From Silvibacterium dinghuense (GTDB lineage: Bacteria; Acidobacteriota; Terriglobia; Terriglobales; Acidobacteriaceae): a stretch of 64,000 nucleotides of DNA. The notes beneath the pieces are model-generated. The model saw only the letters and a program-made list of their open reading frames with translations, was not told where the DNA came from and made no database searches. Each line of letters starts with the position of its first letter. Positions within the stretch are counted from its first letter, which is position 1. Of the stretch, positions 1-64,000 are shown piece by piece. Position numbers and translations under genes: made by a program. The stretch is taken from positions 248,001 to 312,000 of the forward strand of contig NZ_SDMK01000001.1 of the NCBI RefSeq assembly GCF_004123295.1. Reading direction: 5' to 3'.

Positions 1-1138
1 CAAACTCCACCGCCGCCTGCGTGCCCATGGTCGTGAGTCCGCTGAAGACCAGCATCTTTTTTCCGGGCTGCACGCCGGGCAGAAGCGCAAGGATGGCGTA
101 ATCCTTGTCGAGAGGATGCTCGGGCCTGGCATATACGGCCGGCTCACCGGGTTTTGGATGGTGGTTGGCGATGCCGGCAAAGTCATCCCCGCGCATCAGC
201 GTGAAGTCGGTCGTCGAGGTGATGTCGCGGAGGGATAGATTCTCAGCCACCGAGCCGATAAAGACCAGATTGCGCAGTTTTGCCTCATCCCAGGTGACGA
301 GAAGGCTGCGTTTCAGGGTGAAATCCGCGTGATGGGCGTCAAATAAACGGGTGATATCGTAGACCGCAGCCGTTTCGCCAATTCCGGTATAAGTATCGAC
401 CAGGTTGGCGTCGGAACCTGCCTGTGTACCCGGTGGCGCATAGCGCAGGCCGGAGCGCGAGTCACCGGTAAAAAGCGCGTTGCTGTATATCACCAGCGAG
501 TCTTCCGCAAAGAACGGCCCCCACAGGCGCTCCAGGCTGGAGCGCTTGACGGGTGTGTGTGACCAGCCCCACCATCCAGCGCCACCGAGAACGAGCAAGG
601 CGGCCAAGGCCAGCACAAGCGGCAGCCATTTTGGAAGACGTGCAGGCCTCTGCCGCTCCGGGTCGGAAGCAGCCTCGGTCACAGCCGGGGGAAGCGCAGC
701 CGCAGGTTCCACGACAGCAACTTCCACCGGATGCGGAGCCTTCCCGGCTTCATTCCGGAGGTGGAAGGCAGGAAGATAATGTCCTTTGGGGATCTCGAGG
801 ATCAGCTCTTCCCCGGCGCCTTCATCGGAAAAGTAGTCCGTCAGCTTCATGCGCAGCAGGCGGGCCTGCGTGCGGACGATGCTGTCCTCGCTCGAGTTAT
901 ATCCGGCTGCGCGGCCAAATACACGCATGCCGATCTGTTGCTCGGTCGCCTCTTCCGGGGCGTCACGCAGGGCGCAATCCGCTACGTAAAATAGGAAGTC
1001 GCGCAGCCGGATCGAAGACCGGAAGCGTTGACTGACGGCAATCCGCTCCACCAACGCCCGACGTGCATCGACCCCTTCGCTGTCGGAAATATCCAGCTGG
1101 GGACCCTCGGGAATAGGAGCTGTAGCATCGCCTGCCAT
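1..1138 (-). CDS. Winged-helix, single-TM regulator-like protein (partial, 3' end outside window)
   Basis: Reading the minus strand from ATG at 1138 gives an open frame of 379 codons that runs off the left edge. Residues about 30-115 look like an OmpR/CadC-type winged helix (LRDFLFYVADCALRD, then IGMRVFGRAAGYNSSEDSIV and a LEIPKGHYLPAF wing). A single membrane helix follows at about 170-190 (PLVLALAALLVLGGAGWWGW), then a globular C-terminal domain. The protein is a full-length paralogue of the regulator at 13845-15194: the same order, the same IVRTQ segment, and matching C-terminal motifs (GLTTMGTQAAVEF here, GTSMAGTECAWDF there). Both sit divergent from an Oar-like TonB receptor. I infer a membrane-anchored transcription factor sensing through its non-cytoplasmic domain; the ligand is unknown. 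Confidence 0.82.
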   Translation of the reverse strand, partial: MAGDATAPIPEGPQLDISDSEGVDARRALVERIAVSQRFRSSIRLRDFLFYVADCALRDAPEEATEQQIGMRVFGRAAGYNSSEDSIVRTQARLLRMKLTDYFSDEGAGEELILEIPKGHYLPAFHLRNEAGKAPHPVEVAVVEPAAALPPAVTEAASDPERQRPARLPKWLPLVLALAALLVLGGAGWWGWSHTPVKRSSLERLWGPFFAEDSLVIYSNALFTGDSRSGLRYAPPGTQAGSDANLVDTYTGIGETAAVYDITRLFDAHHADFTLKRSLLVTWDEAKLRNLVFIGSVAENLSLRDITSTTDFTLMRGDDFAGIANHHPKPGEPAVYARPEHPLDKDYAILALLPGVQPGKKMLVFSGLTTMGTQAAVEF

Positions 1139-1166
1139 TGCAACAATCGAGTCTTTCACACGGCAT

Positions 1167-1189
1167 TTCACGGGTCAAATCACCGTGAA
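1167..1189. promoter_or_regulatory. Inverted repeat, candidate operator between regulator and TonB receptor
   Basis: TTCACGG, nine bases, CCGTGAA form a perfect 7-bp inverted repeat 28 bp upstream of the regulator start (1138, minus). A further TTTCACACGG lies immediately beside it (1154-1163). Position and symmetry suggest a binding site controlling one or both divergent genes; no binding protein can be named from the sequence. Confidence 0.3.
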
Positions 1190-1383
1190 CCACGTTGTCA
1201 GATATTGATTTTAAAGCGCAGGCTTTCTAGCGGTTTCAATTTACTGGTCGATGGCTTTCATGTAGTTACAGGCGCTGCCGACCGGGTTTGCATCCTAATA
1301 CCTATATTTGCCTCGCCCACGGACAGGCCTGCAGCCGCCGCCGGGGGCTTCACATACGCTGCTCTACATTTTGGAGGTAAGTG

Positions 1384-4300
1384 ATGTCCCTACCAGACCG
1401 TCCCCGCCCCGCGCGGTGCTTTTCCAGCCGTGCCCCCCTGGCAGCCCTGCTGCTGATCTTCGCTTTTGGATTCTTCTCCTCATCCAGCGCCTTCGCGCAG
1501 GCCGTTTACGGATCCATCTTTGGCACCGTCACCGATAACACCGGCGCCGTGGTTCCCGGAGCCACTGTCACCATCACCGATACCACCAAGGGCACCTCGG
1601 TAAATGTGCAGACGAATCCCACCGGCGACTACCGCGTGGACCACCTCATTCCGGACACCTACAGCGTGACTGTCGCCGCTTCCGGCTTCCAGACCAGCGC
1701 GGTACCGGGCGTGGTGGTGTATGCCGACACCGCCCCCAAGGTGAACGTGAAGCTCGAGATCGGCTCGGCTACGACGACCGTCCAGGTGACCGGGGCCGCT
1801 CCGCTGCTCCAGACCGACCGCGCCGACGTCAGCACCGTCCTGAATACGCGCGCCATCGAAGATCTCCCCAACCTGGGCCGCAACTTCACCTCGTTTGAGC
1901 TGCTGACCCCGGGCACTACCTATATCGGGTGGAGCGTCGGCCAGTCGACCAACCCGCAGCAGAGCCAGCAGATCGAGGTCAACGGCCAGCTGCCCTTCGC
2001 CACCGGCTATGAGTTGGACGGCACGGACAACCAGGACCCCATCCAGGGCGTGGCAGTCATCAACCCGAACCTCGATGCCGTTTCGGAAATGAAGGTCACC
2101 TCGCAGAACTATGACGCCGAGTTCGGCAAGGCGGTCGCCGGCCTGGTCACGGCGCAGACCCGTTCGGGCAGCAACGACTTCCACGGTTCAGCCTTCGAAT
2201 TCCGCCGCACCGATGCACAGCAGGCGCGTGACCCGTTCACCCAGATCGGCTCCGGTTCCATCCCATCCTTCGTCCACAACCAGTTCGGCGGCTCCCTCGG
2301 CGGACGCATCTTCAAGGACAAGCTCTTCTTCTTTGGCGACTACCAGGGCCTGCGCGAGAAGACCGGCACCACGATCCTGACCACCGTACCCACAGCACTC
2401 GCACACACCAGCTGCACCACCGGCGACTGCAACCTGAGCGATTACCTCAATACCTCGCTCAGCGGCGGATCTACCTATCAGGTCTATGATCCCGAGACGA
2501 ACACATCCGGCCTGACCGGTCGTACGGCCTTTACCGACAACATCATTCCGGCGAGCCGTCTCTCCACCCCGGCGATCAACCTCATGAAAGACATGCCGCT
2601 CCCGAACTATGGCAACGGCAGCATCTATGACAACTATGCCGGTTCGGGCTCGGGCGGCTTCAACACCGACCAGTTCGACGTCCGCATCGACTACCAGATC
2701 ACTCCGAAGTTCCACACCTTCGGCCGTTATACCCGTTTCAACTCGAACCTCGATGGCGATCCGGTCTTTGGCGCAGCAGGTGGTCCGGGCTACGGACTGA
2801 GCGACTTCGCCGGAACCGACACTGCACTCGATCAGAGCGTGGCCGCCGGAGGCGACTATGCCCTCTCCAATAGCTGGCTTACGGACTTCCGCTTCGGCTG
2901 GTTCCGTCTGCACATCAATGAGGAAGGCCCGGACTACGACCAGGCTCTCGGCACCGCTCTGGGCATCCCGGGTGTAAACCAGGGCGACCTCTCGCTTACC
3001 GGCGGGCTGCCGCAATTCCAGATCGGCGTGCCGTCGAACGGCTCCAACGGCAGCTCGACCGTCACCTATGGCACCTCGGCGGAGACCTACCTCCAGACCG
3101 AGAGCCAATTCCAGGGCGTGAATAACTGGACCCACTCGGTGGGCAACCACAACATCAAGTTCGGCGCCGATATTCGCTATGCCATGAACCACCTGGTCGG
3201 CGTCAACAACAACAACCTGCTCTCCGGCCAATTCGAATTTCCGGGAACGGTCACCTCCGGTACCGGCAGCCAGGGCCTCGGCTTTGCCACCTTCATGCTG
3301 GGCGATGTCTACAGCTTCTATCGTACGGAGCTGCAGAACACCAGCGCTGCCGAACGCCAGAAGCGCATGTTCTTCTATGCGCAGGACCAGTGGCGCGCCA
3401 CCCAGACTCTTACTCTTAGCTATGGACTCCGCTGGGAGCTCTACTTCCCCGAGTCGGTTGCCGGCAAGGGCCAGGGCGGCCTGCTTGACCTGAATACGGG
3501 CGATGTCCGCATTGCGGGCTACGGCGGCTACAACAACTCCATGAACGTGAACATGGAGTATGCACACTTGGCTCCGCGCCTCGGCGTGGCCTGGCAGGTA
3601 CGCCCCAATACGGTCGTCCGCGCCGGATACGGCCGTGTTTACGGCATGGGCTGGTCGGGTGACACCTTCGGTGAGGTGCTGACCTTCTCCTATCCAACGG
3701 CAATCGTCCAGAACCTCAACGCCCCGAATTCCTATTACTACAACTTCAACCTGACCGACGGTCCTCCGTCGTATACCTTCCCATCAATCCCGACGAATGG
3801 CAATTATGTACTGCCGGATGGCATCGAACAGCCAACGCGTCCGCTGACCATGCGTATCCCCACGCTGGATGCCTGGAACTTCATGGTCCAACAGCAGCTC
3901 AGTGCAACCTCGTCATTGCAGATTGGCTATATCGGCAGCCATGGCATCCACAACATGTTCGACTCGTCGAACCAGGCAAACCCGAACCAGAACACACTGG
4001 CCGGTTTCGATTGCAGCAATGCTCCCGCAGGCTGCAACCTGCCGATCAATCCCAACACCGGTGTGGCATACACCTACGACGAACGGCTGCCCTACTATGA
4101 CGGCACGGCACAGTCCGAACTCGGTGTGAAATTCGGTGCGCCTTACGGCTGGACGCAGTCGCTGCGCTATAACGCCAACCAGGCCACCACCAGCTACCAG
4201 GCCCTGCAGGTGGTTTATGAGAAGCGCTTCTCGCAGGGCTTCCAGCTGCTCTCTCACTACACCTGGTCGCACGCCCGCGCCAACGAGTCGGATTACTTCT

Positions 4301-4974
4301 TCATGAACTCGCGCGCTGACTACGGCAACAGCTACTACAACCGCCGCAACGTCTTCGTCACCGCCGGCAACTGGGATCTGCCCTTTGGCAAAAACAAGCT
4401 GGTGGGCAGCAACGTCCCCGGCTGGGTAAACCAGATCATCGGCGGCTTCGTCCTCAACGGCACGCTCACCTGGGAAGGCGGCCTGCCCTTCACTCCGTAC
4501 TACAGCCTGTGCACCGAAGATCAGGACGTAGACGGCGCTGGCGGAACGCTCTGCCGCCCGAACAAGGTTGGCTCACAGCTGGGTGCCGACATGCACATCG
4601 GCTCATTTGATCCGGTAGCTCATACCGTCCGTTACTTCCCCAACTACCCCACGCTGGCGACCGCCGGCCAGGTGGAAGGTCCTTACAGCCGTCCTAATCC
4701 GGGCACCTTTGGCAACATCGAGCGTGACTCGCTCTGGGGTCCTGGCCTCATCAACACCGATCTTGGCCTGACGAAGAAGTTCTTCCTCACCGAGAAGCTG
4801 AATATGCAGCTTCAGGCGCAGGCCTTCAACGCCTTCAACCATGCCAATCTCGGCCAGCCCAACGCCTGCGTCGACTGCGGCTCGACCACCTCTGGCCTCA
4901 TCAACGACATCGTCGCCTCGCAGGATGGAACCTCGATGCGGCGCCTGCAATTCTCTGCACGCTTCCAGTTCTAA
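1384..4974 (+). CDS. TonB-dependent receptor, Oar-like, with carboxypeptidase-regulatory-like domain
   Basis: A 1196-residue outer-membrane protein. I chose ATG 1384 because GGAGG at 1373-1377 lies 6 nt upstream; GTG 1381 would be only 3 nt away. The signal peptide covers about residues 1-38 (LAALLLIFAFGFF, cleavage near AFAQA). A carboxypeptidase-regulatory-like beta-sandwich follows at about 40-125 (GTVTDNTGAVVPGATVTITD), then a plug region at about 130-240 containing ELDGTDNQDP, and a long barrel ending in a terminal Phe (RLQFSARFQF), as expected for Bam-dependent insertion. The length and order match Oar-like receptors common in Acidobacteria, which are thought to import large substrates such as oligosaccharides; the substrate here is unknown. 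A strong terminator follows at 5002-5045. The divergent regulator (1-1138) is the likely controller. Confidence 0.93.
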   Translation: MSLPDRPRPARCFSSRAPLAALLLIFAFGFFSSSSAFAQAVYGSIFGTVTDNTGAVVPGATVTITDTTKGTSVNVQTNPTGDYRVDHLIPDTYSVTVAASGFQTSAVPGVVVYADTAPKVNVKLEIGSATTTVQVTGAAPLLQTDRADVSTVLNTRAIEDLPNLGRNFTSFELLTPGTTYIGWSVGQSTNPQQSQQIEVNGQLPFATGYELDGTDNQDPIQGVAVINPNLDAVSEMKVTSQNYDAEFGKAVAGLVTAQTRSGSNDFHGSAFEFRRTDAQQARDPFTQIGSGSIPSFVHNQFGGSLGGRIFKDKLFFFGDYQGLREKTGTTILTTVPTALAHTSCTTGDCNLSDYLNTSLSGGSTYQVYDPETNTSGLTGRTAFTDNIIPASRLSTPAINLMKDMPLPNYGNGSIYDNYAGSGSGGFNTDQFDVRIDYQITPKFHTFGRYTRFNSNLDGDPVFGAAGGPGYGLSDFAGTDTALDQSVAAGGDYALSNSWLTDFRFGWFRLHINEEGPDYDQALGTALGIPGVNQGDLSLTGGLPQFQIGVPSNGSNGSSTVTYGTSAETYLQTESQFQGVNNWTHSVGNHNIKFGADIRYAMNHLVGVNNNNLLSGQFEFPGTVTSGTGSQGLGFATFMLGDVYSFYRTELQNTSAAERQKRMFFYAQDQWRATQTLTLSYGLRWELYFPESVAGKGQGGLLDLNTGDVRIAGYGGYNNSMNVNMEYAHLAPRLGVAWQVRPNTVVRAGYGRVYGMGWSGDTFGEVLTFSYPTAIVQNLNAPNSYYYNFNLTDGPPSYTFPSIPTNGNYVLPDGIEQPTRPLTMRIPTLDAWNFMVQQQLSATSSLQIGYIGSHGIHNMFDSSNQANPNQNTLAGFDCSNAPAGCNLPINPNTGVAYTYDERLPYYDGTAQSELGVKFGAPYGWTQSLRYNANQATTSYQALQVVYEKRFSQGFQLLSHYTWSHARANESDYFFMNSRADYGNSYYNRRNVFVTAGNWDLPFGKNKLVGSNVPGWVNQIIGGFVLNGTLTWEGGLPFTPYYSLCTEDQDVDGAGGTLCRPNKVGSQLGADMHIGSFDPVAHTVRYFPNYPTLATAGQVEGPYSRPNPGTFGNIERDSLWGPGLINTDLGLTKKFFLTEKLNMQLQAQAFNAFNHANLGQPNACVDCGSTTSGLINDIVASQDGTSMRRLQFSARFQF

Positions 4975-5001
4975 AAACCGGCAGAGAATGAACGGTAATA
5001 C

Positions 5002-5045
5002 GGCCTGCTCCGCGACTCGCAAGAGTCAGGAGCAGGCCATTTTTT
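5002..5045 (+). terminator. Rho-independent terminator after TonB receptor
   Basis: GGCCTGCTCC (5002-5011) and GGAGCAGGCC (5029-5038) form a perfect 10-bp stem followed by ATTTTTT. It lies 27 bp after the receptor stop codon and before the tRNA gene. Confidence 0.9.
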
Positions 5046-5080
5046 GTGCCTGCGATCCACAGCCTTGTCCCCTCCAAGAG

Positions 5081-5109
5081 TTGGCATAAGGCCCATCGAA
5101 TGTTAATCT
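5081..5109 (+). promoter_or_regulatory. Sigma-70-type promoter for tRNA-Val
   Basis: TTGGCA (5081-5086) and TAATCT (5104-5109) are separated by 17 bp. The predicted start lies about 12 bp before the tRNA, and the site sits between the upstream terminator and the tRNA. Confidence 0.55.
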
Positions 5110-5128
5110 GAATATCGAACCCACCCCG

Positions 5129-5203
5129 GGTCGCATAACTCAGCGGTAGAGTGCTTCCTTCACACGGAAGAAGTCGTAGGTTCGAATCCTGCTGCGACCA
5201 CCA
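5129..5203 (+). tRNA. tRNA-Val (anticodon CAC), CCA encoded
   Basis: The complete cloverleaf can be drawn by hand. The acceptor stem is GGTCGCA with TGCGACC (7 bp), the D arm ACTC/GAGT, the anticodon stem CTTCC/GGAAG with loop TTCACAC, and the T arm GTAGG/CCTGC with loop TTCGAAT. The anticodon CAC reads GUG (valine). The discriminator base is A at 5200, followed by an encoded CCA (5201-5203). Confidence 0.96.
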
Positions 5204-5324
5204 ATCACACCTCGAAAATCAGATTGCGGATATATTCCCTGTCACGAACGATGGGGCCAGCCGAATTCCGTTCGCGACAGAGCGAGGAACTTCCCTGCTT
5301 CGCTCGCAGACAGATCTCCTATGC

Positions 5325-6788
5325 CTACTTGAGTGCCCGGATGATCTCTAGCTCCTGCGCTGCCAGATCATGCGGCAGGGGTGCATATCCGAGGGAGGCA
5401 CACTGCTTTTGTCCCGTTGTCAGCATCCACGACAATAATCGAGTCATTGCATCTTTCTTCTGCGGCTCTATGCCCTGCGTCGGAATCAGCAACCAGGTAA
5501 AAGTGCTGATCGGATAAGCATCCTTGTTCGAGGCATTCAGTATGGAAAGGATTTGCCCCTGGCCTGGAGATATGCCTGCACCCATGGCAGCAGCGGTAAT
5601 GCTGACAAGGTCAGCCTTGATAAAACGGCCGGCAGGATTGCGCACGGGAGCGTAATTCAACTGATGCTGAATGGCATAGATCAACTCGACATAGCCAATG
5701 GAGTTCGGTGTGTTTTGAACCAGCGCCGTGACACCTTCACTGCCAGTCGCACCTGTGCCTACCGGCCAGCTCACATGAGTCCCACTCCCCACCGCGTTCT
5801 TCCACTCAGGGCTGCTCAGCGAAAGGTAGCTCGTCCAGACAAAGGTCGTGCCGCTCCCGTCCGAGCGATGAACCACTCTGATATCCGCATTCGGAAGATG
5901 AGCCCCGTGATTGGCTTCAAGAATCCGTGGATCATTCCACTTGCGAATCGTACCCGCATAGATGCCGACAAGAATCTCCGGTGTCAGCCGGAGGCTGCCG
6001 TGCAGATCAGGCAGGTTGTAAATCGGCACCACGCCTCCCAGCACGGTGGGAATCTGCACAAGATGAAGTTGCGCCGGAGAAGCATCCTCGCGCAAGGGCA
6101 TATCGGATGCCGCGAAGTCGACCTTGGCATCCTTGAGTTGTTGAATTCCTGCTTCAGAACCCACTGCGTCATAAGTGATGGAGATGCCGGAGGATTCAAA
6201 CCACTTCCGATAGAGTGGCGCCGGAAGCGTAGCTCCCGCAGCACGCAAATGCAGCCCTGTCATTGCTTCAGCAGCCGGAGAAGTGGGATCCACAACACCG
6301 GCATGAATCGCCTGTAGCAGACGCGAAGCGATCTGGTCTGCAAGGTCGTTCGTAATGCTGGTGGTATGAAAGCGGGTAGGCGTCACAAGATAGGACCACA
6401 GGACCTCACCTGACCTGCTGACAGCCTCCACCGACAGATACCCCTGATAATTCGTTACGGTGGAGCTGTTCGAACGTGGATTGAGGGAGACGACACCCGT
6501 CGGCCAGATGCTCGATGTGCCGCGCAAGGTAACATCCGCGGTCGGAGCTTTCTCGACGACCTCCAGGCTTCCGCTCTTTTTCAATCGCTGGATCAATCTC
6601 TGCCGCATCGCAGTGGCGCCGGGCCCATTGCCCACGGAATCGATCTGGATGGTGTGGACAGCATGGATAGCCTCCGCTGTCTGCGCCTGGACACACGGGA
6701 ACAGGCCCACGCAGAAAGCAGCGACGACAGCTCGCCACAAGAATTCTCTCCGGCTCCACTTCAATCCCTGGATCATTCGCATTTGCAT
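5325..6788 (-). CDS. PstS-like phosphate-binding protein with extra N-terminal domain
   Basis: 487 residues. The N-terminus carries a twin-arginine-like motif (SRREFLWRA) before a hydrophobic stretch and a VQAQ cleavage site, so export by Tat is plausible. Residues about 38-165 form an additional domain (HTIQIDSVGN, then an alternating beta pattern) that I do not recognise; it resembles small periplasmic alpha/beta domains. Residues about 178-487 are a PstS phosphate-binding protein: GAGATLPAPLY-like start (AAGATLPAPLYRKWF), SDMPL, and the phosphate loop HRSDGSGTT. Canonical PstS is about 320-350 residues, so this is a fusion. No pstC, pstA, pstB or phoU lies nearby, so a role outside a standard Pst transporter (scavenging or sensing) is possible. 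The PstS assignment is firm; the role of the first domain is unknown. Confidence 0.85.
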   Translation of the reverse strand: MQMRMIQGLKWSRREFLWRAVVAAFCVGLFPCVQAQTAEAIHAVHTIQIDSVGNGPGATAMRQRLIQRLKKSGSLEVVEKAPTADVTLRGTSSIWPTGVVSLNPRSNSSTVTNYQGYLSVEAVSRSGEVLWSYLVTPTRFHTTSITNDLADQIASRLLQAIHAGVVDPTSPAAEAMTGLHLRAAGATLPAPLYRKWFESSGISITYDAVGSEAGIQQLKDAKVDFAASDMPLREDASPAQLHLVQIPTVLGGVVPIYNLPDLHGSLRLTPEILVGIYAGTIRKWNDPRILEANHGAHLPNADIRVVHRSDGSGTTFVWTSYLSLSSPEWKNAVGSGTHVSWPVGTGATGSEGVTALVQNTPNSIGYVELIYAIQHQLNYAPVRNPAGRFIKADLVSITAAAMGAGISPGQGQILSILNASNKDAYPISTFTWLLIPTQGIEPQKKDAMTRLLSWMLTTGQKQCASLGYAPLPHDLAAQELEIIRALK

Positions 6789-6950
6789 TCCGATCGTCTG
6801 TTCCGAATATTTTGGGCGAGTCCCAAGGGTATTCGTTCTTTATTTCAATTTGTAAAAAGATAGGAGCGCGATGGAGTCCGTCATCGCATCTCTTTCGCCA
6901 TAGCCCGCGTCTCCCATGGCGCTCGATCTCCAGGAACAGCCTGGGGGCGG

Positions 6951-6978
6951 TTGACTCATCGACTCGCCTCTCTATATA
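6951..6978 (+). promoter_or_regulatory. Sigma-70-type promoter of the GH3 gene
   Basis: TTGACT (6951-6956), 16 bp, TATATA (6973-6978). The predicted transcription start is near 6985, about 54 nt before the GH3 start codon. Confidence 0.55.
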
Positions 6979-7038
6979 GGCTGGATATGGCTCGCGGCTG
7001 TTCGAAAATCGAGCCAGAATCCATGATCCGGAGCATGC

Positions 7039-9324
7039 ATGAGCAGGAACCTCAAAAGAGCAAGTGGCGTCATCCCGGCATTCCGAGGAAAAACGGTTCG
7101 ATATCGGCTTTTATCGACCCTGTTGATGGTATCGCCGCTTCTTGCTCATGCGCAGGCAAAACCAGGCGCGCAATACAGGGATGCTCGAGCTCCGCTGGAG
7201 GAGAGAGTAAACGACCTTTTGAAGCGAATGACGCTTCCGGAAAAAGTTCGCCAACTCGACATGTACTCAAGTGCCCGAGAGATCATGAGCATGCATACCG
7301 ATGACACCCACGCTGCACTGGATGCGGTATTTGTTCCCGAAAAGGCCCAGACGTTGTGGGGCGATCTCGGGGTCGGCGCTGTTCATGACCTGAATCCGAC
7401 TCCGGAGCAGGCGAATGCGATCCAGAGGTGGGTGATCTCCCATAACCGGCTTGGAATCCCGGCCTTGTTCATTGAAGAAGGGCTGCATGGGTACGACACC
7501 GGGACGGTCTTTCCGGCGCCGATCGGGCTGGCAGGAACCTGGGATCGAGACGTTGCCCGCGAAACAGGCGCGGCCATTGCCTCCGAGGCACGTTCGCATG
7601 GAGTCCATATGATTCTCGGGCCGGTTCTGGATCTTGCACGCGATCCGCGCTGGGGCCGAGTCGAGGAAGACTTCGGTGAGGACACTTATCTAACAGGTCA
7701 GCTCGGCCTGGCCTATGTTCGCGGTATGCAGGGCGACACGCTTGCGAGCGACCACACAACGATTGCGGAGCCAAAGCATTTCGTCGGACACGGCTCTCCG
7801 GAAGGCGGACAGAATACCTCGCCCGTTCACATGGGCGAGCGTGAACTGCGCACCGAGATGCTTGCAGCCTTTGAGCCTGCATTTCGAGAAGGCCATGCGA
7901 TGAGCACGATGGCCGCGTATCACGAAATCGACGGCATCCCCATGACTGCGGACCCGCTCGTGCTGAAGCAGATTCTTCGCGGTGAGTGGGGATTTCAAGG
8001 CTTTGTTCTATCCGATCTGGGAGCGATCCGCAGACTGTATGAGGACCATCGTGTCGCACCGTCGCCCCAGGCAGCCTCGTGCCTCGCCATCCGTTCCGGC
8101 GTGGACATGCAGTTCTACGATTTCGATCACGAGGTATTTCAAAAGGCATTGCAGGACTGCGTCAGCTCCGGCTCTCTGCCGATAAAAGATCTGGATCGCG
8201 CCGTTCGCGGTGTGCTGCGCGTGAAATTCATGCTGGGGCTGTTCGATCACCCCTATGTGGACCCAGCATTGATGGCGCGCACCGAACGCGCGCCTGCGCA
8301 TCTTGCACTCTCGCTTCGATCTGCGCGCGAGTCCATGACGCTTCTGAAGAACGAGAACCATCTTCTTCCACTCGCAAAGACAATCCAGCGTATTGCCGTG
8401 ATCGGTCCGAATGGAAACATCGCACGGTATGGAGACTACGAGCGCGAAACAAATGGCAAGCGGATAAGTATTCTCGACGGAGTCAAGGCTGAGGTGCCCG
8501 GAGCCTCTGTAACGTTCGATGACGGAAAAGATATTGCTTCCGCCGTTGCAGCGGCGAAGCAGGCTGACGTCGTAATCCTCGGAATGGGCGAATGGCAGGG
8601 AGTGGAGGGCGAAGGGTTCGACCGCATGAATCTCGATCTGCCGGGCAACCAGGAAGCATTGCTTGAGGCAGTCGCAGCAACGGGCAAGCCGATGGTGCTC
8701 ATTCTGGAAAATGGAAGGCCATTAACTATCGGATGGGCAAAGCAGCACATACCAGTCATCCTGGAGGCATGGTATCCGGGAGAATTCGGCGGTCAGGCCA
8801 TTGCGGAGACGCTCTTCGGCGACAACAATCCGGCGGGCCATCTTACGATCACGTTCCCCAAGAGCACAGGACAGCTGCCGATGTATTACAGCTCCGATCC
8901 ATCTCGCGTGCATAAATACGTCGATGATGATGGCAAGCCCTTATTCCCGTTCGGCTGGGGTTTGAGCTACACCACATTCCACTACGACCGGCTTGCAGCA
9001 ATGCCCTCAAAGCAAGGAGACAATGCTGAAGTACATGTAACCGTCGATGTCACAAATGATGGATCGAGAGATGGCGACGATGTGGTGCAGCTTTATCTGC
9101 GCCGTGACTTCAGCAGCGTCGAAACACCGGAGCGGGAATTAAAAGGATTCTTGCGCGTGCATCTCAAGGCCGGAGAGACGAAAACAGTTTCCTTCGAGCT
9201 ATCACCACGCGATCTTCAAATCTGGAATGCTCAGCAGCAATGGGTGGTGGAACCAGGGAGCTATACCCTCTGGGCCGGCGACTCTTCTCTGGCTAACCTC
9301 AAAGCTACATTTATCCTTCGATAG
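7039..9324 (+). CDS. Glycoside hydrolase family 3 beta-glucosidase, exported
   Basis: 761 residues. An N-terminal hydrophobic segment ending LLAHAQA looks like a signal peptide after a rather long basic n-region, so the enzyme probably acts in the periplasm. The GH3 N-terminal barrel carries the family motifs GPVLDLARDPRWGR, KHFVGHGSPEGG and FVLSDLGAI, whose Asp is the expected nucleophile. The second domain contains the loop GEGFDRMNLDLPGNQ, and the C-terminus is a fibronectin-III-like domain (VDVTNDGSRDGDDVVQLYL). Length and order match BglX-like enzymes that release glucose or xylose from beta-linked oligosaccharides; the exact sugar cannot be read from sequence. The usual SDW/SDY at the nucleophile is SDL here. 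It stands alone, with its own promoter at 6951-6978. Confidence 0.93.
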   Translation: MSRNLKRASGVIPAFRGKTVRYRLLSTLLMVSPLLAHAQAKPGAQYRDARAPLEERVNDLLKRMTLPEKVRQLDMYSSAREIMSMHTDDTHAALDAVFVPEKAQTLWGDLGVGAVHDLNPTPEQANAIQRWVISHNRLGIPALFIEEGLHGYDTGTVFPAPIGLAGTWDRDVARETGAAIASEARSHGVHMILGPVLDLARDPRWGRVEEDFGEDTYLTGQLGLAYVRGMQGDTLASDHTTIAEPKHFVGHGSPEGGQNTSPVHMGERELRTEMLAAFEPAFREGHAMSTMAAYHEIDGIPMTADPLVLKQILRGEWGFQGFVLSDLGAIRRLYEDHRVAPSPQAASCLAIRSGVDMQFYDFDHEVFQKALQDCVSSGSLPIKDLDRAVRGVLRVKFMLGLFDHPYVDPALMARTERAPAHLALSLRSARESMTLLKNENHLLPLAKTIQRIAVIGPNGNIARYGDYERETNGKRISILDGVKAEVPGASVTFDDGKDIASAVAAAKQADVVILGMGEWQGVEGEGFDRMNLDLPGNQEALLEAVAATGKPMVLILENGRPLTIGWAKQHIPVILEAWYPGEFGGQAIAETLFGDNNPAGHLTITFPKSTGQLPMYYSSDPSRVHKYVDDDGKPLFPFGWGLSYTTFHYDRLAAMPSKQGDNAEVHVTVDVTNDGSRDGDDVVQLYLRRDFSSVETPERELKGFLRVHLKAGETKTVSFELSPRDLQIWNAQQQWVVEPGSYTLWAGDSSLANLKATFILR

Positions 9325-9406
9325 CCGTCTTTCACACGCCACTGCGGTGATCCATCTTCATCAAGGTAGATCGCCGCGGTATGCCTCATTGATAGATCGA
9401 TGTAAT

Positions 9407-10642
9407 TTATGGATCGAGAGGATCGATGGGATCCTGTTCCAGTGAGTCAAGATTCGGCAGAAACGACACTTCCGTCGTCGAGATGAACTTAAGCGAAGTG
9501 TATGGGACGTAGCCGAGCTCTTTCTCACATCGTGCAGAGAAAAACGGAGCCAGGATATATGCCGTCTGCAATGGATCTGAGACAATCAGAACCGGCCGCG
9601 TAACCGGCATGCCGTACCGATAGATCTCTCGCACTGCATTCCGAAGATTCGTTGTTGTGTGCCGGGCAAAAGGATCTACCAGGATCGAGGATGCCGGAAT
9701 ATGCTCCTCCTGCTCCAGCACCTTCTTCATCTCGATCGCCTCGGCATAGTGTGTCTGCGAGGGATGAACATAACCGCCACTCAGAAGAAGGAAGGGAGCC
9801 ATGCCCTTGCGATATGCCTCCGCGGCGAGTCTTACCCGCTCGCGACCTGCACTTGAGAGCGCAGTCTGGTAGTCCTCCGGGCCTGCTCCCGGAACAACAA
9901 TCACAGAATAGGGATATTTTCCCCATGAAACCTGCGCCATACCCTGCAACGCAGCCCGATTCTCACTGTTCTCGATCGGTTCAAAGCGCGCAGCCTCATC
10001 ACGACGGTTGAGCAGTAACAGGCGCAGAGAGAGCTGCATGGCTGGCTCGAAGAACAGGCCTCCAGCACCCGCAGATTTCGTCTGCCAGTCTGCAACCGCC
10101 TGCTGGAATGCAGAGGTGTGCATATCAACCGATGCGGAGTCAATTTTTGGATATCGGGGATCGTGTCCCTGGCCATAGACAGTAAGAATCTCGTTCATAC
10201 CTCGGACGCAGGTGAGCCACGCCTGCTGGAGGAGATCCACTGGTGCACGGTCTCCATAAAGCGCATAAGCACCGCTTGCCGGCAGCGCGTCATTCAGAGC
10301 CTTGCGGAAGGCAGCATCCCGTGCGTAAAGCCCGGACAACTCGTGCGCAGTGGTCGCTGCGTCATCATCGGTCCAGAGAGCAGCAGCGATGATGCAATTC
10401 GCATCGTTCTTGCAAGCAGCGCTCCTTGCGATTCGCTGCCGGGCGAACTGCGCGAGGGCAGCGTCATGAACCAGGGCTTTTTGCAACTCCGGTTGCCGAT
10501 CAAAGAGGGAGAGAAGATAGAAATTTTTATCTGCCAACGGATTTATCAGAGGCAGAGGCCGGGGTTCAGGCGCTGAGGCCGCACATGCGCTCGAGGTAAA
10601 AACAGCGGCACCGAGAAATACAGAGACAATCGTTCGAAACAT
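9407..10642 (-). CDS. DUF218 (YdcF/SanA-like) exported protein
   Basis: ATG at 10642 gives 411 residues with a tidy signal peptide (FRTIVSVFLGAAVFTSSACA); an in-frame GTG at 10666 is possible but has no visible ribosome site. Residues about 35-240 are alpha-helical and unassigned. Residues about 245-390 are a DUF218 fold: VIVVPGAGP, then RLAAEAYRKGMAPFLLLSGG, a conserved EAIEMKKVL helix, and ARHTTTNLRNA. Family members are envelope-associated and of uncertain biochemistry. The gene is transcribed away from the receptor terminator at 10689-10728 and faces the GH3 gene tail to tail. Confidence 0.8.
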   Translation of the reverse strand: MFRTIVSVFLGAAVFTSSACAASAPEPRPLPLINPLADKNFYLLSLFDRQPELQKALVHDAALAQFARQRIARSAACKNDANCIIAAALWTDDDAATTAHELSGLYARDAAFRKALNDALPASGAYALYGDRAPVDLLQQAWLTCVRGMNEILTVYGQGHDPRYPKIDSASVDMHTSAFQQAVADWQTKSAGAGGLFFEPAMQLSLRLLLLNRRDEAARFEPIENSENRAALQGMAQVSWGKYPYSVIVVPGAGPEDYQTALSSAGRERVRLAAEAYRKGMAPFLLLSGGYVHPSQTHYAEAIEMKKVLEQEEHIPASSILVDPFARHTTTNLRNAVREIYRYGMPVTRPVLIVSDPLQTAYILAPFFSARCEKELGYVPYTSLKFISTTEVSFLPNLDSLEQDPIDPLDP

Positions 10643-10688
10643 AGTGTCCAGGGGGGATATTTTCACAAATTCGATAGCTGAAGCGGCA

Positions 10689-10728
10689 GAAAAACGACAG
10701 GGCTGCGGATTGCAGGAACAGCCCTGTC
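10689..10728 (-). terminator. Rho-independent terminator after the second TonB receptor
   Basis: On the minus strand GACAGGGCTG (10728-10719) pairs with CAGCCCTGTC (10705-10696) as a perfect 10-bp stem, followed by GTTTTT. It begins 11 bp after the receptor stop. Confidence 0.88.
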
Positions 10729-10739
10729 CATCGGGCAGT

Positions 10740-13604
10740 TCAGAATTTCACGCTAAAACCAACCTGCGCGTTACGCGAGGTTCCAGCTGCAGTCTCGCGG
10801 AAGAGATCGCTCGAATTGGCTGTACTGACGACGGCCCCCGTGCAACCGGTTGTGGTGTTGCAGCTCAGGTTATTGGAGTTAAACAGATTTTCGGCGCCGA
10901 AATAAGCGGAGGCCTTCACGTATTCACCGATATTGAAGTAGCGCTTCACCTGCATACTGATCTGCGAGAAGCCTCGGCCACGATAGCTGTTGCGGCTTTC
11001 AAAGAGAGGACGGTCGTTGACCACACCGTCGTTGTTCAAGTCAGTGCCCGCGGTGACGTTGATCGGAAAGCCGGAGTTCAGATACGAGATGGTCGATAGC
11101 TCGAACTGATTCATCCAGTGCAGGGGCGAGGCCTTGAAGGTTGGCTGATAGAGTCCCTGCAGCACCAGGTTATGCCGCACGTCGGCGTCCGCATTGCCAT
11201 AGTCGCGATGCAGGTCCGACGGATCGGTGATGCTGCCGCCTTCGCCGATGTTGTCGTTGAGCGCGTGCGAGTACATGTAGTTGACCGTGAATTCAAGCCC
11301 GTTCGAGATACGCTTGTTCAGTGTCAGAAAACCGCCGTTGAAGTTAGCGCTCGTACCGGAGTGAATCAGGTTAATGGCGCCGAACTCGGTATTGGGGCGC
11401 TTCGCGGTACCCTCATAGGTTGGCCGGCCATCGGCAAGATGCTGACCGGTGGGAGTCAGGTTCGTATCCGCGTAATAGAGACCGTGGCGCAGGCCGGCAA
11501 ACATATAGCCGACGGTCAGGTGCAGGTTCCACGGCAGTTCCTGCTCCACCTGAAGATTGGCCTGGTGCTGATAGGCATCGTGAAAGTTGGGAGCGAAGGC
11601 GGTGATGCTGGGCTTGACCTCAAAGCCGCTGCCGCTCAGGTTCGGCACATTGGGAAAAGTCGGAGCCCCAGTCGTTCCCCCGGTGACGAGATAGCTGAGC
11701 AGGCGATGACCGTTGATCTGGCCTGCGCTATAGAAGGTCGAAAGTCCCGGCACATCGTAGAACATGCCGTAGGCACCATGAACGACCGTCTTCTGGTTGT
11801 TGGCTGGCGACCACGTAAAGGCGAAGCGAGGCGCAATGTCGCTGTAGTCGTTCGGTACGCTGCGTGAAAGCGGATAAGGAGCAAGCGAATCGAAGGTTGG
11901 GAACAGGATTACCTCATAGCGCGCGCCGACGTTCACATTCAGGTTGGGCCGCAGACGGATCTCATCCTGAGCAAAGCCATAGGCGAAATTAAATGCCATA
12001 CGGATGCTCGGGTCACCGCTATAAGCCGTGAGGTTGGTATAGGTATAAGGATTGCCCGTGGCCGGATCGGTATCACCAGCGACCGTGTAGAGATATTGAT
12101 CGAGAGCGCTGACCGCCCCGCGTCCGTTCTCTGCCGCAAGACCGCTGAAGGTGAACGTGGGAGCCGTTGCCGAGAGATTCGCAAACAGCTCATGGTCGTA
12201 CTCGGCGCCAAACTTCATCGTGTGACGGCCATGGGTCCAGGTCAGATTGTCCACCACGCTGGTGCTGCGTTCGGTGGTGGTGGTCGTCGTCAGATCGCTG
12301 AAGCCGATGTCGGCCACGCTGCTGATATTGATCAGTACGTCTCCGGCCGGTGAGCTGCTGACCACAGGCGTATCCTCGGTGTCGCGTTGAATCACGCCCA
12401 CGCGAAACTCATTCAACATGCTGTCGGAAAGGATCGTAGCCAGCTGCGCACCACCGCCGTTCTGGTGGTCCGTGTAGCGCGCGCCGCGATCGACAATAGC
12501 AAGCCCGCTGGCGGTGTTGGGCTGATGATTGGTGAAGCGCGCATAACGCACATAGCCGCTGTTCCGCTTGCCGAGCTTGTAGTCCGTCTTGCCTACCAGC
12601 GTGCGGTAGGTCTCCCCGAACGGAGCCGTGCCGATTTCATCGCTGGGCAGTCCCAGAGCCTCGGCATTGGCTTGAGTAATGGTGATCGCGTTGGGCAGTG
12701 TATAGGGATTGTTCTCGAACTGCCCGAAGAAGAAGAGCCTGTCCTTGAGAATCGGGCCGCCGAGCGTGAAGGCCTCGTCGTTCCAGCTGCGATCCGGCTG
12801 CTCGGTTTCAAGCGTGGGAATCGCCTGGATGTCGGTGGCACGCCACTGGCCTATCGCCGAGCCATGGAACTGGTTCGTTCCCGACTTCATGACTACGTTG
12901 ATCTGACCGCCGGCTGCACGGCCAAACTCTGCGGAGTAGCCGTTGGCCAGAGTCTGCGTCTGCGCGACCGCCTCCGGCGTCACAATGATGAGGCGGATCT
13001 GCCGGTTGCCACCATGCTGGGTATCGTCAAGACCGTCCAGGTTCCACTGCGAACGTTCCGTGCCGCCGAAGGTGAACTGCGTGGTCGAGAAGGTGCTGGT
13101 CGGCATGCCGATGACACCCGGCGAGAGCAGCAGGAAGTTATAGACCTGGCGTGAGAGGATCGGCAGGTTCTCAACTTCTTTTTGATCGAGCACCGTACCG
13201 ACGGTCGAGCTTCCGGTATCGAGAATATTCGCCTCGGCCTGCACCTCCACAGTCTGACTGGTCGCACCGAGCTCGAGCGGAACATCGAGCCGCGCCTCCT
13301 GCCCGACATTCAGCACGATTCCCTGCAGCGTGCTGTGCCGGAACCCATCTGCCACCGTATCCAGCTGGTATGTGCCCACCGGAACCAGCGGAAAGCGATA
13401 GTATCCCTGACCGTCGCTCTCGGCATTCTGGCTGATCCCGGTCTTCATGCTGGTGAGGGTCAGGTGAGCATGGGGAATCGCATTGCGTGAAGGATCAAAG
13501 ACGTAGCCGTTCACAGCGGCATCGACAGCATTGGCCTGGCCGAAGGCCGACGCGGCGGAGCAGGTCACGAGCAAGAACAGCAGGAAGCAGAGCTTGCGTG
13601 TCAC
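10740..13604 (-). CDS. TonB-dependent receptor, Oar-like, with carboxypeptidase-regulatory-like domain
   Basis: 954 residues from GTG 13604, which has GAGGAG 8 nt upstream. The signal peptide is at about 1-22 (LCFLLFLLVTCSAASAFGQ). A carboxypeptidase-regulatory-like domain spans about 28-110 (NGYVFDPSRNAIPHAHLTLT), followed by a plug with NLDGLDDTQHGG and a barrel ending in Phe (QVGFSVKF). It belongs to the same broad family as the receptor at 1384-4974 but is about 240 residues shorter and clearly divergent. It is divergent from the winged-helix regulator at 13845-15194, repeating the regulator/receptor pairing of the left end. The substrate is unknown; large glycans or peptides are typical guesses for the family. 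Confidence 0.92.
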   Translation of the reverse strand: MTRKLCFLLFLLVTCSAASAFGQANAVDAAVNGYVFDPSRNAIPHAHLTLTSMKTGISQNAESDGQGYYRFPLVPVGTYQLDTVADGFRHSTLQGIVLNVGQEARLDVPLELGATSQTVEVQAEANILDTGSSTVGTVLDQKEVENLPILSRQVYNFLLLSPGVIGMPTSTFSTTQFTFGGTERSQWNLDGLDDTQHGGNRQIRLIIVTPEAVAQTQTLANGYSAEFGRAAGGQINVVMKSGTNQFHGSAIGQWRATDIQAIPTLETEQPDRSWNDEAFTLGGPILKDRLFFFGQFENNPYTLPNAITITQANAEALGLPSDEIGTAPFGETYRTLVGKTDYKLGKRNSGYVRYARFTNHQPNTASGLAIVDRGARYTDHQNGGGAQLATILSDSMLNEFRVGVIQRDTEDTPVVSSSPAGDVLINISSVADIGFSDLTTTTTTERSTSVVDNLTWTHGRHTMKFGAEYDHELFANLSATAPTFTFSGLAAENGRGAVSALDQYLYTVAGDTDPATGNPYTYTNLTAYSGDPSIRMAFNFAYGFAQDEIRLRPNLNVNVGARYEVILFPTFDSLAPYPLSRSVPNDYSDIAPRFAFTWSPANNQKTVVHGAYGMFYDVPGLSTFYSAGQINGHRLLSYLVTGGTTGAPTFPNVPNLSGSGFEVKPSITAFAPNFHDAYQHQANLQVEQELPWNLHLTVGYMFAGLRHGLYYADTNLTPTGQHLADGRPTYEGTAKRPNTEFGAINLIHSGTSANFNGGFLTLNKRISNGLEFTVNYMYSHALNDNIGEGGSITDPSDLHRDYGNADADVRHNLVLQGLYQPTFKASPLHWMNQFELSTISYLNSGFPINVTAGTDLNNDGVVNDRPLFESRNSYRGRGFSQISMQVKRYFNIGEYVKASAYFGAENLFNSNNLSCNTTTGCTGAVVSTANSSDLFRETAAGTSRNAQVGFSVKF

Positions 13605-13776
13605 TTTGTTATCTCCTCATCATTCCGCCTCTCGATTCACACGGAGGCTCAGCCGCAGAATCAGCCCAGCCCGTCGGCATGGAAAGCCAATTCACTGCCA
13701 CGCGACGATACATCCACTAATCATTGCCTTATCAATCACTTGGAGAACGATACAGCGTGTCTGATTCAGTTAATGC

Positions 13777-13796
13777 GGTATTAAGAGGGCATTAAT
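13777..13796. promoter_or_regulatory. Direct repeat GGYATTAAK with 11-bp period, candidate regulator site
   Basis: GGTATTAAG (13777-13785) and GGCATTAAT (13788-13796) are offset by exactly 11 bp, and a related GTTAAT lies just before them at 13770. Direct repeats one helical turn apart are the usual binding pattern for OmpR/PhoB-type winged helices, and the divergent gene at 13845 encodes such a domain. That the encoded regulator binds here is inference. Confidence 0.35.
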
Positions 13797-13844
13797 AGCG
13801 TGTACACAGGCCGCTGGTTGCATAAGAGATGAGGAAATGCCCCC

Positions 13845-15194
13845 ATGATCCTTACCGATCAGGAACCCGCCAAACGCATCTCGACCGATCCCCGCCGCGA
13901 CCTGCTCGATCGCATTCTCGCCTCTTCGTGGTTTGTAAAATCCGGCCGGCTCTCCAGCCTGCTCATCTATATCTGCGATCTCACCCTCGAGGGGCGCGGC
14001 GAGCAGATCAGCGAGCAGTCCATCGGCCAGGCTGTCTTCGGACGGCAGCAAAACTATGACTCGGCAAATGATGGCATCGTCCGCACGCAGATCAGCCGCC
14101 TGCGCCAGAAACTCGATGCGTACTTTGAAGCAGACGGTGGCGGAGAAACTATCCGCATCGTCATCCCGCGCGGCGGTTACGTCCCGTTCTTCGTGCCCCA
14201 TCTGCCGGTTAAAAAGCCGGAAGCCATGGTGAACGTCATGCCGCTCGCTTCCCTTCCTCTCGAGATGCCGTCCTCACCTTCTGCAAGCAATGTGCCGTCG
14301 GTACCGGCGCAACCACACCGCCGCGGTTCCGGGCAGTTCGCCTGGGGACTCGCCGCGCTGCTGGCGCTCGCGCTACTCACGGTCCTGGTGCGCGACGCCA
14401 GGAGAAGAATCACCGGCGCAGCCGCCCATCCCCTCTGGAGCCAGATCTTTCAGCCTGGCAACCCTACCCTGATTGTTCCCGCCGATAGCCCAATGGTTTT
14501 CTGGCAGAGCGTAGCCAAGCAGAATGTCGATCTCGCCGACTATCTGAAGGGTTCGTTCCGCGACACGGCCATCGAAGAGGCCAGAGGAACTGAAAAAACC
14601 GGACTGCAGTTCGCACAGGGCCGCTATACCTCGATCGTCGATCTTGAAACTGCGAGCTGGCTCAGTCAGCTTGCAGTCCGGCTCAACAGCGCTGCGCAGA
14701 TTCGCTATGCCCGCGATGTGCGCCCGAATGATTTCAAAGAAGGCAATGCTGTTCTGATCGGAACGACCGAGGCGAATCCGTGGGTCTCTCTCTTTGAGAA
14801 GGATATGAACTTCGTATTCCACATGGATCGCGAGCGGCATGTGTTCAGCGTATGGAATAAGGTTCCTCAATCCGGCGAGCCTGCTGCCTGGGACTCCTCG
14901 AGCGGCAGCGATCGAGAGCATCGGGTTTATTGCGTGGTGGCTTATCGGCCCAACCTGAGCGGTAACGGCAAAGTTCTCATCCTCGAAGGCACATCGATGG
15001 CGGGCACCGAGTGCGCCTGGGATTTCGCCTCGGACGATTCGAGACTGCTCCCTTTTTTGCAAAAGATCGGAAGCAGGTATGGAAGCATTCCATACTTTGA
15101 AGTTGTCCTCGGCACGAACAACATGAGTGGAAGCGCAGTCCGCAGCACCATCCTTGCGTGGCGTGTGCAGGAAACCGGGAATCACACTAATTAA
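13845..15194 (+). CDS. Winged-helix, single-TM regulator-like protein
   Basis: 449 residues. Residues about 20-120 form a winged-helix-like domain (SSLLIYICDLTLEG, IGQAVFGRQQNYDSANDGIV, RIVIPRGGYVPFF). A proline/serine linker precedes one membrane helix at about 167-185 (WGLAALLALALLTVLV), and a C-terminal domain of about 260 residues would lie outside the cytoplasm. A paralogue sits at 1-1138 with the same architecture. The start is supported by GAGG 10-13 nt upstream. CadC/ToxR-type one-component regulators share the topology, but the C-terminal domain here is not one I recognise. Its neighbour is the divergent Oar-like receptor, so control of receptor expression is the simplest hypothesis. 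Confidence 0.85.
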   Translation: MILTDQEPAKRISTDPRRDLLDRILASSWFVKSGRLSSLLIYICDLTLEGRGEQISEQSIGQAVFGRQQNYDSANDGIVRTQISRLRQKLDAYFEADGGGETIRIVIPRGGYVPFFVPHLPVKKPEAMVNVMPLASLPLEMPSSPSASNVPSVPAQPHRRGSGQFAWGLAALLALALLTVLVRDARRRITGAAAHPLWSQIFQPGNPTLIVPADSPMVFWQSVAKQNVDLADYLKGSFRDTAIEEARGTEKTGLQFAQGRYTSIVDLETASWLSQLAVRLNSAAQIRYARDVRPNDFKEGNAVLIGTTEANPWVSLFEKDMNFVFHMDRERHVFSVWNKVPQSGEPAAWDSSSGSDREHRVYCVVAYRPNLSGNGKVLILEGTSMAGTECAWDFASDDSRLLPFLQKIGSRYGSIPYFEVVLGTNNMSGSAVRSTILAWRVQETGNHTN

Positions 15195-15285
15195 CGACTC
15201 CATTCGATAGCGCTCCCACTCTCTCAACGCATATTTTTTCTGCGCGTCAGGCAGCTTTGCGACGTCCATGCGTGAGGAGGATACA

Positions 15286-18261
15286 GTGCGGCACAATCCC
15301 ACGGAACGACGGGGGCTTACCTCGGTTGTGCGATTCTTCATTGCTCTCGGGCTGTTGGCAGGCGTTCCCAGCCTCTGGGCAGATTCCACCGTCAACATTC
15401 ACGCTATTCAGATCGATCTGCCCAGCTCCCCCTACCTGGGTGACACGGTGACCACCACCGGCATCGTCATCGCCGTGCTCTCCGATGGTTTCTATATCGA
15501 GAACCCGGCCGCTGACTTCGATTCGAATGTCTGCACCGCGGAGGGGATTTACGTCTACACGCCCACCGGCGTGCCTTCGAATGCGGTGCTCGAGAACAGT
15601 GTCACCGTCACCGGCGTTGTCCAGGCATCAAACAGCTCCAGCTACGCTGGCACGCAGATCTATATCGCCTCGCCGAGCACCTCGAATGTCGTCACGAACT
15701 CCACCGGCAACTCGCTGCCTACCGCGGTTTCGGCCAGCACCCTGTCCGAAGCCATCGACGGCACCTGCTCGCTTTATTCGGCTGACACGTTTGGAGAGTG
15801 GCTCCCCTTCGAAGGCATGCGCGTCAACGTGCCCTCCAGCTCTTCCCTGCTGGTCACGCAGGGAACCGGAGGCACAGTCACCACCTCGAGCGAGACCGCT
15901 ACCACCAACGGTCAGTTCTGGGCGATCTTCTCCGATAGTGACAGCGCCAGCGACCGGCCCTTCCGCGCCACGGGCATCAGCGAACTGGAGACTGTTCCCT
16001 CCACGGCTCCTTCCACGGTTTCACGCTGGTCCGGCAACCCGCAGCTTCTGCTCGTCGACACTACGACTCTCGGCGGCACCGCGATCAACGCTGCGGCAGG
16101 CACGCTCTACACCGGCAGCTCGAACCTCGTCGGCATCATCGACTACCACGTCAGCACACTCGGCTATACGGGTCTGCTGCTCACTTCTTCAAGTGTCAGC
16201 TCACTCACGGCCAGCAATACGGTCACAGCCACCGCAGCCACGGCCGCATCCAGTGGACAGATCACCGTCGCGGAGCAGAACCTCGATGCGCTCTACGACA
16301 CGAGCACGATCAGCTCAAGCGCCTTCTCACGCCGTATCGCCAAGCTGGCTCTGGCCATTGTCAACGAGGAGAACTCCCCTGACATCATCGCCGTGCAGGA
16401 AGCGCAAAGCGAGGCTGTGCTCTCCGCACTCGCCAGCCAGATCAGCTCAGACGGCGGCCCCACCTACACTGTCTACTGGCTCGCCGGCAACGATTCGACC
16501 GGCCTCGCCAATGGCTTCCTGGTCAACGAGACCGGCCGCGTCAGCTTCACATCCATTGCCCAGGCCGGCGCCTCATCTACCTGGACATCCTCATCCGGCA
16601 CCAGCAGCGCGCTCTTCGCGCGGCCACCTCTGGTGCTGAAAGTTGCTGTCTCCCGCGGCACTTCATCAAGCTATGCCCTCACCATTGTCAACACCGAGCT
16701 GCTCGACCGTACCAACATCGACTCCACCTCCCTCGGCGCCGACGTTCGATCGCAACGCAACGCACAGGCCGAATACCTGAGTTCGCTGATCGATGGCTAC
16801 CAGGAAGCCGGCCAGCATGTCGTCGTAGCCGGCGGCCTCAACTCTTTCGAGTTCTCCGATGGCTACGTCGATACTACCGGCGCTGTCGTCGGCAACCCCG
16901 TATCTTCAAGCCTCGTCACCCTGGCCAGCACGACCTCTACCTCGCCTGAACTGACGAACCTCACCACTCTCACCGCAAACACAAGCACCAACCGCTATAA
17001 CTATGTCGAAGACGGTTCCGCCGAACAGGTAGATCACATTCTCGTCACCTCGGACCTCAGCAGCGAGACCAGCATCTCCTATGCGCGCTTCGGTGCCGAC
17101 TTCCCTGTCGTCGACCTCAATGACTCGAGCACTGCGCTTTACGCCTCGAGCCATGATGGCGTACTTGCCCTCATCACCATTCCCTACGAAACGACGCTCA
17201 AACTCACCAGCTCACTGAACCCCTCCTACTACGGCGAGAGCGTCACCTTCACTGCGACAGCATCGAGCAGCGGCGACACCCCCACCGGTACGGTCACCTT
17301 TTATGACGGCTCGACCGAACTCGGCACTGGAACGATGTCCTCCGGCTCAGCCACCTTCACCACCAGCGCGTTGAGCGTGGGCTCACACACCATCACCGCG
17401 GATTACGGCGGCGACAGCTCGCACGAAAGTGCTTCTGCCAGCCTTACGCAGGTCGTCGAGTCGCTGCTGACCTCATCGAACGTGCTTGCGTGCTCTCCGA
17501 ATCCTGCGGCTTATGGCGCAACGGTCACCTGCACCGCCACGGTCAGCGGATCGTCCAGCACACCCACCGGCACCGTCACTTTCTATGACAGCTCGACAGA
17601 GCTTGGCACCGCAACGCTCAGCGATGGCGTGGCCAGCTATTCCACCAGCAGCCTCTCTGTCGGTTCGCACAGCCTTACTGCCGTCTATGCGGGCTCGGCG
17701 CCTTACGGGGCCAGCACTTCGAACACTGTCACAGAGGTCATCACCTCGACCTTCAGCCTTTCGATCACGCCCACCTCGCATACCGTGTACACCGGCGAGT
17801 CGCCCACCTACACCGTCACAGTCACTCCGGGCAGCGGCTTTACACTCAGCGTAGCCCTCACCTGCTCAGGCGTTCCCAGCAATACCACCTGTAGCCTCTC
17901 GCCTTCGACCGTCACAGGTGGAAGCGGCACATCGAAGCTGACCATCGCGACTACGGCGCCGTCTCAATCCTCTGCAGGCATTGCAACACTCTCTGGCCGC
18001 GGGCTTCTGGCTACGTGCCTCGCTCTTCTGATGCTGCTTCTGCCCTGGCATGCCCGCAGAACGGTACGTGGACTCTTGATCGCCCTCGCGGGCGTGCTGC
18101 TGACCACTGCATGCATGAGCGGCTGCGGCTCATCCGGCACTTTGACCGGAGGAACACCCGCCGGCACGTACACCATCACGGTCACAGGAACCGCCGTCGA
18201 CGGCTCCGTCACCACAACAAAGACGGCCACCACGACGCTCATCGTGAAGTCGATGTTCTAA
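15286..18261 (+). CDS. Secreted endonuclease/exonuclease/phosphatase-like protein with Ig-like repeats
   Basis: GTG 15286 is chosen because GAGGAGG lies 5 nt upstream; the in-frame ATG at 15268 has none. This gives 991 residues with a signal peptide ending PSLWAD. The first half resembles ExeM/NucH-type extracellular nucleases: an N-terminal OB-like region (about 20-130), then an EEP domain (about 325-640) with PDIIAVQEAQ and VDHILVTSD. Key positions are altered: VAGGLNSFEF replaces the usual GDFN and SSHDGV the usual SDHDPV, so catalysis is doubtful. Two near-identical Ig-like repeats follow (about 645-740 and 745-835, both with PTGTVTFYD), then a third one interrupted by hydrophobic segments (LLATCLALLMLLLPW, LLIALAGVLLTTACM). 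It is probably co-transcribed with the barrel protein 21 bp downstream. Confidence 0.75.
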   Translation: MRHNPTERRGLTSVVRFFIALGLLAGVPSLWADSTVNIHAIQIDLPSSPYLGDTVTTTGIVIAVLSDGFYIENPAADFDSNVCTAEGIYVYTPTGVPSNAVLENSVTVTGVVQASNSSSYAGTQIYIASPSTSNVVTNSTGNSLPTAVSASTLSEAIDGTCSLYSADTFGEWLPFEGMRVNVPSSSSLLVTQGTGGTVTTSSETATTNGQFWAIFSDSDSASDRPFRATGISELETVPSTAPSTVSRWSGNPQLLLVDTTTLGGTAINAAAGTLYTGSSNLVGIIDYHVSTLGYTGLLLTSSSVSSLTASNTVTATAATAASSGQITVAEQNLDALYDTSTISSSAFSRRIAKLALAIVNEENSPDIIAVQEAQSEAVLSALASQISSDGGPTYTVYWLAGNDSTGLANGFLVNETGRVSFTSIAQAGASSTWTSSSGTSSALFARPPLVLKVAVSRGTSSSYALTIVNTELLDRTNIDSTSLGADVRSQRNAQAEYLSSLIDGYQEAGQHVVVAGGLNSFEFSDGYVDTTGAVVGNPVSSSLVTLASTTSTSPELTNLTTLTANTSTNRYNYVEDGSAEQVDHILVTSDLSSETSISYARFGADFPVVDLNDSSTALYASSHDGVLALITIPYETTLKLTSSLNPSYYGESVTFTATASSSGDTPTGTVTFYDGSTELGTGTMSSGSATFTTSALSVGSHTITADYGGDSSHESASASLTQVVESLLTSSNVLACSPNPAAYGATVTCTATVSGSSSTPTGTVTFYDSSTELGTATLSDGVASYSTSSLSVGSHSLTAVYAGSAPYGASTSNTVTEVITSTFSLSITPTSHTVYTGESPTYTVTVTPGSGFTLSVALTCSGVPSNTTCSLSPSTVTGGSGTSKLTIATTAPSQSSAGIATLSGRGLLATCLALLMLLLPWHARRTVRGLLIALAGVLLTTACMSGCGSSGTLTGGTPAGTYTITVTGTAVDGSVTTTKTATTTLIVKSMF

Positions 18262-18282
18262 ACGCAGGCCGCGAGGCGAAGG

Positions 18283-18909
18283 ATGAGAAGGCTCATGTTT
18301 TTGCAGGGAAAGAAATCATGCAATACAGCGCTGGCATGGCACGGCATCGTGCTTGGAATGGCACTCCTCTTCGATCTGATCGGAGGAGCCGTGCCAGCCT
18401 GCGCACAGGTCGCTGCGTCCTCAAGCGGTGCCGGCCAGTCACTATGGGTCGGCGGAGAATACACCAATCTGCGCGCCGGCTTCCCCTACGACAGCAGTTA
18501 TCGCATCGGCGGGTTGGGCGCTTATGCCAACTTCAACTGGAACCATCATCTCGGCATACAGGGAGAGGCCGCGTGGCTGCGGTTTCAGGGCTTCGAAGGT
18601 GAAACGGAGAGCGACTATCTCATCGGCCCCCGCTACACCTTTCTGCACAGCCCTAAGTGGAGACCCTATGCCTCTCTGGAAGTCGGAGGCGTCCGCATGC
18701 ACTACCCCTTCGATATCGGCAATGGCAGCTTCTTTACGCTGGCCCCCACCGGCGGAGTTGAATACCGCCTGAATACACATTGGTCCACACGGATTCAGTA
18801 TCAGTACCAGTATCTATTCCACTCTCCTAACTTCACCGATGAACCACAGTTCGGCATTCGCCCCAGTGGAGTGCAGATCGGCGTCGCTTATCGTCTGCGT
18901 GGATGGTGA
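18283..18909 (+). CDS. Small outer-membrane beta-barrel protein
   Basis: 208 residues: a signal peptide to about residue 42 (LLFDLIGGAVPACAQ), then alternating amphipathic strands with aromatic girdles (SLWVGGEYTNLRAG, GAYANFNWNHHLG, TRIQYQYQYLFHS) ending RLRGW. This is the layout of OmpA/OmpW-like eight-stranded barrels (outer-membrane beta-barrel domain). It starts 21 bp after the preceding gene with GAGGCGAAGG as ribosome site, so the two are probably one transcript. No specific ligand or function can be assigned. Confidence 0.75.
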   Translation: MRRLMFLQGKKSCNTALAWHGIVLGMALLFDLIGGAVPACAQVAASSSGAGQSLWVGGEYTNLRAGFPYDSSYRIGGLGAYANFNWNHHLGIQGEAAWLRFQGFEGETESDYLIGPRYTFLHSPKWRPYASLEVGGVRMHYPFDIGNGSFFTLAPTGGVEYRLNTHWSTRIQYQYQYLFHSPNFTDEPQFGIRPSGVQIGVAYRLRGW

Positions 18910-18922
18910 GTCTGGCTCCACA

Positions 18923-19087
18923 TGCTTTTTAAAGCACAAACTGGTGGAGCACTTCGTCGCGCGTTCATCAAAAAAGACAAGGAAAAAGATTCGCCACATT
19001 CTCAAGCAACGCCTCAACGAGATGAAGCCCTATGCGTGGCCAGAAAATATCCGCGAACTGCAAAATGTGCTTGTTCTTCGATCCTAG
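18923..19087 (+). pseudogene. Fragment of a sigma-54-dependent (NtrC-type) activator
   Basis: In the frame ending at 19087, about 54 residues resemble the end of a sigma-54 interaction AAA+ domain. The run from LVEHFVARSSKK through KKIRHI to PYAWPENIRELQNVLVLRS matches the family's R-finger/sensor II segment (YxWPGNVRELQN). No Walker A, GAFTGA or DNA-binding part is present on either side; the preceding bases are the end of the barrel gene, and stops follow. I read it as the remnant of a deleted or decayed regulator. It is too short and lacks a start of its own, so expression is unlikely. Confidence 0.65.
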
Positions 19088-19197
19088 CTGCCTTATTCCT
19101 GCACAAAGGCATCGATCCGGCACACCTGTACCTGCAAAATCGTCGGGAAATCTTTCCGACATGGTAATGCGCGAATCGGTCCCAGGAAACGAGGGTT

Positions 19198-20676
19198 TTA
19201 ATAAGAGCTTCTGGACAATAGCCCCTGGAACTTGTAATCCAGCTCAAAGAATCCGTAATTCGCACCTGTCGCTTTTGGATAAATGGCGCCGATCACGGAC
19301 TTACCGTAAGCGTGCGCATAATAAGTGCCCAATGAAAGCTGCTTCGTGAGAGCAATATCCGCACTGGCATCGAAGACAGAGCTGAAGCTGTTATGACTGT
19401 TGGCCGGTCTGCCGGTATAGCCGAATACGGTGTTATCAAAGGCTCCGCCGCCCTGATACCAGAAGTCCGAAGCAGAAGTAAGTTTGAGGAAATGCAAATC
19501 CGAGCGCAGGTCAATTCGCTTCGACGGCTTGTCGACCACCTGCGCAAAGGAATCCGTTGAATTCATCAGGTTATAGAAAGGAAAGCGCGCATACACGCGT
19601 GGCGTAGGCAACACCTGAAAAAAGGTGTTATGGGTTCCATCGGTGGCGTTATTGTCGCCAGTAGAGCGGAAATAGCCGCCGCGAATCCAGGGTGTCGTAC
19701 GAACGCTATCGAGGTGCAATCCACCTTCCGCAGCCACTGCTCCCGCGGAATCCCCGAGTTTTCCCCACGAGCCGAACTGGCCGGCACCCCAGAGCACAAC
19801 GTCTGCAGTAACACCTGTTGCTACGGGCGCCGTGGCGATCATGTCTCCGCCATAAGTGCCGATGCGGATATTCTTGTGGTCCTGCGCACGTGCCGCGGCC
19901 GATCGATTATCTGTCTTGGTTAAACCGGTGCGCCCATCGTGATAACCAAGCCCGAAGCCTCGCAGAAGAACATGCTGCCGGGCCAGCGAGCGAGTGTAAG
20001 CCAGGTACTGAATATCCACGTTGAGTTCCGGATTCGCATTCATGTTGAAGACACCCTGTATTGCGCGTCCTGCCATCGCGGTAAGATCCCAGTCCTTGCC
20101 GCCCAACTTGGCATCCGCGCCGTCAAAAGAACGCTGCCCATTGGAGAAACCGAAGTTGCCGACCAGTCGTTGCGCAACACGATTGGTCTGCAACCATGCG
20201 AGAGTGCTGTTACCAGGCGTTGTTTCCTGGCCTTCGAAGAACTCGAAACGTCCGATGCGAATTGCGGACTTATCGTCTGCAAAGTGGTAGCGCAGAAATC
20301 CCTGGCGGAAAGATGCAGCAGCGGGCATATCGTTGTTGCTGTTGGAAGCATAATAAGTACCGCCAAGACCCAGCTGTCCCTGCGCTGAAACGGTGGAAAC
20401 GGCATCTGTGGGCAGCCAGAGCTCGGCACTCTGACCCAATTCCAACTGATAATCCCAATGATGCATGCGCTGCCAGACGGCAAGACGCACTAAAGAGTCC
20501 TGGTGCGCATATTGTTCGGCGTTCGGTGTAGCAGCAAACCATTGCGTAACGTTCGTCCGCTCACGCACACTCGCGCTGAAGTGGACATCACTCGCTGACG
20601 AAGTGGGCGATCCGCTCTGTGCGAACAACACAGAGCTGCATGCGGCAAGTAGGGTTGCGGTAAGAAAGTGCTTCAC
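19198..20676 (-). CDS. Alginate-export-type outer-membrane porin of the nitrate locus
   Basis: 492 residues from GTG 20676, with AGGAG 7 nt upstream and a clean signal peptide directly after (KHFLTATLLAACSSVLFAQ). The mature protein is a long series of amphipathic strands with the marks of the alginate_exp porin family: HHWDYQLELGQSAELWLP, IRIGRFEFFEGQETTPG, DVDIQYLAY-type strands and an aromatic C-terminus. It is the last gene of the leftward nitrate gene set, 97 bp after the transporter. Despite the family name, its position suggests an outer-membrane channel for nitrate or another anion rather than alginate; this is inference from context. Confidence 0.72.
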   Translation of the reverse strand: MKHFLTATLLAACSSVLFAQSGSPTSSASDVHFSASVRERTNVTQWFAATPNAEQYAHQDSLVRLAVWQRMHHWDYQLELGQSAELWLPTDAVSTVSAQGQLGLGGTYYASNSNNDMPAAASFRQGFLRYHFADDKSAIRIGRFEFFEGQETTPGNSTLAWLQTNRVAQRLVGNFGFSNGQRSFDGADAKLGGKDWDLTAMAGRAIQGVFNMNANPELNVDIQYLAYTRSLARQHVLLRGFGLGYHDGRTGLTKTDNRSAAARAQDHKNIRIGTYGGDMIATAPVATGVTADVVLWGAGQFGSWGKLGDSAGAVAAEGGLHLDSVRTTPWIRGGYFRSTGDNNATDGTHNTFFQVLPTPRVYARFPFYNLMNSTDSFAQVVDKPSKRIDLRSDLHFLKLTSASDFWYQGGGAFDNTVFGYTGRPANSHNSFSSVFDASADIALTKQLSLGTYYAHAYGKSVIGAIYPKATGANYGFFELDYKFQGLLSRSSY

Positions 20677-20773
20677 TTGCAAGCTCCTGAAAAGAAGTAG
20701 ACGAATAGGCACGGAATGGCACATGCCGGTCTCGCTCGGCATAGTTCACGAAAGAGGGGTATAAGGACAGGGC

Positions 20774-22048
20774 TTATGCTGCGACAACATCCTCAGATGC
20801 AACACCAGCTGCATCCGCGCTGTGAGTCTGCAGAGCAAGGCCACCGGCACCGATCCAGGTCCGAGTCCATGTTCGCGATACGACCGTGATCATGACCAGC
20901 ACCAGAGCGGCAAAACCTGCATAGGCGGCAAAACCCGGACCGAACGATCCCAGATGCTGTTTGGATTGTCCCAGCACATTAGGCAGAATCGAGCCTCCGA
21001 GAGCGCCGATCTCACCGATCATGCTGCCGGCAACCGCGGTTGCCAGCGGCCAGCGGAACGGCACGAGCTGGAACGTGGCTCCATTACCTGCACCCAGCGC
21101 AGCGAAGGCAATCATGAATAACGCAGTGGTCGCGCCAAGCGCGGGCGAAGTGCTCAGGCCGATGAGTGCACCGATCACAATTGCAAAAACACCGTACAGC
21201 GTACGAATGCCGCCGATTTTGTCCGAGAGCCATCCGCCCAATACACGGGTCAGGCTACCGACCAGCGTCGCACACATCGTTAACGTCCCGGCTTGTGTCT
21301 TTGCGATGTGGAACTGAGCGACGAAAAGCGAGGGCAGAAATGTGGCAAGCCCAAGAAAACCGCCAAAAGTGATGATGTAGATCAGATTGAAATACCAGCC
21401 ATCTGCCTCAACAAGACACTTCAGATGCTCACCCAGGGAGCGATGCTCTGTATCGGGCGGCTCCTTCGCGAATACTGCCATGACGATCAACGGTATCAGC
21501 ATGAAAGCAGCAGCCAGGCCATAGACATGGTTCCATCCGTAAACATGTGCCAGCCTGGGAGCAAAGAACGCAGCAAGAGCAGTACCGCTATTGCCTGCAC
21601 CGGCAATGCCCATCGCCAGCCCTTTGTACTGCTTCGGGAACCATCCGGAACCGAGTGAAAGCGCAACGCCAAAGCTGGCTCCAGCAGTACCGAGCAGTAC
21701 GCCCATGGCAAGCACCGTCGAGAAGGAATGAACAAAAAAGAGGCCGAAGAGCAGCGCCGCAATAATGCAGCTCATCTCCACTATCGCGGCATTCTTGCGG
21801 CCGATGTACTGACCGAGAACACCCAGCGGAAAACGCATCAGTGCTCCGGCGAAGGTGGGAAGCGACACCATCAGGCCGATCTGCGCCGGCGAAAGATGAA
21901 ACTGCTCCGAGATAAATGGCCCCATGGCACCATTCAGTACCCAGACAGCAAAGGTGAAGTCAAAATAGAGGAATGAAGCAAAGAGGGTCATGGGATGACC
22001 CGAATGAAGAAACTGCTTGATGTTGGCCACTGGAAGCTCCTTATTCAA
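20774..22048 (-). CDS. narK: Nitrate/nitrite transporter, NarK/NasA-type MFS
   Basis: 424 residues with about 12 membrane helices. Early motifs are typical of the nitrate-nitrite porter branch of the MFS: FDFTFAVWVLNGAMGPFI in helix 1, RFPLGVLGQYIGRK in loop 2-3, a helix-5 motif GAGNSGTALAAFFAP and a helix-11 region GEIGALGGSILPNVLG. These glycine/asparagine motifs replace the canonical nitrate signatures closely. It is probably an inner-membrane nitrate importer supplying the reductase encoded upstream (22166-24397); 117 bp separate the two genes and 97 bp separate it from the porin downstream. Confidence 0.9.
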   Translation of the reverse strand: MNKELPVANIKQFLHSGHPMTLFASFLYFDFTFAVWVLNGAMGPFISEQFHLSPAQIGLMVSLPTFAGALMRFPLGVLGQYIGRKNAAIVEMSCIIAALLFGLFFVHSFSTVLAMGVLLGTAGASFGVALSLGSGWFPKQYKGLAMGIAGAGNSGTALAAFFAPRLAHVYGWNHVYGLAAAFMLIPLIVMAVFAKEPPDTEHRSLGEHLKCLVEADGWYFNLIYIITFGGFLGLATFLPSLFVAQFHIAKTQAGTLTMCATLVGSLTRVLGGWLSDKIGGIRTLYGVFAIVIGALIGLSTSPALGATTALFMIAFAALGAGNGATFQLVPFRWPLATAVAGSMIGEIGALGGSILPNVLGQSKQHLGSFGPGFAAYAGFAALVLVMITVVSRTWTRTWIGAGGLALQTHSADAAGVASEDVVAA

Positions 22049-22165
22049 AACAGATGGATGGAAGTGCAGTGTCGCGGCAGGACGACAGCAAAGGAGCGAA
22101 CTTCCTGGTTCAGCTCTGGGTAGAGATACTCGCGGCGGCCATGGGCGCGAGTGGAAAGCATAGGG

Positions 22166-24397
22166 TCAGCGAGTGCGTTCGACACGAACAGCACACTGCT
22201 TATAATTCGGCTCGCGGCTGATGGGATCGAATGCGCCCAATGTCACGAGATTGGAATTTTGCTCTGCAAAATGAAACGGCATGAAGACCTGCCCCGGTGC
22301 AACGATGCCGGTGATGCGCAGCTCCACATTGCGCACGCTGGAACGGCGCGAGCACACCGTAACCCGGTCATGCTGGCTGAGCGAGAGCCGCTCTGCATCC
22401 GCCGGATTCATCTCCAGCCACGCATTCGGCTGCATGGCATCCAGCATGGCGACCGCGCCGGTTTTCGTCCGCGTATGCCAATGCTCCACGGTGCGGCCCG
22501 TATTCAGGATGAGATCGAACTCATGATCCGGCTGCTCCACGAAGGGGAGACATGGCACACGATGCAAGAGAGCTCGTCCGTTTTCACGCGGAAAAATGCC
22601 GTCGCGGTACAGGCGGTCACCACCCCACTGCGCGCCTCCCTGCTCCTCGATCTGTTGCCATGTGAAGGAGCTATAGTCGCAAAGACGGCCCGCAGAAACA
22701 CGCTGCCACTCCAGCCATGCATCGTGTGTTGAGCTCCATCCTAGAAAGAGTGAGCCTTTCGCGCCGAGCCTCTCTGCCAGCGCCAGGAAGATGTCAAAGT
22801 CTCGGCGCGCCTCGCCGGGAGGTACAGCGAACGCATTCACCTTGCTAATACGGCGCTCGGAGTTGGTATAAGTACCTTCTTTTTCCCCCCAGATAGCCGC
22901 AGGCAGTACAAGATCGGCATAATCCATCGTCGGCGTGGGATAAAAGCCATCCTGGACGACCACGAATTCCGTCGACTCGAAGGCCTGTTCAAGCAGCTTG
23001 AGGTTCGGGAAGGAAACTACCGGGTTGGTCGCGATAATCCAGAGGGCCTTGATCTGCCCCTTCACTGCGGCTTCGATGATGTCGGGATAAGCCAGCCCGC
23101 GCGCCGTCGGCAAAGAATCCTCGGAAACATTCCATATCCCGGCGAGGTCGCGCCGATCCTGCGCATTCTCAAAGCGCCGATAGCCGGGGAGCGCAGAGGT
23201 GAAGCTGCTCTCGCGCGAACCCATCGCATTGCACTGGCCGGTAATGGAGAACGGCGCACCACCAGTCCGGCCGATATTCCCCGTGAGGATCGCGAGATTA
23301 TTGATGGCAGCAACAGTCACCGCACCTTGAGTAGAGTGATTGACCCCCATCGTCCAGCCGATAAAGGCCGAAGATGCGCGCCCGTACAGATGGGCCACAT
23401 GCTCAAGCGTTTCAGTTGAAAGACCGGTCGTTGCGCTGACAGCTTCCGGAGTGAAGTCGGCAGCGAACTCGACAAATGCCTCAAACCCTTCCGCATGCGC
23501 ATCGATGTATGCACGGTCGATCAGTCCGTCGCGGAGAAGGATGTGCGCGATGCCATTGAGTAATGCGATGTCAGAGCGTGGCTTCACGGGAAGATGCAGA
23601 TCGGCCATCATCGCAGTCTTGGTCACGCGCGGATCAGCAACGATCAGCACCTGCCCCGGTCGCTTACGAAGCCGGTTGCAAAGAATAGGGTGATTGTCGG
23701 CAATGTTCGCACCGATGAGCAACACGACGTCCGCGGTCTCGAGATCGGCATATGCACCAGGCGGACCATCCGAACCAAAACTTAACTTGTACCCCGAAAC
23801 GGCGCTGGCCATGCAGAGCGTAGTGTTCCCGTCATAATTGCGCGTACCAAAGCCAAGCTGAACCAGCTTTCCAAGCGTGTAAAACTCCTCGGTCAGAAGC
23901 TGCCCTGTGCTAATAACTCCGAGAGCATTGTTTCCAAAGCGCTGTTGTATAGAGCCGATACGCGATGTCATGAGGTCCAGTGCCTCATCCCAGGAAATCG
24001 GCTCCAGCTGTGTGCCACGCCCACCGCGGCGATAGAGCGGTGTCGTAGCGCGGCCTGGTGATTCCACCATGAGATGCTCGCTCAGACCTTTCGGGCAAAG
24101 CTTGCCACGATTCACCGGATGATCCGGGTTGCCGCGTGCGGCCACAGGATGCCCATCTTTCGTCCCGACAAGCATGCCGCACCCGACCGAGCAATAGCCG
24201 CATGTCGTGCGGGTCCAGGTGTCGGCAACACGCGATTCGGAGATGAAGCCGAAGCGCGGGTCTCTTCCATAGGCATACTGCGCGCGGCTGGTATCGATGC
24301 CGAGCCAGCGCAACGCGCTCGTCAGCAACGACTCTTTGCGAGATGCCGAGCGATCGCTGGCCGCGGCATTCGCATACTGCACACGCCGCTTCTTCAT
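22166..24397 (-). CDS. nasA: Molybdopterin assimilatory nitrate reductase catalytic subunit
   Basis: 743 residues. After an N-terminal extension of about 60 residues comes the [4Fe-4S] motif TCGYCSVGCGMLVG with the fourth Cys in GKLCPKG (about 65-105), followed by molybdopterin domains. The NasA/NarB-type molybdenum Cys is seen in LCMASAVSGYKLSFGSD, then GANIADNHP and MGVNHSTQG. The C-terminal molydop-binding domain includes NTGRTVEHWHTRTKTG. No Tat motif is evident, so the enzyme should be cytoplasmic. It reduces nitrate to nitrite. It overlaps the end of the DmsBC-like gene by 4 bp (ATGA), so the two are translationally coupled and probably one complex. The length fits NarB/NasA enzymes without the extra NasA-type C-terminal 2Fe-2S domain. 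Confidence 0.9.
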   Translation of the reverse strand: MKKRRVQYANAAASDRSASRKESLLTSALRWLGIDTSRAQYAYGRDPRFGFISESRVADTWTRTTCGYCSVGCGMLVGTKDGHPVAARGNPDHPVNRGKLCPKGLSEHLMVESPGRATTPLYRRGGRGTQLEPISWDEALDLMTSRIGSIQQRFGNNALGVISTGQLLTEEFYTLGKLVQLGFGTRNYDGNTTLCMASAVSGYKLSFGSDGPPGAYADLETADVVLLIGANIADNHPILCNRLRKRPGQVLIVADPRVTKTAMMADLHLPVKPRSDIALLNGIAHILLRDGLIDRAYIDAHAEGFEAFVEFAADFTPEAVSATTGLSTETLEHVAHLYGRASSAFIGWTMGVNHSTQGAVTVAAINNLAILTGNIGRTGGAPFSITGQCNAMGSRESSFTSALPGYRRFENAQDRRDLAGIWNVSEDSLPTARGLAYPDIIEAAVKGQIKALWIIATNPVVSFPNLKLLEQAFESTEFVVVQDGFYPTPTMDYADLVLPAAIWGEKEGTYTNSERRISKVNAFAVPPGEARRDFDIFLALAERLGAKGSLFLGWSSTHDAWLEWQRVSAGRLCDYSSFTWQQIEEQGGAQWGGDRLYRDGIFPRENGRALLHRVPCLPFVEQPDHEFDLILNTGRTVEHWHTRTKTGAVAMLDAMQPNAWLEMNPADAERLSLSQHDRVTVCSRRSSVRNVELRITGIVAPGQVFMPFHFAEQNSNLVTLGAFDPISREPNYKQCAVRVERTR

Positions 24398-26013
24398 GCC
24401 GCTTCACCGTGCGCCATCTTCGGTCTCATAAAGGTCAATCCCATGCTGAGCGGCACCACCGAAACAAAAAAGAGATAGCGATTAAGCATGACCGCTGTCA
24501 CGGCTGCGAGGAGCGATAGCCCATGCAGGCCGGCGACAAAGAAAATTGTCGACTGCGCAGCAGCAATCCAGCTAAGCGCAACCTTCCACCAAAGCTGCTC
24601 CCCGCGAAGATGGTGGAAGCTGGCGCGCATCTCAAAGTTATGTGAGGCGCGGAGGCGGATTAATCGAACCATCTGATTGACCAGCCAGAGCGCCGTGATC
24701 ATGGCGATCCAGTGCCAGCTCAGCACTTTCCCTGGCAAATCGGCAGCGGGAATATAAGGAGCAAGTTCCGGCCAGACGAGAACAAGAGCCTGGAGTTCGT
24801 GAAACGACCACGCCACAGGCACAGTCAGAATCGCAGCGAGTGGACCTGCCATCAGAAACGAAGACAGCACAAAGTCAATCGGAGTGTGAATCAGATTCCA
24901 TGCGGGCCGCGCCTTCACGAGATAGATGCGAGCGCTCGCAAGTGTCCCTGCAAGTCCGATGAGTGCCGCGGCAAAAGCAAGAGGCTGCGACAGAGCACGC
25001 AACTTGAGTATAGGAATCCACGCACAGAGCGTGCTTGCCTTCAACGCGAGCAGGAAGAGCGTAAAGCAGAGCACCTCGCGGCTGAGCCAGGAACGGCGCC
25101 ACATCTTCAACGCGCGCCAGGCATAGGCTGGGCGGCCAAGGTGAAAGATTGAGGTGTTAATAGCCACGATCGTGATCCCAAGCAGCAACGCGAGACTGAT
25201 GGCATCGGTACGGTGCGTCAGGAGCAGGGCGCAAAGCAGGCCAAAGGCTGCCTGCATGGCAGAGGTCATGACAATCAGCGATCCGTGCGCATGCTCCAAG
25301 ACCATGGCACCCGTGTCGACGCGGTCCAACCAGGCCGCGGAAGCCCGCTTCGCCGGCAGCGTGATGCGTGTCGTTGAGATCGTCTGCCCGGCCGGCGGCA
25401 TGCCAGGCGACTCGGCTGCGGCATAGTCTCTGCGCCACTCATCCTTGTTGATGATTTCGATCTGAATTGCGTTCTCCGGACAGGCATTCACACATGCCGG
25501 CTCGCGATCGTCGAGCAGCCGATTGCGGCACATATCGCATTTACCCACCACGCCGCGTTCCGGGTTGAACTGCGGCACACTGTAAGGGCAATTCCATACG
25601 CAATACTGGCAACCAATGCAGGCATCCGCGGAGTGCAGCACGATGCCAGTTAGAGGATCTTTCTTGTACGCATCTACCGGGCACCCGCGCAGGCAATCCG
25701 CGCTGAGGCAATGGTTGCAACCCATCGAAAGATAGGTACGCATAACATCCGGATATGTGCCACCCTCGAGCTCTCCGACGCGGCGCCACTTGATATCTGC
25801 CGGATTCCCATTCTGCTCGTTGCAGGCGATCTCGCAGGAGCGGCAACCGATGCACTTCGTCATGTCGAAGTGAAAGCGATATTGCTCCCCGGGCTCGAGC
25901 GGACGCATAGGAATAAGTGGCGGCACCGAAACCGCGCCACTCTCGGTGAGAGTGAGGCGAACCAGTTCGGCGCTGTCGCTATCCGCGGCCAGCTCATACA
26001 GTGGCAGTCCCAA
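24394..26013 (-). CDS. DmsB-DmsC-like fusion: four-cluster ferredoxin plus membrane anchor
   Basis: 539 residues. Residues about 50-200 contain four Cys groups of the DmsB/NrfC type (CIGCRSCEIACN, CNHCLSADCLRGCP, CIGCQYCVWNCP, and CDMCRN...CVNACP), enough for four [4Fe-4S] clusters. From about 250 to the end, eight or so membrane helices match DmsC (anchor subunit), with the HLGRPAYAWRALKMWRRSWL signature. The B and C subunits are normally separate; here they are one chain. Its stop overlaps the start of the nitrate reductase by 4 bp. I infer that it carries electrons, perhaps from quinol, to the nitrate reductase at the membrane. No signal peptide is seen, so the clusters face the cytoplasm. 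Confidence 0.85.
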   Translation of the reverse strand: MGLPLYELAADSDSAELVRLTLTESGAVSVPPLIPMRPLEPGEQYRFHFDMTKCIGCRSCEIACNEQNGNPADIKWRRVGELEGGTYPDVMRTYLSMGCNHCLSADCLRGCPVDAYKKDPLTGIVLHSADACIGCQYCVWNCPYSVPQFNPERGVVGKCDMCRNRLLDDREPACVNACPENAIQIEIINKDEWRRDYAAAESPGMPPAGQTISTTRITLPAKRASAAWLDRVDTGAMVLEHAHGSLIVMTSAMQAAFGLLCALLLTHRTDAISLALLLGITIVAINTSIFHLGRPAYAWRALKMWRRSWLSREVLCFTLFLLALKASTLCAWIPILKLRALSQPLAFAAALIGLAGTLASARIYLVKARPAWNLIHTPIDFVLSSFLMAGPLAAILTVPVAWSFHELQALVLVWPELAPYIPAADLPGKVLSWHWIAMITALWLVNQMVRLIRLRASHNFEMRASFHHLRGEQLWWKVALSWIAAAQSTIFFVAGLHGLSLLAAVTAVMLNRYLFFVSVVPLSMGLTFMRPKMAHGEAA

Positions 26014-26050
26014 AATCGTTCACTCCTAATCGGCCTGATAATAGGTACAG

Positions 26051-27811
26051 CTAGTACACGTCCCGGTGATAGCGATTGTCGTCGTGCATCCGAGAGACAT
26101 ACTCCCTCGCTGCGTCCGCACTCATGGCCCCATGCTTTTCGATCAGCGCATGCAGGGCTGCATCCACGTCCTGGGCCATGCGCGAAGCATCGCCGCACAC
26201 ATACACGCGGGCATCTTCCTGCAGCCAACGCCAGAAGGTCTCGCCCTGCTCAAGCATGCGGTCCTGCACATAAATCTTGTGCTCCTGATCGCGAGAGAAG
26301 GCCGTATCAAGCCGGGTAAGATGACTGCTCTCACTCATCGACCGCAGTTCATGACAATAGAGAAAGTCGGTCTGCGCGCTGCGCTCACCAAAGAAAAGCC
26401 AGTTGCGCCCCTTGTGCCCCAGCGCTTCGCGTTCGTGGAGAAAGGAACGGAAAGGTGCAATGCCGGTGCCAGGACCGATCATGATGATCGGCGCATTGCT
26501 ATCCGCAGGCAGACGGAACTTCTTGTTCGGCTGAATATAAACAGGCACGGACTCCTTGGCGCCGATGCGCTCTGCCAGCATCGTACTGGCCACACCTCCC
26601 CGCTCGCGATGATGCGAACGATACTTCACTACGCCAATCGTGCAGTGCAGCTCGCTCCCATGCTTGGCCGGGCTCGAGGAGATGGAGTACAGGCGCGGTG
26701 AGAGGCGAGGCAGCATAGCAAACAACGTCTCTGCCGTATCGATGGCGCCGGGATATTCCTGTAGCAGATCGATAAGACCACGGCCATACAAAAATGCATC
26801 GAGATGCGCGGACTGCTCCGCAGGCAGCAGGGCCGAGAGCACCTTGCACTCAGTACGCTCGGCAAAGGCCTGCACGATTTTGCGCGTCAGCCGCGTGTGC
26901 TGGTAGTGGTGAAGGAGCGCATCGCGCACCGTGCTCTTGCCTGCCTTCGGAACATCGACCAGCTCATCAGCAGAGATTGCCAGCAGGGAGAGCGTTTCAT
27001 CAACCAGGGATGGATCGTTGCAGGCAACAACGCCGCAGGCATCCCCTGCCTCATAGGACAACGCCTCACCCAGCTGGAGCGCAAGGTGCATGGTGAGCTT
27101 GCCCGACGCGCTCGCCGTAAGCGCTCGGCGCTCGACGATCTGCGCGTGATATGGATTTTCGCGCGAATAGAGTGGCGCGCTCTTGCTGGAGGATGAGATG
27201 GCAACAGTCCGCGCCTCTGCCGGTGCTTTATCGGAACTGCGCTTCAGCGCAATCATGCATGTGGGAGTCCATGCGGCAAACGGTTCGTCGACATCTACAT
27301 CGCTTTCTACACGGGAGACGATGCGTTGCGCTCCCAGCGCAATGAGCCGCTCATCGAGTTCTGTGCCGAATGCGCAAAACTGCTCGTAGTTTCGATCCCC
27401 GAGCGCAAATACGGCGTAGCGCAAAGATCCAAGTGCTGGCGCGCTATCGAGCATCAATGCTTCACGAAAGTTCTTTGCGTGATCAGGCGGCTCGCCATCA
27501 CCATAGGTGCTTACAAAAAACACCGCATGGGCCTGCTGCGCCAGCTGCGCAGGATGGACATCCGAGAGAGACGCAACGGTTGCCGTGTGTCCGGCATCTT
27601 TCAGCTCTTTGGAAAACTTCTTGGCCAGCCGCTCCGCGGTGCCGCTCTGCGTGGCGAAGTAAACGGCGACCTCCAGTCCAGCACTCTCAGGCATCGTCTG
27701 GGCCGCAGAAGCATTCGAAAACAGCCCCGCCAGAAAACCATTGAGCCATGCGCGCTGATCGTGCGTGAAAGGCGCGTCATGGGGAATAAACGGAATATTC
27801 TGCGGTGTCAT
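26051..27811 (-). CDS. CysJ-like NADPH flavoprotein (diflavin reductase)
   Basis: ATG 27811 overlaps the nitrite reductase stop by 4 bp, giving 586 residues; a longer in-frame start at 27898 lies inside that gene. Residues about 50-190 are flavodoxin-like with the FMN loop FATQSGTAERL and STYGDGEPPDHAKNF. An FAD-binding domain follows with RLYSISSSP, then a NADP-binding domain with MIGPGTGIAPFRSFLHE and YVCGDASRMAQDVD, ending in the family signature RYHRDVY. The order is that of CysJ (sulfite reductase alpha). In this operon it most likely hands NADPH electrons to the sirohaem enzyme encoded just upstream. A role in sulfite reduction cannot be excluded, but no cys genes are near. Confidence 0.87.
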   Translation of the reverse strand: MTPQNIPFIPHDAPFTHDQRAWLNGFLAGLFSNASAAQTMPESAGLEVAVYFATQSGTAERLAKKFSKELKDAGHTATVASLSDVHPAQLAQQAHAVFFVSTYGDGEPPDHAKNFREALMLDSAPALGSLRYAVFALGDRNYEQFCAFGTELDERLIALGAQRIVSRVESDVDVDEPFAAWTPTCMIALKRSSDKAPAEARTVAISSSSKSAPLYSRENPYHAQIVERRALTASASGKLTMHLALQLGEALSYEAGDACGVVACNDPSLVDETLSLLAISADELVDVPKAGKSTVRDALLHHYQHTRLTRKIVQAFAERTECKVLSALLPAEQSAHLDAFLYGRGLIDLLQEYPGAIDTAETLFAMLPRLSPRLYSISSSPAKHGSELHCTIGVVKYRSHHRERGGVASTMLAERIGAKESVPVYIQPNKKFRLPADSNAPIIMIGPGTGIAPFRSFLHEREALGHKGRNWLFFGERSAQTDFLYCHELRSMSESSHLTRLDTAFSRDQEHKIYVQDRMLEQGETFWRWLQEDARVYVCGDASRMAQDVDAALHALIEKHGAMSADAAREYVSRMHDDNRYHRDVY

Positions 27812-29592
27812 GATGCGATATCTCCCTGCTGTGTTGCGCACATGCCGCGAAGCTCGTCGATGCTGTGCCGCTGTGTAAAAACAAGAAAGCTTTCGCAATC
27901 ACGGCGTTGTGCCATGTAACGGTCAAACAGCGCATGCAAAGCAGGAAGAAGATCACGGTACTTCATCGCGGGAAAGAGCTGACGGGCAATCGCCTGATCG
28001 CTATCCGCTCCGCCGCCAAGGTTCACCTGGTAGCCCTCGTCTCCGTCGACCTTCACGCCCATCAGGCCGATATCGCCGACATAGTGCTGCGCGCAGGAAT
28101 GAGAGCAGCCTGTCACATGGAGATTGACTGGCTGCAGAATGCGGAATGCGCTGTCGAGCGAGCGGGCAATCTCAAGCGCATGGCTCTTGGTATCGGCCGC
28201 CGCATACTTGCAGCCGCGATTCCCGGTGCAGGCGACCGTACCGCTCTGCACCGTGCCGGCGGAGATCTCGAGCCCCGCGCCCAGTAAGGCAGCACGCGCT
28301 TCATCGAGACACGCAGTGGGGACATTGGGAAGAATCAGGTTTTGCCAGACCGTCAGCCGGAGTTCGCCGCAGCCGAAACGCTCTGCGACTTCCGCGATGG
28401 CGCGCGCCTGCTCAACAGACAGCAATCCCACAGGGACACAAACGCCGATGTAGGAGAGCCCCTCCTGCCTTTGCGCATGCGTGCCAAGATGCCCCGCGCG
28501 ATCAACAGGACCACGCGATTCGCATTCTGAAGCTGCAACACGCAACACAGGAAATGCTAGCTTTTTCTCGGTTTCTTGCAGAAACCGTTCGACGCCCCAG
28601 CGATCGAGAAGGTACTTCAACCGCGCTTTTTTGCGGTCCGTACGATCGCCGTTTTCCGCAAAGACCCGCACCATCGCAGCCGCGACGGCAACCGCCTGCT
28701 CAGGAAGAAGCAACAGCCCACAGTCTGTCGCAAACTGCTTGTGGCCGGTAATGCCGCAGAGCAGCACGCGGAAGTAGATGCCTGCAGGCACGTTGCGGCC
28801 TTCCGCCACTCGGACCGCGACAAAGCCGATATCGTTGGTGTCAGCCAGTACGCTGATCACGCCACCGTTGTCGAAGGCGATATTGAACTTGCGCGGCAGG
28901 CCGAACAGATCGCGCGAATGCGTGATGTAGTTCTGCATCGCATCCGCATAGGGCTGCACGTCGAGCAGTTCCTGGGGATCGTAGCCGGAAATTGGCGAGG
29001 CGGTGATGTTGCGGATGTTGTCCGCGCCCGAACCGAGCGAACTCATGCCCAGCCTGCGAATACTGTTCAGCACATGCACCACATTCTTGGGCGCAAATTC
29101 ACGCAACTGGATATTGGCTCGTGTCGTCAGATCGATACGAGAATTGCCCCACTGTTCGGCAATCTGCGCAACGCCGCGCAGCTGCGCAGCCGTCATTACG
29201 CCGCCTGGCACGCGCATACGCAGCATGAAGGAATCCTGCGCTGGCGCGACATGGAACAGTCCATGAAATTTAAGCCGGAAGCGGTTCTCTGCATTCGGTG
29301 CTTCGTTGCTGGCTGCGGTCCGCAGCAGTTCATCCCACAGATCAAGCGGGTTGCTCTGGTACTTCCAAAGCTCTTCGGCGCAAAGATCGGAGACCGGCGT
29401 GCCGAAAAACATCTCTTCCTGCGGGGCGGCCAGATTCGCTCCAGTGCCGGGCTGGCAGGTCAGCTGTCCGGCGGCATTCTGGCCGACAAACGGGCGCTGC
29501 ATGACACCGGCAAAGAATCCGCGGAGATAGTTCTCCTGCTCCGCCGAAAAGGCGGATGACAGCGATTCGAGTTGTGACGGCATCGATGGCAT
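27808..29592 (-). CDS. nirA: Sirohaem/4Fe-4S nitrite reductase (NirA-type; sulfite reductase as alternative)
   Basis: 594 residues from ATG 29592, whose AGGAG lies 9 nt upstream; ATG 29598, two codons earlier, is only 3 nt from it. Two duplicated nitrite/sulfite reductase half-domains are visible: RANIQLREFAPKNV and a DIGFVAVRVAEGRNVPAGI segment, then a second copy with LRLTVWQNLILPNVP. The sirohaem/cluster Cys pairs are in ACTGNRGCKYAAADTKSHA and TGCSHSCAQHYVGDIG. It reduces nitrite to ammonium with six electrons, presumably from the CysJ-like protein encoded next (4-bp overlap). NirA and CysI share this fold; the nitrate reductase and transporter genes favour nitrite. It is the first gene of the leftward operon. 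Confidence 0.88.
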   Translation of the reverse strand: MPSMPSQLESLSSAFSAEQENYLRGFFAGVMQRPFVGQNAAGQLTCQPGTGANLAAPQEEMFFGTPVSDLCAEELWKYQSNPLDLWDELLRTAASNEAPNAENRFRLKFHGLFHVAPAQDSFMLRMRVPGGVMTAAQLRGVAQIAEQWGNSRIDLTTRANIQLREFAPKNVVHVLNSIRRLGMSSLGSGADNIRNITASPISGYDPQELLDVQPYADAMQNYITHSRDLFGLPRKFNIAFDNGGVISVLADTNDIGFVAVRVAEGRNVPAGIYFRVLLCGITGHKQFATDCGLLLLPEQAVAVAAAMVRVFAENGDRTDRKKARLKYLLDRWGVERFLQETEKKLAFPVLRVAASECESRGPVDRAGHLGTHAQRQEGLSYIGVCVPVGLLSVEQARAIAEVAERFGCGELRLTVWQNLILPNVPTACLDEARAALLGAGLEISAGTVQSGTVACTGNRGCKYAAADTKSHALEIARSLDSAFRILQPVNLHVTGCSHSCAQHYVGDIGLMGVKVDGDEGYQVNLGGGADSDQAIARQLFPAMKYRDLLPALHALFDRYMAQRRDCESFLVFTQRHSIDELRGMCATQQGDIAS

Positions 29593-29837
29593 GTGCATCC
29601 TCTCCTTTGAAAGGAACCGGTGGATACACGACGGCCTGAAGATCGCGAAGTCTGCAAAAACACGAAAGCCCCGTTACGAACGCAGGAGTTCCACACGCAG
29701 ATCAGCGGTGATCTCAGGCTCGTCGCGGAGCGCTTTTGTTTTCAGTGCAAAATTCAATTCTGGAGGAGCGGCGGACGCATCGAGGGGCCACGCTCACATC
29801 CGATTGCCATCAGCTGCCGTGGCTGACGGAATCAATA
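29593..29837 (-). promoter_or_regulatory. Long 5' leader of the nitrate operon with ANTAR-like hairpins
   Basis: From the predicted start (about 29837-29835) to nirA the transcript has about 240 untranslated nt. Near its 5' end CCGTCAGC (29829-29822) pairs with GCTGATGG (29814-29807), an 8-bp stem including one G-U, closing the loop ACGGCA plus a bulged C. A second hairpin, AGATC/GATCT (29714-29699), closes the hexaloop ACCGCT. Both loops have A at position 1 and G at position 4, the ANTAR-target rule. A weaker GC hairpin near 29685-29666 (CGTT/AACG core) with a downstream GTGTTTTT could act as terminator. The spacing of the two hairpins (about 90 nt) is longer than usual, so the structure is a hypothesis; the long leader itself is solid if the promoter is right. 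Confidence 0.4.
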
Positions 29838-29842
29838 CGCAG

Positions 29843-29871
29843 AGTATAGGGCCAGGATTCCTGCGATGCAA
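29843..29871 (-). promoter_or_regulatory. Sigma-70-type promoter of the nitrate assimilation operon
   Basis: On the minus strand TTGCAT (29871-29866), 17 bp, TATACT (29848-29843). Only one position departs from consensus in the -10 box, and spacing is ideal. It points at nirA, 250 bp downstream. Confidence 0.6.
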
Positions 29872-29904
29872 GCCCGATCGCAAAAGCAAATTTTCAAGTT
29901 CCAG

Positions 29905-29934
29905 ATCGGGTGGATTCATTCTCGTCCGCCCGAT
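29905..29934. promoter_or_regulatory. 10-bp inverted repeat ATCGGGYGGA, candidate operator
   Basis: ATCGGGTGGA (29905-29914) and TCCGCCCGAT (29925-29934) are mirror copies with one mismatch and a 10-bp spacer. A third copy of the core, GCCCGATCG, lies at 29872-29880 touching the -35 box. The array lies in the intergenic region between nirA and the HemD-GAF-ANTAR gene and could bind a DNA-level regulator of either. Confidence 0.4.
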
Positions 29935-30085
29935 ATCAGATTCCATGCACAAGAAAACACGGCTTTCTGTGCGTTTCTCTCATCTTTCCGGAAGCACACC
30001 CCACATACGCGACATAGAATGAAATTGATTCTCCTTTCATCATCTGCGATAGTTCACTCGACTCAACTACATTTTCTGGAGCTCT

Positions 30086-31750
30086 ATGCCGCACGCCACA
30101 TTCGATGGCCTTAGAGTACTGTCTCTGGAGACCCGTCGTGCGCGCGAGGTAGAAAAACTCATCCGGGCGTACAGTGGCGATCCCCTCGTCGTGCAGTCGA
30201 TGCGCGAGATTCCACTCAGCTCGAATACTGCCTGCATTGAATTTGGGAAGCGCCTCCTGGCAGGCGAATACGATGTCGTCATCTTCATGACCGGCGTAGG
30301 CGTCAGCAAGATGATGGAGGTGCTCAGTACCAGCTTCGACCCCGAAACGATCCTTGAGGAGTTGCGGAAACGCAAGATTGTCGCGCGTGGCGTGAAGCCG
30401 GTAGCAGCGCTCAAGGAGCTGAAAGTCCCGGTCACAGTGACCACATCCGAACCCAGCACCTGGCGTGAAGTCCTGGCGCTGATGGATCAGAAATTCGGCA
30501 GCGAGCTCTCCAGCTATCACGTAGCCGTGCAGGAATACGGGGCCACGAATCCGGAGCTGATCGCCGAGCTCGTGGATCGCTGCGCCTCGGTCACCAAGAT
30601 TCCTGTTTATCAGTGGGGCCTCCCCCACGACATCGCGCCGCTCGAAAAGGCCATTCACGAAATCATGGATGGATCGATCGATGTCGCGCTGTTCATGACC
30701 GCAGTGCAGGCCATCCATCTTTTTCACGTAGCGCAGGAGATGGGTGTCGCCGAAGAGTTACGCCGCGCGCTCAGCCATATCGTCGTCATCTCGGTTGGCC
30801 CTACCACCACAGAGGAGCTTCTCCACTACGGACTGCAGCCGGACTTCGAGCCGTCACGGCCGCGCATGGGCTTCATGGTGAATGAAGCCGCACAATACGC
30901 GCGCAAGGTGCTGGCCGCCAAGCGCGCGGAAAATGCCATCGATCCGGGCACCACGGCCGCAGAAGCCTCTCCTCCTCCGCAGTCGGTGGCGCGCACGCTT
31001 CAGCGTTCCGTTCCCCAGGTAGCGACCTCCACATCTACCATGGCCGGCTTTCGCGACGGGCTCGCTCCGCTTGACGTGCTGCAACAGGTCAGCAGCAGCC
31101 TCAGTTCCACAGATCCGCTGCATGTCGTGCTCTCGCGCATCGTCGTCTGCGTCTGCGCGATTGTTCCCTGCGATTCGTGCTTTCTCTATACGCTCGAAGA
31201 GGACAAACTGGTCCTGCGCGCATCGCGGAACCCTCACGCCGAAGAATTGGATCACCTTAAAATTTCCGTCGGACAGGGCGTTACCGGCTGGGTCGCCGAG
31301 CACCGCGAGCCCGTCTCCATCCCCGAACATGCCAGCGAAGACGTGCGCTTCGCGCCCTTCCGCAATCTCCCGGAAGACACCTTCGAAGCCATGCTCTGTG
31401 TCCCCGTGCTCTGCGCCGGACGCGTAGTGGGCGTGCTCAACCTGCAACATCAGAAGCCCTACTTCCATACCGATATGGAGCGCCGCCTGCTGGCTACAAT
31501 CGGCGTCCTGGTCGGTGCAGAAATTGAACGGGCACGGCTCGAGACTGAAAATCTCCAGCTCTTAGACCGCCTTGAGTCACGGAAGCTGATTGATCGCGCG
31601 AAAGGAATCCTGCAGCGCGATCTCAAGATATCCGAGGACGAAGCCTATCGCATGATGCAGAAGGAGAGCCGCCAGCGGCGGAAGTCCATGAAAGAGGTCG
31701 CGGACGCGATTGTCCTCTCGGAGAGCCTGCGCTCCTCCGCAAAATCCTGA
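30086..31750 (+). CDS. HemD-like / GAF / ANTAR three-domain protein, candidate nitrate-operon antiterminator
   Basis: 554 residues. Residues about 8-275 match uroporphyrinogen-III synthase (HemD) fold: RVLSLETRRAREVEKLI, DVVIFMTGVGVSKMMEVL, VAVQEYGATNPELIAEL, and VVISVGPTTTEELLHYGL. A linker (about 280-325) leads to a GAF domain at about 327-482 (VGQGVTGWVAEHREPVSIPE, FEAMLCVPVLCAGRVVGVLN). The C-terminus (about 489-546) is ANTAR, an RNA-binding antitermination helix bundle (SRKLIDRAKGILQRDLKISE, EAYRMM). CTGGAG lies 5 nt before the ATG. HemD-type domains occur in the actinobacterial nitrite regulator NnaR (with a winged helix), and ANTAR in NasR of Klebsiella. This combination, divergent from a nitrate operon, suggests an antiterminator sensing nitrate, nitrite or tetrapyrrole supply. 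Whether the HemD part is catalytic is open. Confidence 0.86.
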   Translation: MPHATFDGLRVLSLETRRAREVEKLIRAYSGDPLVVQSMREIPLSSNTACIEFGKRLLAGEYDVVIFMTGVGVSKMMEVLSTSFDPETILEELRKRKIVARGVKPVAALKELKVPVTVTTSEPSTWREVLALMDQKFGSELSSYHVAVQEYGATNPELIAELVDRCASVTKIPVYQWGLPHDIAPLEKAIHEIMDGSIDVALFMTAVQAIHLFHVAQEMGVAEELRRALSHIVVISVGPTTTEELLHYGLQPDFEPSRPRMGFMVNEAAQYARKVLAAKRAENAIDPGTTAAEASPPPQSVARTLQRSVPQVATSTSTMAGFRDGLAPLDVLQQVSSSLSSTDPLHVVLSRIVVCVCAIVPCDSCFLYTLEEDKLVLRASRNPHAEELDHLKISVGQGVTGWVAEHREPVSIPEHASEDVRFAPFRNLPEDTFEAMLCVPVLCAGRVVGVLNLQHQKPYFHTDMERRLLATIGVLVGAEIERARLETENLQLLDRLESRKLIDRAKGILQRDLKISEDEAYRMMQKESRQRRKSMKEVADAIVLSESLRSSAKS

Positions 31751-31895
31751 ATCACAGGATCGAACTTGAGGCCTGCTCCGGCCTCCATGATCCAGACTTT
31801 GAACATCGCCGCTCTCGTCCTTTACCAAAACCATGACGAACGGAGCCGCATGTGCGAGCATCCCAGTCAGGAAGACACATGAGCACGGCGACGCG

Positions 31896-33338
31896 ATGAA
31901 TTCTCCTTTACCCCCTACCTCTCTGCCTGCGATCTCCCCTTCGACCCGGCGGCTGCTGCCGTGGCTGGTCGCAGTTGCCTTCTTCATGGAGTCGCTGGAC
32001 ACAACGATCCTGAATACGGCCGTGCCTGCCATCTCGGCCGCGCTGCGTGTAGGCCCACTCAGCATGAAGGCCGTGCTGGCCAGCTATACGCTGGCGCTCG
32101 CTGTCTTCATCCCCATCAGCGGATGGGTGGCCGACCGCTTCGGCACGCGGCGAGTCTTCTCCGCAGCCATCGGCCTCTTCACGCTCGGCTCGCTGCTCTG
32201 CGGTCTCTCGACGAACATCCACCTGCTCGTAGCCTGCCGCGTGTTGCAGGGCATGGGTGGATCGATGATGGTCCCGGTGGGCCGTCTCACACTTGTGCGG
32301 GCCTTTGAAAAATCCGAACTGATCCGGCAGATGAGCTTCGTCTCCATCCCCTCGCTGGTCGCGCCGATGCTCGGCCCCGTCGCGGGAGGTCTCATCGTCG
32401 GCTACCTGCACTGGCGCGTCATCTTCTTCCTCAATATCCCAGTCGGCCTGCTCGGACTGGTGATGGTCTACCTGCATCTGCCGGATTTCCGTGAGGAACA
32501 CACGCATCCACTCGATGCCGTGGGCCTCATCCTCTTCGGTTCCGGCGTGGCGCTGCTTTCCTATGTGCTCGAGGTCTTCGGCGAGCACACACTCGGCGCC
32601 GGCGAAATCACCGGCATGCTCGTGATCTCGCTGGTGCTGATCCTCGGCTACTGGCTGCACGCGCGATCCATCGCCTATCCCCTGCTCGATCTCACACTCT
32701 TCCGCATCCGCACCTTCCGCGCCTCCGTAAGCGGCAGCTTCTTCACGCGCCTCGGCATCGGCGGCGTGCCGTTCCTGCTGCCGCTGCTCTACCAGGTCGG
32801 TCTTGGATATTCCGCCGTGCAGTCGGGCATGCTGATCATGCCGCAGGCCGTCGCTTCAATGAGCATGAAGGCTGTGATGCCGAAGGTGCTGGCGCGGCTC
32901 GGCTATCGCAATGTGCTGGTGTCGAATACGGTGATCATCGGCTGCCTGTTGCTGCTCTTCGCCACCATCGGCCTGCATACGCCGGTGTGGATGATCGTGC
33001 TGCTGGCCTTCCTCTACGGCGGATTCACCTCGCTGCAGTACACCAGTATGAACACGCTGGTCTATTCGGATACCACCGAGGAACAGACCAGCGCGGCCAG
33101 CTCGATCGCCAGCACCATGCAGCAGATGTCGGTCAGCTTCGGCGTAGCCTGCGCCGGCCTGGCTACGGCCTTCTTCCTGCCGCATGAAGAACATGCCTCG
33201 AACGTCAGCATGATCCATGGACTGCACAAGGCGCTGATCGCTCTCGGCCTGATGACGATTGTCTCGACATTGGTCTTCCGCAGCCTGCGCAAAGATGACG
33301 GACAGGCCGTGAGCCACCCGAAGGTATTTCACCCATAG
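31896..33338 (+). CDS. MFS multidrug efflux transporter, DHA2 (EmrB/MdtD) type
   Basis: 480 residues from ATG 31896; an in-frame ATG at 31833 would add 21 residues unlike the family start. About 14 membrane helices are expected. Motif A-like GWVADRFGTRRVF, motif C-like SLVAPMLGPVAGGLIVG (helix 5) and a helix-1 acidic site VAVAFFMESLDTTILNTAVP are typical of proton-driven DHA2 drug exporters. No membrane-fusion partner is adjacent, which resembles MdtD rather than EmrAB. It converges with dinB with only 2 bp between the stops. Substrate unknown. Confidence 0.9.
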   Translation: MNSPLPPTSLPAISPSTRRLLPWLVAVAFFMESLDTTILNTAVPAISAALRVGPLSMKAVLASYTLALAVFIPISGWVADRFGTRRVFSAAIGLFTLGSLLCGLSTNIHLLVACRVLQGMGGSMMVPVGRLTLVRAFEKSELIRQMSFVSIPSLVAPMLGPVAGGLIVGYLHWRVIFFLNIPVGLLGLVMVYLHLPDFREEHTHPLDAVGLILFGSGVALLSYVLEVFGEHTLGAGEITGMLVISLVLILGYWLHARSIAYPLLDLTLFRIRTFRASVSGSFFTRLGIGGVPFLLPLLYQVGLGYSAVQSGMLIMPQAVASMSMKAVMPKVLARLGYRNVLVSNTVIIGCLLLLFATIGLHTPVWMIVLLAFLYGGFTSLQYTSMNTLVYSDTTEEQTSAASSIASTMQQMSVSFGVACAGLATAFFLPHEEHASNVSMIHGLHKALIALGLMTIVSTLVFRSLRKDDGQAVSHPKVFHP

Positions 33339-33340
33339 CG

Positions 33341-34504
33341 CTAACCGGATGCCCCAGGTCTCGTTTCCTGCTCCTGGGATGGAAGAGACAGAGCTGCCGC
33401 TTCACTCGTTTCCTGAACCTCATCTCGAAAGAGCGGGAATTGCGGCTCCTCATCATCACGGAAATTACTGAGCCCCACGCCTGCAAGCCGAAAGAGCGGG
33501 CGTGCGGAAACATCGACGCGCTCGCGCAGGCTGAGTGCGATAGCTGCAAGCTCCTCTCCGGAAGACGGCGGCTGGGCAAGCGTCAGACTGCGGGTCATGA
33601 TGGCGAAGCCACTGGTCTTGAGCTTGAGGACCACGGTGTGGCCGATGCGCCCACTGCCCTGCGAAGCCTTCCACACCTTTGCAGCCAGCTCACGGATAAT
33701 CTCGCTCAAGTCCTCGAGCGGCAGATCACGCTCGAAGGTATCTTCCTTCGAGATCTGCTTCGACGGCCTCCCGGTGACAACCGGGTTGTGGTCGATGCCC
33801 CTGGCCAGCTCATACAGACGCGCTCCATAACGACCGAAGCGTCCCTCGAGCTCACTGAGAGACTGGTGGCGCAGGGCTCCGACGGTTGCGAGGCTCAGCT
33901 CGCGCAGCTTCGTCTCCATCACCTTGCCCACACCGGGAATGCGCCCCACCGGCAATGGCTCCAAAAATGCTTCGACCTCATCCGGCTGGATCACAAAAAG
34001 TCCATCGGGTTTCTTCCAATCAGAGGCAATCTTGGCGAGAAATTTATTCGGTGCCACGCCCGCCGAAGCAGTCAGGTTCAGCTCCTGCCGAATCTTTTCT
34101 CGAATCGCCTTGGCCACGCGTGTTGCCGTCGGCAGACCGCTCTTATTCTCGGTCACATCGAGGTAGGCCTCATCGAGCGAAAGCGGCTCGATCAGGTCCG
34201 TATGTTCTTCGAAGATGCGCCGCGCCGCCTGTGAAGCTGCGCGATAGCGGGTAAAATCCGGCGGGATAAAGATCGCATGCGGACAGAGCCGCTCGGCGGT
34301 CAACGCCGCCATCGCCGAGCGCACGCCGAATTTCCGAGCTTCATACGAGGCCGCACAAACCACCGACCTGCGCCCGCGCCAGGCAACCACTACCGGACGG
34401 CCGCGCAAAGCGGGATCGTCCCGCTGCTCCACCGACGCATAGAAAGCGTCCATGTCTACGTGCACGATTTTGCGGCCTGCAAGCATAGGTGCCAGCAGAG
34501 GCAA
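33341..34504 (-). CDS. dinB: DNA polymerase IV (Y family)
   Basis: 387 residues. The palm catalytic acids are in HVDMDAFYASVE and PLSLDEAYLDVT; the finger motif RGRPVVVAW and SYEARKFGVRSAMA are typical. The helix-hairpin-helix region IPGVGKVMETKL and a little-finger domain follow. The N-terminus is uncertain: TTG 34504 has GGAGG 3 nt upstream, and ATG 34486 is six codons later. Translesion synthesis with DNA damage response is the family role. No clear beta-clamp motif was identified; the C-terminal tail (PLFRDEVQETSE) is polar. It is divergent from the PD-(D/E)XK-like gene with a palindromic control region between. Confidence 0.93.
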   Translation of the reverse strand: MPLLAPMLAGRKIVHVDMDAFYASVEQRDDPALRGRPVVVAWRGRRSVVCAASYEARKFGVRSAMAALTAERLCPHAIFIPPDFTRYRAASQAARRIFEEHTDLIEPLSLDEAYLDVTENKSGLPTATRVAKAIREKIRQELNLTASAGVAPNKFLAKIASDWKKPDGLFVIQPDEVEAFLEPLPVGRIPGVGKVMETKLRELSLATVGALRHQSLSELEGRFGRYGARLYELARGIDHNPVVTGRPSKQISKEDTFERDLPLEDLSEIIRELAAKVWKASQGSGRIGHTVVLKLKTSGFAIMTRSLTLAQPPSSGEELAAIALSLRERVDVSARPLFRLAGVGLSNFRDDEEPQFPLFRDEVQETSEAAALSLPSQEQETRPGASG

Positions 34505-34523
34505 ATCCCTCCGCTTCCCATTT

Positions 34524-34537
34524 CGAATTATAATTCG
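34524..34537. promoter_or_regulatory. Perfect 14-bp palindrome between dinB and nuclease-like gene
   Basis: CGAATTATAATTCG is a perfect palindrome that also contains TATAAT in both orientations, in the 59 bp between the divergent start codons. A repressor bound here would cover both -10 boxes. A LexA-type operator is a natural guess because dinB is usually SOS-controlled, but the acidobacterial LexA box is not known to me. Confidence 0.45.
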
Positions 34538-34563
34538 CCTTCTGTTCGCCTATCATAAAATTC

Positions 34564-35418
34564 GTGATACCTGAACCGATCCCCGTCCCGGAAGGAATGA
34601 GCCTGCGAGATGAGCTCAACTTCCGCGCCCGGCTCTGGGCAAAGATGCATGGGTGCATGGCAGCCGAGTTGGGAGGAGAAGCCTCGAGCGTGCTGTTCGG
34701 CTGTAACGAAGCGGGCCGGCGCGACAATTTTCTACCCGAAGTCCACGCGGAGATTCTCGCCCGACCAGCCTGGGCCAGGCGGCTCGAAAAAGTCCACACC
34801 GCCTACCGGCGCTCCCGCGCCCGCGCCGACTGGCCATGGCGGGAGCTCGATGCAGCGGTCAGCTCGGACGCGTTACTGATGAATATCTTCTGCCACCCGG
34901 CATCGAGCAGGAATACCGCGCTGCATGCCCTGCTTGGCGAAGCGGCCGGCTCCGAACCGGAATTCGGAATCAGGCCGCGCACTCCGCTGGCCTCAGGCCG
35001 TGGCGACACAACGGAGATCGATATGCGCATCGGCCATCTTCTCGTCGAGGCAAAACTCACAGAATCGGACTTTCAAATTGCCCCGGAAAGGCTTATCCAT
35101 CGCTATCGGGATATCGAAGAAGTCATTGATATCGCATCACTTCCTCGCCTTGAGGATGGGCGCTTTCCGGGCTACCAGCTGGTTCGCGGAGCCCTTGCCG
35201 CTCATGCCACCGGCCTCAGCTTCGCCGTCCTGTGCGACGCCCGGAGACCCGACCTGATCGAGTCCTGGCTCCAGGTGCAGCGCTGTATCCGGCCACTCGA
35301 ATTGCGCATCCGCCTCAAGCTGCTCACCTGGCAGGAGATCGCTGCGACATTAGAATCCGGCCATCAGGGCTTCCTCGGAGCCAGATACGGCATCTTTCCT
35401 TCGAGCGATATACGCTGA
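34564..35418 (+). CDS. Putative PD-(D/E)XK-type nuclease-like protein
   Basis: 284 residues from GTG 34564 (ATG 34597 is an alternative). Residues about 145-175 show the PD-(D/E)XK core: TEIDMRIGHLLVEAKLTESD, with Asp in IDMRI and the E-x-K in EAK, and an upstream acidic helix. The rest has Arg/Leu-rich helices and ends without a DNA-binding domain I can name. It resembles PGN_0703-type putative restriction endonucleases, but no methyltransferase is adjacent, so a DNA-repair role next to dinB is equally plausible. The shared, palindromic intergenic region supports co-regulation with dinB. Confidence 0.6.
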   Translation: MIPEPIPVPEGMSLRDELNFRARLWAKMHGCMAAELGGEASSVLFGCNEAGRRDNFLPEVHAEILARPAWARRLEKVHTAYRRSRARADWPWRELDAAVSSDALLMNIFCHPASSRNTALHALLGEAAGSEPEFGIRPRTPLASGRGDTTEIDMRIGHLLVEAKLTESDFQIAPERLIHRYRDIEEVIDIASLPRLEDGRFPGYQLVRGALAAHATGLSFAVLCDARRPDLIESWLQVQRCIRPLELRIRLKLLTWQEIAATLESGHQGFLGARYGIFPSSDIR

Positions 35419-35447
35419 AGCTGCCTCCCCCGGCTGCCTTCCATTTC

Positions 35448-35475
35448 TTGCTGTCCCGCCGGGAACAGCTACAAT
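35448..35475 (+). promoter_or_regulatory. Candidate promoter of the ECF sigma operon
   Basis: TTGCTG (35448-35453), 16 bp, TACAAT (35470-35475), about 15 bp before the sigma-factor start codon, implying a very short 5' leader. Confidence 0.4.
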
Positions 35476-35490
35476 CGAGCTTGTCTTCCA

Positions 35491-36339
35491 ATGCCTTATC
35501 ACCCTCCATCCTCCGTATCTCGCTTCCCGGATCCGGAAGACAATCCCGCTGACGGCCACCCGCCGCGCCACGCCGGCGAGGACGAAGATGCCAATGCGGA
35601 CCTCGATCCCGAATACACCGAACTCGAAGCGCAACCTGACGAGGAAAACGGGGTTGATGAGGACATGGCGACCTTGGCACTCGATCAGACTTTGGATTCC
35701 ACGCTGACTCAGCCTGCGGACAGACCCGCCGGCAGCCCCCCTCGTCCAGCCACAGCCGGCGAGCTCAGCGCCATGTCGGATGCCGAGATCATGCTCCGCG
35801 TCCGCGAGGGCGACGATTCCGGCTTCGAATACCTGATCCACAAGTACCACAAGCCGATGATTCACTTCATGTTCCGCATGGTGCATAACCAGGCGGTGGC
35901 CGAGGAGCTGGCCCAGGAGGTGTTCCTCCGCGTCTATCGCTCACGGCAGAGCTACCGGGCAGAGGCGAAGTTCACTACCTGGCTTTATCGCATCGCCACC
36001 AACCTGGGCGTGAACCATGCCCGGGACACGAAGTACGAGCGGACCGCGCAGAATGTGTACCTCGACCAGCCGGATCCCGAAACGGGAACGACGCCGGATG
36101 TGGCCGACCTGACAGCCTCGGTTGAGCAGGAACTGGTGAAAGATGAGCGGATGCGGGCCATCCGCCAGCACGTTCTGGCACTTCCGGAACGTCAAAAGAA
36201 TGCGGTACTGATGCACAAATATCAGGGACTGGACTATAAGCAGATTGGAGAGATACTCAAGCTGAGTGAATCGGCTACAAAATCACTCCTCTTCCGGGCT
36301 TATCAGACCCTGCGGGAAAAGTTGAAGGAGTTTGCCTGA
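35491..36339 (+). CDS. ECF (RpoE-like) RNA polymerase sigma factor
   Basis: 282 residues, with an acidic, proline-rich N-terminal extension of about 90 residues that ordinary ECF factors lack. Region 2 follows (GFEYLIHKYHKPMIHFMFRMV, ELAQEVFLRVYR, TWLYRIATNLGVNHAR), then region 4 (LPERQKNAVLMHKYQGLDYK, IGEILKLSESATKSLLFRA). The next gene encodes a zinc-finger-type anti-sigma factor, so the factor is likely held inactive until an envelope signal arrives. The extension (about residues 10-90, acidic) could be a regulatory tail; that is inference. Confidence 0.92.
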   Translation: MPYHPPSSVSRFPDPEDNPADGHPPRHAGEDEDANADLDPEYTELEAQPDEENGVDEDMATLALDQTLDSTLTQPADRPAGSPPRPATAGELSAMSDAEIMLRVREGDDSGFEYLIHKYHKPMIHFMFRMVHNQAVAEELAQEVFLRVYRSRQSYRAEAKFTTWLYRIATNLGVNHARDTKYERTAQNVYLDQPDPETGTTPDVADLTASVEQELVKDERMRAIRQHVLALPERQKNAVLMHKYQGLDYKQIGEILKLSESATKSLLFRAYQTLREKLKEFA

Positions 36340-36407
36340 GGCGGCGAGCGCGCCTGCCGGAACAAGGGGTTCCGGCGAATCAGCCCGAGAGCAGTACTGG
36401 TGACATA

Positions 36408-36935
36408 ATGACCTGCCAAACGACAAAAACGAAACTGCCCCAAACAGTCCTGATGGACCTGCTGGCTGACGAGACGGGACACGAGCCCGCTTTAGCCGAA
36501 GCACGCAACCACGTGCAGCAGTGCCCGGAGTGCGCCGGCGAACTGGCCGAGCTTGCAGCCACGATGGCTGCGCTCGACGCCTGGGAAGCGCCCGAGCCCT
36601 CGCCCTACTTCCATGCCCGGATGTCCGCGCTGCTGCGCGAAGAGCGCGCCGCGGCTCCAGCCGGGTTTTTCGAACGCCTGAAGACCAGGCTCCTTTTCGG
36701 CTCGAATGTACAACTGCGCCCGGTTGCGGTCGGAGCGCTGGCCCTGCTGCTGCTGATCGGCGGCGGCACCTATGCCGGACTCATGTCCACCACCCCGGCA
36801 CCGGCGCATACCTCGGCCACCATTCAGGACCTGCAGTCGCTCGATGAGAACCAGGCCGTATTCCAGCAGTTGAATGCACTTGACCAGCAGGACACGGAGA
36901 TCGATAACGCCCCGGCGGCAAACAACAGCCTGTAG
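36408..36935 (+). CDS. Anti-sigma factor with zinc-binding HxxxCxxC motif
   Basis: 175 residues. A ZAS-type motif HVQQCPEC sits at about residue 35, followed by a membrane helix at about 108-127 (PVAVGALALLLLIGGGTYAG). The C-terminal part is periplasmic-like, polar and low-complexity (AHTSATIQDLQSLDENQ). The ATG lies 68 bp after the sigma-factor stop, so the two are co-transcribed. The role is to sequester the upstream sigma factor at the membrane; the release signal is unknown. Confidence 0.85.
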   Translation: MTCQTTKTKLPQTVLMDLLADETGHEPALAEARNHVQQCPECAGELAELAATMAALDAWEAPEPSPYFHARMSALLREERAAAPAGFFERLKTRLLFGSNVQLRPVAVGALALLLLIGGGTYAGLMSTTPAPAHTSATIQDLQSLDENQAVFQQLNALDQQDTEIDNAPAANNSL

Positions 36936-37013
36936 GCCGAACAGCCATCCGCGGAAGCCGGTGATCCTGCCTGCTTCCGCACCGCAGCACCCATCAGCCG
37001 CCGAAGAGCGGCC

Positions 37014-37733
37014 ATGCCTTGGAAGACGATGACCATGAGGGAACGCAAGCACATGTCGACGGGCCAGCATCGCTGGCTGGATGGCGGAGGTCTGTTCCGC
37101 CTGCGCCGGCTTCGTGTGCATGCTGTCCTTGCGACCTGCCTCTTCAGCCTGTCTGCAGCATGGTCCCAGGCCACACGTCCCGCACAGCCCCAAGCGGCGG
37201 CCCCGGCACAGCGATCCATGCCTGAGGTGCGGCAAGGTACGCAGCCTTCCCCCGCAACGTCTCGCCCCGGCCAGCAACATCTCCCCGACTGGTACAACAG
37301 CCATCGGAACCAGAGCACGCAGCAGCAGATCGACGCCCTGCGCCGTGAACCCGGCTTTCAGAGCCTGCCTGCAGACCAGCAGCAAAGGCTCATTAACCGC
37401 CTGCAGGCACTCGATGCCATGACACCGGAAGAGCGTCAGCGCCGGATGGCCCGCAACGAAGCATTCGAAAAGCTGTCTCCGGAGCGCAAGCAGGAAGTTC
37501 GCGGCGCCACGCAGGCTTTACAACAGATGCGACCGGATCGCCAGCAGGTGGTGCGCCGGGCCTTCCAGCAATTGCGCCGGATGCCTCCTGCGCAGCGCCA
37601 GCAGCTGCTGAGCTCCCAGGTTTATGGCGGCCAATTTACGCCGCAGGAGCGGACCGTACTCGGAAATCTGCTCTCTGTCGAGCCCTACCAGGTGCCGCAG
37701 AGCATTCCTCAGCCCTATTTCGGCCGTCCCTGA
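37014..37733 (+). CDS. DUF3106 secreted protein
   Basis: 239 residues from ATG 37014; ATG 37029 or 37035 are possible. A signal-peptide-like segment (AVLATCLFSLSAAWSQ) is followed by a Gln/Arg-rich helical region with repeated LPADQQQRLINRLQAL, MTPEERQRRMARNEAFEKLS and PPAQRQQLLS-like units, the pattern of DUF3106. It is the third gene behind the ECF sigma and anti-sigma genes. Such helical proteins might bind the anti-sigma factor or sense envelope damage, as CpxP-like proteins do, but this is only an analogy. Confidence 0.7.
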   Translation: MPWKTMTMRERKHMSTGQHRWLDGGGLFRLRRLRVHAVLATCLFSLSAAWSQATRPAQPQAAAPAQRSMPEVRQGTQPSPATSRPGQQHLPDWYNSHRNQSTQQQIDALRREPGFQSLPADQQQRLINRLQALDAMTPEERQRRMARNEAFEKLSPERKQEVRGATQALQQMRPDRQQVVRRAFQQLRRMPPAQRQQLLSSQVYGGQFTPQERTVLGNLLSVEPYQVPQSIPQPYFGRP

Positions 37734-37759
37734 TACTCCCCTGACATCCGCGCAGGCAA

Positions 37760-37792
37760 AACCGGCCCCTGAACGGCGGCCGGTTCCTCTTG
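37760..37792. terminator. Bidirectional hairpin terminator between DUF3106 and HU genes
   Basis: AACCGGCC (37760-37767) pairs with GGCCGGTT (37778-37785). TCCTCTT follows on the plus strand and TTTT on the minus strand. It lies between two convergent genes. Confidence 0.7.
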
Positions 37793-37809
37793 CTCAAAGC
37801 AGGTGTGAC

Positions 37810-38142
37810 TCAGTCCTCGTCGGACTCGTCGTCTCCATCATCGGCGTCATGGCCGGTTCCCGCCTCGCCAGGGTTCACAAGATCGCGAAGTTCCTTGCTG
37901 GGCTTGAAATACGGCACACGTTTGGCGGGTACATCCACCTTGGCCCCAGTTTTGGGGTTGCGGCCAATACGGGGCTTCCGCTGCCGGATACGGAAGCTTC
38001 CGAACCCACGGATTTCGATCTTGTCTCCCGACTTCAATGCCCCGATCACTGCGTCGAAGATGGTATCTACAATCACTTCGCCGTCACGCCGAGTCAGATC
38101 GCCGAGATTCGTCACTTCCTCAACCAGGTCTGCCTTTGTCAT
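37810..38142 (-). CDS. HU/IHF-family DNA-binding protein with acidic C-terminal tail
   Basis: 110 residues. Residues 1-90 fit HU/IHF: TKADLVEEVTN, IEIRGFGSFRIRQRKPRIGRN, and the minor-groove arm PKTGAKVDVPAKRVPYFKPS. The last 20 residues (HDADDGDDESDED) are almost all acidic, which plain HU lacks. It bends and compacts DNA. Phe-rather than Pro-rich arm tips do not decide between HU and IHF. Promoter and terminator arrangements make it a single-gene unit, facing the DUF3106 gene. Confidence 0.9.
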   Translation of the reverse strand: MTKADLVEEVTNLGDLTRRDGEVIVDTIFDAVIGALKSGDKIEIRGFGSFRIRQRKPRIGRNPKTGAKVDVPAKRVPYFKPSKELRDLVNPGEAGTGHDADDGDDESDED

Positions 38143-38339
38143 GGTGAGCCGCGCTTCGCCTCCAGTTAACTCCTTAACACAATAGTAGATGCGGCAAATT
38201 CGCGCATCTGCATAACTAATTTTCTTCTCCGCCCGCTAAAAAAGATGACAGCCGATACGAAACTTGAGGAATCGCTCTCCGTTTTATGAGGGAAGCGTAT
38301 GATATTTAATGGCGTTTTGTGAACAGTAAGGTCTCTTCC

Positions 38340-39110
38340 GTGCCCATTCAGATCAGTATTGTTGTTCCCGCGTATAACGAAAGTGCCCGTATCGGACGCA
38401 CGCTCGAGGACGTTCTGCGCATCATCGCCGAACGCCAGTGGGACGCCGAAGTACTCGTCGTCAACGACGGTTCCACCGACAACACCGCCGCCATCGTGCA
38501 GGGTTTCATGGCTTCGCATCCGCGGCTGCGCCTGATCGAGAACCCCGGTAATCGCGGCAAAGGCTACAGCGTGCGCCACGGCATGCTCGAGGCCATCGGC
38601 AATATTGTGATGTTCACCGATGCCGACCTCTCCGCCCCGATGGAGGAGGCGGAACGGCTCTTCGCTGCCATCCAGAATGGCGCGGATGTGGCCATCGGCT
38701 CACGCTGGCTCGACCGCGGACGCCAGACCGTGCATCAGCCGCTCTACCGGCAGTTTTTCGGCCGCTGCTTCAACGCTGTTACGCGCATGGTGATGAATCT
38801 ACCCTTCGCCGATACCCAGTGCGGCTTCAAGGCCTTCACCCGTCCGGCGGCGCGCACCATCTTCCAACTGCAGCGCATCGAGCGCTGGGGCTTCGATCCC
38901 GAGATCCTGTTCATTGCCATCAAACGCGGCTATCGCGTACAGGAGGTCCCGGTTACCTGGGGGCACGATGAACGTTCCCGCATCAGCTATCTCAAGGATG
39001 GCATCAAGATGCTCGAGGAGTTGGTCTACGTGCGCTGGAATGCCCTCACCGGCGTCTACAGCCGCGAGGTCAAGGAATACCCAGTCGAAATTCCCGCCAC
39101 CAAGTTCTAA
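38340..39110 (+). CDS. Family 2 glycosyltransferase, dolichyl-phosphate beta-glucosyltransferase-like
   Basis: 256 residues from GTG 38340, which has AAGG 8 nt upstream; GTG 38319 would add seven residues without a ribosome site. The GT-A fold begins ISIVVPAYNESARIG and includes VLVVNDGSTDNT, the metal-binding DAD (TDADLSAP), IGSRWLDRGRQ, DTQCGFKAF and RWGFDPEI. These are typical of Alg5-like enzymes that make lipid-phosphate glucose, in bacteria on undecaprenyl phosphate. No C-terminal membrane helices are present, so the enzyme is cytoplasmic or peripheral. The start is in the gap after HU's promoter. The acceptor and sugar are inferred from the family. Confidence 0.85.
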   Translation: MPIQISIVVPAYNESARIGRTLEDVLRIIAERQWDAEVLVVNDGSTDNTAAIVQGFMASHPRLRLIENPGNRGKGYSVRHGMLEAIGNIVMFTDADLSAPMEEAERLFAAIQNGADVAIGSRWLDRGRQTVHQPLYRQFFGRCFNAVTRMVMNLPFADTQCGFKAFTRPAARTIFQLQRIERWGFDPEILFIAIKRGYRVQEVPVTWGHDERSRISYLKDGIKMLEELVYVRWNALTGVYSREVKEYPVEIPATKF

Positions 39111-39119
39111 CTCCAAGCA

Positions 39120-39146
39120 GAGAGAGCGCCATGACGGCGCTCTCTC
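39120..39146 (+). repeat. Perfect 11-bp hairpin after the glycosyltransferase gene
   Basis: GAGAGAGCGCC (39120-39130), loop ATGAC, GGCGCTCTCTC (39136-39146). No T-run follows on either strand, so it may act as a mRNA-stabilising or rho-dependent end rather than a classic terminator. Confidence 0.55.
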
Positions 39147-39188
39147 TCAATCCTGCCCGGCATCAGGCGGCACGTTTCACTGTAAAAA

Positions 39189-39470
39189 CTACGACGCCAG
39201 AGGCTGTTCCTGTAGCGGGATCGGACTCTTTAGCTCTTCTACCCGGCGCACTTCGAAACGCGCGCGGTTCACGGCACGCACCCCCTCGGCCGTCCGCTCC
39301 AGAATCATGGACTGCGAACATTTCCCGCAGAGCCAGTAATGCTCCATACGATGAGCCTTCGACTCGTCGTCCTTTCCCGGCGTACGAACAGCATCGAACA
39401 CGAAGATCCGCCCTTCGCGCAGATAGTGCAGTGGCTTTGCACAGTCAGGATTCGCGCAACTGTTTAGCAT
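39189..39470 (-). CDS. Small zinc-ribbon-like protein
   Basis: 93 residues with two Cys pairs, CANPDC at the N-terminus and CGKC in the middle, as in small zinc ribbons. Between them is a beta-rich stretch (REGRIFVFDAV) and after them an Arg/Glu-rich tail. AGGAG lies 5 nt before the ATG. No function can be given; small zinc ribbons of this kind often bind nucleic acids or proteins. A gene of this kind is expected to be conserved only within the group. It lies alone, tail to tail with the glycosyltransferase. Confidence 0.65.
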   Translation of the reverse strand: MLNSCANPDCAKPLHYLREGRIFVFDAVRTPGKDDESKAHRMEHYWLCGKCSQSMILERTAEGVRAVNRARFEVRRVEELKSPIPLQEQPLAS

Positions 39471-39832
39471 GGATGCTCCTGAGATGGGGAATCTCCCCGG
39501 CTGACTTTCTCGTGCTTTCTATAGGACTGTCCGGTGCCCCAAATCGTTGCTCAAATCCTGCTCCAACGAAGCACCTGCTTCAGGCACTACTTTTGCCCAA
39601 CTCTACTTGAGATGCCCCCTGACCAAATACAGGTATCCGATGAAAATTCGCCGGAATCACTCTATCCCCCGCATCCCCTGGTTTCATTTCGGTCTTTCTT
39701 GGGCAGGCATGACCCCAGCCCGATACTGCATCCCTGTGAGACAATAGCCAGTTGGCGCGGCCTCCCCCGGATTGCTTCCCTCACCTTCCGATAAGCCCTC
39801 GACCGATCGAATTCACGATTATTTCTGTCACG
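39471..39832. other. Intergenic stretch without a credible gene
   Basis: Short open frames here lack ribosome sites and family features. The only structure noted is GGGGA, ATC, TCCCC at 39486-39498, next to the start of the zinc-ribbon gene. The promoter of proline dehydrogenase should lie in the right half. Confidence 0.55.
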
Positions 39833-40765
39833 ATGCCCATCCTTCGTTCTGCTTTTATTGCCCTGTCGCGGAATCAGCCTCTCCGCCGTTTTTCTGAAAG
39901 CTCCACAGCCGGCCGCCGCATGTCCTCGCGCTTTGTCGCAGGCATGACCATCAGTGAAGCCGTTGCCGCCGCCGAGGCGCTGCAGGCTCACGGGATCGCT
40001 TCTACCCTCGATAGTCTCGGCGAGAACGTCACCACCCCCCAGGAAGCGCAACGCTCGGCCGACATCTATCACCGGCTGCTCGACGCCATCGCCATGCGCA
40101 AGCTCAAGGCCAACGTCAGCGTAAAGCTCACCCAGATGGGTATGGATCTCGATCCGGACCACGCACTCGCGCGGCGTATCGTCTCCGATCTGGTGGACCA
40201 TGCCGTAGCGGCCAATACCTTCGTCCGCGTGGATATGGAAGGCTCGGAGTACACGCAGGCGACCATCGATCTGGTCCGCGAGCTGCACTCCCGCCCGCAG
40301 AATCACGACCATGTGGGCATCGTCATCCAGGCTTATCTCTATCGCAGCGCCGAGGACATCGCCCGGCTCACGGCCGAAGGCATCCGCATCCGGCTGTGTA
40401 AAGGAGCCTACAAGGAGCCGGCCGATCTCGCTTTCCCGCAAAAGACAGACGTAGATGCCAACTATGTAAAGCTTTCCGGTCAGCTGCTCGACTCCGGCCT
40501 TTATCACGGCCTCGCCACGCACGACGAAGCCATGGTCGAAGCCGCCAAGGCCTACGCGAAGAGTCATAACATCGCGCCATCGCAGTTCGAGTTCCAGATG
40601 CTCTATGGCATCCGTCGCGACCTGCAGCGCAAGCTCATCGACGAGGGCTATAACGTCCGCGTCTATGTGCCTTTCGGTGCCGAATGGTATCCCTACTTCA
40701 TGCGCCGCCTGGCGGAACGCCCCGCCAACGTGCTCTTCCTCGCGAAGAACTTCTTCCGGAATTAG
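39833..40765 (+). CDS. Proline dehydrogenase (monofunctional)
   Basis: 310 residues from ATG 39833; an upstream in-frame start would add a non-homologous leader. The FAD-binding barrel motifs are visible: VSVKLTQMG, FVRVDMEGSEY, IVIQAYLYRSAED, RIRLCKGAYKEP, GLATHDE, FEFQMLYGIRRDLQ and VYVPFGAEWYPYFMRRLAERP. It oxidises proline to pyrroline-5-carboxylate at the membrane face, passing electrons to quinone. It is the short, stand-alone form (PutB type), not PutA; no P5C dehydrogenase gene is adjacent. Confidence 0.93.
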   Translation: MPILRSAFIALSRNQPLRRFSESSTAGRRMSSRFVAGMTISEAVAAAEALQAHGIASTLDSLGENVTTPQEAQRSADIYHRLLDAIAMRKLKANVSVKLTQMGMDLDPDHALARRIVSDLVDHAVAANTFVRVDMEGSEYTQATIDLVRELHSRPQNHDHVGIVIQAYLYRSAEDIARLTAEGIRIRLCKGAYKEPADLAFPQKTDVDANYVKLSGQLLDSGLYHGLATHDEAMVEAAKAYAKSHNIAPSQFEFQMLYGIRRDLQRKLIDEGYNVRVYVPFGAEWYPYFMRRLAERPANVLFLAKNFFRN

Positions 40766-40775
40766 GAATTAAGCC

Positions 40776-42398
40776 TTACCGCTTTGCCCCCGGGATCGGC
40801 ACCGTGACAGTGCCGGTCCGGCCGCTTGTCTGGTCCCAGACGCCGAGGTACAGGTAGGCGTCATCCTTACCGATGTTCACAGGCTGATCGATCAGGATGA
40901 CCCTGCCTGCTCCAGCCTGCGCGTTCTGATCGGTGGTGGTCAGCTGAACCAGCTCGGCACGCTTCTCGAGCGGTGTGCCCACCGAGCTGAGCTGCATGGA
41001 GGCAACAGCCACCTTGATCTGCTGCAGCCCATTCTCCTGCCCGCTGCCAGGGGTCGTCACGATGTCGGAAAACGGTAACGAATAGCGAAGAATATAGGGC
41101 TTTGAGCCCCGGCGGCTCTTCGGCGCCGGAATCGTAGCGTTGACCTTCGCCTGCGTCGCCTCCGGGCTGTCAGCGGCCAGCAGCTGCGCCTTAAAGACAA
41201 TCTGCTGGTCACCGAGGCTGGGCAGCGTAATCCGCTGGCCATCGCTCAGGATGCGGGTGCGCGGACGCGGGCGCTCGATCAGGTCGGCCGTCCCTCCGAT
41301 GCTGCCATCGGCGAAATAGCCCTGGCGGTAGCTCAGCTGATAGTGGCTGCCATCGGCCATCTCCACACGCACCTTGTGGTACTTGTTGTCCCGCTTGAAC
41401 TCGCTCGGCGAGTAGGTAAGCGTGTAGTAATTGCGGTCGGTGTCGAGGATGCGGGTCATCGCCTCCTTGAAACCGTTGTTGTTGTAGACCGCCTGGCCTC
41501 CGGTGGCCTGTGCCATCTCCGCCATGAGCATGTGCTGGCCCACGTGCGGCGTCATTCCCAGACCGCGGGCATCGACCGGATAAAGAGCAATGCGCTCCTG
41601 CTCGAGCTCATCGTAGAGGATGCGCCAGTCGGAGTAATTGTCCATGAGCCACCAGTCGCCGCTGAAAAGCGTGGAGCCACCGGAAAACCAGATCACGTTC
41701 TTGCGGCCCTGAAACTGGCCGAGAGAAATGGCTAGCCTGTGCATGGTATCGAGCTCGGAGAGCCACTCGCGCCCAGTGGGCGGAAAACGCGGGATGGCGC
41801 GGCGCAGCGCCGCCTGCAGCAGGCTGCGGTCGGCGGTAAAGTCCTGCACCAGGAAGCAGCCAGAGCCGGCGCGCAGGTACATGGCGATCGGCTGGTTAAG
41901 CGGCACCTGCTCAAAGAACTTCGTCAGCTCGTAATTCAGGTACATCTGGTCGGAGAGGCCGAGGTTCGAGATGTCGATCACCACCACGTTGAGTGTCGGC
42001 GGCAGGCTCTTGAGATAAGCATTCGAGAAGGTGTTGCCTGAAGCGGCAGCGGCAATGGGCTCAGCTTTCTCGCCGGGTTGTGCACTGTGCTCCTGAAAGG
42101 AATCGATCTTCTGCGGCTTGCCATTATCGAAGACACGAAAGGCCCCCTTGGGCAGTCCGCGGACCGGATTGCCATGGCTATCGGTCACCGTGACATCGGT
42201 CAGCACCACGCGCGACTCAGCGCGGAAGGTGAAGGGTGCAGGCTGATAATCCGGCCGGGCCTTATCCTGCGCCGAAGATGCCCCGGCAGCGGGTGGTGGT
42301 GGTGGTGCAGTCTGGCTATCACTTTGGCTTTGAGCCCATCCACTGATTCCACCAATCAGCAGAACCCCTGCAAACACGCTACCGACATAACGAAGCAT
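40776..42398 (-). CDS. VWFA-related protein of the acidobacterial type
   Basis: 540 residues. A signal peptide (RYVGSVFAGVLLIGGISGWAQ) is followed by a Pro-rich linker, then a beta-sandwich with VVLTDVTVTDSHGNPVRGLPKGAFRVFDNG (read as two motifs), and a VWA domain (about 130-320) with NVVVIDISNLGLSDQ, KNVIWFSGGSTLFSG and ALYPVDARGLG. This corresponds to the VWFA-related Acidobacterial domain family. The metal-binding (MIDAS) start is DISN rather than DxSxS, so metal binding is uncertain. Function is unknown; it is presumably periplasmic or surface. It is one of the main clues to the phylum. Confidence 0.9.
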   Translation of the reverse strand: MLRYVGSVFAGVLLIGGISGWAQSQSDSQTAPPPPPAAGASSAQDKARPDYQPAPFTFRAESRVVLTDVTVTDSHGNPVRGLPKGAFRVFDNGKPQKIDSFQEHSAQPGEKAEPIAAAASGNTFSNAYLKSLPPTLNVVVIDISNLGLSDQMYLNYELTKFFEQVPLNQPIAMYLRAGSGCFLVQDFTADRSLLQAALRRAIPRFPPTGREWLSELDTMHRLAISLGQFQGRKNVIWFSGGSTLFSGDWWLMDNYSDWRILYDELEQERIALYPVDARGLGMTPHVGQHMLMAEMAQATGGQAVYNNNGFKEAMTRILDTDRNYYTLTYSPSEFKRDNKYHKVRVEMADGSHYQLSYRQGYFADGSIGGTADLIERPRPRTRILSDGQRITLPSLGDQQIVFKAQLLAADSPEATQAKVNATIPAPKSRRGSKPYILRYSLPFSDIVTTPGSGQENGLQQIKVAVASMQLSSVGTPLEKRAELVQLTTTDQNAQAGAGRVILIDQPVNIGKDDAYLYLGVWDQTSGRTGTVTVPIPGAKR

Positions 42399-42428
42399 CG
42401 GACCCTCCAGCCTTCCTTGCAGCCTGAT

Positions 42429-42459
42429 CCACCCCCTGTTGACGCACGACAGGGGGTGG
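42429..42459. repeat. Perfect 11-bp inverted repeat between DUF418 and VWFA genes
   Basis: CCACCCCCTGT (42429-42439) and ACAGGGGGTGG (42449-42459) with a 9-bp loop. Both flanking genes run leftwards, so it follows the DUF418 gene and precedes the VWFA gene. There is no T-run, so termination is uncertain. Confidence 0.5.
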
Positions 42460-42479
42460 AAGTTGCGCCGCCGGCCGAT

Positions 42480-43790
42480 TCAGACTTCGCCCCGTGTCAA
42501 CTCAGGCGTGGACTTCCATCGCATCGGCTGCATCTTCCAATAGGTCAGTGAACGCCACATCCACTCGAGCGGCCCAAAGCGGAAGCGCTGCAACCATAGC
42601 GGTGAAACAAGCAGCTGGACAGCCCAGATCGCCACCACGATCCCGAACTGATCCATGCGGCTGACCTTGCCAAAGAGGCCAAGGCCCCATCCATAAAAGA
42701 GAAAAGTGCACAGCACCGTGTCAAAGATGTAATTCGAGAAGGCCATGCGGCCGACCGCGGCCAGCCTGCGCCGCGCACCCGTCACCCAGCCCTTCTGGCA
42801 GGCAAGCATCACCAGCCCGATCCAGAAGAGGCACACCGGCAGGCTGCCCCAGTAATTCCACTGCGAGTCGAGGAAGAAGCCCTGCCGCAGTGTCCAGCCA
42901 TGCGCAAACGCTTCATGCACGCCCATGGCCACCATCGGCAGGCCAATCAGTACCCCCGAAGCGATAAACCAGCCATAAACACGCGCCGGCAGCTTGGCGC
43001 TGAAAACACCCAGCGTGAAGAGGCCCATGCCGACAAGCATCAGACCGTAGGCGCGCCAGAAAGCCATGAAGAGATTGCCCTGCACCTGCATGGCAATCTC
43101 CTGCTTGATCCGATCCGGCTCCTCGACACGCCAGCCGGCGCGATATGTCGCCAGCTCCTTCGCCTTGGCCTCCGGAGAAGGATGCCAGAAGCTCTCCTCC
43201 ATCTGCTGCACCTGCGGCTTCGGCCAATAAGGAAGCGTCTCATAGCTGCCGGCATAGAGTACCGAAGCCACCGCCGTCACCAGCAGCCCGGAGACGATCA
43301 GGGTGCGCGCTTTGCGCTTGCGTGCGAGATAGACCGCTGCTCCTCCCAGTGCGTAGGTAAAAAGAATGTCTCCCGGCCAGAGCAGGTAGCCGTGGAGGCA
43401 ACCGAAAAGGGCCAGCCAGCCCATCCTTCGATAATGAATCGCCGCGCTTGGCCTTCCCTTTGCCTCGATGCGGCTGGTCATCAGCAGCACACCAGCACCG
43501 AAGAGCATGGAGAAGATAGACATGAACTTCAGCTCGGCCAACAGATAACAGCCAATCCATACCGCATAATTCCAGCCCTGGAGATCGCCATAGGTCGTCG
43601 GGTTCAGATACGCCGAGCCGATCATCGAGAAATCCTGGATGTTCATGGCCAGGATGCCGAGCAGCGCCACGCCGCGCATCACGTCAATCGAGGCGATACG
43701 TTCGCCGAGCGCGACCGGAGCCGAAACTTCGACAGCCGGAATGCTGGTGGGAATGATCTCGGAAGGAAGAGTGGTGCTGGCAGAGCTCAT
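42480..43790 (-). CDS. DUF418 (YeiB-like) multi-pass membrane protein
   Basis: 436 residues with about ten membrane helices. Motifs include the N-terminal SIDVMRGVALLGILAMNIQ, FSMLFGAGVLLMTSR and, at the end, AVGRMAFSNYIFDTVLC and VSPLWLQRFRFGPLEWMWR, which identify DUF418 (YeiB/YxaH). The family is related to acyltransferase-like membrane proteins and often lies with polysaccharide genes; its reaction is not established. It is a leftward gene upstream of the VWFA gene, with 81 bp and a hairpin between. Confidence 0.87.
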   Translation of the reverse strand: MSSASTTLPSEIIPTSIPAVEVSAPVALGERIASIDVMRGVALLGILAMNIQDFSMIGSAYLNPTTYGDLQGWNYAVWIGCYLLAELKFMSIFSMLFGAGVLLMTSRIEAKGRPSAAIHYRRMGWLALFGCLHGYLLWPGDILFTYALGGAAVYLARKRKARTLIVSGLLVTAVASVLYAGSYETLPYWPKPQVQQMEESFWHPSPEAKAKELATYRAGWRVEEPDRIKQEIAMQVQGNLFMAFWRAYGLMLVGMGLFTLGVFSAKLPARVYGWFIASGVLIGLPMVAMGVHEAFAHGWTLRQGFFLDSQWNYWGSLPVCLFWIGLVMLACQKGWVTGARRRLAAVGRMAFSNYIFDTVLCTFLFYGWGLGLFGKVSRMDQFGIVVAIWAVQLLVSPLWLQRFRFGPLEWMWRSLTYWKMQPMRWKSTPELTRGEV

Positions 43791-43970
43791 GCGGTTGTCT
43801 CACATGCGGAGCATGGCTCCGCGTGAAAACAGTGTAGGCCGCATCCAGAGGTACACCAGTGACAATTGTCAGAAGTTTGTCGCGCGTAAGTACTAAGGTT
43901 CGGTGCGTGGATTCCGGAGCCGTCCGCAATCCCGCTCGGACGGCCCGGCATCCTCCATTTGGTGCGAGCC

Positions 43971-44714
43971 TTATCCTCTGCGCTCGCGCTGTTCGCTCGG
44001 CAGAGCCCGCTCAGCCTCTCCTGCCGTAATCGTCGTATCCGACGGCCGGATGGCTCCATAGAGAACCGCTGCAATCACTGCGCCGACGAAAGGCGCGACG
44101 ATGAACAGCCACAGCTGCTGCAAGGCCCAGCCACCGACAAAGATCGCAGGACCGATGCTGCGCGCCGGATTCACCGAGGTATTCGTAATCGGAATGCCCA
44201 CCAGATGAATCAACACCAGCACCAGACCGATCGGAATGCCGGCAAAGCCTACCGGAGCCTTAATGTCCGTCGACCCGAGCACGGTCAGGACCAGAAAACC
44301 GGTGAGAATAACCTCAGCCAGGAAGCACGCCGGCAGAGAATAGAGGCCGGGCGAGTGCGCGCCATACCCGTTCGCTCCCAGGCCGGACGTGGCAGCGGAG
44401 TAACCCCCGGGAGCGCCCTGCGCGATGAAAAGGATCAAGGCTGCAGCGATGATCGCACCAACAATCTGGGCGATCACGTAGCCGACCGCATCCTTTACGC
44501 CGATCTTTCTGGCGACGAGCAAACCCAGTGTCACCGCCGGATTGATGTGGCAACCGGATATCGGCCCGATGGCGTAGGCCATGGTCAGAAGCGTAAGTCC
44601 AAAGGCAAATGCCACTCCGAGAAAACCGATATGGCTGCCGGCGAGTACCGCGCTGCCAACGCCGCCAAAGACCAGAACAAAGGTACCGATCGCTTCCGCA
44701 GCGAGCTTCTTCAT
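43971..44714 (-). CDS. aqpZ: Aquaporin (MIP family), AqpZ-like
   Basis: 247 residues with six helices and both NPA boxes: [11 protein letters not shown] in loop B and [12 protein letters not shown] in loop E. The residues around the second box (Arg after NPA) and the absence of glycerol-channel Asp in NPARSIGP favour a water channel of AqpZ type. Two insertions (around [17 protein letters not shown]) lengthen loop C. It is transcribed alone, away from the hairpin at 44794-44822. Confidence 0.93.
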
Positions 44715-44793
44715 ACGTAGGACCTCGTTATCAGGAAATAACTGACGAGGCTCAATTTACTCTCGGGAAACTCATGCGCAAAGCAAAATCCAA

Positions 44794-44822
44794 GCGGCAA
44801 CAAATTAATAAATTGTTGCCGC
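44794..44822. repeat. Perfect 10-bp inverted repeat, probable terminator of the epimerase gene
   Basis: GCGGCAACAA (44794-44803) and TTGTTGCCGC (44813-44822) with a 9-nt AT-rich loop. On the minus strand it follows the epimerase stop by about 40 bp, and TTGGATTTT comes next, a weak T-run. Confidence 0.5.
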
Positions 44823-44860
44823 GATGGAGCCTTTCTTTCCCCACGCCAGAGGAAGTCGCC

Positions 44861-45820
44861 TTAGCGGCCAGCCGTAGCGGCGTATTGCTCCTTGTACCAC
44901 TCGACCGTGCGCCGCAAGCCTTCTTCAAAGCCGATAGCCGGATCGTAGCCAAAGGCCTCACGCGCGGCGGAGATATCGGCCAGAGAGTCCTTGATGTCAC
45001 CGGTGCGCGGCGGTCCATAGATGGGCTGCTCCTTGAAGCCGAGCAGCTGCGCCAGCACGCGGAAGGTGTCGTTGAGCGTGTGACGATCGCCGCACGCCAC
45101 GTTGAAGACGCGGCCGGAGACATTTTCGACAGGCGCTTCCATGGCCTTGATGTTGGCGGAAACGGCATTGGCGACGTAGGTAAAGTCGCGACCCTGCTCG
45201 CCGTCGCCGTGGATGCTGGGCCGTTCGCCCTGCATCATCTGCAGCGTGAACTTGGCCATCACGCCGCTGTAGGGCGAATCCGGCACCTGGCGCGGCCCGA
45301 AGATGTTGAAGTAACGCAGGCAGACCGTTTCAAGTCCGTAAACCTGCCAGAAGCTCTTCATGTAGTACTCGCCGGTGAGTTTCTGCACCGGGTAGGGCGC
45401 GATGGGCATGGGCACCATCGTCTCCACGCGCGGAAAGCCGGGCTGGTTGCCGTAGGCCGAAGACGAGGCCGAGTAGACCACGCGTTTCACACCCGCCGCG
45501 CGCGCGCCTTCGAGCAGGTTGAAGGTGCCGTCGATGTTCGCCGTGTGACTGGTGCGCGGATCGAGCACCGAGCGCGGCACCGAGGGCAGCGCCGCCACGT
45601 GGAAGATAGAGTCCACGCCCTCGCAGGCCCGCGCCGTCGCCTCGGCATCGCGCAGGTCGCAGTGGACAAATTCGAATTTTCCGTCGATTGCAGCAAGATT
45701 CTCTTTACGCCCGGTCTCGAAGTTGTCGAGCCCCCGCACCACGTCGCCACGCTCGATCAAAGTCTGCGTAAGCCACGAACCAATAAAGCCGGCACAGCCG
45801 GTCACCAGATAACGAGCCAT
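44861..45820 (-). CDS. NAD-dependent sugar epimerase/dehydratase (SDR, GalE/WbpP-like)
   Basis: 319 residues from ATG 45820. The frame is open much further upstream, but that part is antisense to manA. The NAD loop TGCAGFIGSWLTQTL, GLDNFETGRKENL, the catalytic Ser region SASSSAYGNQ and YPVQK (Tyr-x3-Lys) and FGPRQVPDSPYSGVM mark a UDP-hexose 4-epimerase-like SDR, closest in motif to WbpP/UDP-GlcNAc epimerases. It probably supplies a nucleotide sugar for surface glycan synthesis. It is divergent from manA with a 111-bp intergenic region. Confidence 0.85.
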   Translation of the reverse strand: MARYLVTGCAGFIGSWLTQTLIERGDVVRGLDNFETGRKENLAAIDGKFEFVHCDLRDAEATARACEGVDSIFHVAALPSVPRSVLDPRTSHTANIDGTFNLLEGARAAGVKRVVYSASSSAYGNQPGFPRVETMVPMPIAPYPVQKLTGEYYMKSFWQVYGLETVCLRYFNIFGPRQVPDSPYSGVMAKFTLQMMQGERPSIHGDGEQGRDFTYVANAVSANIKAMEAPVENVSGRVFNVACGDRHTLNDTFRVLAQLLGFKEQPIYGPPRTGDIKDSLADISAAREAFGYDPAIGFEEGLRRTVEWYKEQYAATAGR

Positions 45821-45931
45821 ATCTCTTTCATCGTAAATTGCCCAGAAGACGAGTGCCGGGATCGCCCTTTCACTAACCCGTAATCCTTTCCTCTTCAGTT
45901 GTTTCCCACTTCTCAGGCATACTGGAAGAGC

Positions 45932-46876
45932 ATGAGTGAACTTGCCCCCTTCCGCCTCGAGCCGTATTTCCGTACCCGTATCTGGGGATTCCACGACCTT
46001 GCTCCCTGGTATGACTTCCACACCGACGGCGAGCCCATCGGCGAAGTCTGGCTGACCGGCGAGATGTGCAAAGTAGCCACCGGCCCTGATGCCGGCCTCA
46101 CGCTGACCGAGATCACGGCCAAGCTCGGCCACGGCCTGCTCGGCGAGGCCTTCGGCACCGGCGAGTTCCCGCTGCTCATCAAGCTGCTCTTCCCCAAGGA
46201 AAAGCTCAGCGTGCAGGTGCATCCTGACGACGCGCTGGCGCAGAAGTACGGCGAGCCGCGCGGCAAGACCGAGTGCTGGTATGCGCTCGACGCCCAGCCC
46301 GGCGCCGCGGTCGCGCTCGGCATCAAGCACGGTGTCACTGCGGATGAAATCCGCGCCTCGATCGAGAACTCCACGCTCGAAGACCTGCTCCAGATGGTTC
46401 CGGTCTCGAAGGGCGACATGCTCTACGTCGACGCCGGCACCGTGCATGCCATGGGCCCGGGCGTCGTCATCCTCGAGACGCAGCAGACCAGCGACCGTAC
46501 CTACCGGATGTACGATTACGGCCGCCCGCGCGAGCTGCACATCGAGAAGTCGATCGAGGCCATGCGCCTTGAGACACACGCCGGCAAGATTCCGCCGCAG
46601 GCCGCCAACGGCTCAACCATCCTGATCGACGAGAAGTACTTCCGCATCGAGCGCTGGGATGTACCTGCGGGTGAGGCAAATAGCCTGGTGACTCCCATCG
46701 GCAAGGTGCAGATGCTCTTCGTCGTCGACGGCTCGCTCGAGATCGCCGCAACCGGCGCCGAACCCTTCACTGTCGGCCGCTGCCAGCTCGCTGTGATCCC
46801 AGCCGACGCCGCCGGCGTTACCGTGACCGCCACTTCGCCTTCGAGCGTGGTGCGTATCCGCCCGAACGAAGTTTAG
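45932..46876 (+). CDS. manA: Mannose-6-phosphate isomerase (type I)
   Basis: 314 residues from ATG 45932, with GGAAGAG about 4 nt upstream; the extra leader to 45899 has none. Zinc ligands are in VQVHPDD, the Glu of GKTECWY and the His of AGTVHAMGPG. ILETQQTSDRTYRMYDYGRP is characteristic. It converts fructose-6-phosphate and mannose-6-phosphate. It begins a rightward series that ends in pgi and together forms the fructose-6-phosphate to GDP-mannose path. Confidence 0.93.
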   Translation: MSELAPFRLEPYFRTRIWGFHDLAPWYDFHTDGEPIGEVWLTGEMCKVATGPDAGLTLTEITAKLGHGLLGEAFGTGEFPLLIKLLFPKEKLSVQVHPDDALAQKYGEPRGKTECWYALDAQPGAAVALGIKHGVTADEIRASIENSTLEDLLQMVPVSKGDMLYVDAGTVHAMGPGVVILETQQTSDRTYRMYDYGRPRELHIEKSIEAMRLETHAGKIPPQAANGSTILIDEKYFRIERWDVPAGEANSLVTPIGKVQMLFVVDGSLEIAATGAEPFTVGRCQLAVIPADAAGVTVTATSPSSVVRIRPNEV

Positions 46877-47029
46877 TCCGCCTTCCAAGCCGCGGCCCGG
46901 GATCACCTGGCCGCGCGCCGGTTTTACGTTTCCCCAGCGCCTGTTCTCCATCCACAGCAACACTGAGGGCACACACCACGAAGCCGCATCACACCGGTCC
47001 CCCTCATCCTCCATGAAAGGTGACGCGCA

Positions 47030-48139
47030 TTGAAGATCGACTTCCGTCCCATCATCCTCGCCGGCGGCAGCGGCACGCGCTTCTGGCCCCGCAGCCGTAA
47101 GGCCCGCGCCAAGCAGGTGCTCGCGCTCGACGGCGAACGCACCATGATCCAGCGCACCGTCGACCGCCTGGCTCCTCTGGCCAGCCCCGAGGATGTGTGG
47201 GTCATCACCAACGACCTGCTCTCCGGCACCATCTGCGGACAGCTCGACGTGGTTCCCGATGAGCATGTGGTCTGCGAGCCGGCTGCACGTAACACCGCAC
47301 CTGCCGTGGGCCTGGCCGCATTCCTCATCGAAAAACTCAACCCGGAAGCGGTGATCGGCATCTTTCCTGCCGACCACGTCATCGGCAACCAGCCTGAGTT
47401 CATCCGTGTCATCGAACAGGCCGTAAACCTCGCGGCAGCCGGTGAGAATATGGTCGTGCTCGGCGTGACACCTACGCGCCCGGAGACCGGCTACGGCTAC
47501 ATCGAAACCGGAGAAAAAATCGGCGAAGGCGTGGCCCGCGTACGCCGCTTTACGGAGAAACCGAATCAGGAGCGCGCTGAGGAGTTCCTCGCCGCCGGTA
47601 ATTACCACTGGAACAGCGGCATCTTCATTTGGAGCGCCCGCACGATCGCCAACGCCATCCGCGAGCATCTGCCGGAGACCGCGCCACTACTGGAAAAGAT
47701 CGCCAACGCGTACGGCACCCCCGAGTTCCGCGAGGTTTTCGCCGCGCTCTATCCGCAGTGCGAGAACATCAGCGTCGATTACGCCGTGCTCGAGCCCCGT
47801 TCGGCCAAGGGTGAGAGCCGCTCCAGCCTCTATTGCCTGCCGGCCAACTTCGGCTGGAATGATCTCGGCTCCTGGGCTGCGCTCTTCGAGCACAGCCATG
47901 AGATCAAGGCCAATCTCGACGAGCACGGCAATGTCACGGAAGCCTCCGGCAGCCTGGCCATCGAGGCGCACGATAATTATGTGTACACCCCGCAGAAATT
48001 CGTCGCTCTGGTCGGGGTAAAGGATCTGGTCGTCGTCGAAACCGAGGACGCCGTTCTGATTACCTCGCGCCATCATTCTCAGGACGTCGGCAAAGTTGTG
48101 AAGGAACTCGCCGCACAGGGACGCAAAGACCTCATCTGA
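47030..48139 (+). CDS. manC: Mannose-1-phosphate guanylyltransferase
   Basis: 369 residues from TTG 47030, with AAAGG 9 nt upstream. The nucleotidyltransferase start PIILAGGSGTRFWPRSR is unmistakable; other landmarks are PAARNTAPAVGLAA, FPADHVI, TGYGYIE, FTEKPN and NSGIFIW. It transfers GMP to mannose-1-phosphate. It is the short form, without the C-terminal isomerase domain of AlgA; the isomerase is the separate gene just upstream. No promoter is obvious in the 153 bp before it. Confidence 0.93.
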   Translation: MKIDFRPIILAGGSGTRFWPRSRKARAKQVLALDGERTMIQRTVDRLAPLASPEDVWVITNDLLSGTICGQLDVVPDEHVVCEPAARNTAPAVGLAAFLIEKLNPEAVIGIFPADHVIGNQPEFIRVIEQAVNLAAAGENMVVLGVTPTRPETGYGYIETGEKIGEGVARVRRFTEKPNQERAEEFLAAGNYHWNSGIFIWSARTIANAIREHLPETAPLLEKIANAYGTPEFREVFAALYPQCENISVDYAVLEPRSAKGESRSSLYCLPANFGWNDLGSWAALFEHSHEIKANLDEHGNVTEASGSLAIEAHDNYVYTPQKFVALVGVKDLVVVETEDAVLITSRHHSQDVGKVVKELAAQGRKDLI

Positions 48140-48210
48140 TCGGCAGCCGAATCAGAGGCCTGGCGTCCAAAACCACCCCCGAATCCCCCTTAAGAGCGAG
48201 ACAATACAGC

Positions 48211-49653
48211 ATGGCCCAAACCACAGCGATCAAGTTCGGCACCGACGGCTGGCGCGGCATCATCGCCGACGATTTCACCTTCGACAACGTCCGTATTGCC
48301 GCCTCCGCCGTCGCGAATTATCTGCACGCCTCCACCGATCCCAAGGAAGCCGTGAGCAAGGGCATCTGCATCGGCTATGACACCCGCTTCGCCTCCGACC
48401 GCTTCGCGCGCGCCGTCGCCGAAGTCGTCGCCGCCTCCGGCATCCCGATCAAGCTGGCCAGCCGCATCACACCCACTCCGGCTCTGTCCTATGCCGTGCG
48501 CGAGCTCGGCGCGGCCGGCGGCGTCATGATCACCTCCAGCCACAACCCCTTCCAGTGGAACGGCGTGAAGTACAAGGCCTGGTACGGTGGTTCGGGCAAG
48601 CCCTCCATCATCTCCGCCATCGAGTCGCACCTGGCCGATGCGCCCATCAAGGCCGCAACGCCTGCCTCGATCGAAGAGGTTGATTTTGTTCCCGCCTACG
48701 TCGACGCGATCAAGAAGTTTGTCGACCTCGACCTGATCGCCAAGGCCGGCAAGAAGTTCGCCATCGACTGCATGTACGGCGCGGGCGCGGGCATCATCTC
48801 CGCCATCTTCACCGAGATCGGCGTCAACCACATCCAGATCCGCGCCGAACATGATCCACTCTTCCCCGGCATCAACCCTGAACCCATCGAGCCGCACATC
48901 ATCGCGCTCGAAGAAGCGGTCGTCGCAAACAAGTGTGACGCGGGCCTCGCGACCGACGGTGACGCCGACCGCATTGGCGCCGCCGATGAGCATGGCAACT
49001 TTGTCGATCCGCACAAGATTTACGCCGTGCTGCTGGAGTGGCTGCTGAAGCGCAAGGGCTGGCCAGGCGACATCACCCGCGCCTTCAACACCACACTCAT
49101 GCTCGACCGCATCGCGGCCAAGTATGGCCGCACCCTGCACGAGCACGGCATCGGCTTCAAGTTCGTCTGCGACCTCATGCTCGAGAAGGACATCCTGATC
49201 GGCGGCGAGGAGTCGGGCGGTATCGGCATCTCGCGTCACCTGCCCGAGCGCGATGGCCTGCTCAACTCGCTACTGCTCGCGAACGTGATGGCCGAGGAAG
49301 GCAAGACCCTCGGCGAGCTGGTCGCCGATCTGCAAGCCGAGTACGGCGAGCACCAATACGGCCGCATCGATCTGCATATTCCGGACGACATCAAGAATGC
49401 CGCCATCGCCCGCGCACGCGCCGGCGTGAAGGAGTTCGCAGGCATGGCGGTCGAGCATGTCGAGACGCTCGACGGCATCAAGTTCTTCCTCGACAACCCT
49501 GAGGCGAAGACCAAGCCGAACGCCGCCAAGAGCTGGCTGCTGCTCCGCGCCTCTGGCACCGAACCGCTGATGCGTATCTACTCTGAATCGTGCTCGAAGG
49601 AATCAGTGCAGAAGCTGCTCGAAGCCGGACGGAAGTTCGCACTTGAGTCGTAA
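48211..49653 (+). CDS. Phosphoglucomutase/phosphomannomutase family enzyme
   Basis: 480 residues. All four family motifs are intact: the phosphoserine loop TSSHNPFQWNG, the metal site TDGDADRIGA, the sugar-binding GGEESGGIG, and the phosphate-binding RASGTEPLMRIY. Position between manC and pgi suggests phosphomannomutase (ManB) activity, mannose-6- to mannose-1-phosphate; phosphoglucomutase activity is equally compatible with the motifs, and dual-specificity enzymes are common. It starts 71 bp after manC and is followed by a strong terminator. Confidence 0.9.
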   Translation: MAQTTAIKFGTDGWRGIIADDFTFDNVRIAASAVANYLHASTDPKEAVSKGICIGYDTRFASDRFARAVAEVVAASGIPIKLASRITPTPALSYAVRELGAAGGVMITSSHNPFQWNGVKYKAWYGGSGKPSIISAIESHLADAPIKAATPASIEEVDFVPAYVDAIKKFVDLDLIAKAGKKFAIDCMYGAGAGIISAIFTEIGVNHIQIRAEHDPLFPGINPEPIEPHIIALEEAVVANKCDAGLATDGDADRIGAADEHGNFVDPHKIYAVLLEWLLKRKGWPGDITRAFNTTLMLDRIAAKYGRTLHEHGIGFKFVCDLMLEKDILIGGEESGGIGISRHLPERDGLLNSLLLANVMAEEGKTLGELVADLQAEYGEHQYGRIDLHIPDDIKNAAIARARAGVKEFAGMAVEHVETLDGIKFFLDNPEAKTKPNAAKSWLLLRASGTEPLMRIYSESCSKESVQKLLEAGRKFALES

Positions 49654-49671
49654 TCCTTCTTAGAAAACGAC

Positions 49672-49706
49672 AAACGCCGCGACGGATCGATCCGTCGCGG
49701 CGTTTT
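49672..49706 (+). terminator. Strong rho-independent terminator after the mutase gene
   Basis: AAACGCCGCGACGGATC continues directly into its reverse complement (nearly perfect palindrome centred at 49688/49689), ending GCGTTTTGC. The stem is at least 14 bp. Confidence 0.9.
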
Positions 49707-49952
49707 GCTGTTTGCTGAACTGGCCACATCCACAAGTCCAGCGATGGGTACCAAGAATCAGCCCTCGTCTAGCTCAACCGGCGCACGCGCCGCCGGCGGG
49801 CAAAGGCTTTGTCGAGGGTGCCGAAGGCGAGAAGCCTGGACGGCCAGTTCATTTACAGCACTTTCACGAGACGACCAGCCTGCATTCGGAATCCAAGCAA
49901 GTGTATTAGGCTCAAAGAGAACACTTTTTTGTGAAAGGTAGATGGCACAACG

Positions 49953-51596
49953 ATGAGCAACACTTCCGCTCCCGCCCAGACACCCCTGACCGAACTGGCC
50001 GCCTGGAAGGCGCTCGAGGCGCACTACAAGAGCATCAGCACCGCGCACCTGCGCGATCTGTTCAAGAACGATCCCGAGCGCGGCACCCGCCTCACGGCCG
50101 AAGCCGACGGCATCTTCCTCGACTACTCGAAGCACCGCATCACTGACGAAACCATCCAGCTGCTCCTCCAACTCGCCGAAGAGAGCGGCCTGAAGTCGCG
50201 CATCGACGCGATGTTCTCGGGCGAAAAGATCAACATCACCGAGAATCGTGCCGTGCTTCACGTGGCGCTGCGCGCGCCCAAGGGCGAGAAGATCGTCGTC
50301 GACGGCGAGGATGTCGTGCCGGAAGTGCACACGGTTCTCGACCGGATGGCCGCCTTCTCCGACCGCGTCCGCTCGGGCGAGTGGAAGGGCTACACCGGCA
50401 AAGCGATCAAGAACATCGTCAACATCGGCATTGGCGGTTCGGATCTCGGCCCGGTCATGGCTTATGAGGCGCTCAAGCACTACAGCCAGCGCGACCTGAC
50501 CTTCCGCTTCGTCTCGAACATCGACGGCACGGACTTTGTCGAGGCCACGCGCGACCTCGATCCGGAAGAGACGCTGTTCATCATCGCCTCGAAGACCTTT
50601 ACCACCCTCGAGACCATGACCAACGCGCACTCGGCGCGCGTCTGGGCGCTGGCCAAGCTCAAGCACGAAGCCGCCATCGCCAAGCACTTCGTCGCCGTCT
50701 CGACGGCGGAGAAAGAAGTCACCAAGTTCGGCATCGACACCGCGAACATGTTCGGCTTCTGGGACTGGGTGGGCGGCCGCTACTCCATGGATTCGGCAAT
50801 CGGTCTCTCGACCATGCTGGCCATCGGTCCGGACAACTTCCGCAAGCTGCTGGCCGGCTTCCACGCGATGGACGAGCACTTCCGCACCGCTCCGCTCGAG
50901 AAGAACCTGCCCGCGCTCATGGGTCTGCTGACCGTCTGGTACACCGACTTCTTCAATGCCCAGACCGTCGCGGTTCTGCCCTACGACCAGTACCTCAAGC
51001 GCTTCCCGGCCTACCTGCAGCAGCTCACCATGGAGAGCAACGGCAAGCACGTCACGCTTTCCGGCAAGCATGTGAACTACGAGACCGGCCCGATCTTCTG
51101 GGGCGAGCCCGGCACCAACGGCCAGCACTCCTTCTACCAGCTCATCCACCAGGGCACGAAGCTGATCCCTTGTGACTTCATCGGCTTCTCAAAGACGCTG
51201 AACCCGCTCGGCAACCACCACGACCTGCTGATGGCCAACGTCTTCGCACAGGCCGAGGCCCTGGCCTTCGGCAAGACCGCCGAAGAGGTCAAAGCCGAGG
51301 GCACGGCCGACTGGCTGGTCCCCCACCGCGTCTTCGAAGGCAACCGCCCGTCAAACACCATTCTCGTTCCCGAGCTGACACCAGAAGCCCTCGGCAAGCT
51401 GGTCGCCCTCTACGAGCACAGCGTCTTTACCCAGGGCGTGATCTGGCAGATCAACTCGTTTGACCAGTGGGGCGTGGAACTGGGCAAGGTGCTGGCCAAG
51501 AACATCGGCCACGAGCTGGAGGGCGCGGAGAAGGTGACGTCGCACGACAGCTCGACCAACAACCTGATCAATCTCTACAAGAAGCAGCGCGGCTAA
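49953..51596 (+). CDS. pgi: Glucose-6-phosphate isomerase
   Basis: 547 residues. Family signatures are clear: [32 protein letters not shown] (phosphate loop), [20 protein letters not shown], the catalytic ESNGKHV, and [11 protein letters not shown] near the C-terminus. It interconverts glucose-6-phosphate and fructose-6-phosphate and so supplies the mannose branch encoded upstream as well as central metabolism. The gene has its own leader, with 299 bp between it and the mutase gene, and a strong terminator at 51617-51668. Confidence 0.96.
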
Positions 51597-51616
51597 AGCG
51601 CTGCCACAGCAAATAC

Positions 51617-51668
51617 TTCGGGGAATGAAGTCAGGCAACTGCCCGGCTCCATTCCCCGAAACTTTTTT
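51617..51668 (+). terminator. Rho-independent terminator after pgi
   Basis: TTCGGGGAATG (51617-51627) and CATTCCCCGAA (51650-51660) form an 11-bp stem, followed by ACTTTTTT. Confidence 0.9.
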
Positions 51669-51794
51669 GCCGGTCTGTGGTTCAAATAGATAACGCTTGG
51701 AACGGCGTCCGCGTCCTTACTGTTGAGCAGGAACGGAAAACGCCGGCCGGCATCCGAGATGCGGACCGGCCCACAAGCGGCGAGGTTGAACGAG

Positions 51795-53021
51795 ATGAGC
51801 GGCAATCAGAATAAAACGTTGCGGACTATGCAGATGAACTTCCTGAAGGCTGGAACTGTCGGCCTGCTTTCCGGCTGCCTCTGGCTCTCAGTCCCGGTGC
51901 TGCTTGCACAAAATGCAGCTCCCTCCGACGACAATGTGCAGTCCAACGTGGCCTATGCCATCACGCACGACACGGCTCTCCAGGGCCAGCAGATCACGGC
52001 GACCACCTCCAATGGGCAGGTAACCCTGGCCGGCACGGTGCAGACCAATGCCCAGCGGCAGGAAGCGGAAACCGTGGCCGCCAATGTGACCGGGGTCAGC
52101 GGGATTGCGAACAACCTCAAGGTGACCGATCCCAACTCCCCGATGCCGGCCGCCAACTCCTCGGCTGCAAATCAGGCCAATACCCTTTCCGGTGACGACC
52201 AGGCTCCGGCGCCACCTGACGAAGCCAATATCCAACAGAGCACAGCTCCGCAGCCTCCGGCCGATGCCGGATCGTCGGGTTACGGACAGGGCGGATATGG
52301 CGCTCAGACCGCGCCTCGGAGCGGCTATCAGCAACAGCCTGCGCAGGCCTACTACAACCAGGCTCCGCAGCCGCCCAGCGGGCCGGTTACCATCCCGCAG
52401 GGAACGCTCGTCCGCGTGCGCCTGAACGAGACCATCGATACCTCGAACATCAAGACCGGAGCCTATTTTCAGGCCACAGCGGCTGCCGACGTCTTTCAGG
52501 GCGGCGTACTCGCCATTCCCCGCGGCGCCGTGCTCACCGGCCAGGTCGTCGAAGCCAAGAAGGGCGGCGAGCTAGGCGGATCGGCCAAGCTGCAGTTGAA
52601 CCTGACCAGCATTAACCTCGAAGGCAGAAGCTATCCCGTCGTCACCGACGTATGGGACAACAAGGGTCCCAACAAGGCCGGCTACACTGCCGCGAACACC
52701 GTGGGCGGAGCTGCGGTCGGCGCTCTCATCGGCGGAATCATCGGACGCGGAGCAGGCGCGGCGATCGGCGCCGGTGTCGGCGGCGCTGCTGGCCTCGGAG
52801 CCTCGGCGGCCACCAACGGTCCGCGGCTGATCCTGCCCACCGAGACTCAGCTGGACTTCCACCTGACCACCCCGGTTACCGTACAGCCAGTCTCCTGGCA
52901 GGAGGCGCAGCGCCTGGCCTCATCCGCACCGGCGACTCCGGCCCAGCCCCGGCTGGTGCGTCGTCCGTACTATCCTTACGGCGGCTATCCTCCTCCGCCA
53001 GGCTACATTTACCCTTACTAA
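51795..53021 (+). CDS. BON-domain protein with glycine-zipper segment
   Basis: 408 residues from ATG 51795, with GAGG 9 nt upstream; an earlier in-frame ATG (51723) is less likely. A signal peptide (VGLLSGCLWLSVPVLLAQ) precedes a BON domain (about 45-115: NGQVTLAGTVQTNAQRQEA). A Pro/Gln-rich linker, then a beta domain at about 195-280 (PQGTLVRVRLNETIDTSN) and a glycine-zipper helix (GALIGGIIGRGAGAAIGAG) at about 300-335 follow, ending in Tyr/Pro repeats. BON domains bind membranes and the zipper can insert, so an envelope-associated role, perhaps in stress tolerance, is likely; no reaction is known. Confidence 0.75.
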   Translation: MSGNQNKTLRTMQMNFLKAGTVGLLSGCLWLSVPVLLAQNAAPSDDNVQSNVAYAITHDTALQGQQITATTSNGQVTLAGTVQTNAQRQEAETVAANVTGVSGIANNLKVTDPNSPMPAANSSAANQANTLSGDDQAPAPPDEANIQQSTAPQPPADAGSSGYGQGGYGAQTAPRSGYQQQPAQAYYNQAPQPPSGPVTIPQGTLVRVRLNETIDTSNIKTGAYFQATAAADVFQGGVLAIPRGAVLTGQVVEAKKGGELGGSAKLQLNLTSINLEGRSYPVVTDVWDNKGPNKAGYTAANTVGGAAVGALIGGIIGRGAGAAIGAGVGGAAGLGASAATNGPRLILPTETQLDFHLTTPVTVQPVSWQEAQRLASSAPATPAQPRLVRRPYYPYGGYPPPPGYIYPY

Positions 53022-53045
53022 CGCGCAGGTATCGCAACAGTTGAG

Positions 53046-53082
53046 CGGCCGGACGGCTTCCCCGTCCGGCCGTTGCGCTTTT
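53046..53082 (+). terminator. Rho-independent terminator after the BON gene
   Basis: CGGCCGGACGG (53046-53056), loop CTTCC, CCGTCCGGCCG (53062-53072), then TTGCGCTTTT. Confidence 0.75.
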
Positions 53083-53136
53083 CCACCATGGGGCTTTTCA
53101 ACCGGGGCTTCCCAACCCTGCAGGTAGAATTTAAGA

Positions 53137-54003
53137 ATGGAGACATCTGCAACTCAGCAGAAGCCTCGTATCAGCCGGCGTCGCTTCCTCGCTCTTTCTG
53201 GCGCCACGGCGCTGGGCGTTCCACTTTACGCCGCCGAAGTCTCCCGACATGAAATCAGCGTCGAGCACGTCGCAATCCGCATTACCGGCCTGCCGGAGGC
53301 CTTTCGCGGCTTCCGCATTCTCCAGATCTCCGATTTTCACTACGCGAACTTCACCGAGCCGTTCTTCCTCCGGCTCGTCGTGGAGCGGGTCAACCATATC
53401 CAGGCCGACCTTGTCGTGCTGACCGGCGACTTCATCTCCAACAACACCTGGGCACGTCCGGACATTCTCCGCTTCGCCTACGATTGCGCCGCGCATCTGT
53501 CACACATCCGCTGCCCGCAGCGTTACGCCATCATGGGCAACCATGACGCCGGATTCAACCCCAAGGCGGTGACCGCGGCGCTCGAAGAACATCACATCCC
53601 GGTCCTGAACAATGAAGCCGTTCCTCTTGAGCGGGAAGGCCAGCGCATCTGGCTGTCCGGGATCGGGGATGCTGTGACCAAGCACGCCCGTCTCGATCTG
53701 GCCATCCCTCCGCTTTCGGGACGCCCCGGTGAGCCATTGATTCTATTGGCCCATGAGCCGGATATCCTGCCGGAAGTGATCCCTCACGGCGTCGACCTGA
53801 TGCTCTCCGGCCATACGCACGGAGGACAGGTACGCCTGCCTTTTCTGCCGCCCATGTTCCTGCCCGAGCTCGGCGAAATCTACACCGAAGGCTATTACCG
53901 CCTCGGCCCCACCCAGCTCTACGTAAATCGCGGCCTTGGCGCGGTGGGTGTCCCTTTCCGCTTCAACTGTCCGCCGGAGATCACGGTTCTCACGCTGGCC
54001 TGA
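53137..54003 (+). CDS. Tat-exported metallophosphoesterase (YkuE-like)
   Basis: 288 residues. The twin-arginine motif SRRRFLALSGATAL indicates export in folded form. Metal-binding motifs are present in order: LQISDFHY, LTGDFIS, MGNHDAGF, LAHEPDILP and the His pair GHTHGGQVRLP. This is the YkuE/LpxH-like calcineurin fold of exported phosphodiesterases; the substrate may be a phospholipid or nucleotide. It is downstream of a terminator and about 190 bp ahead of the PpiD-like gene, so probably its own transcript. Confidence 0.9.
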   Translation: METSATQQKPRISRRRFLALSGATALGVPLYAAEVSRHEISVEHVAIRITGLPEAFRGFRILQISDFHYANFTEPFFLRLVVERVNHIQADLVVLTGDFISNNTWARPDILRFAYDCAAHLSHIRCPQRYAIMGNHDAGFNPKAVTAALEEHHIPVLNNEAVPLEREGQRIWLSGIGDAVTKHARLDLAIPPLSGRPGEPLILLAHEPDILPEVIPHGVDLMLSGHTHGGQVRLPFLPPMFLPELGEIYTEGYYRLGPTQLYVNRGLGAVGVPFRFNCPPEITVLTLA

Positions 54004-54195
54004 GCCACGCCTCGATCCAGCCTGCTTCCGGAAGTCATTTGTGGGGGAAGTCATTTATACTGATGGCACTTCCTGTCGCAATCAGGAAAATCTCCTCGCG
54101 CAGCCCCCGGTCTCGCAATTCGGTCCCGCTCTCCGGTCACCGAGGCTGACTTCCGCTGCCCGCGAGCGATTTACAGCAAAGGTCGTCGTCCATCC

Positions 54196-56163
54196 ATGAT
54201 TCGTTTCCTGCAAAAGGACAGCCGCTTCATCAAAGGCGTATTCATCGCCATCATCTCGGTTGCCTGCATCACCATGGTCATTACCCTGGTGCCCGGCATC
54301 TTCCAGGATCAGGGGTCCTCGTCTGACACCTACGCCACCATCGGCCACGGCGGCTTCCTCGGACGTTTCCTTCCGGCTGAAGAGCAGGTGTCGACAACCG
54401 AAGTCCAGCAGCTCGCCGGCCGTATCCTGCAGCGCCAGGGCCTGCCGGCCTTCGCTCTGCCTTTCATGATGGGGCAGGCCGGCCAGATGCTCATTCAGCA
54501 GCAGATTCTGCTCAATGAGGCGCACCGCCTCGGCCTCACTGTCACCGACGAAGACGTTCGCCGCTTCCTGCACACCGGCATGTGGGGCGAGGTGCTCTTC
54601 CCCGGCGGCAAGTACATCGGCGATGCGCAGTATGCCAACTTCGTCTCCGAGCAATTCGGCCTGAGCCGCGACAAGTTCGAGGATCAGCTGAAGAAGGAGA
54701 TCCTCACCAATCGCCTGCAGGCGCTCATCACCGGCAGCGTGACGGTCTCCGATGCCGAGGTCCGCACCACTTACATCCAGCAGGGCACCAAGATCAAGTT
54801 CGACTATGCCGTGCTGAGCTCCGACGACCTGCGCAAGACCATCAACCCGACCGATACCGAGCTGCAGGCCTTCTTCAAGCAGAATGCCGCCCGCTACGCG
54901 ACGGCCGTCCCCGAAGCGCGCAAGATCCAGTACTTCGCCTTCACGGATACCAATCTGCCGCAGGGTGCCCCGCAGGTCTCCGACGCCGAGATTCAGCAGT
55001 ACTACACCGCCCACCAAAAGGACTACCAGATCGAGGACCAGGTAAAGGTCCGGCACATCCTCATCAAGGTGGATGGCAGCGATCCGAAAGCTGACGCCGC
55101 GGCCAAGGCAAAGGCGCAGGGTATTCTCGATCAGCTGCATCACGGCGGCGACTTTGCCGCGCTGGCCAAGGCCAACTCCGACGACCCGGGCAGCAAGGTC
55201 CAGGGCGGCGAGCTGGGCTGGATCAAGCACGGCACCACCGTCCCCGAGTTTGACAAGGCAGCCTTCTCGCTCGCGCCCGGCCAGACCTCCGGCCTGGTTC
55301 GCACCCAGTTCGGCTACCACATCATCCAGACCGAAGAGAAGCAGACTGCGCACACCCGTCCGCTCGACGAGGTCAAGCCTGAGATCCAGGCAATGCTGAT
55401 CCGCCAGAAGGAAGGCCAGCAAGAGCTCGCATTTGCGGCTCAGCTCTCCTCCGAGGCGCAGAAGAGCGGCATGGCGGCTACCGCGTCGGCCCATCATCTG
55501 CAGCTGGTTACTACGGATGACGTGAACCAGAGCAGCAACCTCACCGGCGTCACCGACAGCTCCAAGCTGCTCGCCGCAGCCTTCACAGCCAAGAAGAATG
55601 CAGCACCGCAGACCGCCTCCACCGGCGACGGCTATGCCGTCTTCCAGGTGATCGACATCCAGGCCGCCCACGCGCCGACCTTCGATGCGTGGAAGGATCA
55701 CATCACCGACGACTTCCGTGACGAGCAGCTGCCTCAGCTGCTGGCCAAGAAGACTGCCGAGCTGGCGGATCGCGCTCATGCCGAGAACGATCTGGCCAAG
55801 GCTGCCAAGGAAGTCGGCGCAACGATCAAGAGCAGCGACCTGGTAGGCCGCGATGCCCAGGTGCCGGAGATCGGCGCCCTGGCACAGGTGGCTCCGCAGC
55901 TCTTCGACCTCAACACCGGCCAGCTCAGCTCGGCCATCAACACCGGCCACAGCGGTGTTGTCGCCAAGCTGACCGACAAGCAGTTGCCCAGCAACGACGA
56001 TGTTACGAAGAACTTCGAAGCCACGCGCGATGCCCTGCTCGATCAGCGGCGCGAGGAGATGTTCTCTGTCTTCGCCTCGAACCTGCAGCAGCAGTACATC
56101 AAGGCCGGCCGCATCCGCATGAACAAGAAGGCCCAGCAGCAGCAACAGAACCTGCCCGGCTAA
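54196..56163 (+). CDS. PpiD/SurA-like periplasmic peptidyl-prolyl isomerase
   Basis: 655 residues. One N-terminal membrane anchor (about 16-38, FIAIISVACITMVITLVPG), a SurA_N-like chaperone region (about 60-230), and a parvulin domain (about 285-390: VKVRHILIKVDG, LDQLHHGGDFAALAKANSDD, GGELGWIKHGTTVPEFDKAA, QFGYHIIQTEEK). The long C-terminal helical part ends in KKAQQQQQNLPG. This matches PpiD: an inner-membrane chaperone facing the periplasm that assists proteins leaving the Sec translocon. It ends at a terminator (56199-56245). Confidence 0.9.
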   Translation: MIRFLQKDSRFIKGVFIAIISVACITMVITLVPGIFQDQGSSSDTYATIGHGGFLGRFLPAEEQVSTTEVQQLAGRILQRQGLPAFALPFMMGQAGQMLIQQQILLNEAHRLGLTVTDEDVRRFLHTGMWGEVLFPGGKYIGDAQYANFVSEQFGLSRDKFEDQLKKEILTNRLQALITGSVTVSDAEVRTTYIQQGTKIKFDYAVLSSDDLRKTINPTDTELQAFFKQNAARYATAVPEARKIQYFAFTDTNLPQGAPQVSDAEIQQYYTAHQKDYQIEDQVKVRHILIKVDGSDPKADAAAKAKAQGILDQLHHGGDFAALAKANSDDPGSKVQGGELGWIKHGTTVPEFDKAAFSLAPGQTSGLVRTQFGYHIIQTEEKQTAHTRPLDEVKPEIQAMLIRQKEGQQELAFAAQLSSEAQKSGMAATASAHHLQLVTTDDVNQSSNLTGVTDSSKLLAAAFTAKKNAAPQTASTGDGYAVFQVIDIQAAHAPTFDAWKDHITDDFRDEQLPQLLAKKTAELADRAHAENDLAKAAKEVGATIKSSDLVGRDAQVPEIGALAQVAPQLFDLNTGQLSSAINTGHSGVVAKLTDKQLPSNDDVTKNFEATRDALLDQRREEMFSVFASNLQQQYIKAGRIRMNKKAQQQQQNLPG

Positions 56164-56198
56164 CCCCTCATCGCTCCGCAGGGAGCACACAAGCAACC

Positions 56199-56245
56199 AA
56201 GGCCCGCTGTTCTCGAATCTTTCGAAAGGCGGGCCTTTTCTTTTT
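56199..56245 (+). terminator. Rho-independent terminator after the PpiD-like gene
   Basis: GGCCCGC (56201-56207) pairs with GCGGGCC (56229-56235), followed by TTTTCTTTTT. Confidence 0.85.
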
Positions 56246-56269
56246 CCATATCAGCCCGGGATACTCCTT

Positions 56270-57808
56270 ATGCCTTTTGAGCGCGCCTCTGGACTTCTCC
56301 TGCACATTACGTCTCTTCCCTCGTATGGTGGCATCGGCGATCTCGGTCCCGCGGCCTACGAGTTTGCTGATTTCCTTCACGCCGCCAAGCAGCGCCTGTG
56401 GCAGGTATTACCGCTGAGCCCCACCGGCTACGGCAACTCACCGTATGCTGCGCTCTCCGCCTTCGCCGGCAATCCACTGCTCATTTCGCTCGAACTGCTC
56501 GCACAGAGCGGCTGGCTCAAGCCGGAGAAGATCAAGGACCTCCCTGCGCCGCACGGCCCAGTCGACTTCGAAGCAGCCGCACGCATCAAGATGCCGCTCA
56601 TTGAAGAGGCCGCCAGAGGCTTCCTCTTCTCGCATACGGATGAGCAATGGCAGCTCTTTGAGAACTATCGCCGTACCAACTGGAGCTGGCTCGAACCGTT
56701 TGCGCTCTACAGCGTGCTGCGCCACAAGTACAACCAGGTATCGTGGAACGAATGGCCATCTGGACTTGCCCATCGCGCCCCCAACGCCATACAGCGGCTG
56801 TGGGATGAGCATCGCGACGACATTCAGATTCAGCAGATCATCCAGTACATCTTTGACGAGCAGTGGTCCGCCCTGCGCCGCTATTGCAATGAGCGTCACA
56901 TTCAATTGATTGGCGATGTCGCCATCTTCGTGAATTACGATAGCGCCGATGTCTGGAACAACCCCGGCATCTTCGAGCTCGATCAAGACCTCGCTCCCAT
57001 CCGTGTGGCCGGTGTACCTCCTGACTACTTCTCCGCCACCGGACAGCGCTGGGGCAATCCGCTCTACCGCTGGGATGTACTCGAGCAGCAGCGCTTCGCC
57101 TGGTGGATCGATCGCGTGCGCCGCGCTCAGTCGCTCTATGACATCATCCGCCTCGACCATTTCCGCGGCTTCGAGGCCTTCTGGGCCATCCCCGCGGAGA
57201 ACGATACCGCTGTCGAAGGCGCATGGATCAAGGCTCCCGGAGTACATCTCTTCCAGACGCTACGCGATGAGCTCGGCGTGCTGCCCTTTATTGCCGAGGA
57301 CCTTGGCGTCATTACCGCAGAAGTCGATGCGATGCGCGAGCAGTTCGAGTTTCCCGGCATGCGCATCTTCCAGTTCGGCTTCGGCAACCGCCACGCGCAT
57401 AACTATCTGCCGCACCATTACGTGCGCAACACCGTCGTCTACACCGGCACGCATGACAACAACACTACGCGAGGCTGGTGGGAAGAAGAGTCTTCCGCCA
57501 TCGAAAAAACTGAGGCAAGCGCGTACCTCGGAACCGCTGGGAACGACTTCGTGTGGGACATGATCCGCAGCGCCGAGGCTTCGGTCGCCGATCTCTGCCT
57601 CATCCCCGTACAGGATCTCCTTAACCTCGGCTCCTTCGCGCGCATGAACATGCCCTCACGCGCGGCCGGAAACTGGAGCTGGCGCTGCGAGCCTGGCGTG
57701 CTCACCACGGAGCTCGCAGAAAAGCTCGCCGCCATCACCGCGGTGAGCGATCGCGACTATGTGCCTCCACAGGAGCAGACCGAAGAGGCCGCAAAAACTG
57801 AAGAATAA
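56270..57808 (+). CDS. malQ: 4-alpha-glucanotransferase
   Basis: 512 residues, GH77. Landmarks are GLLLHITSLPS, GDLGPAAYEFADFL, WQVLPLSPTGYGNSPY, the nucleophile region IIRLDHFRGFEAFWAIP, the acid/base FIAEDLGVIT, and YTGTHDNNTTRGW with the third catalytic Asp. It moves maltosyl or longer units between alpha-1,4-glucans, feeding glycogen or maltodextrin metabolism. The short 512-residue form matches bacterial amylomaltases without the N-terminal extension. It converges with treY, and a 16-bp hairpin (57831-57870) separates them. Confidence 0.96.
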   Translation: MPFERASGLLLHITSLPSYGGIGDLGPAAYEFADFLHAAKQRLWQVLPLSPTGYGNSPYAALSAFAGNPLLISLELLAQSGWLKPEKIKDLPAPHGPVDFEAAARIKMPLIEEAARGFLFSHTDEQWQLFENYRRTNWSWLEPFALYSVLRHKYNQVSWNEWPSGLAHRAPNAIQRLWDEHRDDIQIQQIIQYIFDEQWSALRRYCNERHIQLIGDVAIFVNYDSADVWNNPGIFELDQDLAPIRVAGVPPDYFSATGQRWGNPLYRWDVLEQQRFAWWIDRVRRAQSLYDIIRLDHFRGFEAFWAIPAENDTAVEGAWIKAPGVHLFQTLRDELGVLPFIAEDLGVITAEVDAMREQFEFPGMRIFQFGFGNRHAHNYLPHHYVRNTVVYTGTHDNNTTRGWWEEESSAIEKTEASAYLGTAGNDFVWDMIRSAEASVADLCLIPVQDLLNLGSFARMNMPSRAAGNWSWRCEPGVLTTELAEKLAAITAVSDRDYVPPQEQTEEAAKTEE

Positions 57809-57830
57809 GCCACAGTAAGGACGACAAAGC

Positions 57831-57870
57831 GTAGAAGCGGCGTTCCAACTCTCAGGAACGCTGCTTCTAC
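57831..57870. terminator. Long hairpin between convergent malQ and treY
   Basis: GTAGAAGCGGCGTTCC (57831-57846) pairs with GGAACGCTGCTTCTAC (57855-57870): 16 pairs including one G-U. No T-run follows, but the position between convergent genes makes it a likely bidirectional terminator. Confidence 0.65.
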
Positions 57871-57881
57871 GTATATGCAGA

Positions 57882-60845
57882 TCATTCGGCCAGAGTCAGC
57901 ATGGCCACCGGGAAGGTATTGAACAGATCTGCCAGCCGCAGTGCGCCATCGTCGGCCACAGCACGCTCGAGACCGGTGAAGATATCCAAAAACCGCCGGC
58001 CATCGTAACCGGCAAGCGAGAGCGTATCACCACCCCACGCCTCACCCAGCGGCATCTTCGCTTCACCGCGCATCCGCGTGCAGGCAAAGCGCGGCACCGC
58101 GACCAGCACCGCCTTCCCTTCCAATCGCCGCAGGAATGCGATCACTTGCTGCGAAGCATCGCCTGAAGCCTGGAGAGCAATGTACTCGCCGCGCGCGAAG
58201 ACTTCGGCAAGCTGCCGCCTCGTCTCAAGTGCGCGATGCACAGTCCATAGCTTGATGCGCCCATCGGAGACCTCTGCAACCAGCTCTCGACACAGCGCAA
58301 CCTTGTCTTCCAACTGCTTCATCGCGTGCAATGCCGCGATGCGCCGTTCGTAATCAACCGGCCGTCGGTTGTCCGGATCGACAAGGCTCAAATCCCACAT
58401 CTCAGTGCCCTGGTAGAAATCCGGTACGCCCGGCGAAGCAGACTTCAACGCCACCTGCGCCAGCGAATTCACCGCGCCGAAGAGCCGCAGCACAGGTATC
58501 AGCCCGTTCAACGACTCCACAAACTGCGTCTCCCGTCTGCCCGGCCTGGGCAGCAGCAGGTCTTCGACAAAGCCATGCACCGCCGCCATGTATTCCGGGT
58601 TCGGGCTTACCCAGCTCAGGTTGATCTTCGCCTCGCTCAACGCCTTGTGCAGATACTCCTTCAGCCGCTCGACAAAGGCCTTGCGATCTTCCAGCGAATC
58701 CATCTTCCACGGCCACGCGCCGAGAACTGTTTGATAGATCAGGTATTCTTCGTTCGCATCCGGTGCCAGGCGCCCATCGTCGATCTTCCGCCGCAGCTTG
58801 GCATTCATGCGGTACCAGCGGCGCACCATGCGCGGCCATAGGCTCTCCAGCTCCGAGATCACATTGAGCCGATTACGCACATCCTCGCTGCGCTTGGTAT
58901 CGTGTGTCGAAGTACTGAGCATGGCATCCGGCGAATTCGCCAACCGCTCTTCATTGCTGGCGTGGAAGGTCTCAATGGAAATGCCGAAGGACTTCATCGA
59001 GCTTCCGACCTCGTTCGAGGAGAGGAAGCGCGTGTATACATAAAATGCCGTGTCCTCGACCCCCTTCGCCATCACCGGGCCGGTGAGCTGCTGGAACTTC
59101 AGGGCGAAGTACAGTTCCTTCTCGTCGATTGCCTCACCTTCGCGCCCATGCACCAGTAGTGTCTGCTCCAAGAAATCGAAGGCGGAGCCATCGATATCCG
59201 GACTGCGATACTTTGCGCGCACGATGGCATGGTGAATGACGGCGCGATCATGCCCGGTGTACTGACCACGATCGTCGATATACGTGCGATAAACCGGAAA
59301 GCAGGCGATCGTCTCTCGAATCGCAGTTTCGAGCGTGTTATCCGTGAAGTCGCGCACCCGGCGATTCGCTGCCGCCAGCTGGCTGAGAAGGTTGGTTAGC
59401 ACATACGTCTCGCTGGCCAGCGCATTCTGCATCACCTGCAGCTTCGCGCGATAGATGATCTCGTCCGGATCCGGCACGCGTCCGAGCAGCACTGTATACA
59501 GCTGGTCGAACTTCTTCTGGTTTTTCTGCTGGATAAAGACCTGATTGGCAAAGTGAACGAAGTCGTAGCCCGATGTGCCGCTTACCGGCCACTCCTTCGG
59601 CAGCGCCTCACGCGGCTCGAGAATCTTCTCGACCACCACATAGAGCGGCCCGGTAATCGAGCTCCACTCGAATCCGCGCACCTCCTCGCGGATATCTGCC
59701 TCAATGCCATTCGGCGCAACCAGACCATGCGCCTCAGGCCCGGCGCACTGGCTCGCCGCATAAAGCAGCTGCAGGCGAATGAGGTATTGGCGCGGGTTGA
59801 ACATGCCATCGCAGTGATCGATGCGTAGCCCAGTCACTTCCTTCGTCGCCAGAATCTTACGGATCAGGCTGTGCGTCGCCGCAAACACCGCCGGGTTCTC
59901 CATCTTGAGCCCGACAAGATCATTCACATCGAAAAAGCGCCGATAGTTGATCTCCTCCGATGACACCTTCCACAGCGCCAGACGGTAAGGCTGCGCCTCG
60001 AGGATTTCATGCAATTGGTCGAAGCTGCGCGGATCGTCTTCCCTGCCATTCACCTCGGCCAGCACCGCATCGAAAACCGGTCGCAATGCAGGATCGGCAA
60101 GGAATGCCTGCAGTCGCGGCTTCAGCTCTCTGAGCTGCTCGCGCCGCTGTGCCGCCAGTTCCGCATCGGCCGTGTAATGCGGAGCAATGTGTACAAGTTC
60201 GCGCAGCAGGCGACGAAAACCCTCCGGCATGCCCAATGCTTCCCACTGAACTTCGGGAAAGAGCAACGGCAAAGAGCGTGGAGCCAGGGGCATGATGTGG
60301 TCGTAATAGCAAACCACGGCACGGCCATCCTGGATGGCGATCTGCAGATGCTTCGCCTCGAGTTCGTCGCCGTATTGTTGCCCAAGGATCGGCAGCAGCA
60401 GCTTGCCCTGCATATCCGGTTTCAGCGGCGTCCAATCGATATCGAAGTATTCGGAGTACTCCGAAGCACGCCCATTCTCGAGCACGTCCTGCCACCACAC
60501 CGAGTCGTTACCCACCCCCATGTGGTTGGGCACGATATCCAACAGGTAGCCCATTCCCGCCTCGCGCTGCCGCTCGCAAAAACGATGGAACCCCTCGTCG
60601 CCACCCAATTCCAGGTTGAAGCGATCATGCCGCGCGACATCATAGCCGTGCGTGCTGCCGGGCCGTGCCTCGAAAACCGGCGACGTATATATGTCCCCGA
60701 TGCCCAACTCCCTGAGATACGGCAGAATCCGCTCCGCATCGGCAAAGCTGAACTGCGCGTGCATCTGCAACCGGTAGGTAGAAAGCGGCGCGCGCGCCTT
60801 TTCATGAAGGATGCGCGGCACACACTGCTCGAGCGATTCGCTCAT
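57882..60845 (-). CDS. treY: Malto-oligosyltrehalose synthase
   Basis: 987 residues from ATG 60845, with GAGG 7 nt upstream. TreY landmarks: STYRLQMHAQFSFADA, GIGDIYTSPVFEARPGSTHGYD in two motifs, LLDIVPNHMGV, the nucleophile LRIDHCDGMFNPRQYL, the acid/base VVVEKILEPRE and LSTSTHDTKRSEDVR. It rearranges the reducing end of maltodextrins to a trehalosyl unit; TreZ then releases trehalose. No treZ lies in the window, although malQ, which makes suitable dextrins, is next door. The C-terminal part is longer than some TreY (988 against 720-960), without recognisable additional domains. Confidence 0.95.
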   Translation of the reverse strand: MSESLEQCVPRILHEKARAPLSTYRLQMHAQFSFADAERILPYLRELGIGDIYTSPVFEARPGSTHGYDVARHDRFNLELGGDEGFHRFCERQREAGMGYLLDIVPNHMGVGNDSVWWQDVLENGRASEYSEYFDIDWTPLKPDMQGKLLLPILGQQYGDELEAKHLQIAIQDGRAVVCYYDHIMPLAPRSLPLLFPEVQWEALGMPEGFRRLLRELVHIAPHYTADAELAAQRREQLRELKPRLQAFLADPALRPVFDAVLAEVNGREDDPRSFDQLHEILEAQPYRLALWKVSSEEINYRRFFDVNDLVGLKMENPAVFAATHSLIRKILATKEVTGLRIDHCDGMFNPRQYLIRLQLLYAASQCAGPEAHGLVAPNGIEADIREEVRGFEWSSITGPLYVVVEKILEPREALPKEWPVSGTSGYDFVHFANQVFIQQKNQKKFDQLYTVLLGRVPDPDEIIYRAKLQVMQNALASETYVLTNLLSQLAAANRRVRDFTDNTLETAIRETIACFPVYRTYIDDRGQYTGHDRAVIHHAIVRAKYRSPDIDGSAFDFLEQTLLVHGREGEAIDEKELYFALKFQQLTGPVMAKGVEDTAFYVYTRFLSSNEVGSSMKSFGISIETFHASNEERLANSPDAMLSTSTHDTKRSEDVRNRLNVISELESLWPRMVRRWYRMNAKLRRKIDDGRLAPDANEEYLIYQTVLGAWPWKMDSLEDRKAFVERLKEYLHKALSEAKINLSWVSPNPEYMAAVHGFVEDLLLPRPGRRETQFVESLNGLIPVLRLFGAVNSLAQVALKSASPGVPDFYQGTEMWDLSLVDPDNRRPVDYERRIAALHAMKQLEDKVALCRELVAEVSDGRIKLWTVHRALETRRQLAEVFARGEYIALQASGDASQQVIAFLRRLEGKAVLVAVPRFACTRMRGEAKMPLGEAWGGDTLSLAGYDGRRFLDIFTGLERAVADDGALRLADLFNTFPVAMLTLAE

Positions 60846-60996
60846 CAAGCTTCCTCATTCCCGCATTGCTGCGTCTGACTTGCAAAAAATTAGAGCCGGC
60901 GCCCCTGCCTGCCTCCGCATTGGATGCCGGATCGACTGCCTGTGTTTGCATGGCAAAGGCTCCGCCCGGCTGCCACGAACGCGGTAGACTGATGGC

Positions 60997-61284
60997 ATGT
61001 CCGACAGCAAAACCACCACCGTCACGCGGAAACGATTCGAGTACGAAGAAGAAGGCCACATCGCCTACATGGAGTTCGACACCGACGACCACGGCTGGCT
61101 CACTCTGTGGCACACCGAGGTGCCCGAAGCCCTGCGTGGCCGCGGCATCGCCGGAATTCTCGCCCGCAGCGCCTTCGATCATGCACGGGAAAACAGCCTG
61201 CGTGTGGACGTCATCTGCCCGGCAGCGGCTGCTTTCGTCAAAAAGAATCCCGAGTACCACAACCTGGTCGGCAAAAAGAGCTAA
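60997..61284 (+). CDS. Small GNAT-type N-acetyltransferase (YjdJ-like)
   Basis: 95 residues. IAYMEFDTDDHGWLTLWHTEVPEALRGRGIAGILARSAF (seen as separate motifs) includes the acetyl-CoA loop RGRGIAG, and the C-terminal VICPAAAAFVKKNPEY is diagnostic of the short GNAT (acetyltransf_CG) family. Substrate unknown. It starts about 150 bp from treY's start codon, divergently. Confidence 0.87.
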   Translation: MSDSKTTTVTRKRFEYEEEGHIAYMEFDTDDHGWLTLWHTEVPEALRGRGIAGILARSAFDHARENSLRVDVICPAAAAFVKKNPEYHNLVGKKS

Positions 61285-61387
61285 TCAAGTCGAGCCGCTT
61301 CCACCGCTCCGCTTTACGCCATTGCCTCCCGTCGCAGACAATAACCCCAGCACGTTCCCCGTGCTTGATTCGCATTGAGGAGTTGCC

Positions 61388-61570
61388 ATGCCCCTGTCCG
61401 GCGAAGCCATTCGCATGATGAACTACGTTGACGACGTCGCGACCACGCTGCGCCGCATTCAGGCCCTCATCCCCACGCTCACGGCCGAAGAACGCCAGCG
61501 TGTCTCCGAATATCTGGGTAAGTCCGCGCCCAGTGCCCAGGACGTACTTACCGCCCTTCAGGCGAAGTAA
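61388..61570 (+). CDS. Small protein of 60 residues
   Basis: A 60-residue frame rich in helix formers (NYVDDVATTLRRIQALIPTL, EERQRVSEYLGKSAPSAQDV). GAGG with spacing of about 8 nt precedes the ATG, which supports translation. No family is recognised. It lies between the GNAT gene and the LacI gene and could be part of either transcript. Confidence 0.5.
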   Translation: MPLSGEAIRMMNYVDDVATTLRRIQALIPTLTAEERQRVSEYLGKSAPSAQDVLTALQAK

Positions 61571-61695
61571 AAGCAGTCTGCGCGGGCTGGGCGGAGCCTC
61601 CGGCGTCCGCCCGCGCGGCTCTCTTCTCTCTGTCTTATCCCGGATTCTCACTACGGAGTTGCGCAAACACCCCGCCAGCCGCTACAAACACTGGT

Positions 61696-62778
61696 ATGCC
61701 CAGGCGCAAGCAGCCAACCACGGCCACGCAAAACAAGGAAATCCCGACCAACCGGCCGATCAGCCTGAAGATTCTCGGCGAGTATCTCGATCTCTCCCCG
61801 GCTACCATCTCCCTGGTCCTCAATAACGCGCCCGGCGTCCGCTCCATTCCACAGGAGACGCGCGATCGCGTATTGGCCGCGGCGAAAAAATTCGACTACC
61901 GCCCCAGCTTCTATGCGCGCTCGCTGCGCCGCAACCAGAGCTTCTCCGTCGGCGTCCTGGTGCCTGAGCTGAGCGACGGCTACTCCACGCTGGTCATGAG
62001 CGGCATCGAAGAGATCCTCATCGAAGAGGGCTACTTTTACCTCGCCGCCAGCCATCGCCGTAAAAGCGATCTCATCGAAGAATATCCGCGCATGCTCATG
62101 GACCGCTCTGTCGAAGGCTTTATCGCCATCGATACGGCCCTCCAGCACAGCCTGCCGATTCCGGTCGTGGCCATCGCCAACCACCGCAAAATCGAGGGCG
62201 TAACCAACATCTCGCTCGATCATCGCCGCGCCGCCGAACTCACGCTCCGCCATCTCTACCAGCTCGGCCACCGGCACATCGCCTTCATGCGCGGCCAGAC
62301 CTTCAGCTCCGACTCCGACGACCGCTGGCGCAGCCTGGTCGCCGCGGCCAAGGAGCTGGGCATCGAAATTCACCCCGAACTCACCTTCCAGCTGCAGCTC
62401 AATATCTCGTCGCCGGAGCTGGGCTATCCGGTCGTGCAACAGCTGCTGCATCAGAAGCGTCCCTTCACCGCGCTGGTCTGCTTCAACGACTTTGCCGCCA
62501 TCGGCGCCATCCGCGCCTTCCGCGATCACAATATCCGCGTGCCCGAGGATGTCTCTGTCGTCGGCTTCGACGATATCCAGGGCGCAGCCTTCCATAATCC
62601 CAGCCTCACCACCATCCGCCAACCGCTGAATAGCATGGGCCAGACCGCTGCGCGCCTGCTGCTGCAGCGCATCCGCGGACTCAAAGACTATCCGGAGCAG
62701 GTCGCGATCGTTCCCGAGCTCATCATCCGCGAATCCACGCTTCCGCCGAATCCACGCACGCTTCCCCGCCACGGCTGA
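61696..62778 (+). CDS. LacI-family transcriptional regulator
   Basis: 360 residues. The N-terminal helix-turn-helix is at about 22-55 (LKILGEYLDLSPATISLVLN, followed by GVRSIPQETRDRVLAAAKKF), then a periplasmic-binding-like sensor domain (VGVLVPELSDGYSTLVMSGI, GLIA-like segment, DHRRAAELTLRHLYQLGHRH, DVSVVGFDDI). It is probably a sugar-responsive repressor. The stop is 17 bp before the next gene, an MFS transporter, so that gene is its likely target and partner. Confidence 0.92.
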   Translation: MPRRKQPTTATQNKEIPTNRPISLKILGEYLDLSPATISLVLNNAPGVRSIPQETRDRVLAAAKKFDYRPSFYARSLRRNQSFSVGVLVPELSDGYSTLVMSGIEEILIEEGYFYLAASHRRKSDLIEEYPRMLMDRSVEGFIAIDTALQHSLPIPVVAIANHRKIEGVTNISLDHRRAAELTLRHLYQLGHRHIAFMRGQTFSSDSDDRWRSLVAAAKELGIEIHPELTFQLQLNISSPELGYPVVQQLLHQKRPFTALVCFNDFAAIGAIRAFRDHNIRVPEDVSVVGFDDIQGAAFHNPSLTTIRQPLNSMGQTAARLLLQRIRGLKDYPEQVAIVPELIIRESTLPPNPRTLPRHG

Positions 62779-62795
62779 TCCCATCGTTTCCCCGC

Positions 62796-63968
62796 ATGTC
62801 TTCTCGCAAGCCTGTCTATCGTTTTGAATCCCTGCCCGCAGCCCCGTTCTATGCCGGCCTTATTCTCAGCGGGCTCGCCACCGTGCTACTCGGCCCCATT
62901 CTGCCGGCCATCAGTGTCCGCTGGAATCTCACCGACGCACAGTCCGGAGCGCTCTTTACGGCGCAATTCATCGGCGCCGTTTTAGGCTCGATCGTCTCGT
63001 CCTATCGCCGCCGCCACAGTGTCGTCTTCGGCCACATGGCCATCGCCCTTGGACTGGCCGGCCTTGCCATCAACAACTACTTCGCAGCCTTCGCCGCGCT
63101 GGTCATCATGGGCACAGGCATCGGAGCTGCCGTCACAGCAACCAACCTCATCTTCGGCACAGAGTATCCGGAAATGCGCGGCCGCCTGCTTACGCGCACC
63201 AATCTCTGCTGGGGGCTCGGCGCTGTCTCCGCGCCGCAGTTCGCCGCCTGGGCCGAACACCATGGCGCGCTGCGTCTCTTCCTGCTGGCCATCGCGATGG
63301 CGACCTTTGCCGTATCGCTCTGGCTCTCGCCCATGCTGCGCGGCGCGCTCTCTTTCCGCACCCGGCAGAACATTCCCACTCGAGACAATCTGACCGCACC
63401 GCTCTTTGTGCTCTTCAGCGCCATCTTGTTTCTGTATGTTGGAGGAGAGACGGCCATCGCCGGATGGATCTCGACTTACATGCACCGCTTCGCAGGCCTC
63501 ACCGTGGCTACATCCAGCCTCATCGTCGGCATCTTCTGGCTTTCCATCGTCGCCGGACGCCTTCTCGCTCCCATTTTGCTCCGCCTCATGCCGGAGTTCG
63601 CGCTGCTCATCGTGTCCATTCTCGCTGCCATCCTCGGACTGCTGCCGCTGCTTGCGCGTCACTCCCTGGGATTCGCCATCGGCTCGATCGTGATCACAGG
63701 CATGGGTTGCGCTTCTATCTTTCCTCTCGCAACTTCGCGGCTGCTGGCCCGCGTCGGCCGTTCCCAGCGCTCAGGATGGATCTTCGCCATCTGCGGCTCC
63801 GGCGGCGCTGTGCTGCCATGGTCCATGGGGATGCTCTCCGAGCGCTCCGGCTCGCTGCGCACTGCATTCCTGATCCCGCTCGGCGCAATGCTCGCCATCC
63901 TCACCTGCGCCCTGCTTGAGCGCACCCTTCCAGAATCGCCGCCCCAAACCGATTTTCCTCAGCAGTAA
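62796..63968 (+). CDS. MFS transporter, probable sugar type
   Basis: 390 residues with about 12 membrane helices. It starts 17 bp after the LacI gene, so they are co-transcribed. Motifs such as LTDAQSGALFTAQFIGAVLG in helix 2 and TATNLIFGTEYPEMRGRLL resemble the FucP-like/sugar MFS group, but no signature fixes the substrate. Because a LacI protein is in the same unit, a carbohydrate is probable. Confidence 0.82.
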   Translation: MSSRKPVYRFESLPAAPFYAGLILSGLATVLLGPILPAISVRWNLTDAQSGALFTAQFIGAVLGSIVSSYRRRHSVVFGHMAIALGLAGLAINNYFAAFAALVIMGTGIGAAVTATNLIFGTEYPEMRGRLLTRTNLCWGLGAVSAPQFAAWAEHHGALRLFLLAIAMATFAVSLWLSPMLRGALSFRTRQNIPTRDNLTAPLFVLFSAILFLYVGGETAIAGWISTYMHRFAGLTVATSSLIVGIFWLSIVAGRLLAPILLRLMPEFALLIVSILAAILGLLPLLARHSLGFAIGSIVITGMGCASIFPLATSRLLARVGRSQRSGWIFAICGSGGAVLPWSMGMLSERSGSLRTAFLIPLGAMLAILTCALLERTLPESPPQTDFPQQ

Positions 63969-64000
63969 ACAGTTTTACTAAATTGCAGTGGCGGTGCTAG

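Follow-up and report, generated by a model that had tools for sequence, protein, structure and literature searches.

The actinobacterial regulator NnaR, which acts on nitrate and nitrite genes, carries a HemD-like N-terminal domain in front of an OmpR-type winged helix that binds DNA, and is found in genomes that hold a separate canonical HemD. In the available text of two reports, the HemD domain of NnaR is described as inactive in S. coelicolor and its role as unknown (PMC6277429, PMC11162112). Control at the RNA level is exercised by ANTAR proteins, among them NasR of Klebsiella, a one-component NIT-ANTAR protein of a nitrate assimilation operon with leader hairpins, and the NasS-NasT and EutV-type systems. 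As set out in the accessible parts of PMC3369931 and PMC7496416, known ANTAR targets consist of two hexaloops with A at position 1 and G at position 4 (A1/G4) and a C:G closing pair. In the EutV-RNA structure, so far as the consulted sections of PMC8934654 describe it, G4 is stacked on Tyr164, with Arg142, Lys149 and Glu160 holding it in place, while A1 is without specific contact and may keep pseudotriloops from forming, an effect to which a Met172 plug may add. The sections seen of PMC8164766 used linkers of 2-25 nt for ANTAR RNAs and found few of the actinobacterial ones upstream of a terminator.

We analysed a 64,000-nucleotide stretch of the Silvibacterium dinghuense genome, referred to here as the window, in which a 554-residue open reading frame with an ATG start encodes a fusion protein that we label HGA for its HemD-like, GAF and ANTAR domains. 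A first-pass annotation had placed these three domains in one chain, and the Pfam matches, all above curated cut-offs, agree: a HEM4 domain at residues 22-265 (E 1.7e-28), a GAF domain at residues 345-480 (E 2.8e-16) and an ANTAR domain at residues 491-543 (E 4e-18, 65.4 bits against a cut-off of 27.3), the last being the only ANTAR domain found in the whole genome. Because full-length homologues with 49-81% identity occur in many genomes, the reading frame is not a chance one, and the combination of HemD, GAF and ANTAR in one protein is real and conserved. An AlphaFold model built with 26 aligned sequences (mean pLDDT 80, pTM 0.49, low confidence in the linker at 286-342) predicts that GAF and ANTAR are joined by a helix spanning residues 463-513. 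Among known structures, the HemD part of the model matches 1wcx, a uroporphyrinogen-III synthase of Thermus (Z 26.6, rmsd 2.5 over 251 aligned residues), and the GAF part matches 3ci6, a GAF domain of PtsP (Z 20.7, rmsd 2.9 over 138).

HGA resembles NnaR in its HemD-like N-terminal domain, in its association with nitrate and nitrite genes and in the presence of a separate canonical HemD in the genome, but its output is a GAF domain followed by an RNA-binding ANTAR domain instead of a winged helix. With NasR it shares a one-component ANTAR architecture at a nitrate assimilation operon with leader hairpins; unlike NasR it has HemD and GAF domains rather than NIT, for which no Pfam match was found in HGA up to E 0.01, its candidate loops are C1/G4, and its candidate leaders show no clear enrichment of terminators. 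The NasS-NasT and EutV-type systems have in common with HGA the ANTAR domain, its G4-contact residues and probably the dual hairpin leader logic, yet no receiver domain was found in HGA. Five stand-alone GAF-ANTAR proteins from relatives are 52-56% identical to HGA over the GAF and ANTAR parts but lack a HemD-like domain in front. No paper was found in the open-licence literature searched that brings HemD, GAF and ANTAR together; within that literature the domain combination is undescribed, and nothing there contradicts the initial remark that no described regulator has this domain order.

Divergent from HGA, across an intergenic gap of 487 nt, lie six minus-strand genes (Table 1), which bear out the annotated nitrate assimilation operon, with three of the names under curated cut-offs. 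Since those scores fall short, the roles given to the diflavin reductase, the molybdopterin subunit and NarK rest partly on context; for the molybdopterin subunit the best NCBIfam model is formate dehydrogenase alpha (538 against a cut-off of 666). We consider it probable that HGA regulates the nitrate assimilation genes as a one-component RNA-binding protein, acting through two hairpins, A and B, in the nirA leader.

Table 1. Features of the HGA-nirA region, in window coordinates
Feature	Position	Strand	Basis
HGA (HemD-like, GAF and ANTAR regulator, 554 aa)	30086..31750	+	Pfam matches, orthologues, AlphaFold model
nirA (sirohaem nitrite reductase), leading the presumed target operon	27808..29598	-	NF007126 783.6 bits, above cut-off
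CysJ-like diflavin reductase	26051..27898	-	TIGR01931 580 bits, under cut-off 668
DmsB-like ferredoxin fused to DmsC-like membrane anchor	24394..26013	-	Fer4_11 and DmsC in a single chain
Molybdopterin oxidoreductase, presumed assimilatory nitrate reductase	22166..24397	-	PF00384/PF01568; NasC model 472 of 1100 bits
NarK-family nitrate/nitrite transporter	20774..22048	-	TIGR00886 228 bits, under cut-off 312
Alginate_exp-type porin-like gene, recurring neighbour	19198..20742	-	PF13372; synteny
-35-like element TTGCAT, nirA leader promoter	29866..29871	-	TTG[CA]nn pattern, position checked
-10-like element TATACT	29843..29848	-	TAnnnT pattern, position checked
Hairpin A, CCGUCAGC-CACGGCA-GCUGAUGG, 8 bp, 7-nt loop, C1/G4	29807..29829	-	Leader scan; 6-nt-loop forms in relatives
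Hairpin B, GCUC-CGCGAC-GAGC, hexaloop, C1/G4, C:G closing pair	29718..29731	-	Kept in 35/36 nirA leaders
Competing helix, 3' arm	29634..29644	-	5' arm GAGCCUGAGAUC (29710-29721) overlaps 3' strand of hairpin B

A further role, compatible with this explanation, would make HGA bifunctional, the HemD part producing uroporphyrinogen III for the sirohaem of NirA while the RNA-binding part adjusts expression to this need. It is general knowledge that this nitrite reductase needs sirohaem, and the HemD fold is intact in the model (Z 26.6 to 1wcx). The best NCBIfam match of the domain is also to a plain uroporphyrinogen-III synthase, NF004584 (134 bits, under the cut-off of 233); it reaches 112 bits (cut-off 273) with NF005568, which we take to be the NnaR model from its length and name, with no NnaR sequence in the comparison. 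Relatives of the same HemD subfamily are fused to UroD in one locus (L037) or follow nirBD in another (L033). However, a canonical HemD adjoins hemC elsewhere in the genome; it is 27% identical to the fused HemD over 99 residues and scores 47 bits with NF005568, and NF004584 is not listed for it. Together with the inactivity of the NnaR domain in S. coelicolor, as given in the available text of PMC6277429 and PMC11162112, this makes a catalytic HGA unlikely. The HemD-like part most likely serves as a non-enzymatic sensor of a tetrapyrrole or a nitrogen oxide, as has been supposed for NnaR.

The GAF domain is closest to those of PtsP, which respond to glutamine. A conserved CDSC in the GAF domain was considered as a nitrate-specific metal site and ruled out, as the stand-alone GAF-ANTAR proteins also have CDSC.

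The distribution of HGA was surveyed in 399 genomes of the class, with HGA called at E<=1e-100 and NirA at E<=1e-150, the best three candidates per genome scored, and neighbourhoods viewed about 9 kb to either side. HGA was found in 41 genomes as 47 copies, 35 of which have nirA nearby, always within about 3 kb. Close NirA occurs in 35 of the 399 genomes, exactly the same 35 that have HGA near nirA, and NirA at E<=1e-150 is present in none of the 358 genomes without HGA, counts in which related genomes are not independent. Six genomes (G088, G130, G295, G337, G391 and G407) hold HGA without NirA at that threshold. In a smaller set, made up of the genome itself and 60 relatives, 19 of 61 gave an HGA match at E<=1e-60, a figure that includes full-length fusions as well as separate HemD or GAF-ANTAR proteins. 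Among named genomes there are 12 full-length HGA loci, in Terriglobus albidus, Granulicella aggregans, G. sapmiensis, G. mallensis, Bryocella elongata, an Edaphobacter and other MAGs; nirA is present at 11 of them, of which only 10 are surely additional, as L146 may duplicate L067, whose contig has an equal length (194,558). HGA is strongly tied to NirA-type nitrate assimilation in the Acidobacteriaceae. The proposed link to nitrate genes therefore stands, with 35 of 47 copies near nirA, rather than the architecture lying mostly away from nitrogen genes, and all 35 close-NirA genomes carrying HGA. Co-transfer of the cluster would also yield such co-occurrence.

In the window, hairpins A and B of the nirA leader are separated by a linker of 75 nt. 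The -35-like element was not listed by a stricter consensus promoter scan of this leader, the folding of the whole leader is unremarkable (z -1.5), and nothing in Rfam fits positions 28500-32500 better than two hits at E 1.6 and 2.7, which fall well short of their gathering scores. An A1/G4 pair with the stem AGATC-ACCGCT-GATCT (29699-29731) was set aside as chance; any such pair occurs in just 3 of 36 leaders.

Hairpin B is the most constant part of the element. The pattern GCUC-CNNGNN-GAGC is found in 35 of 36 nirA leaders, the exception being L109, and in all 11 nirA loci of the named genomes; when loop position 1 was left free, it was C in 35 of the 35 leaders that bear the stem, and the C:G closing pair and G4 are likewise kept in 35 of 36. 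Hairpin A, defined by a loop of 6 or 7 nt with C or U at position 1, G at position 4, a C:G closing pair and a stem of at least 5 bp, lies upstream of B in 24 of 45 leaders against 2.4 expected from random stretches of the loci; GGCAC-CAUGCC-GUGUC is an example. By that rule it is absent in many leaders, including those of the window's nearest relatives (L067, L068, L147 and L148), for which other scans list a 3-bp form. G4 and the C:G closing pair are invariant in hairpin A, though most rows were selected for them.

Under a stricter definition (two 6-nt loops with C1, G4, a C:G closing pair and stems of at least 4), a dual C1/G4 pair is present in 19 of 46 nirA leaders; random 450-nt stretches have one in 0.56% of cases, and the equivalent A1/G4 pair is missing from all 46 leaders. 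Ahead of the remaining genes, the strict C1 pair was found once before NarK (1/20) and never before the porin (0/19), CysJ (0/45), FeS (0/40), NasMo (0/40) or HGA (0/59) genes. Thirteen HGA loci away from nitrate genes contain three strict C1/G4 pairs (one in L103, two in L105), none with the B stem, and these were taken as chance.

A promoter of the form TTG[CA]nn, 16-18 nt, TAnnnT is found in 28 of 35 nirA leaders, 82-122 nt before hairpin B, against 1.4 expected from shuffles. Linkers between A and B measure 24-38 nt in 17 rows of alignment A1, and one row falls within 2-25 nt. In alignment A3, both partners vary at three of the five pairs of helix A, and 99.0% of its cells are paired; values as high came from 1 and 0 of 500 shuffles, respectively. 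This pairing is in part built into alignments A1 and A3, whose rows were mostly selected for stems no shorter than 4 bp. Helix B is uninformative by covariation because it never varies.

The competing helix, which would pair the 3' strand of hairpin B with a downstream arm, has p = 0.035 in the window leader; p is under 0.05 for 10 of 12 window-clade leaders against 3 of 30 others, where the clade was defined post hoc, related leaders are not independent, and L023 and L108 (too short) and one duplicate were left out. Terminator-like hairpins occur in 19 of 45 leaders against 13.4 expected, which is not a clear enrichment, and the consensus scan lists no terminator on the nirA strand of the window leader.

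Hairpins A and B are a good candidate for the RNA target of HGA, and their conservation in nirA leaders lends weight to control at the RNA level. The parallel with NasR that the first-pass annotation had drawn holds in part: an ANTAR protein does stand at a nitrate operon with conserved leader hairpins, but the analogy is imperfect because the loops are C1/G4 instead of A1/G4 and intrinsic terminators are not clearly enriched.

Covariance searches delimit how specific the element is. Model R1 was built from 17 of the 21 listed pairs, leaving out L033, L092, L096 and L097. At E<=0.001 it matched 19 of the 399 class genomes, once each, all 19 with HGA, although 17 of these genomes belonged to its training set; it missed 16 of the 35 HGA-nirA genomes and had no match in the six HGA genomes that lack NirA. 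Within the genome of the window its best match has E 0.34 and the nirA leader was not found, nor was that leader found by the second model, R2. The hairpin B pattern GCTCCNNGANGAGC alone is at chance in this genome (13 against 18 for the backward control). As R1 misses the leader and the B pattern is at chance, the element in the window rests on position and orthology, not on rarity.

In 347 genomes of the phylum, R2 gave 18 matches at E<=0.01, with about 3.5 expected by chance. Its nine strongest (E<=6.6e-4) and the weaker G181 and G154 belong to genomes that carry both HGA and NirA. The remaining seven, G224 among them, score 23.9-25.6 bits (E 0.004-0.009) and have no nitrate-operon homologue within the surrounding 3 kb, and in the three of them viewed in the alignment only one hairpin fits well. 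No convincing extra locus emerged from these 347 genomes.

The element can also be followed in loci with a divided operon. The FeS-NasMo genes of L108 and L109 form a separate transcription unit with a hairpin B in front, at 7511 on the minus strand and at 10747 on the plus strand, respectively. The FeS leaders of L022 and L110 look similar by eye. A separately placed porin gene has weak upstream R1 pairs in L153 (E 0.0045) and L156 (E 0.0012), where loop position 1 of hairpin B is U and A, respectively, not C.

A separated version of the system is seen in L033, from another family of the same order, where nirB, an ORF for a NirD-like Rieske protein and a gene for HemD alone (46% identity to the HemD domain of HGA) stand in a row beside a divergent gene for a 410-aa GAF-ANTAR protein. 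Both C1/G4 hairpins lie directly before nirB with an 18-nt linker (R1 E 0.0029). In this single case, the HGA domains are thus spread over individual genes of one nitrite reductase locus, where the RNA element recurs and the nitrite reductase gene is of another type; no NirB was found near the GAF-ANTAR relatives of five further genomes in that family. The 15 kb of L033 contain two further dual pairs, taken as chance.

The ANTAR residues were compared in 53 rows, 48 HGA and five stand-alone GAF-ANTAR proteins, with the L033 protein and one half of a broken gene in L023 left out. The equivalents of EutV R142, K149, E160 and Y164 are identical in 53 of 53 rows, and because these G4-contact residues are unchanged, C1/G4 loops are compatible with G4 recognition. 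The position of EutV Met172 differs: it is Arg in 53 of 53 rows and Met in EutV, Rv1626, NasR and AmiR. To our knowledge, the Met172 plug is not universal among ANTAR proteins, and it was hence not treated as defining. The joint change from A1 to C1 and from Met172 to Arg is suggestive of co-evolution. The stand-alone GAF-ANTAR relatives share the Arg, an observation that weighs against the co-evolution reading.

The leader could instead be an independent cis element, either a riboswitch or the site of another regulator, with HGA controlling the nitrate genes otherwise. The element follows nirA and not HGA, given the lack of an R1 match in the six NirA-less HGA genomes, and because it tracks nirA as well as HGA, an unrelated cis element would give much the same pattern. 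Loop position 1 is unlike that of known ANTAR targets, and most linkers are longer (24-38 nt in 17 rows and 75 nt in the window leader) than the 2-25 nt set for ANTAR RNAs in the consulted part of PMC8164766. Against these points, L033 has the same hairpins together with a GAF-ANTAR gene before a different gene, nirB, and ANTAR proteins recognise two C:G-closed hexaloops with G4, as stated in the sections seen of PMC3369931 and PMC7496416. An independent element is, in our estimate, quite improbable.

Twelve of the 47 HGA copies lie away from nitrate genes, and in a tree of 48 HGA proteins these form a clade of eight (support 95/99), one pair and two single rows. They and the six genomes that retain HGA without NirA would fit a general regulator placed beside nirA through joint transfer, but this is very unlikely, as the neighbourhood label changes just 4 times on the tree against 11.0 in shuffles and the HGA-nirA linkage survives several operon rearrangements (L108, L109 and L110, plus L022 in the 61-genome set).

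If HGA regulates the nitrate operon through the leader RNA, as we favour, its ANTAR part would bind the C:G-closed G4 hairpins A and B near the start of the leader, presumably as a dimer held together along helix 463-513, and so allow the operon to be expressed while the sensor, made up of the HemD-like and GAF domains, is active. In the window clade, a hairpin B that is held in this way would keep its own 3' strand (GAGCC) out of the competing long-range helix, the two structures being mutually exclusive like P2 and the terminator elsewhere. That HGA binds these hairpins, the direction of its effect and its ligands are our inference, as is the output step, for which termination, translation and decay are all candidates and Rho may take part.

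More tentatively, and with less than even odds in our judgement, HGA may represent a separate ANTAR branch: a HemD-like sensor of tetrapyrroles would act on an RNA-binding domain whose plug, Arg in place of Met, has co-evolved with widely spaced C1/G4 hairpins. Such a branch would link the mRNA of the nitrate operon to how much sirohaem precursor is available, in line with the coupling that the first-pass annotation had put forward and that is still a hypothesis, and would give the NnaR-type sensor module a second output, RNA instead of DNA. If the leader hairpins are bound, they would extend the ANTAR rule from A1/G4 to C1/G4, and searches based on A1/G4 could miss such targets. HGA also offers a second system for testing the HemD-like domain, the role of which in NnaR is given as unknown in the available text of PMC11162112. 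The occurrence of an NnaR-like HemD domain in another phylum, with an unrelated output domain but next to genes of the same pathway, argues that this domain senses something tied to nitrite reduction.

The GAF domain of the HemD-like/GAF/ANTAR protein (HGA) carries a CDSC motif (residues 362-365 of P0001, the window protein) that is present in all fusions seen and also in five stand-alone GAF-ANTAR proteins. Comparison of GAF domains found the motif absent from the separate GAF-ANTAR protein of L033, a locus with nirB, nirD and hemD. In L037 a HemD belonging to the subfamily of the HGA HemD-like domain is joined to uroporphyrinogen decarboxylase (HemE). In genome G025 a frame change within the GAF domain splits HGA, reflecting either a sequencing error or a pseudogene.

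Eight HGA paralogues without nitrate genes form a second clade (L098, L100 and L102-L107). With gene names assigned by eye, stomatin-like neighbours are common to seven of them, and five have an mpl-like neighbour.

Features with coordinates in the window and in related loci
Feature	Position	Strand	Remark
Alginate_exp-type porin gene	window 19198-20742	-	recurs at nitrate loci
DmsB-like 4Fe-4S ferredoxin fused to DmsC-like membrane anchor	window 24394-26013	-	nitrate operon member
REase-ARP match	window 34564-35418	+	PF22558, E 1.5e-42
HemD-HemE fusion	L037 9637-11631	+
Split HGA	L023 9074-10688		G025

The gene with the REase-ARP match adjoins a DNA polymerase IV gene.

The porin gene, whose orientation varies between nitrate loci and which has its own weak leader element in L153 and L156, possibly encodes a nitrate porin. 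The nitrate operon also includes a CysJ-like diflavin reductase. In our view this enzyme and the DmsB/DmsC-like fusion are an unusual pair of electron-transfer proteins to find with a nitrate reductase of the assimilatory type.
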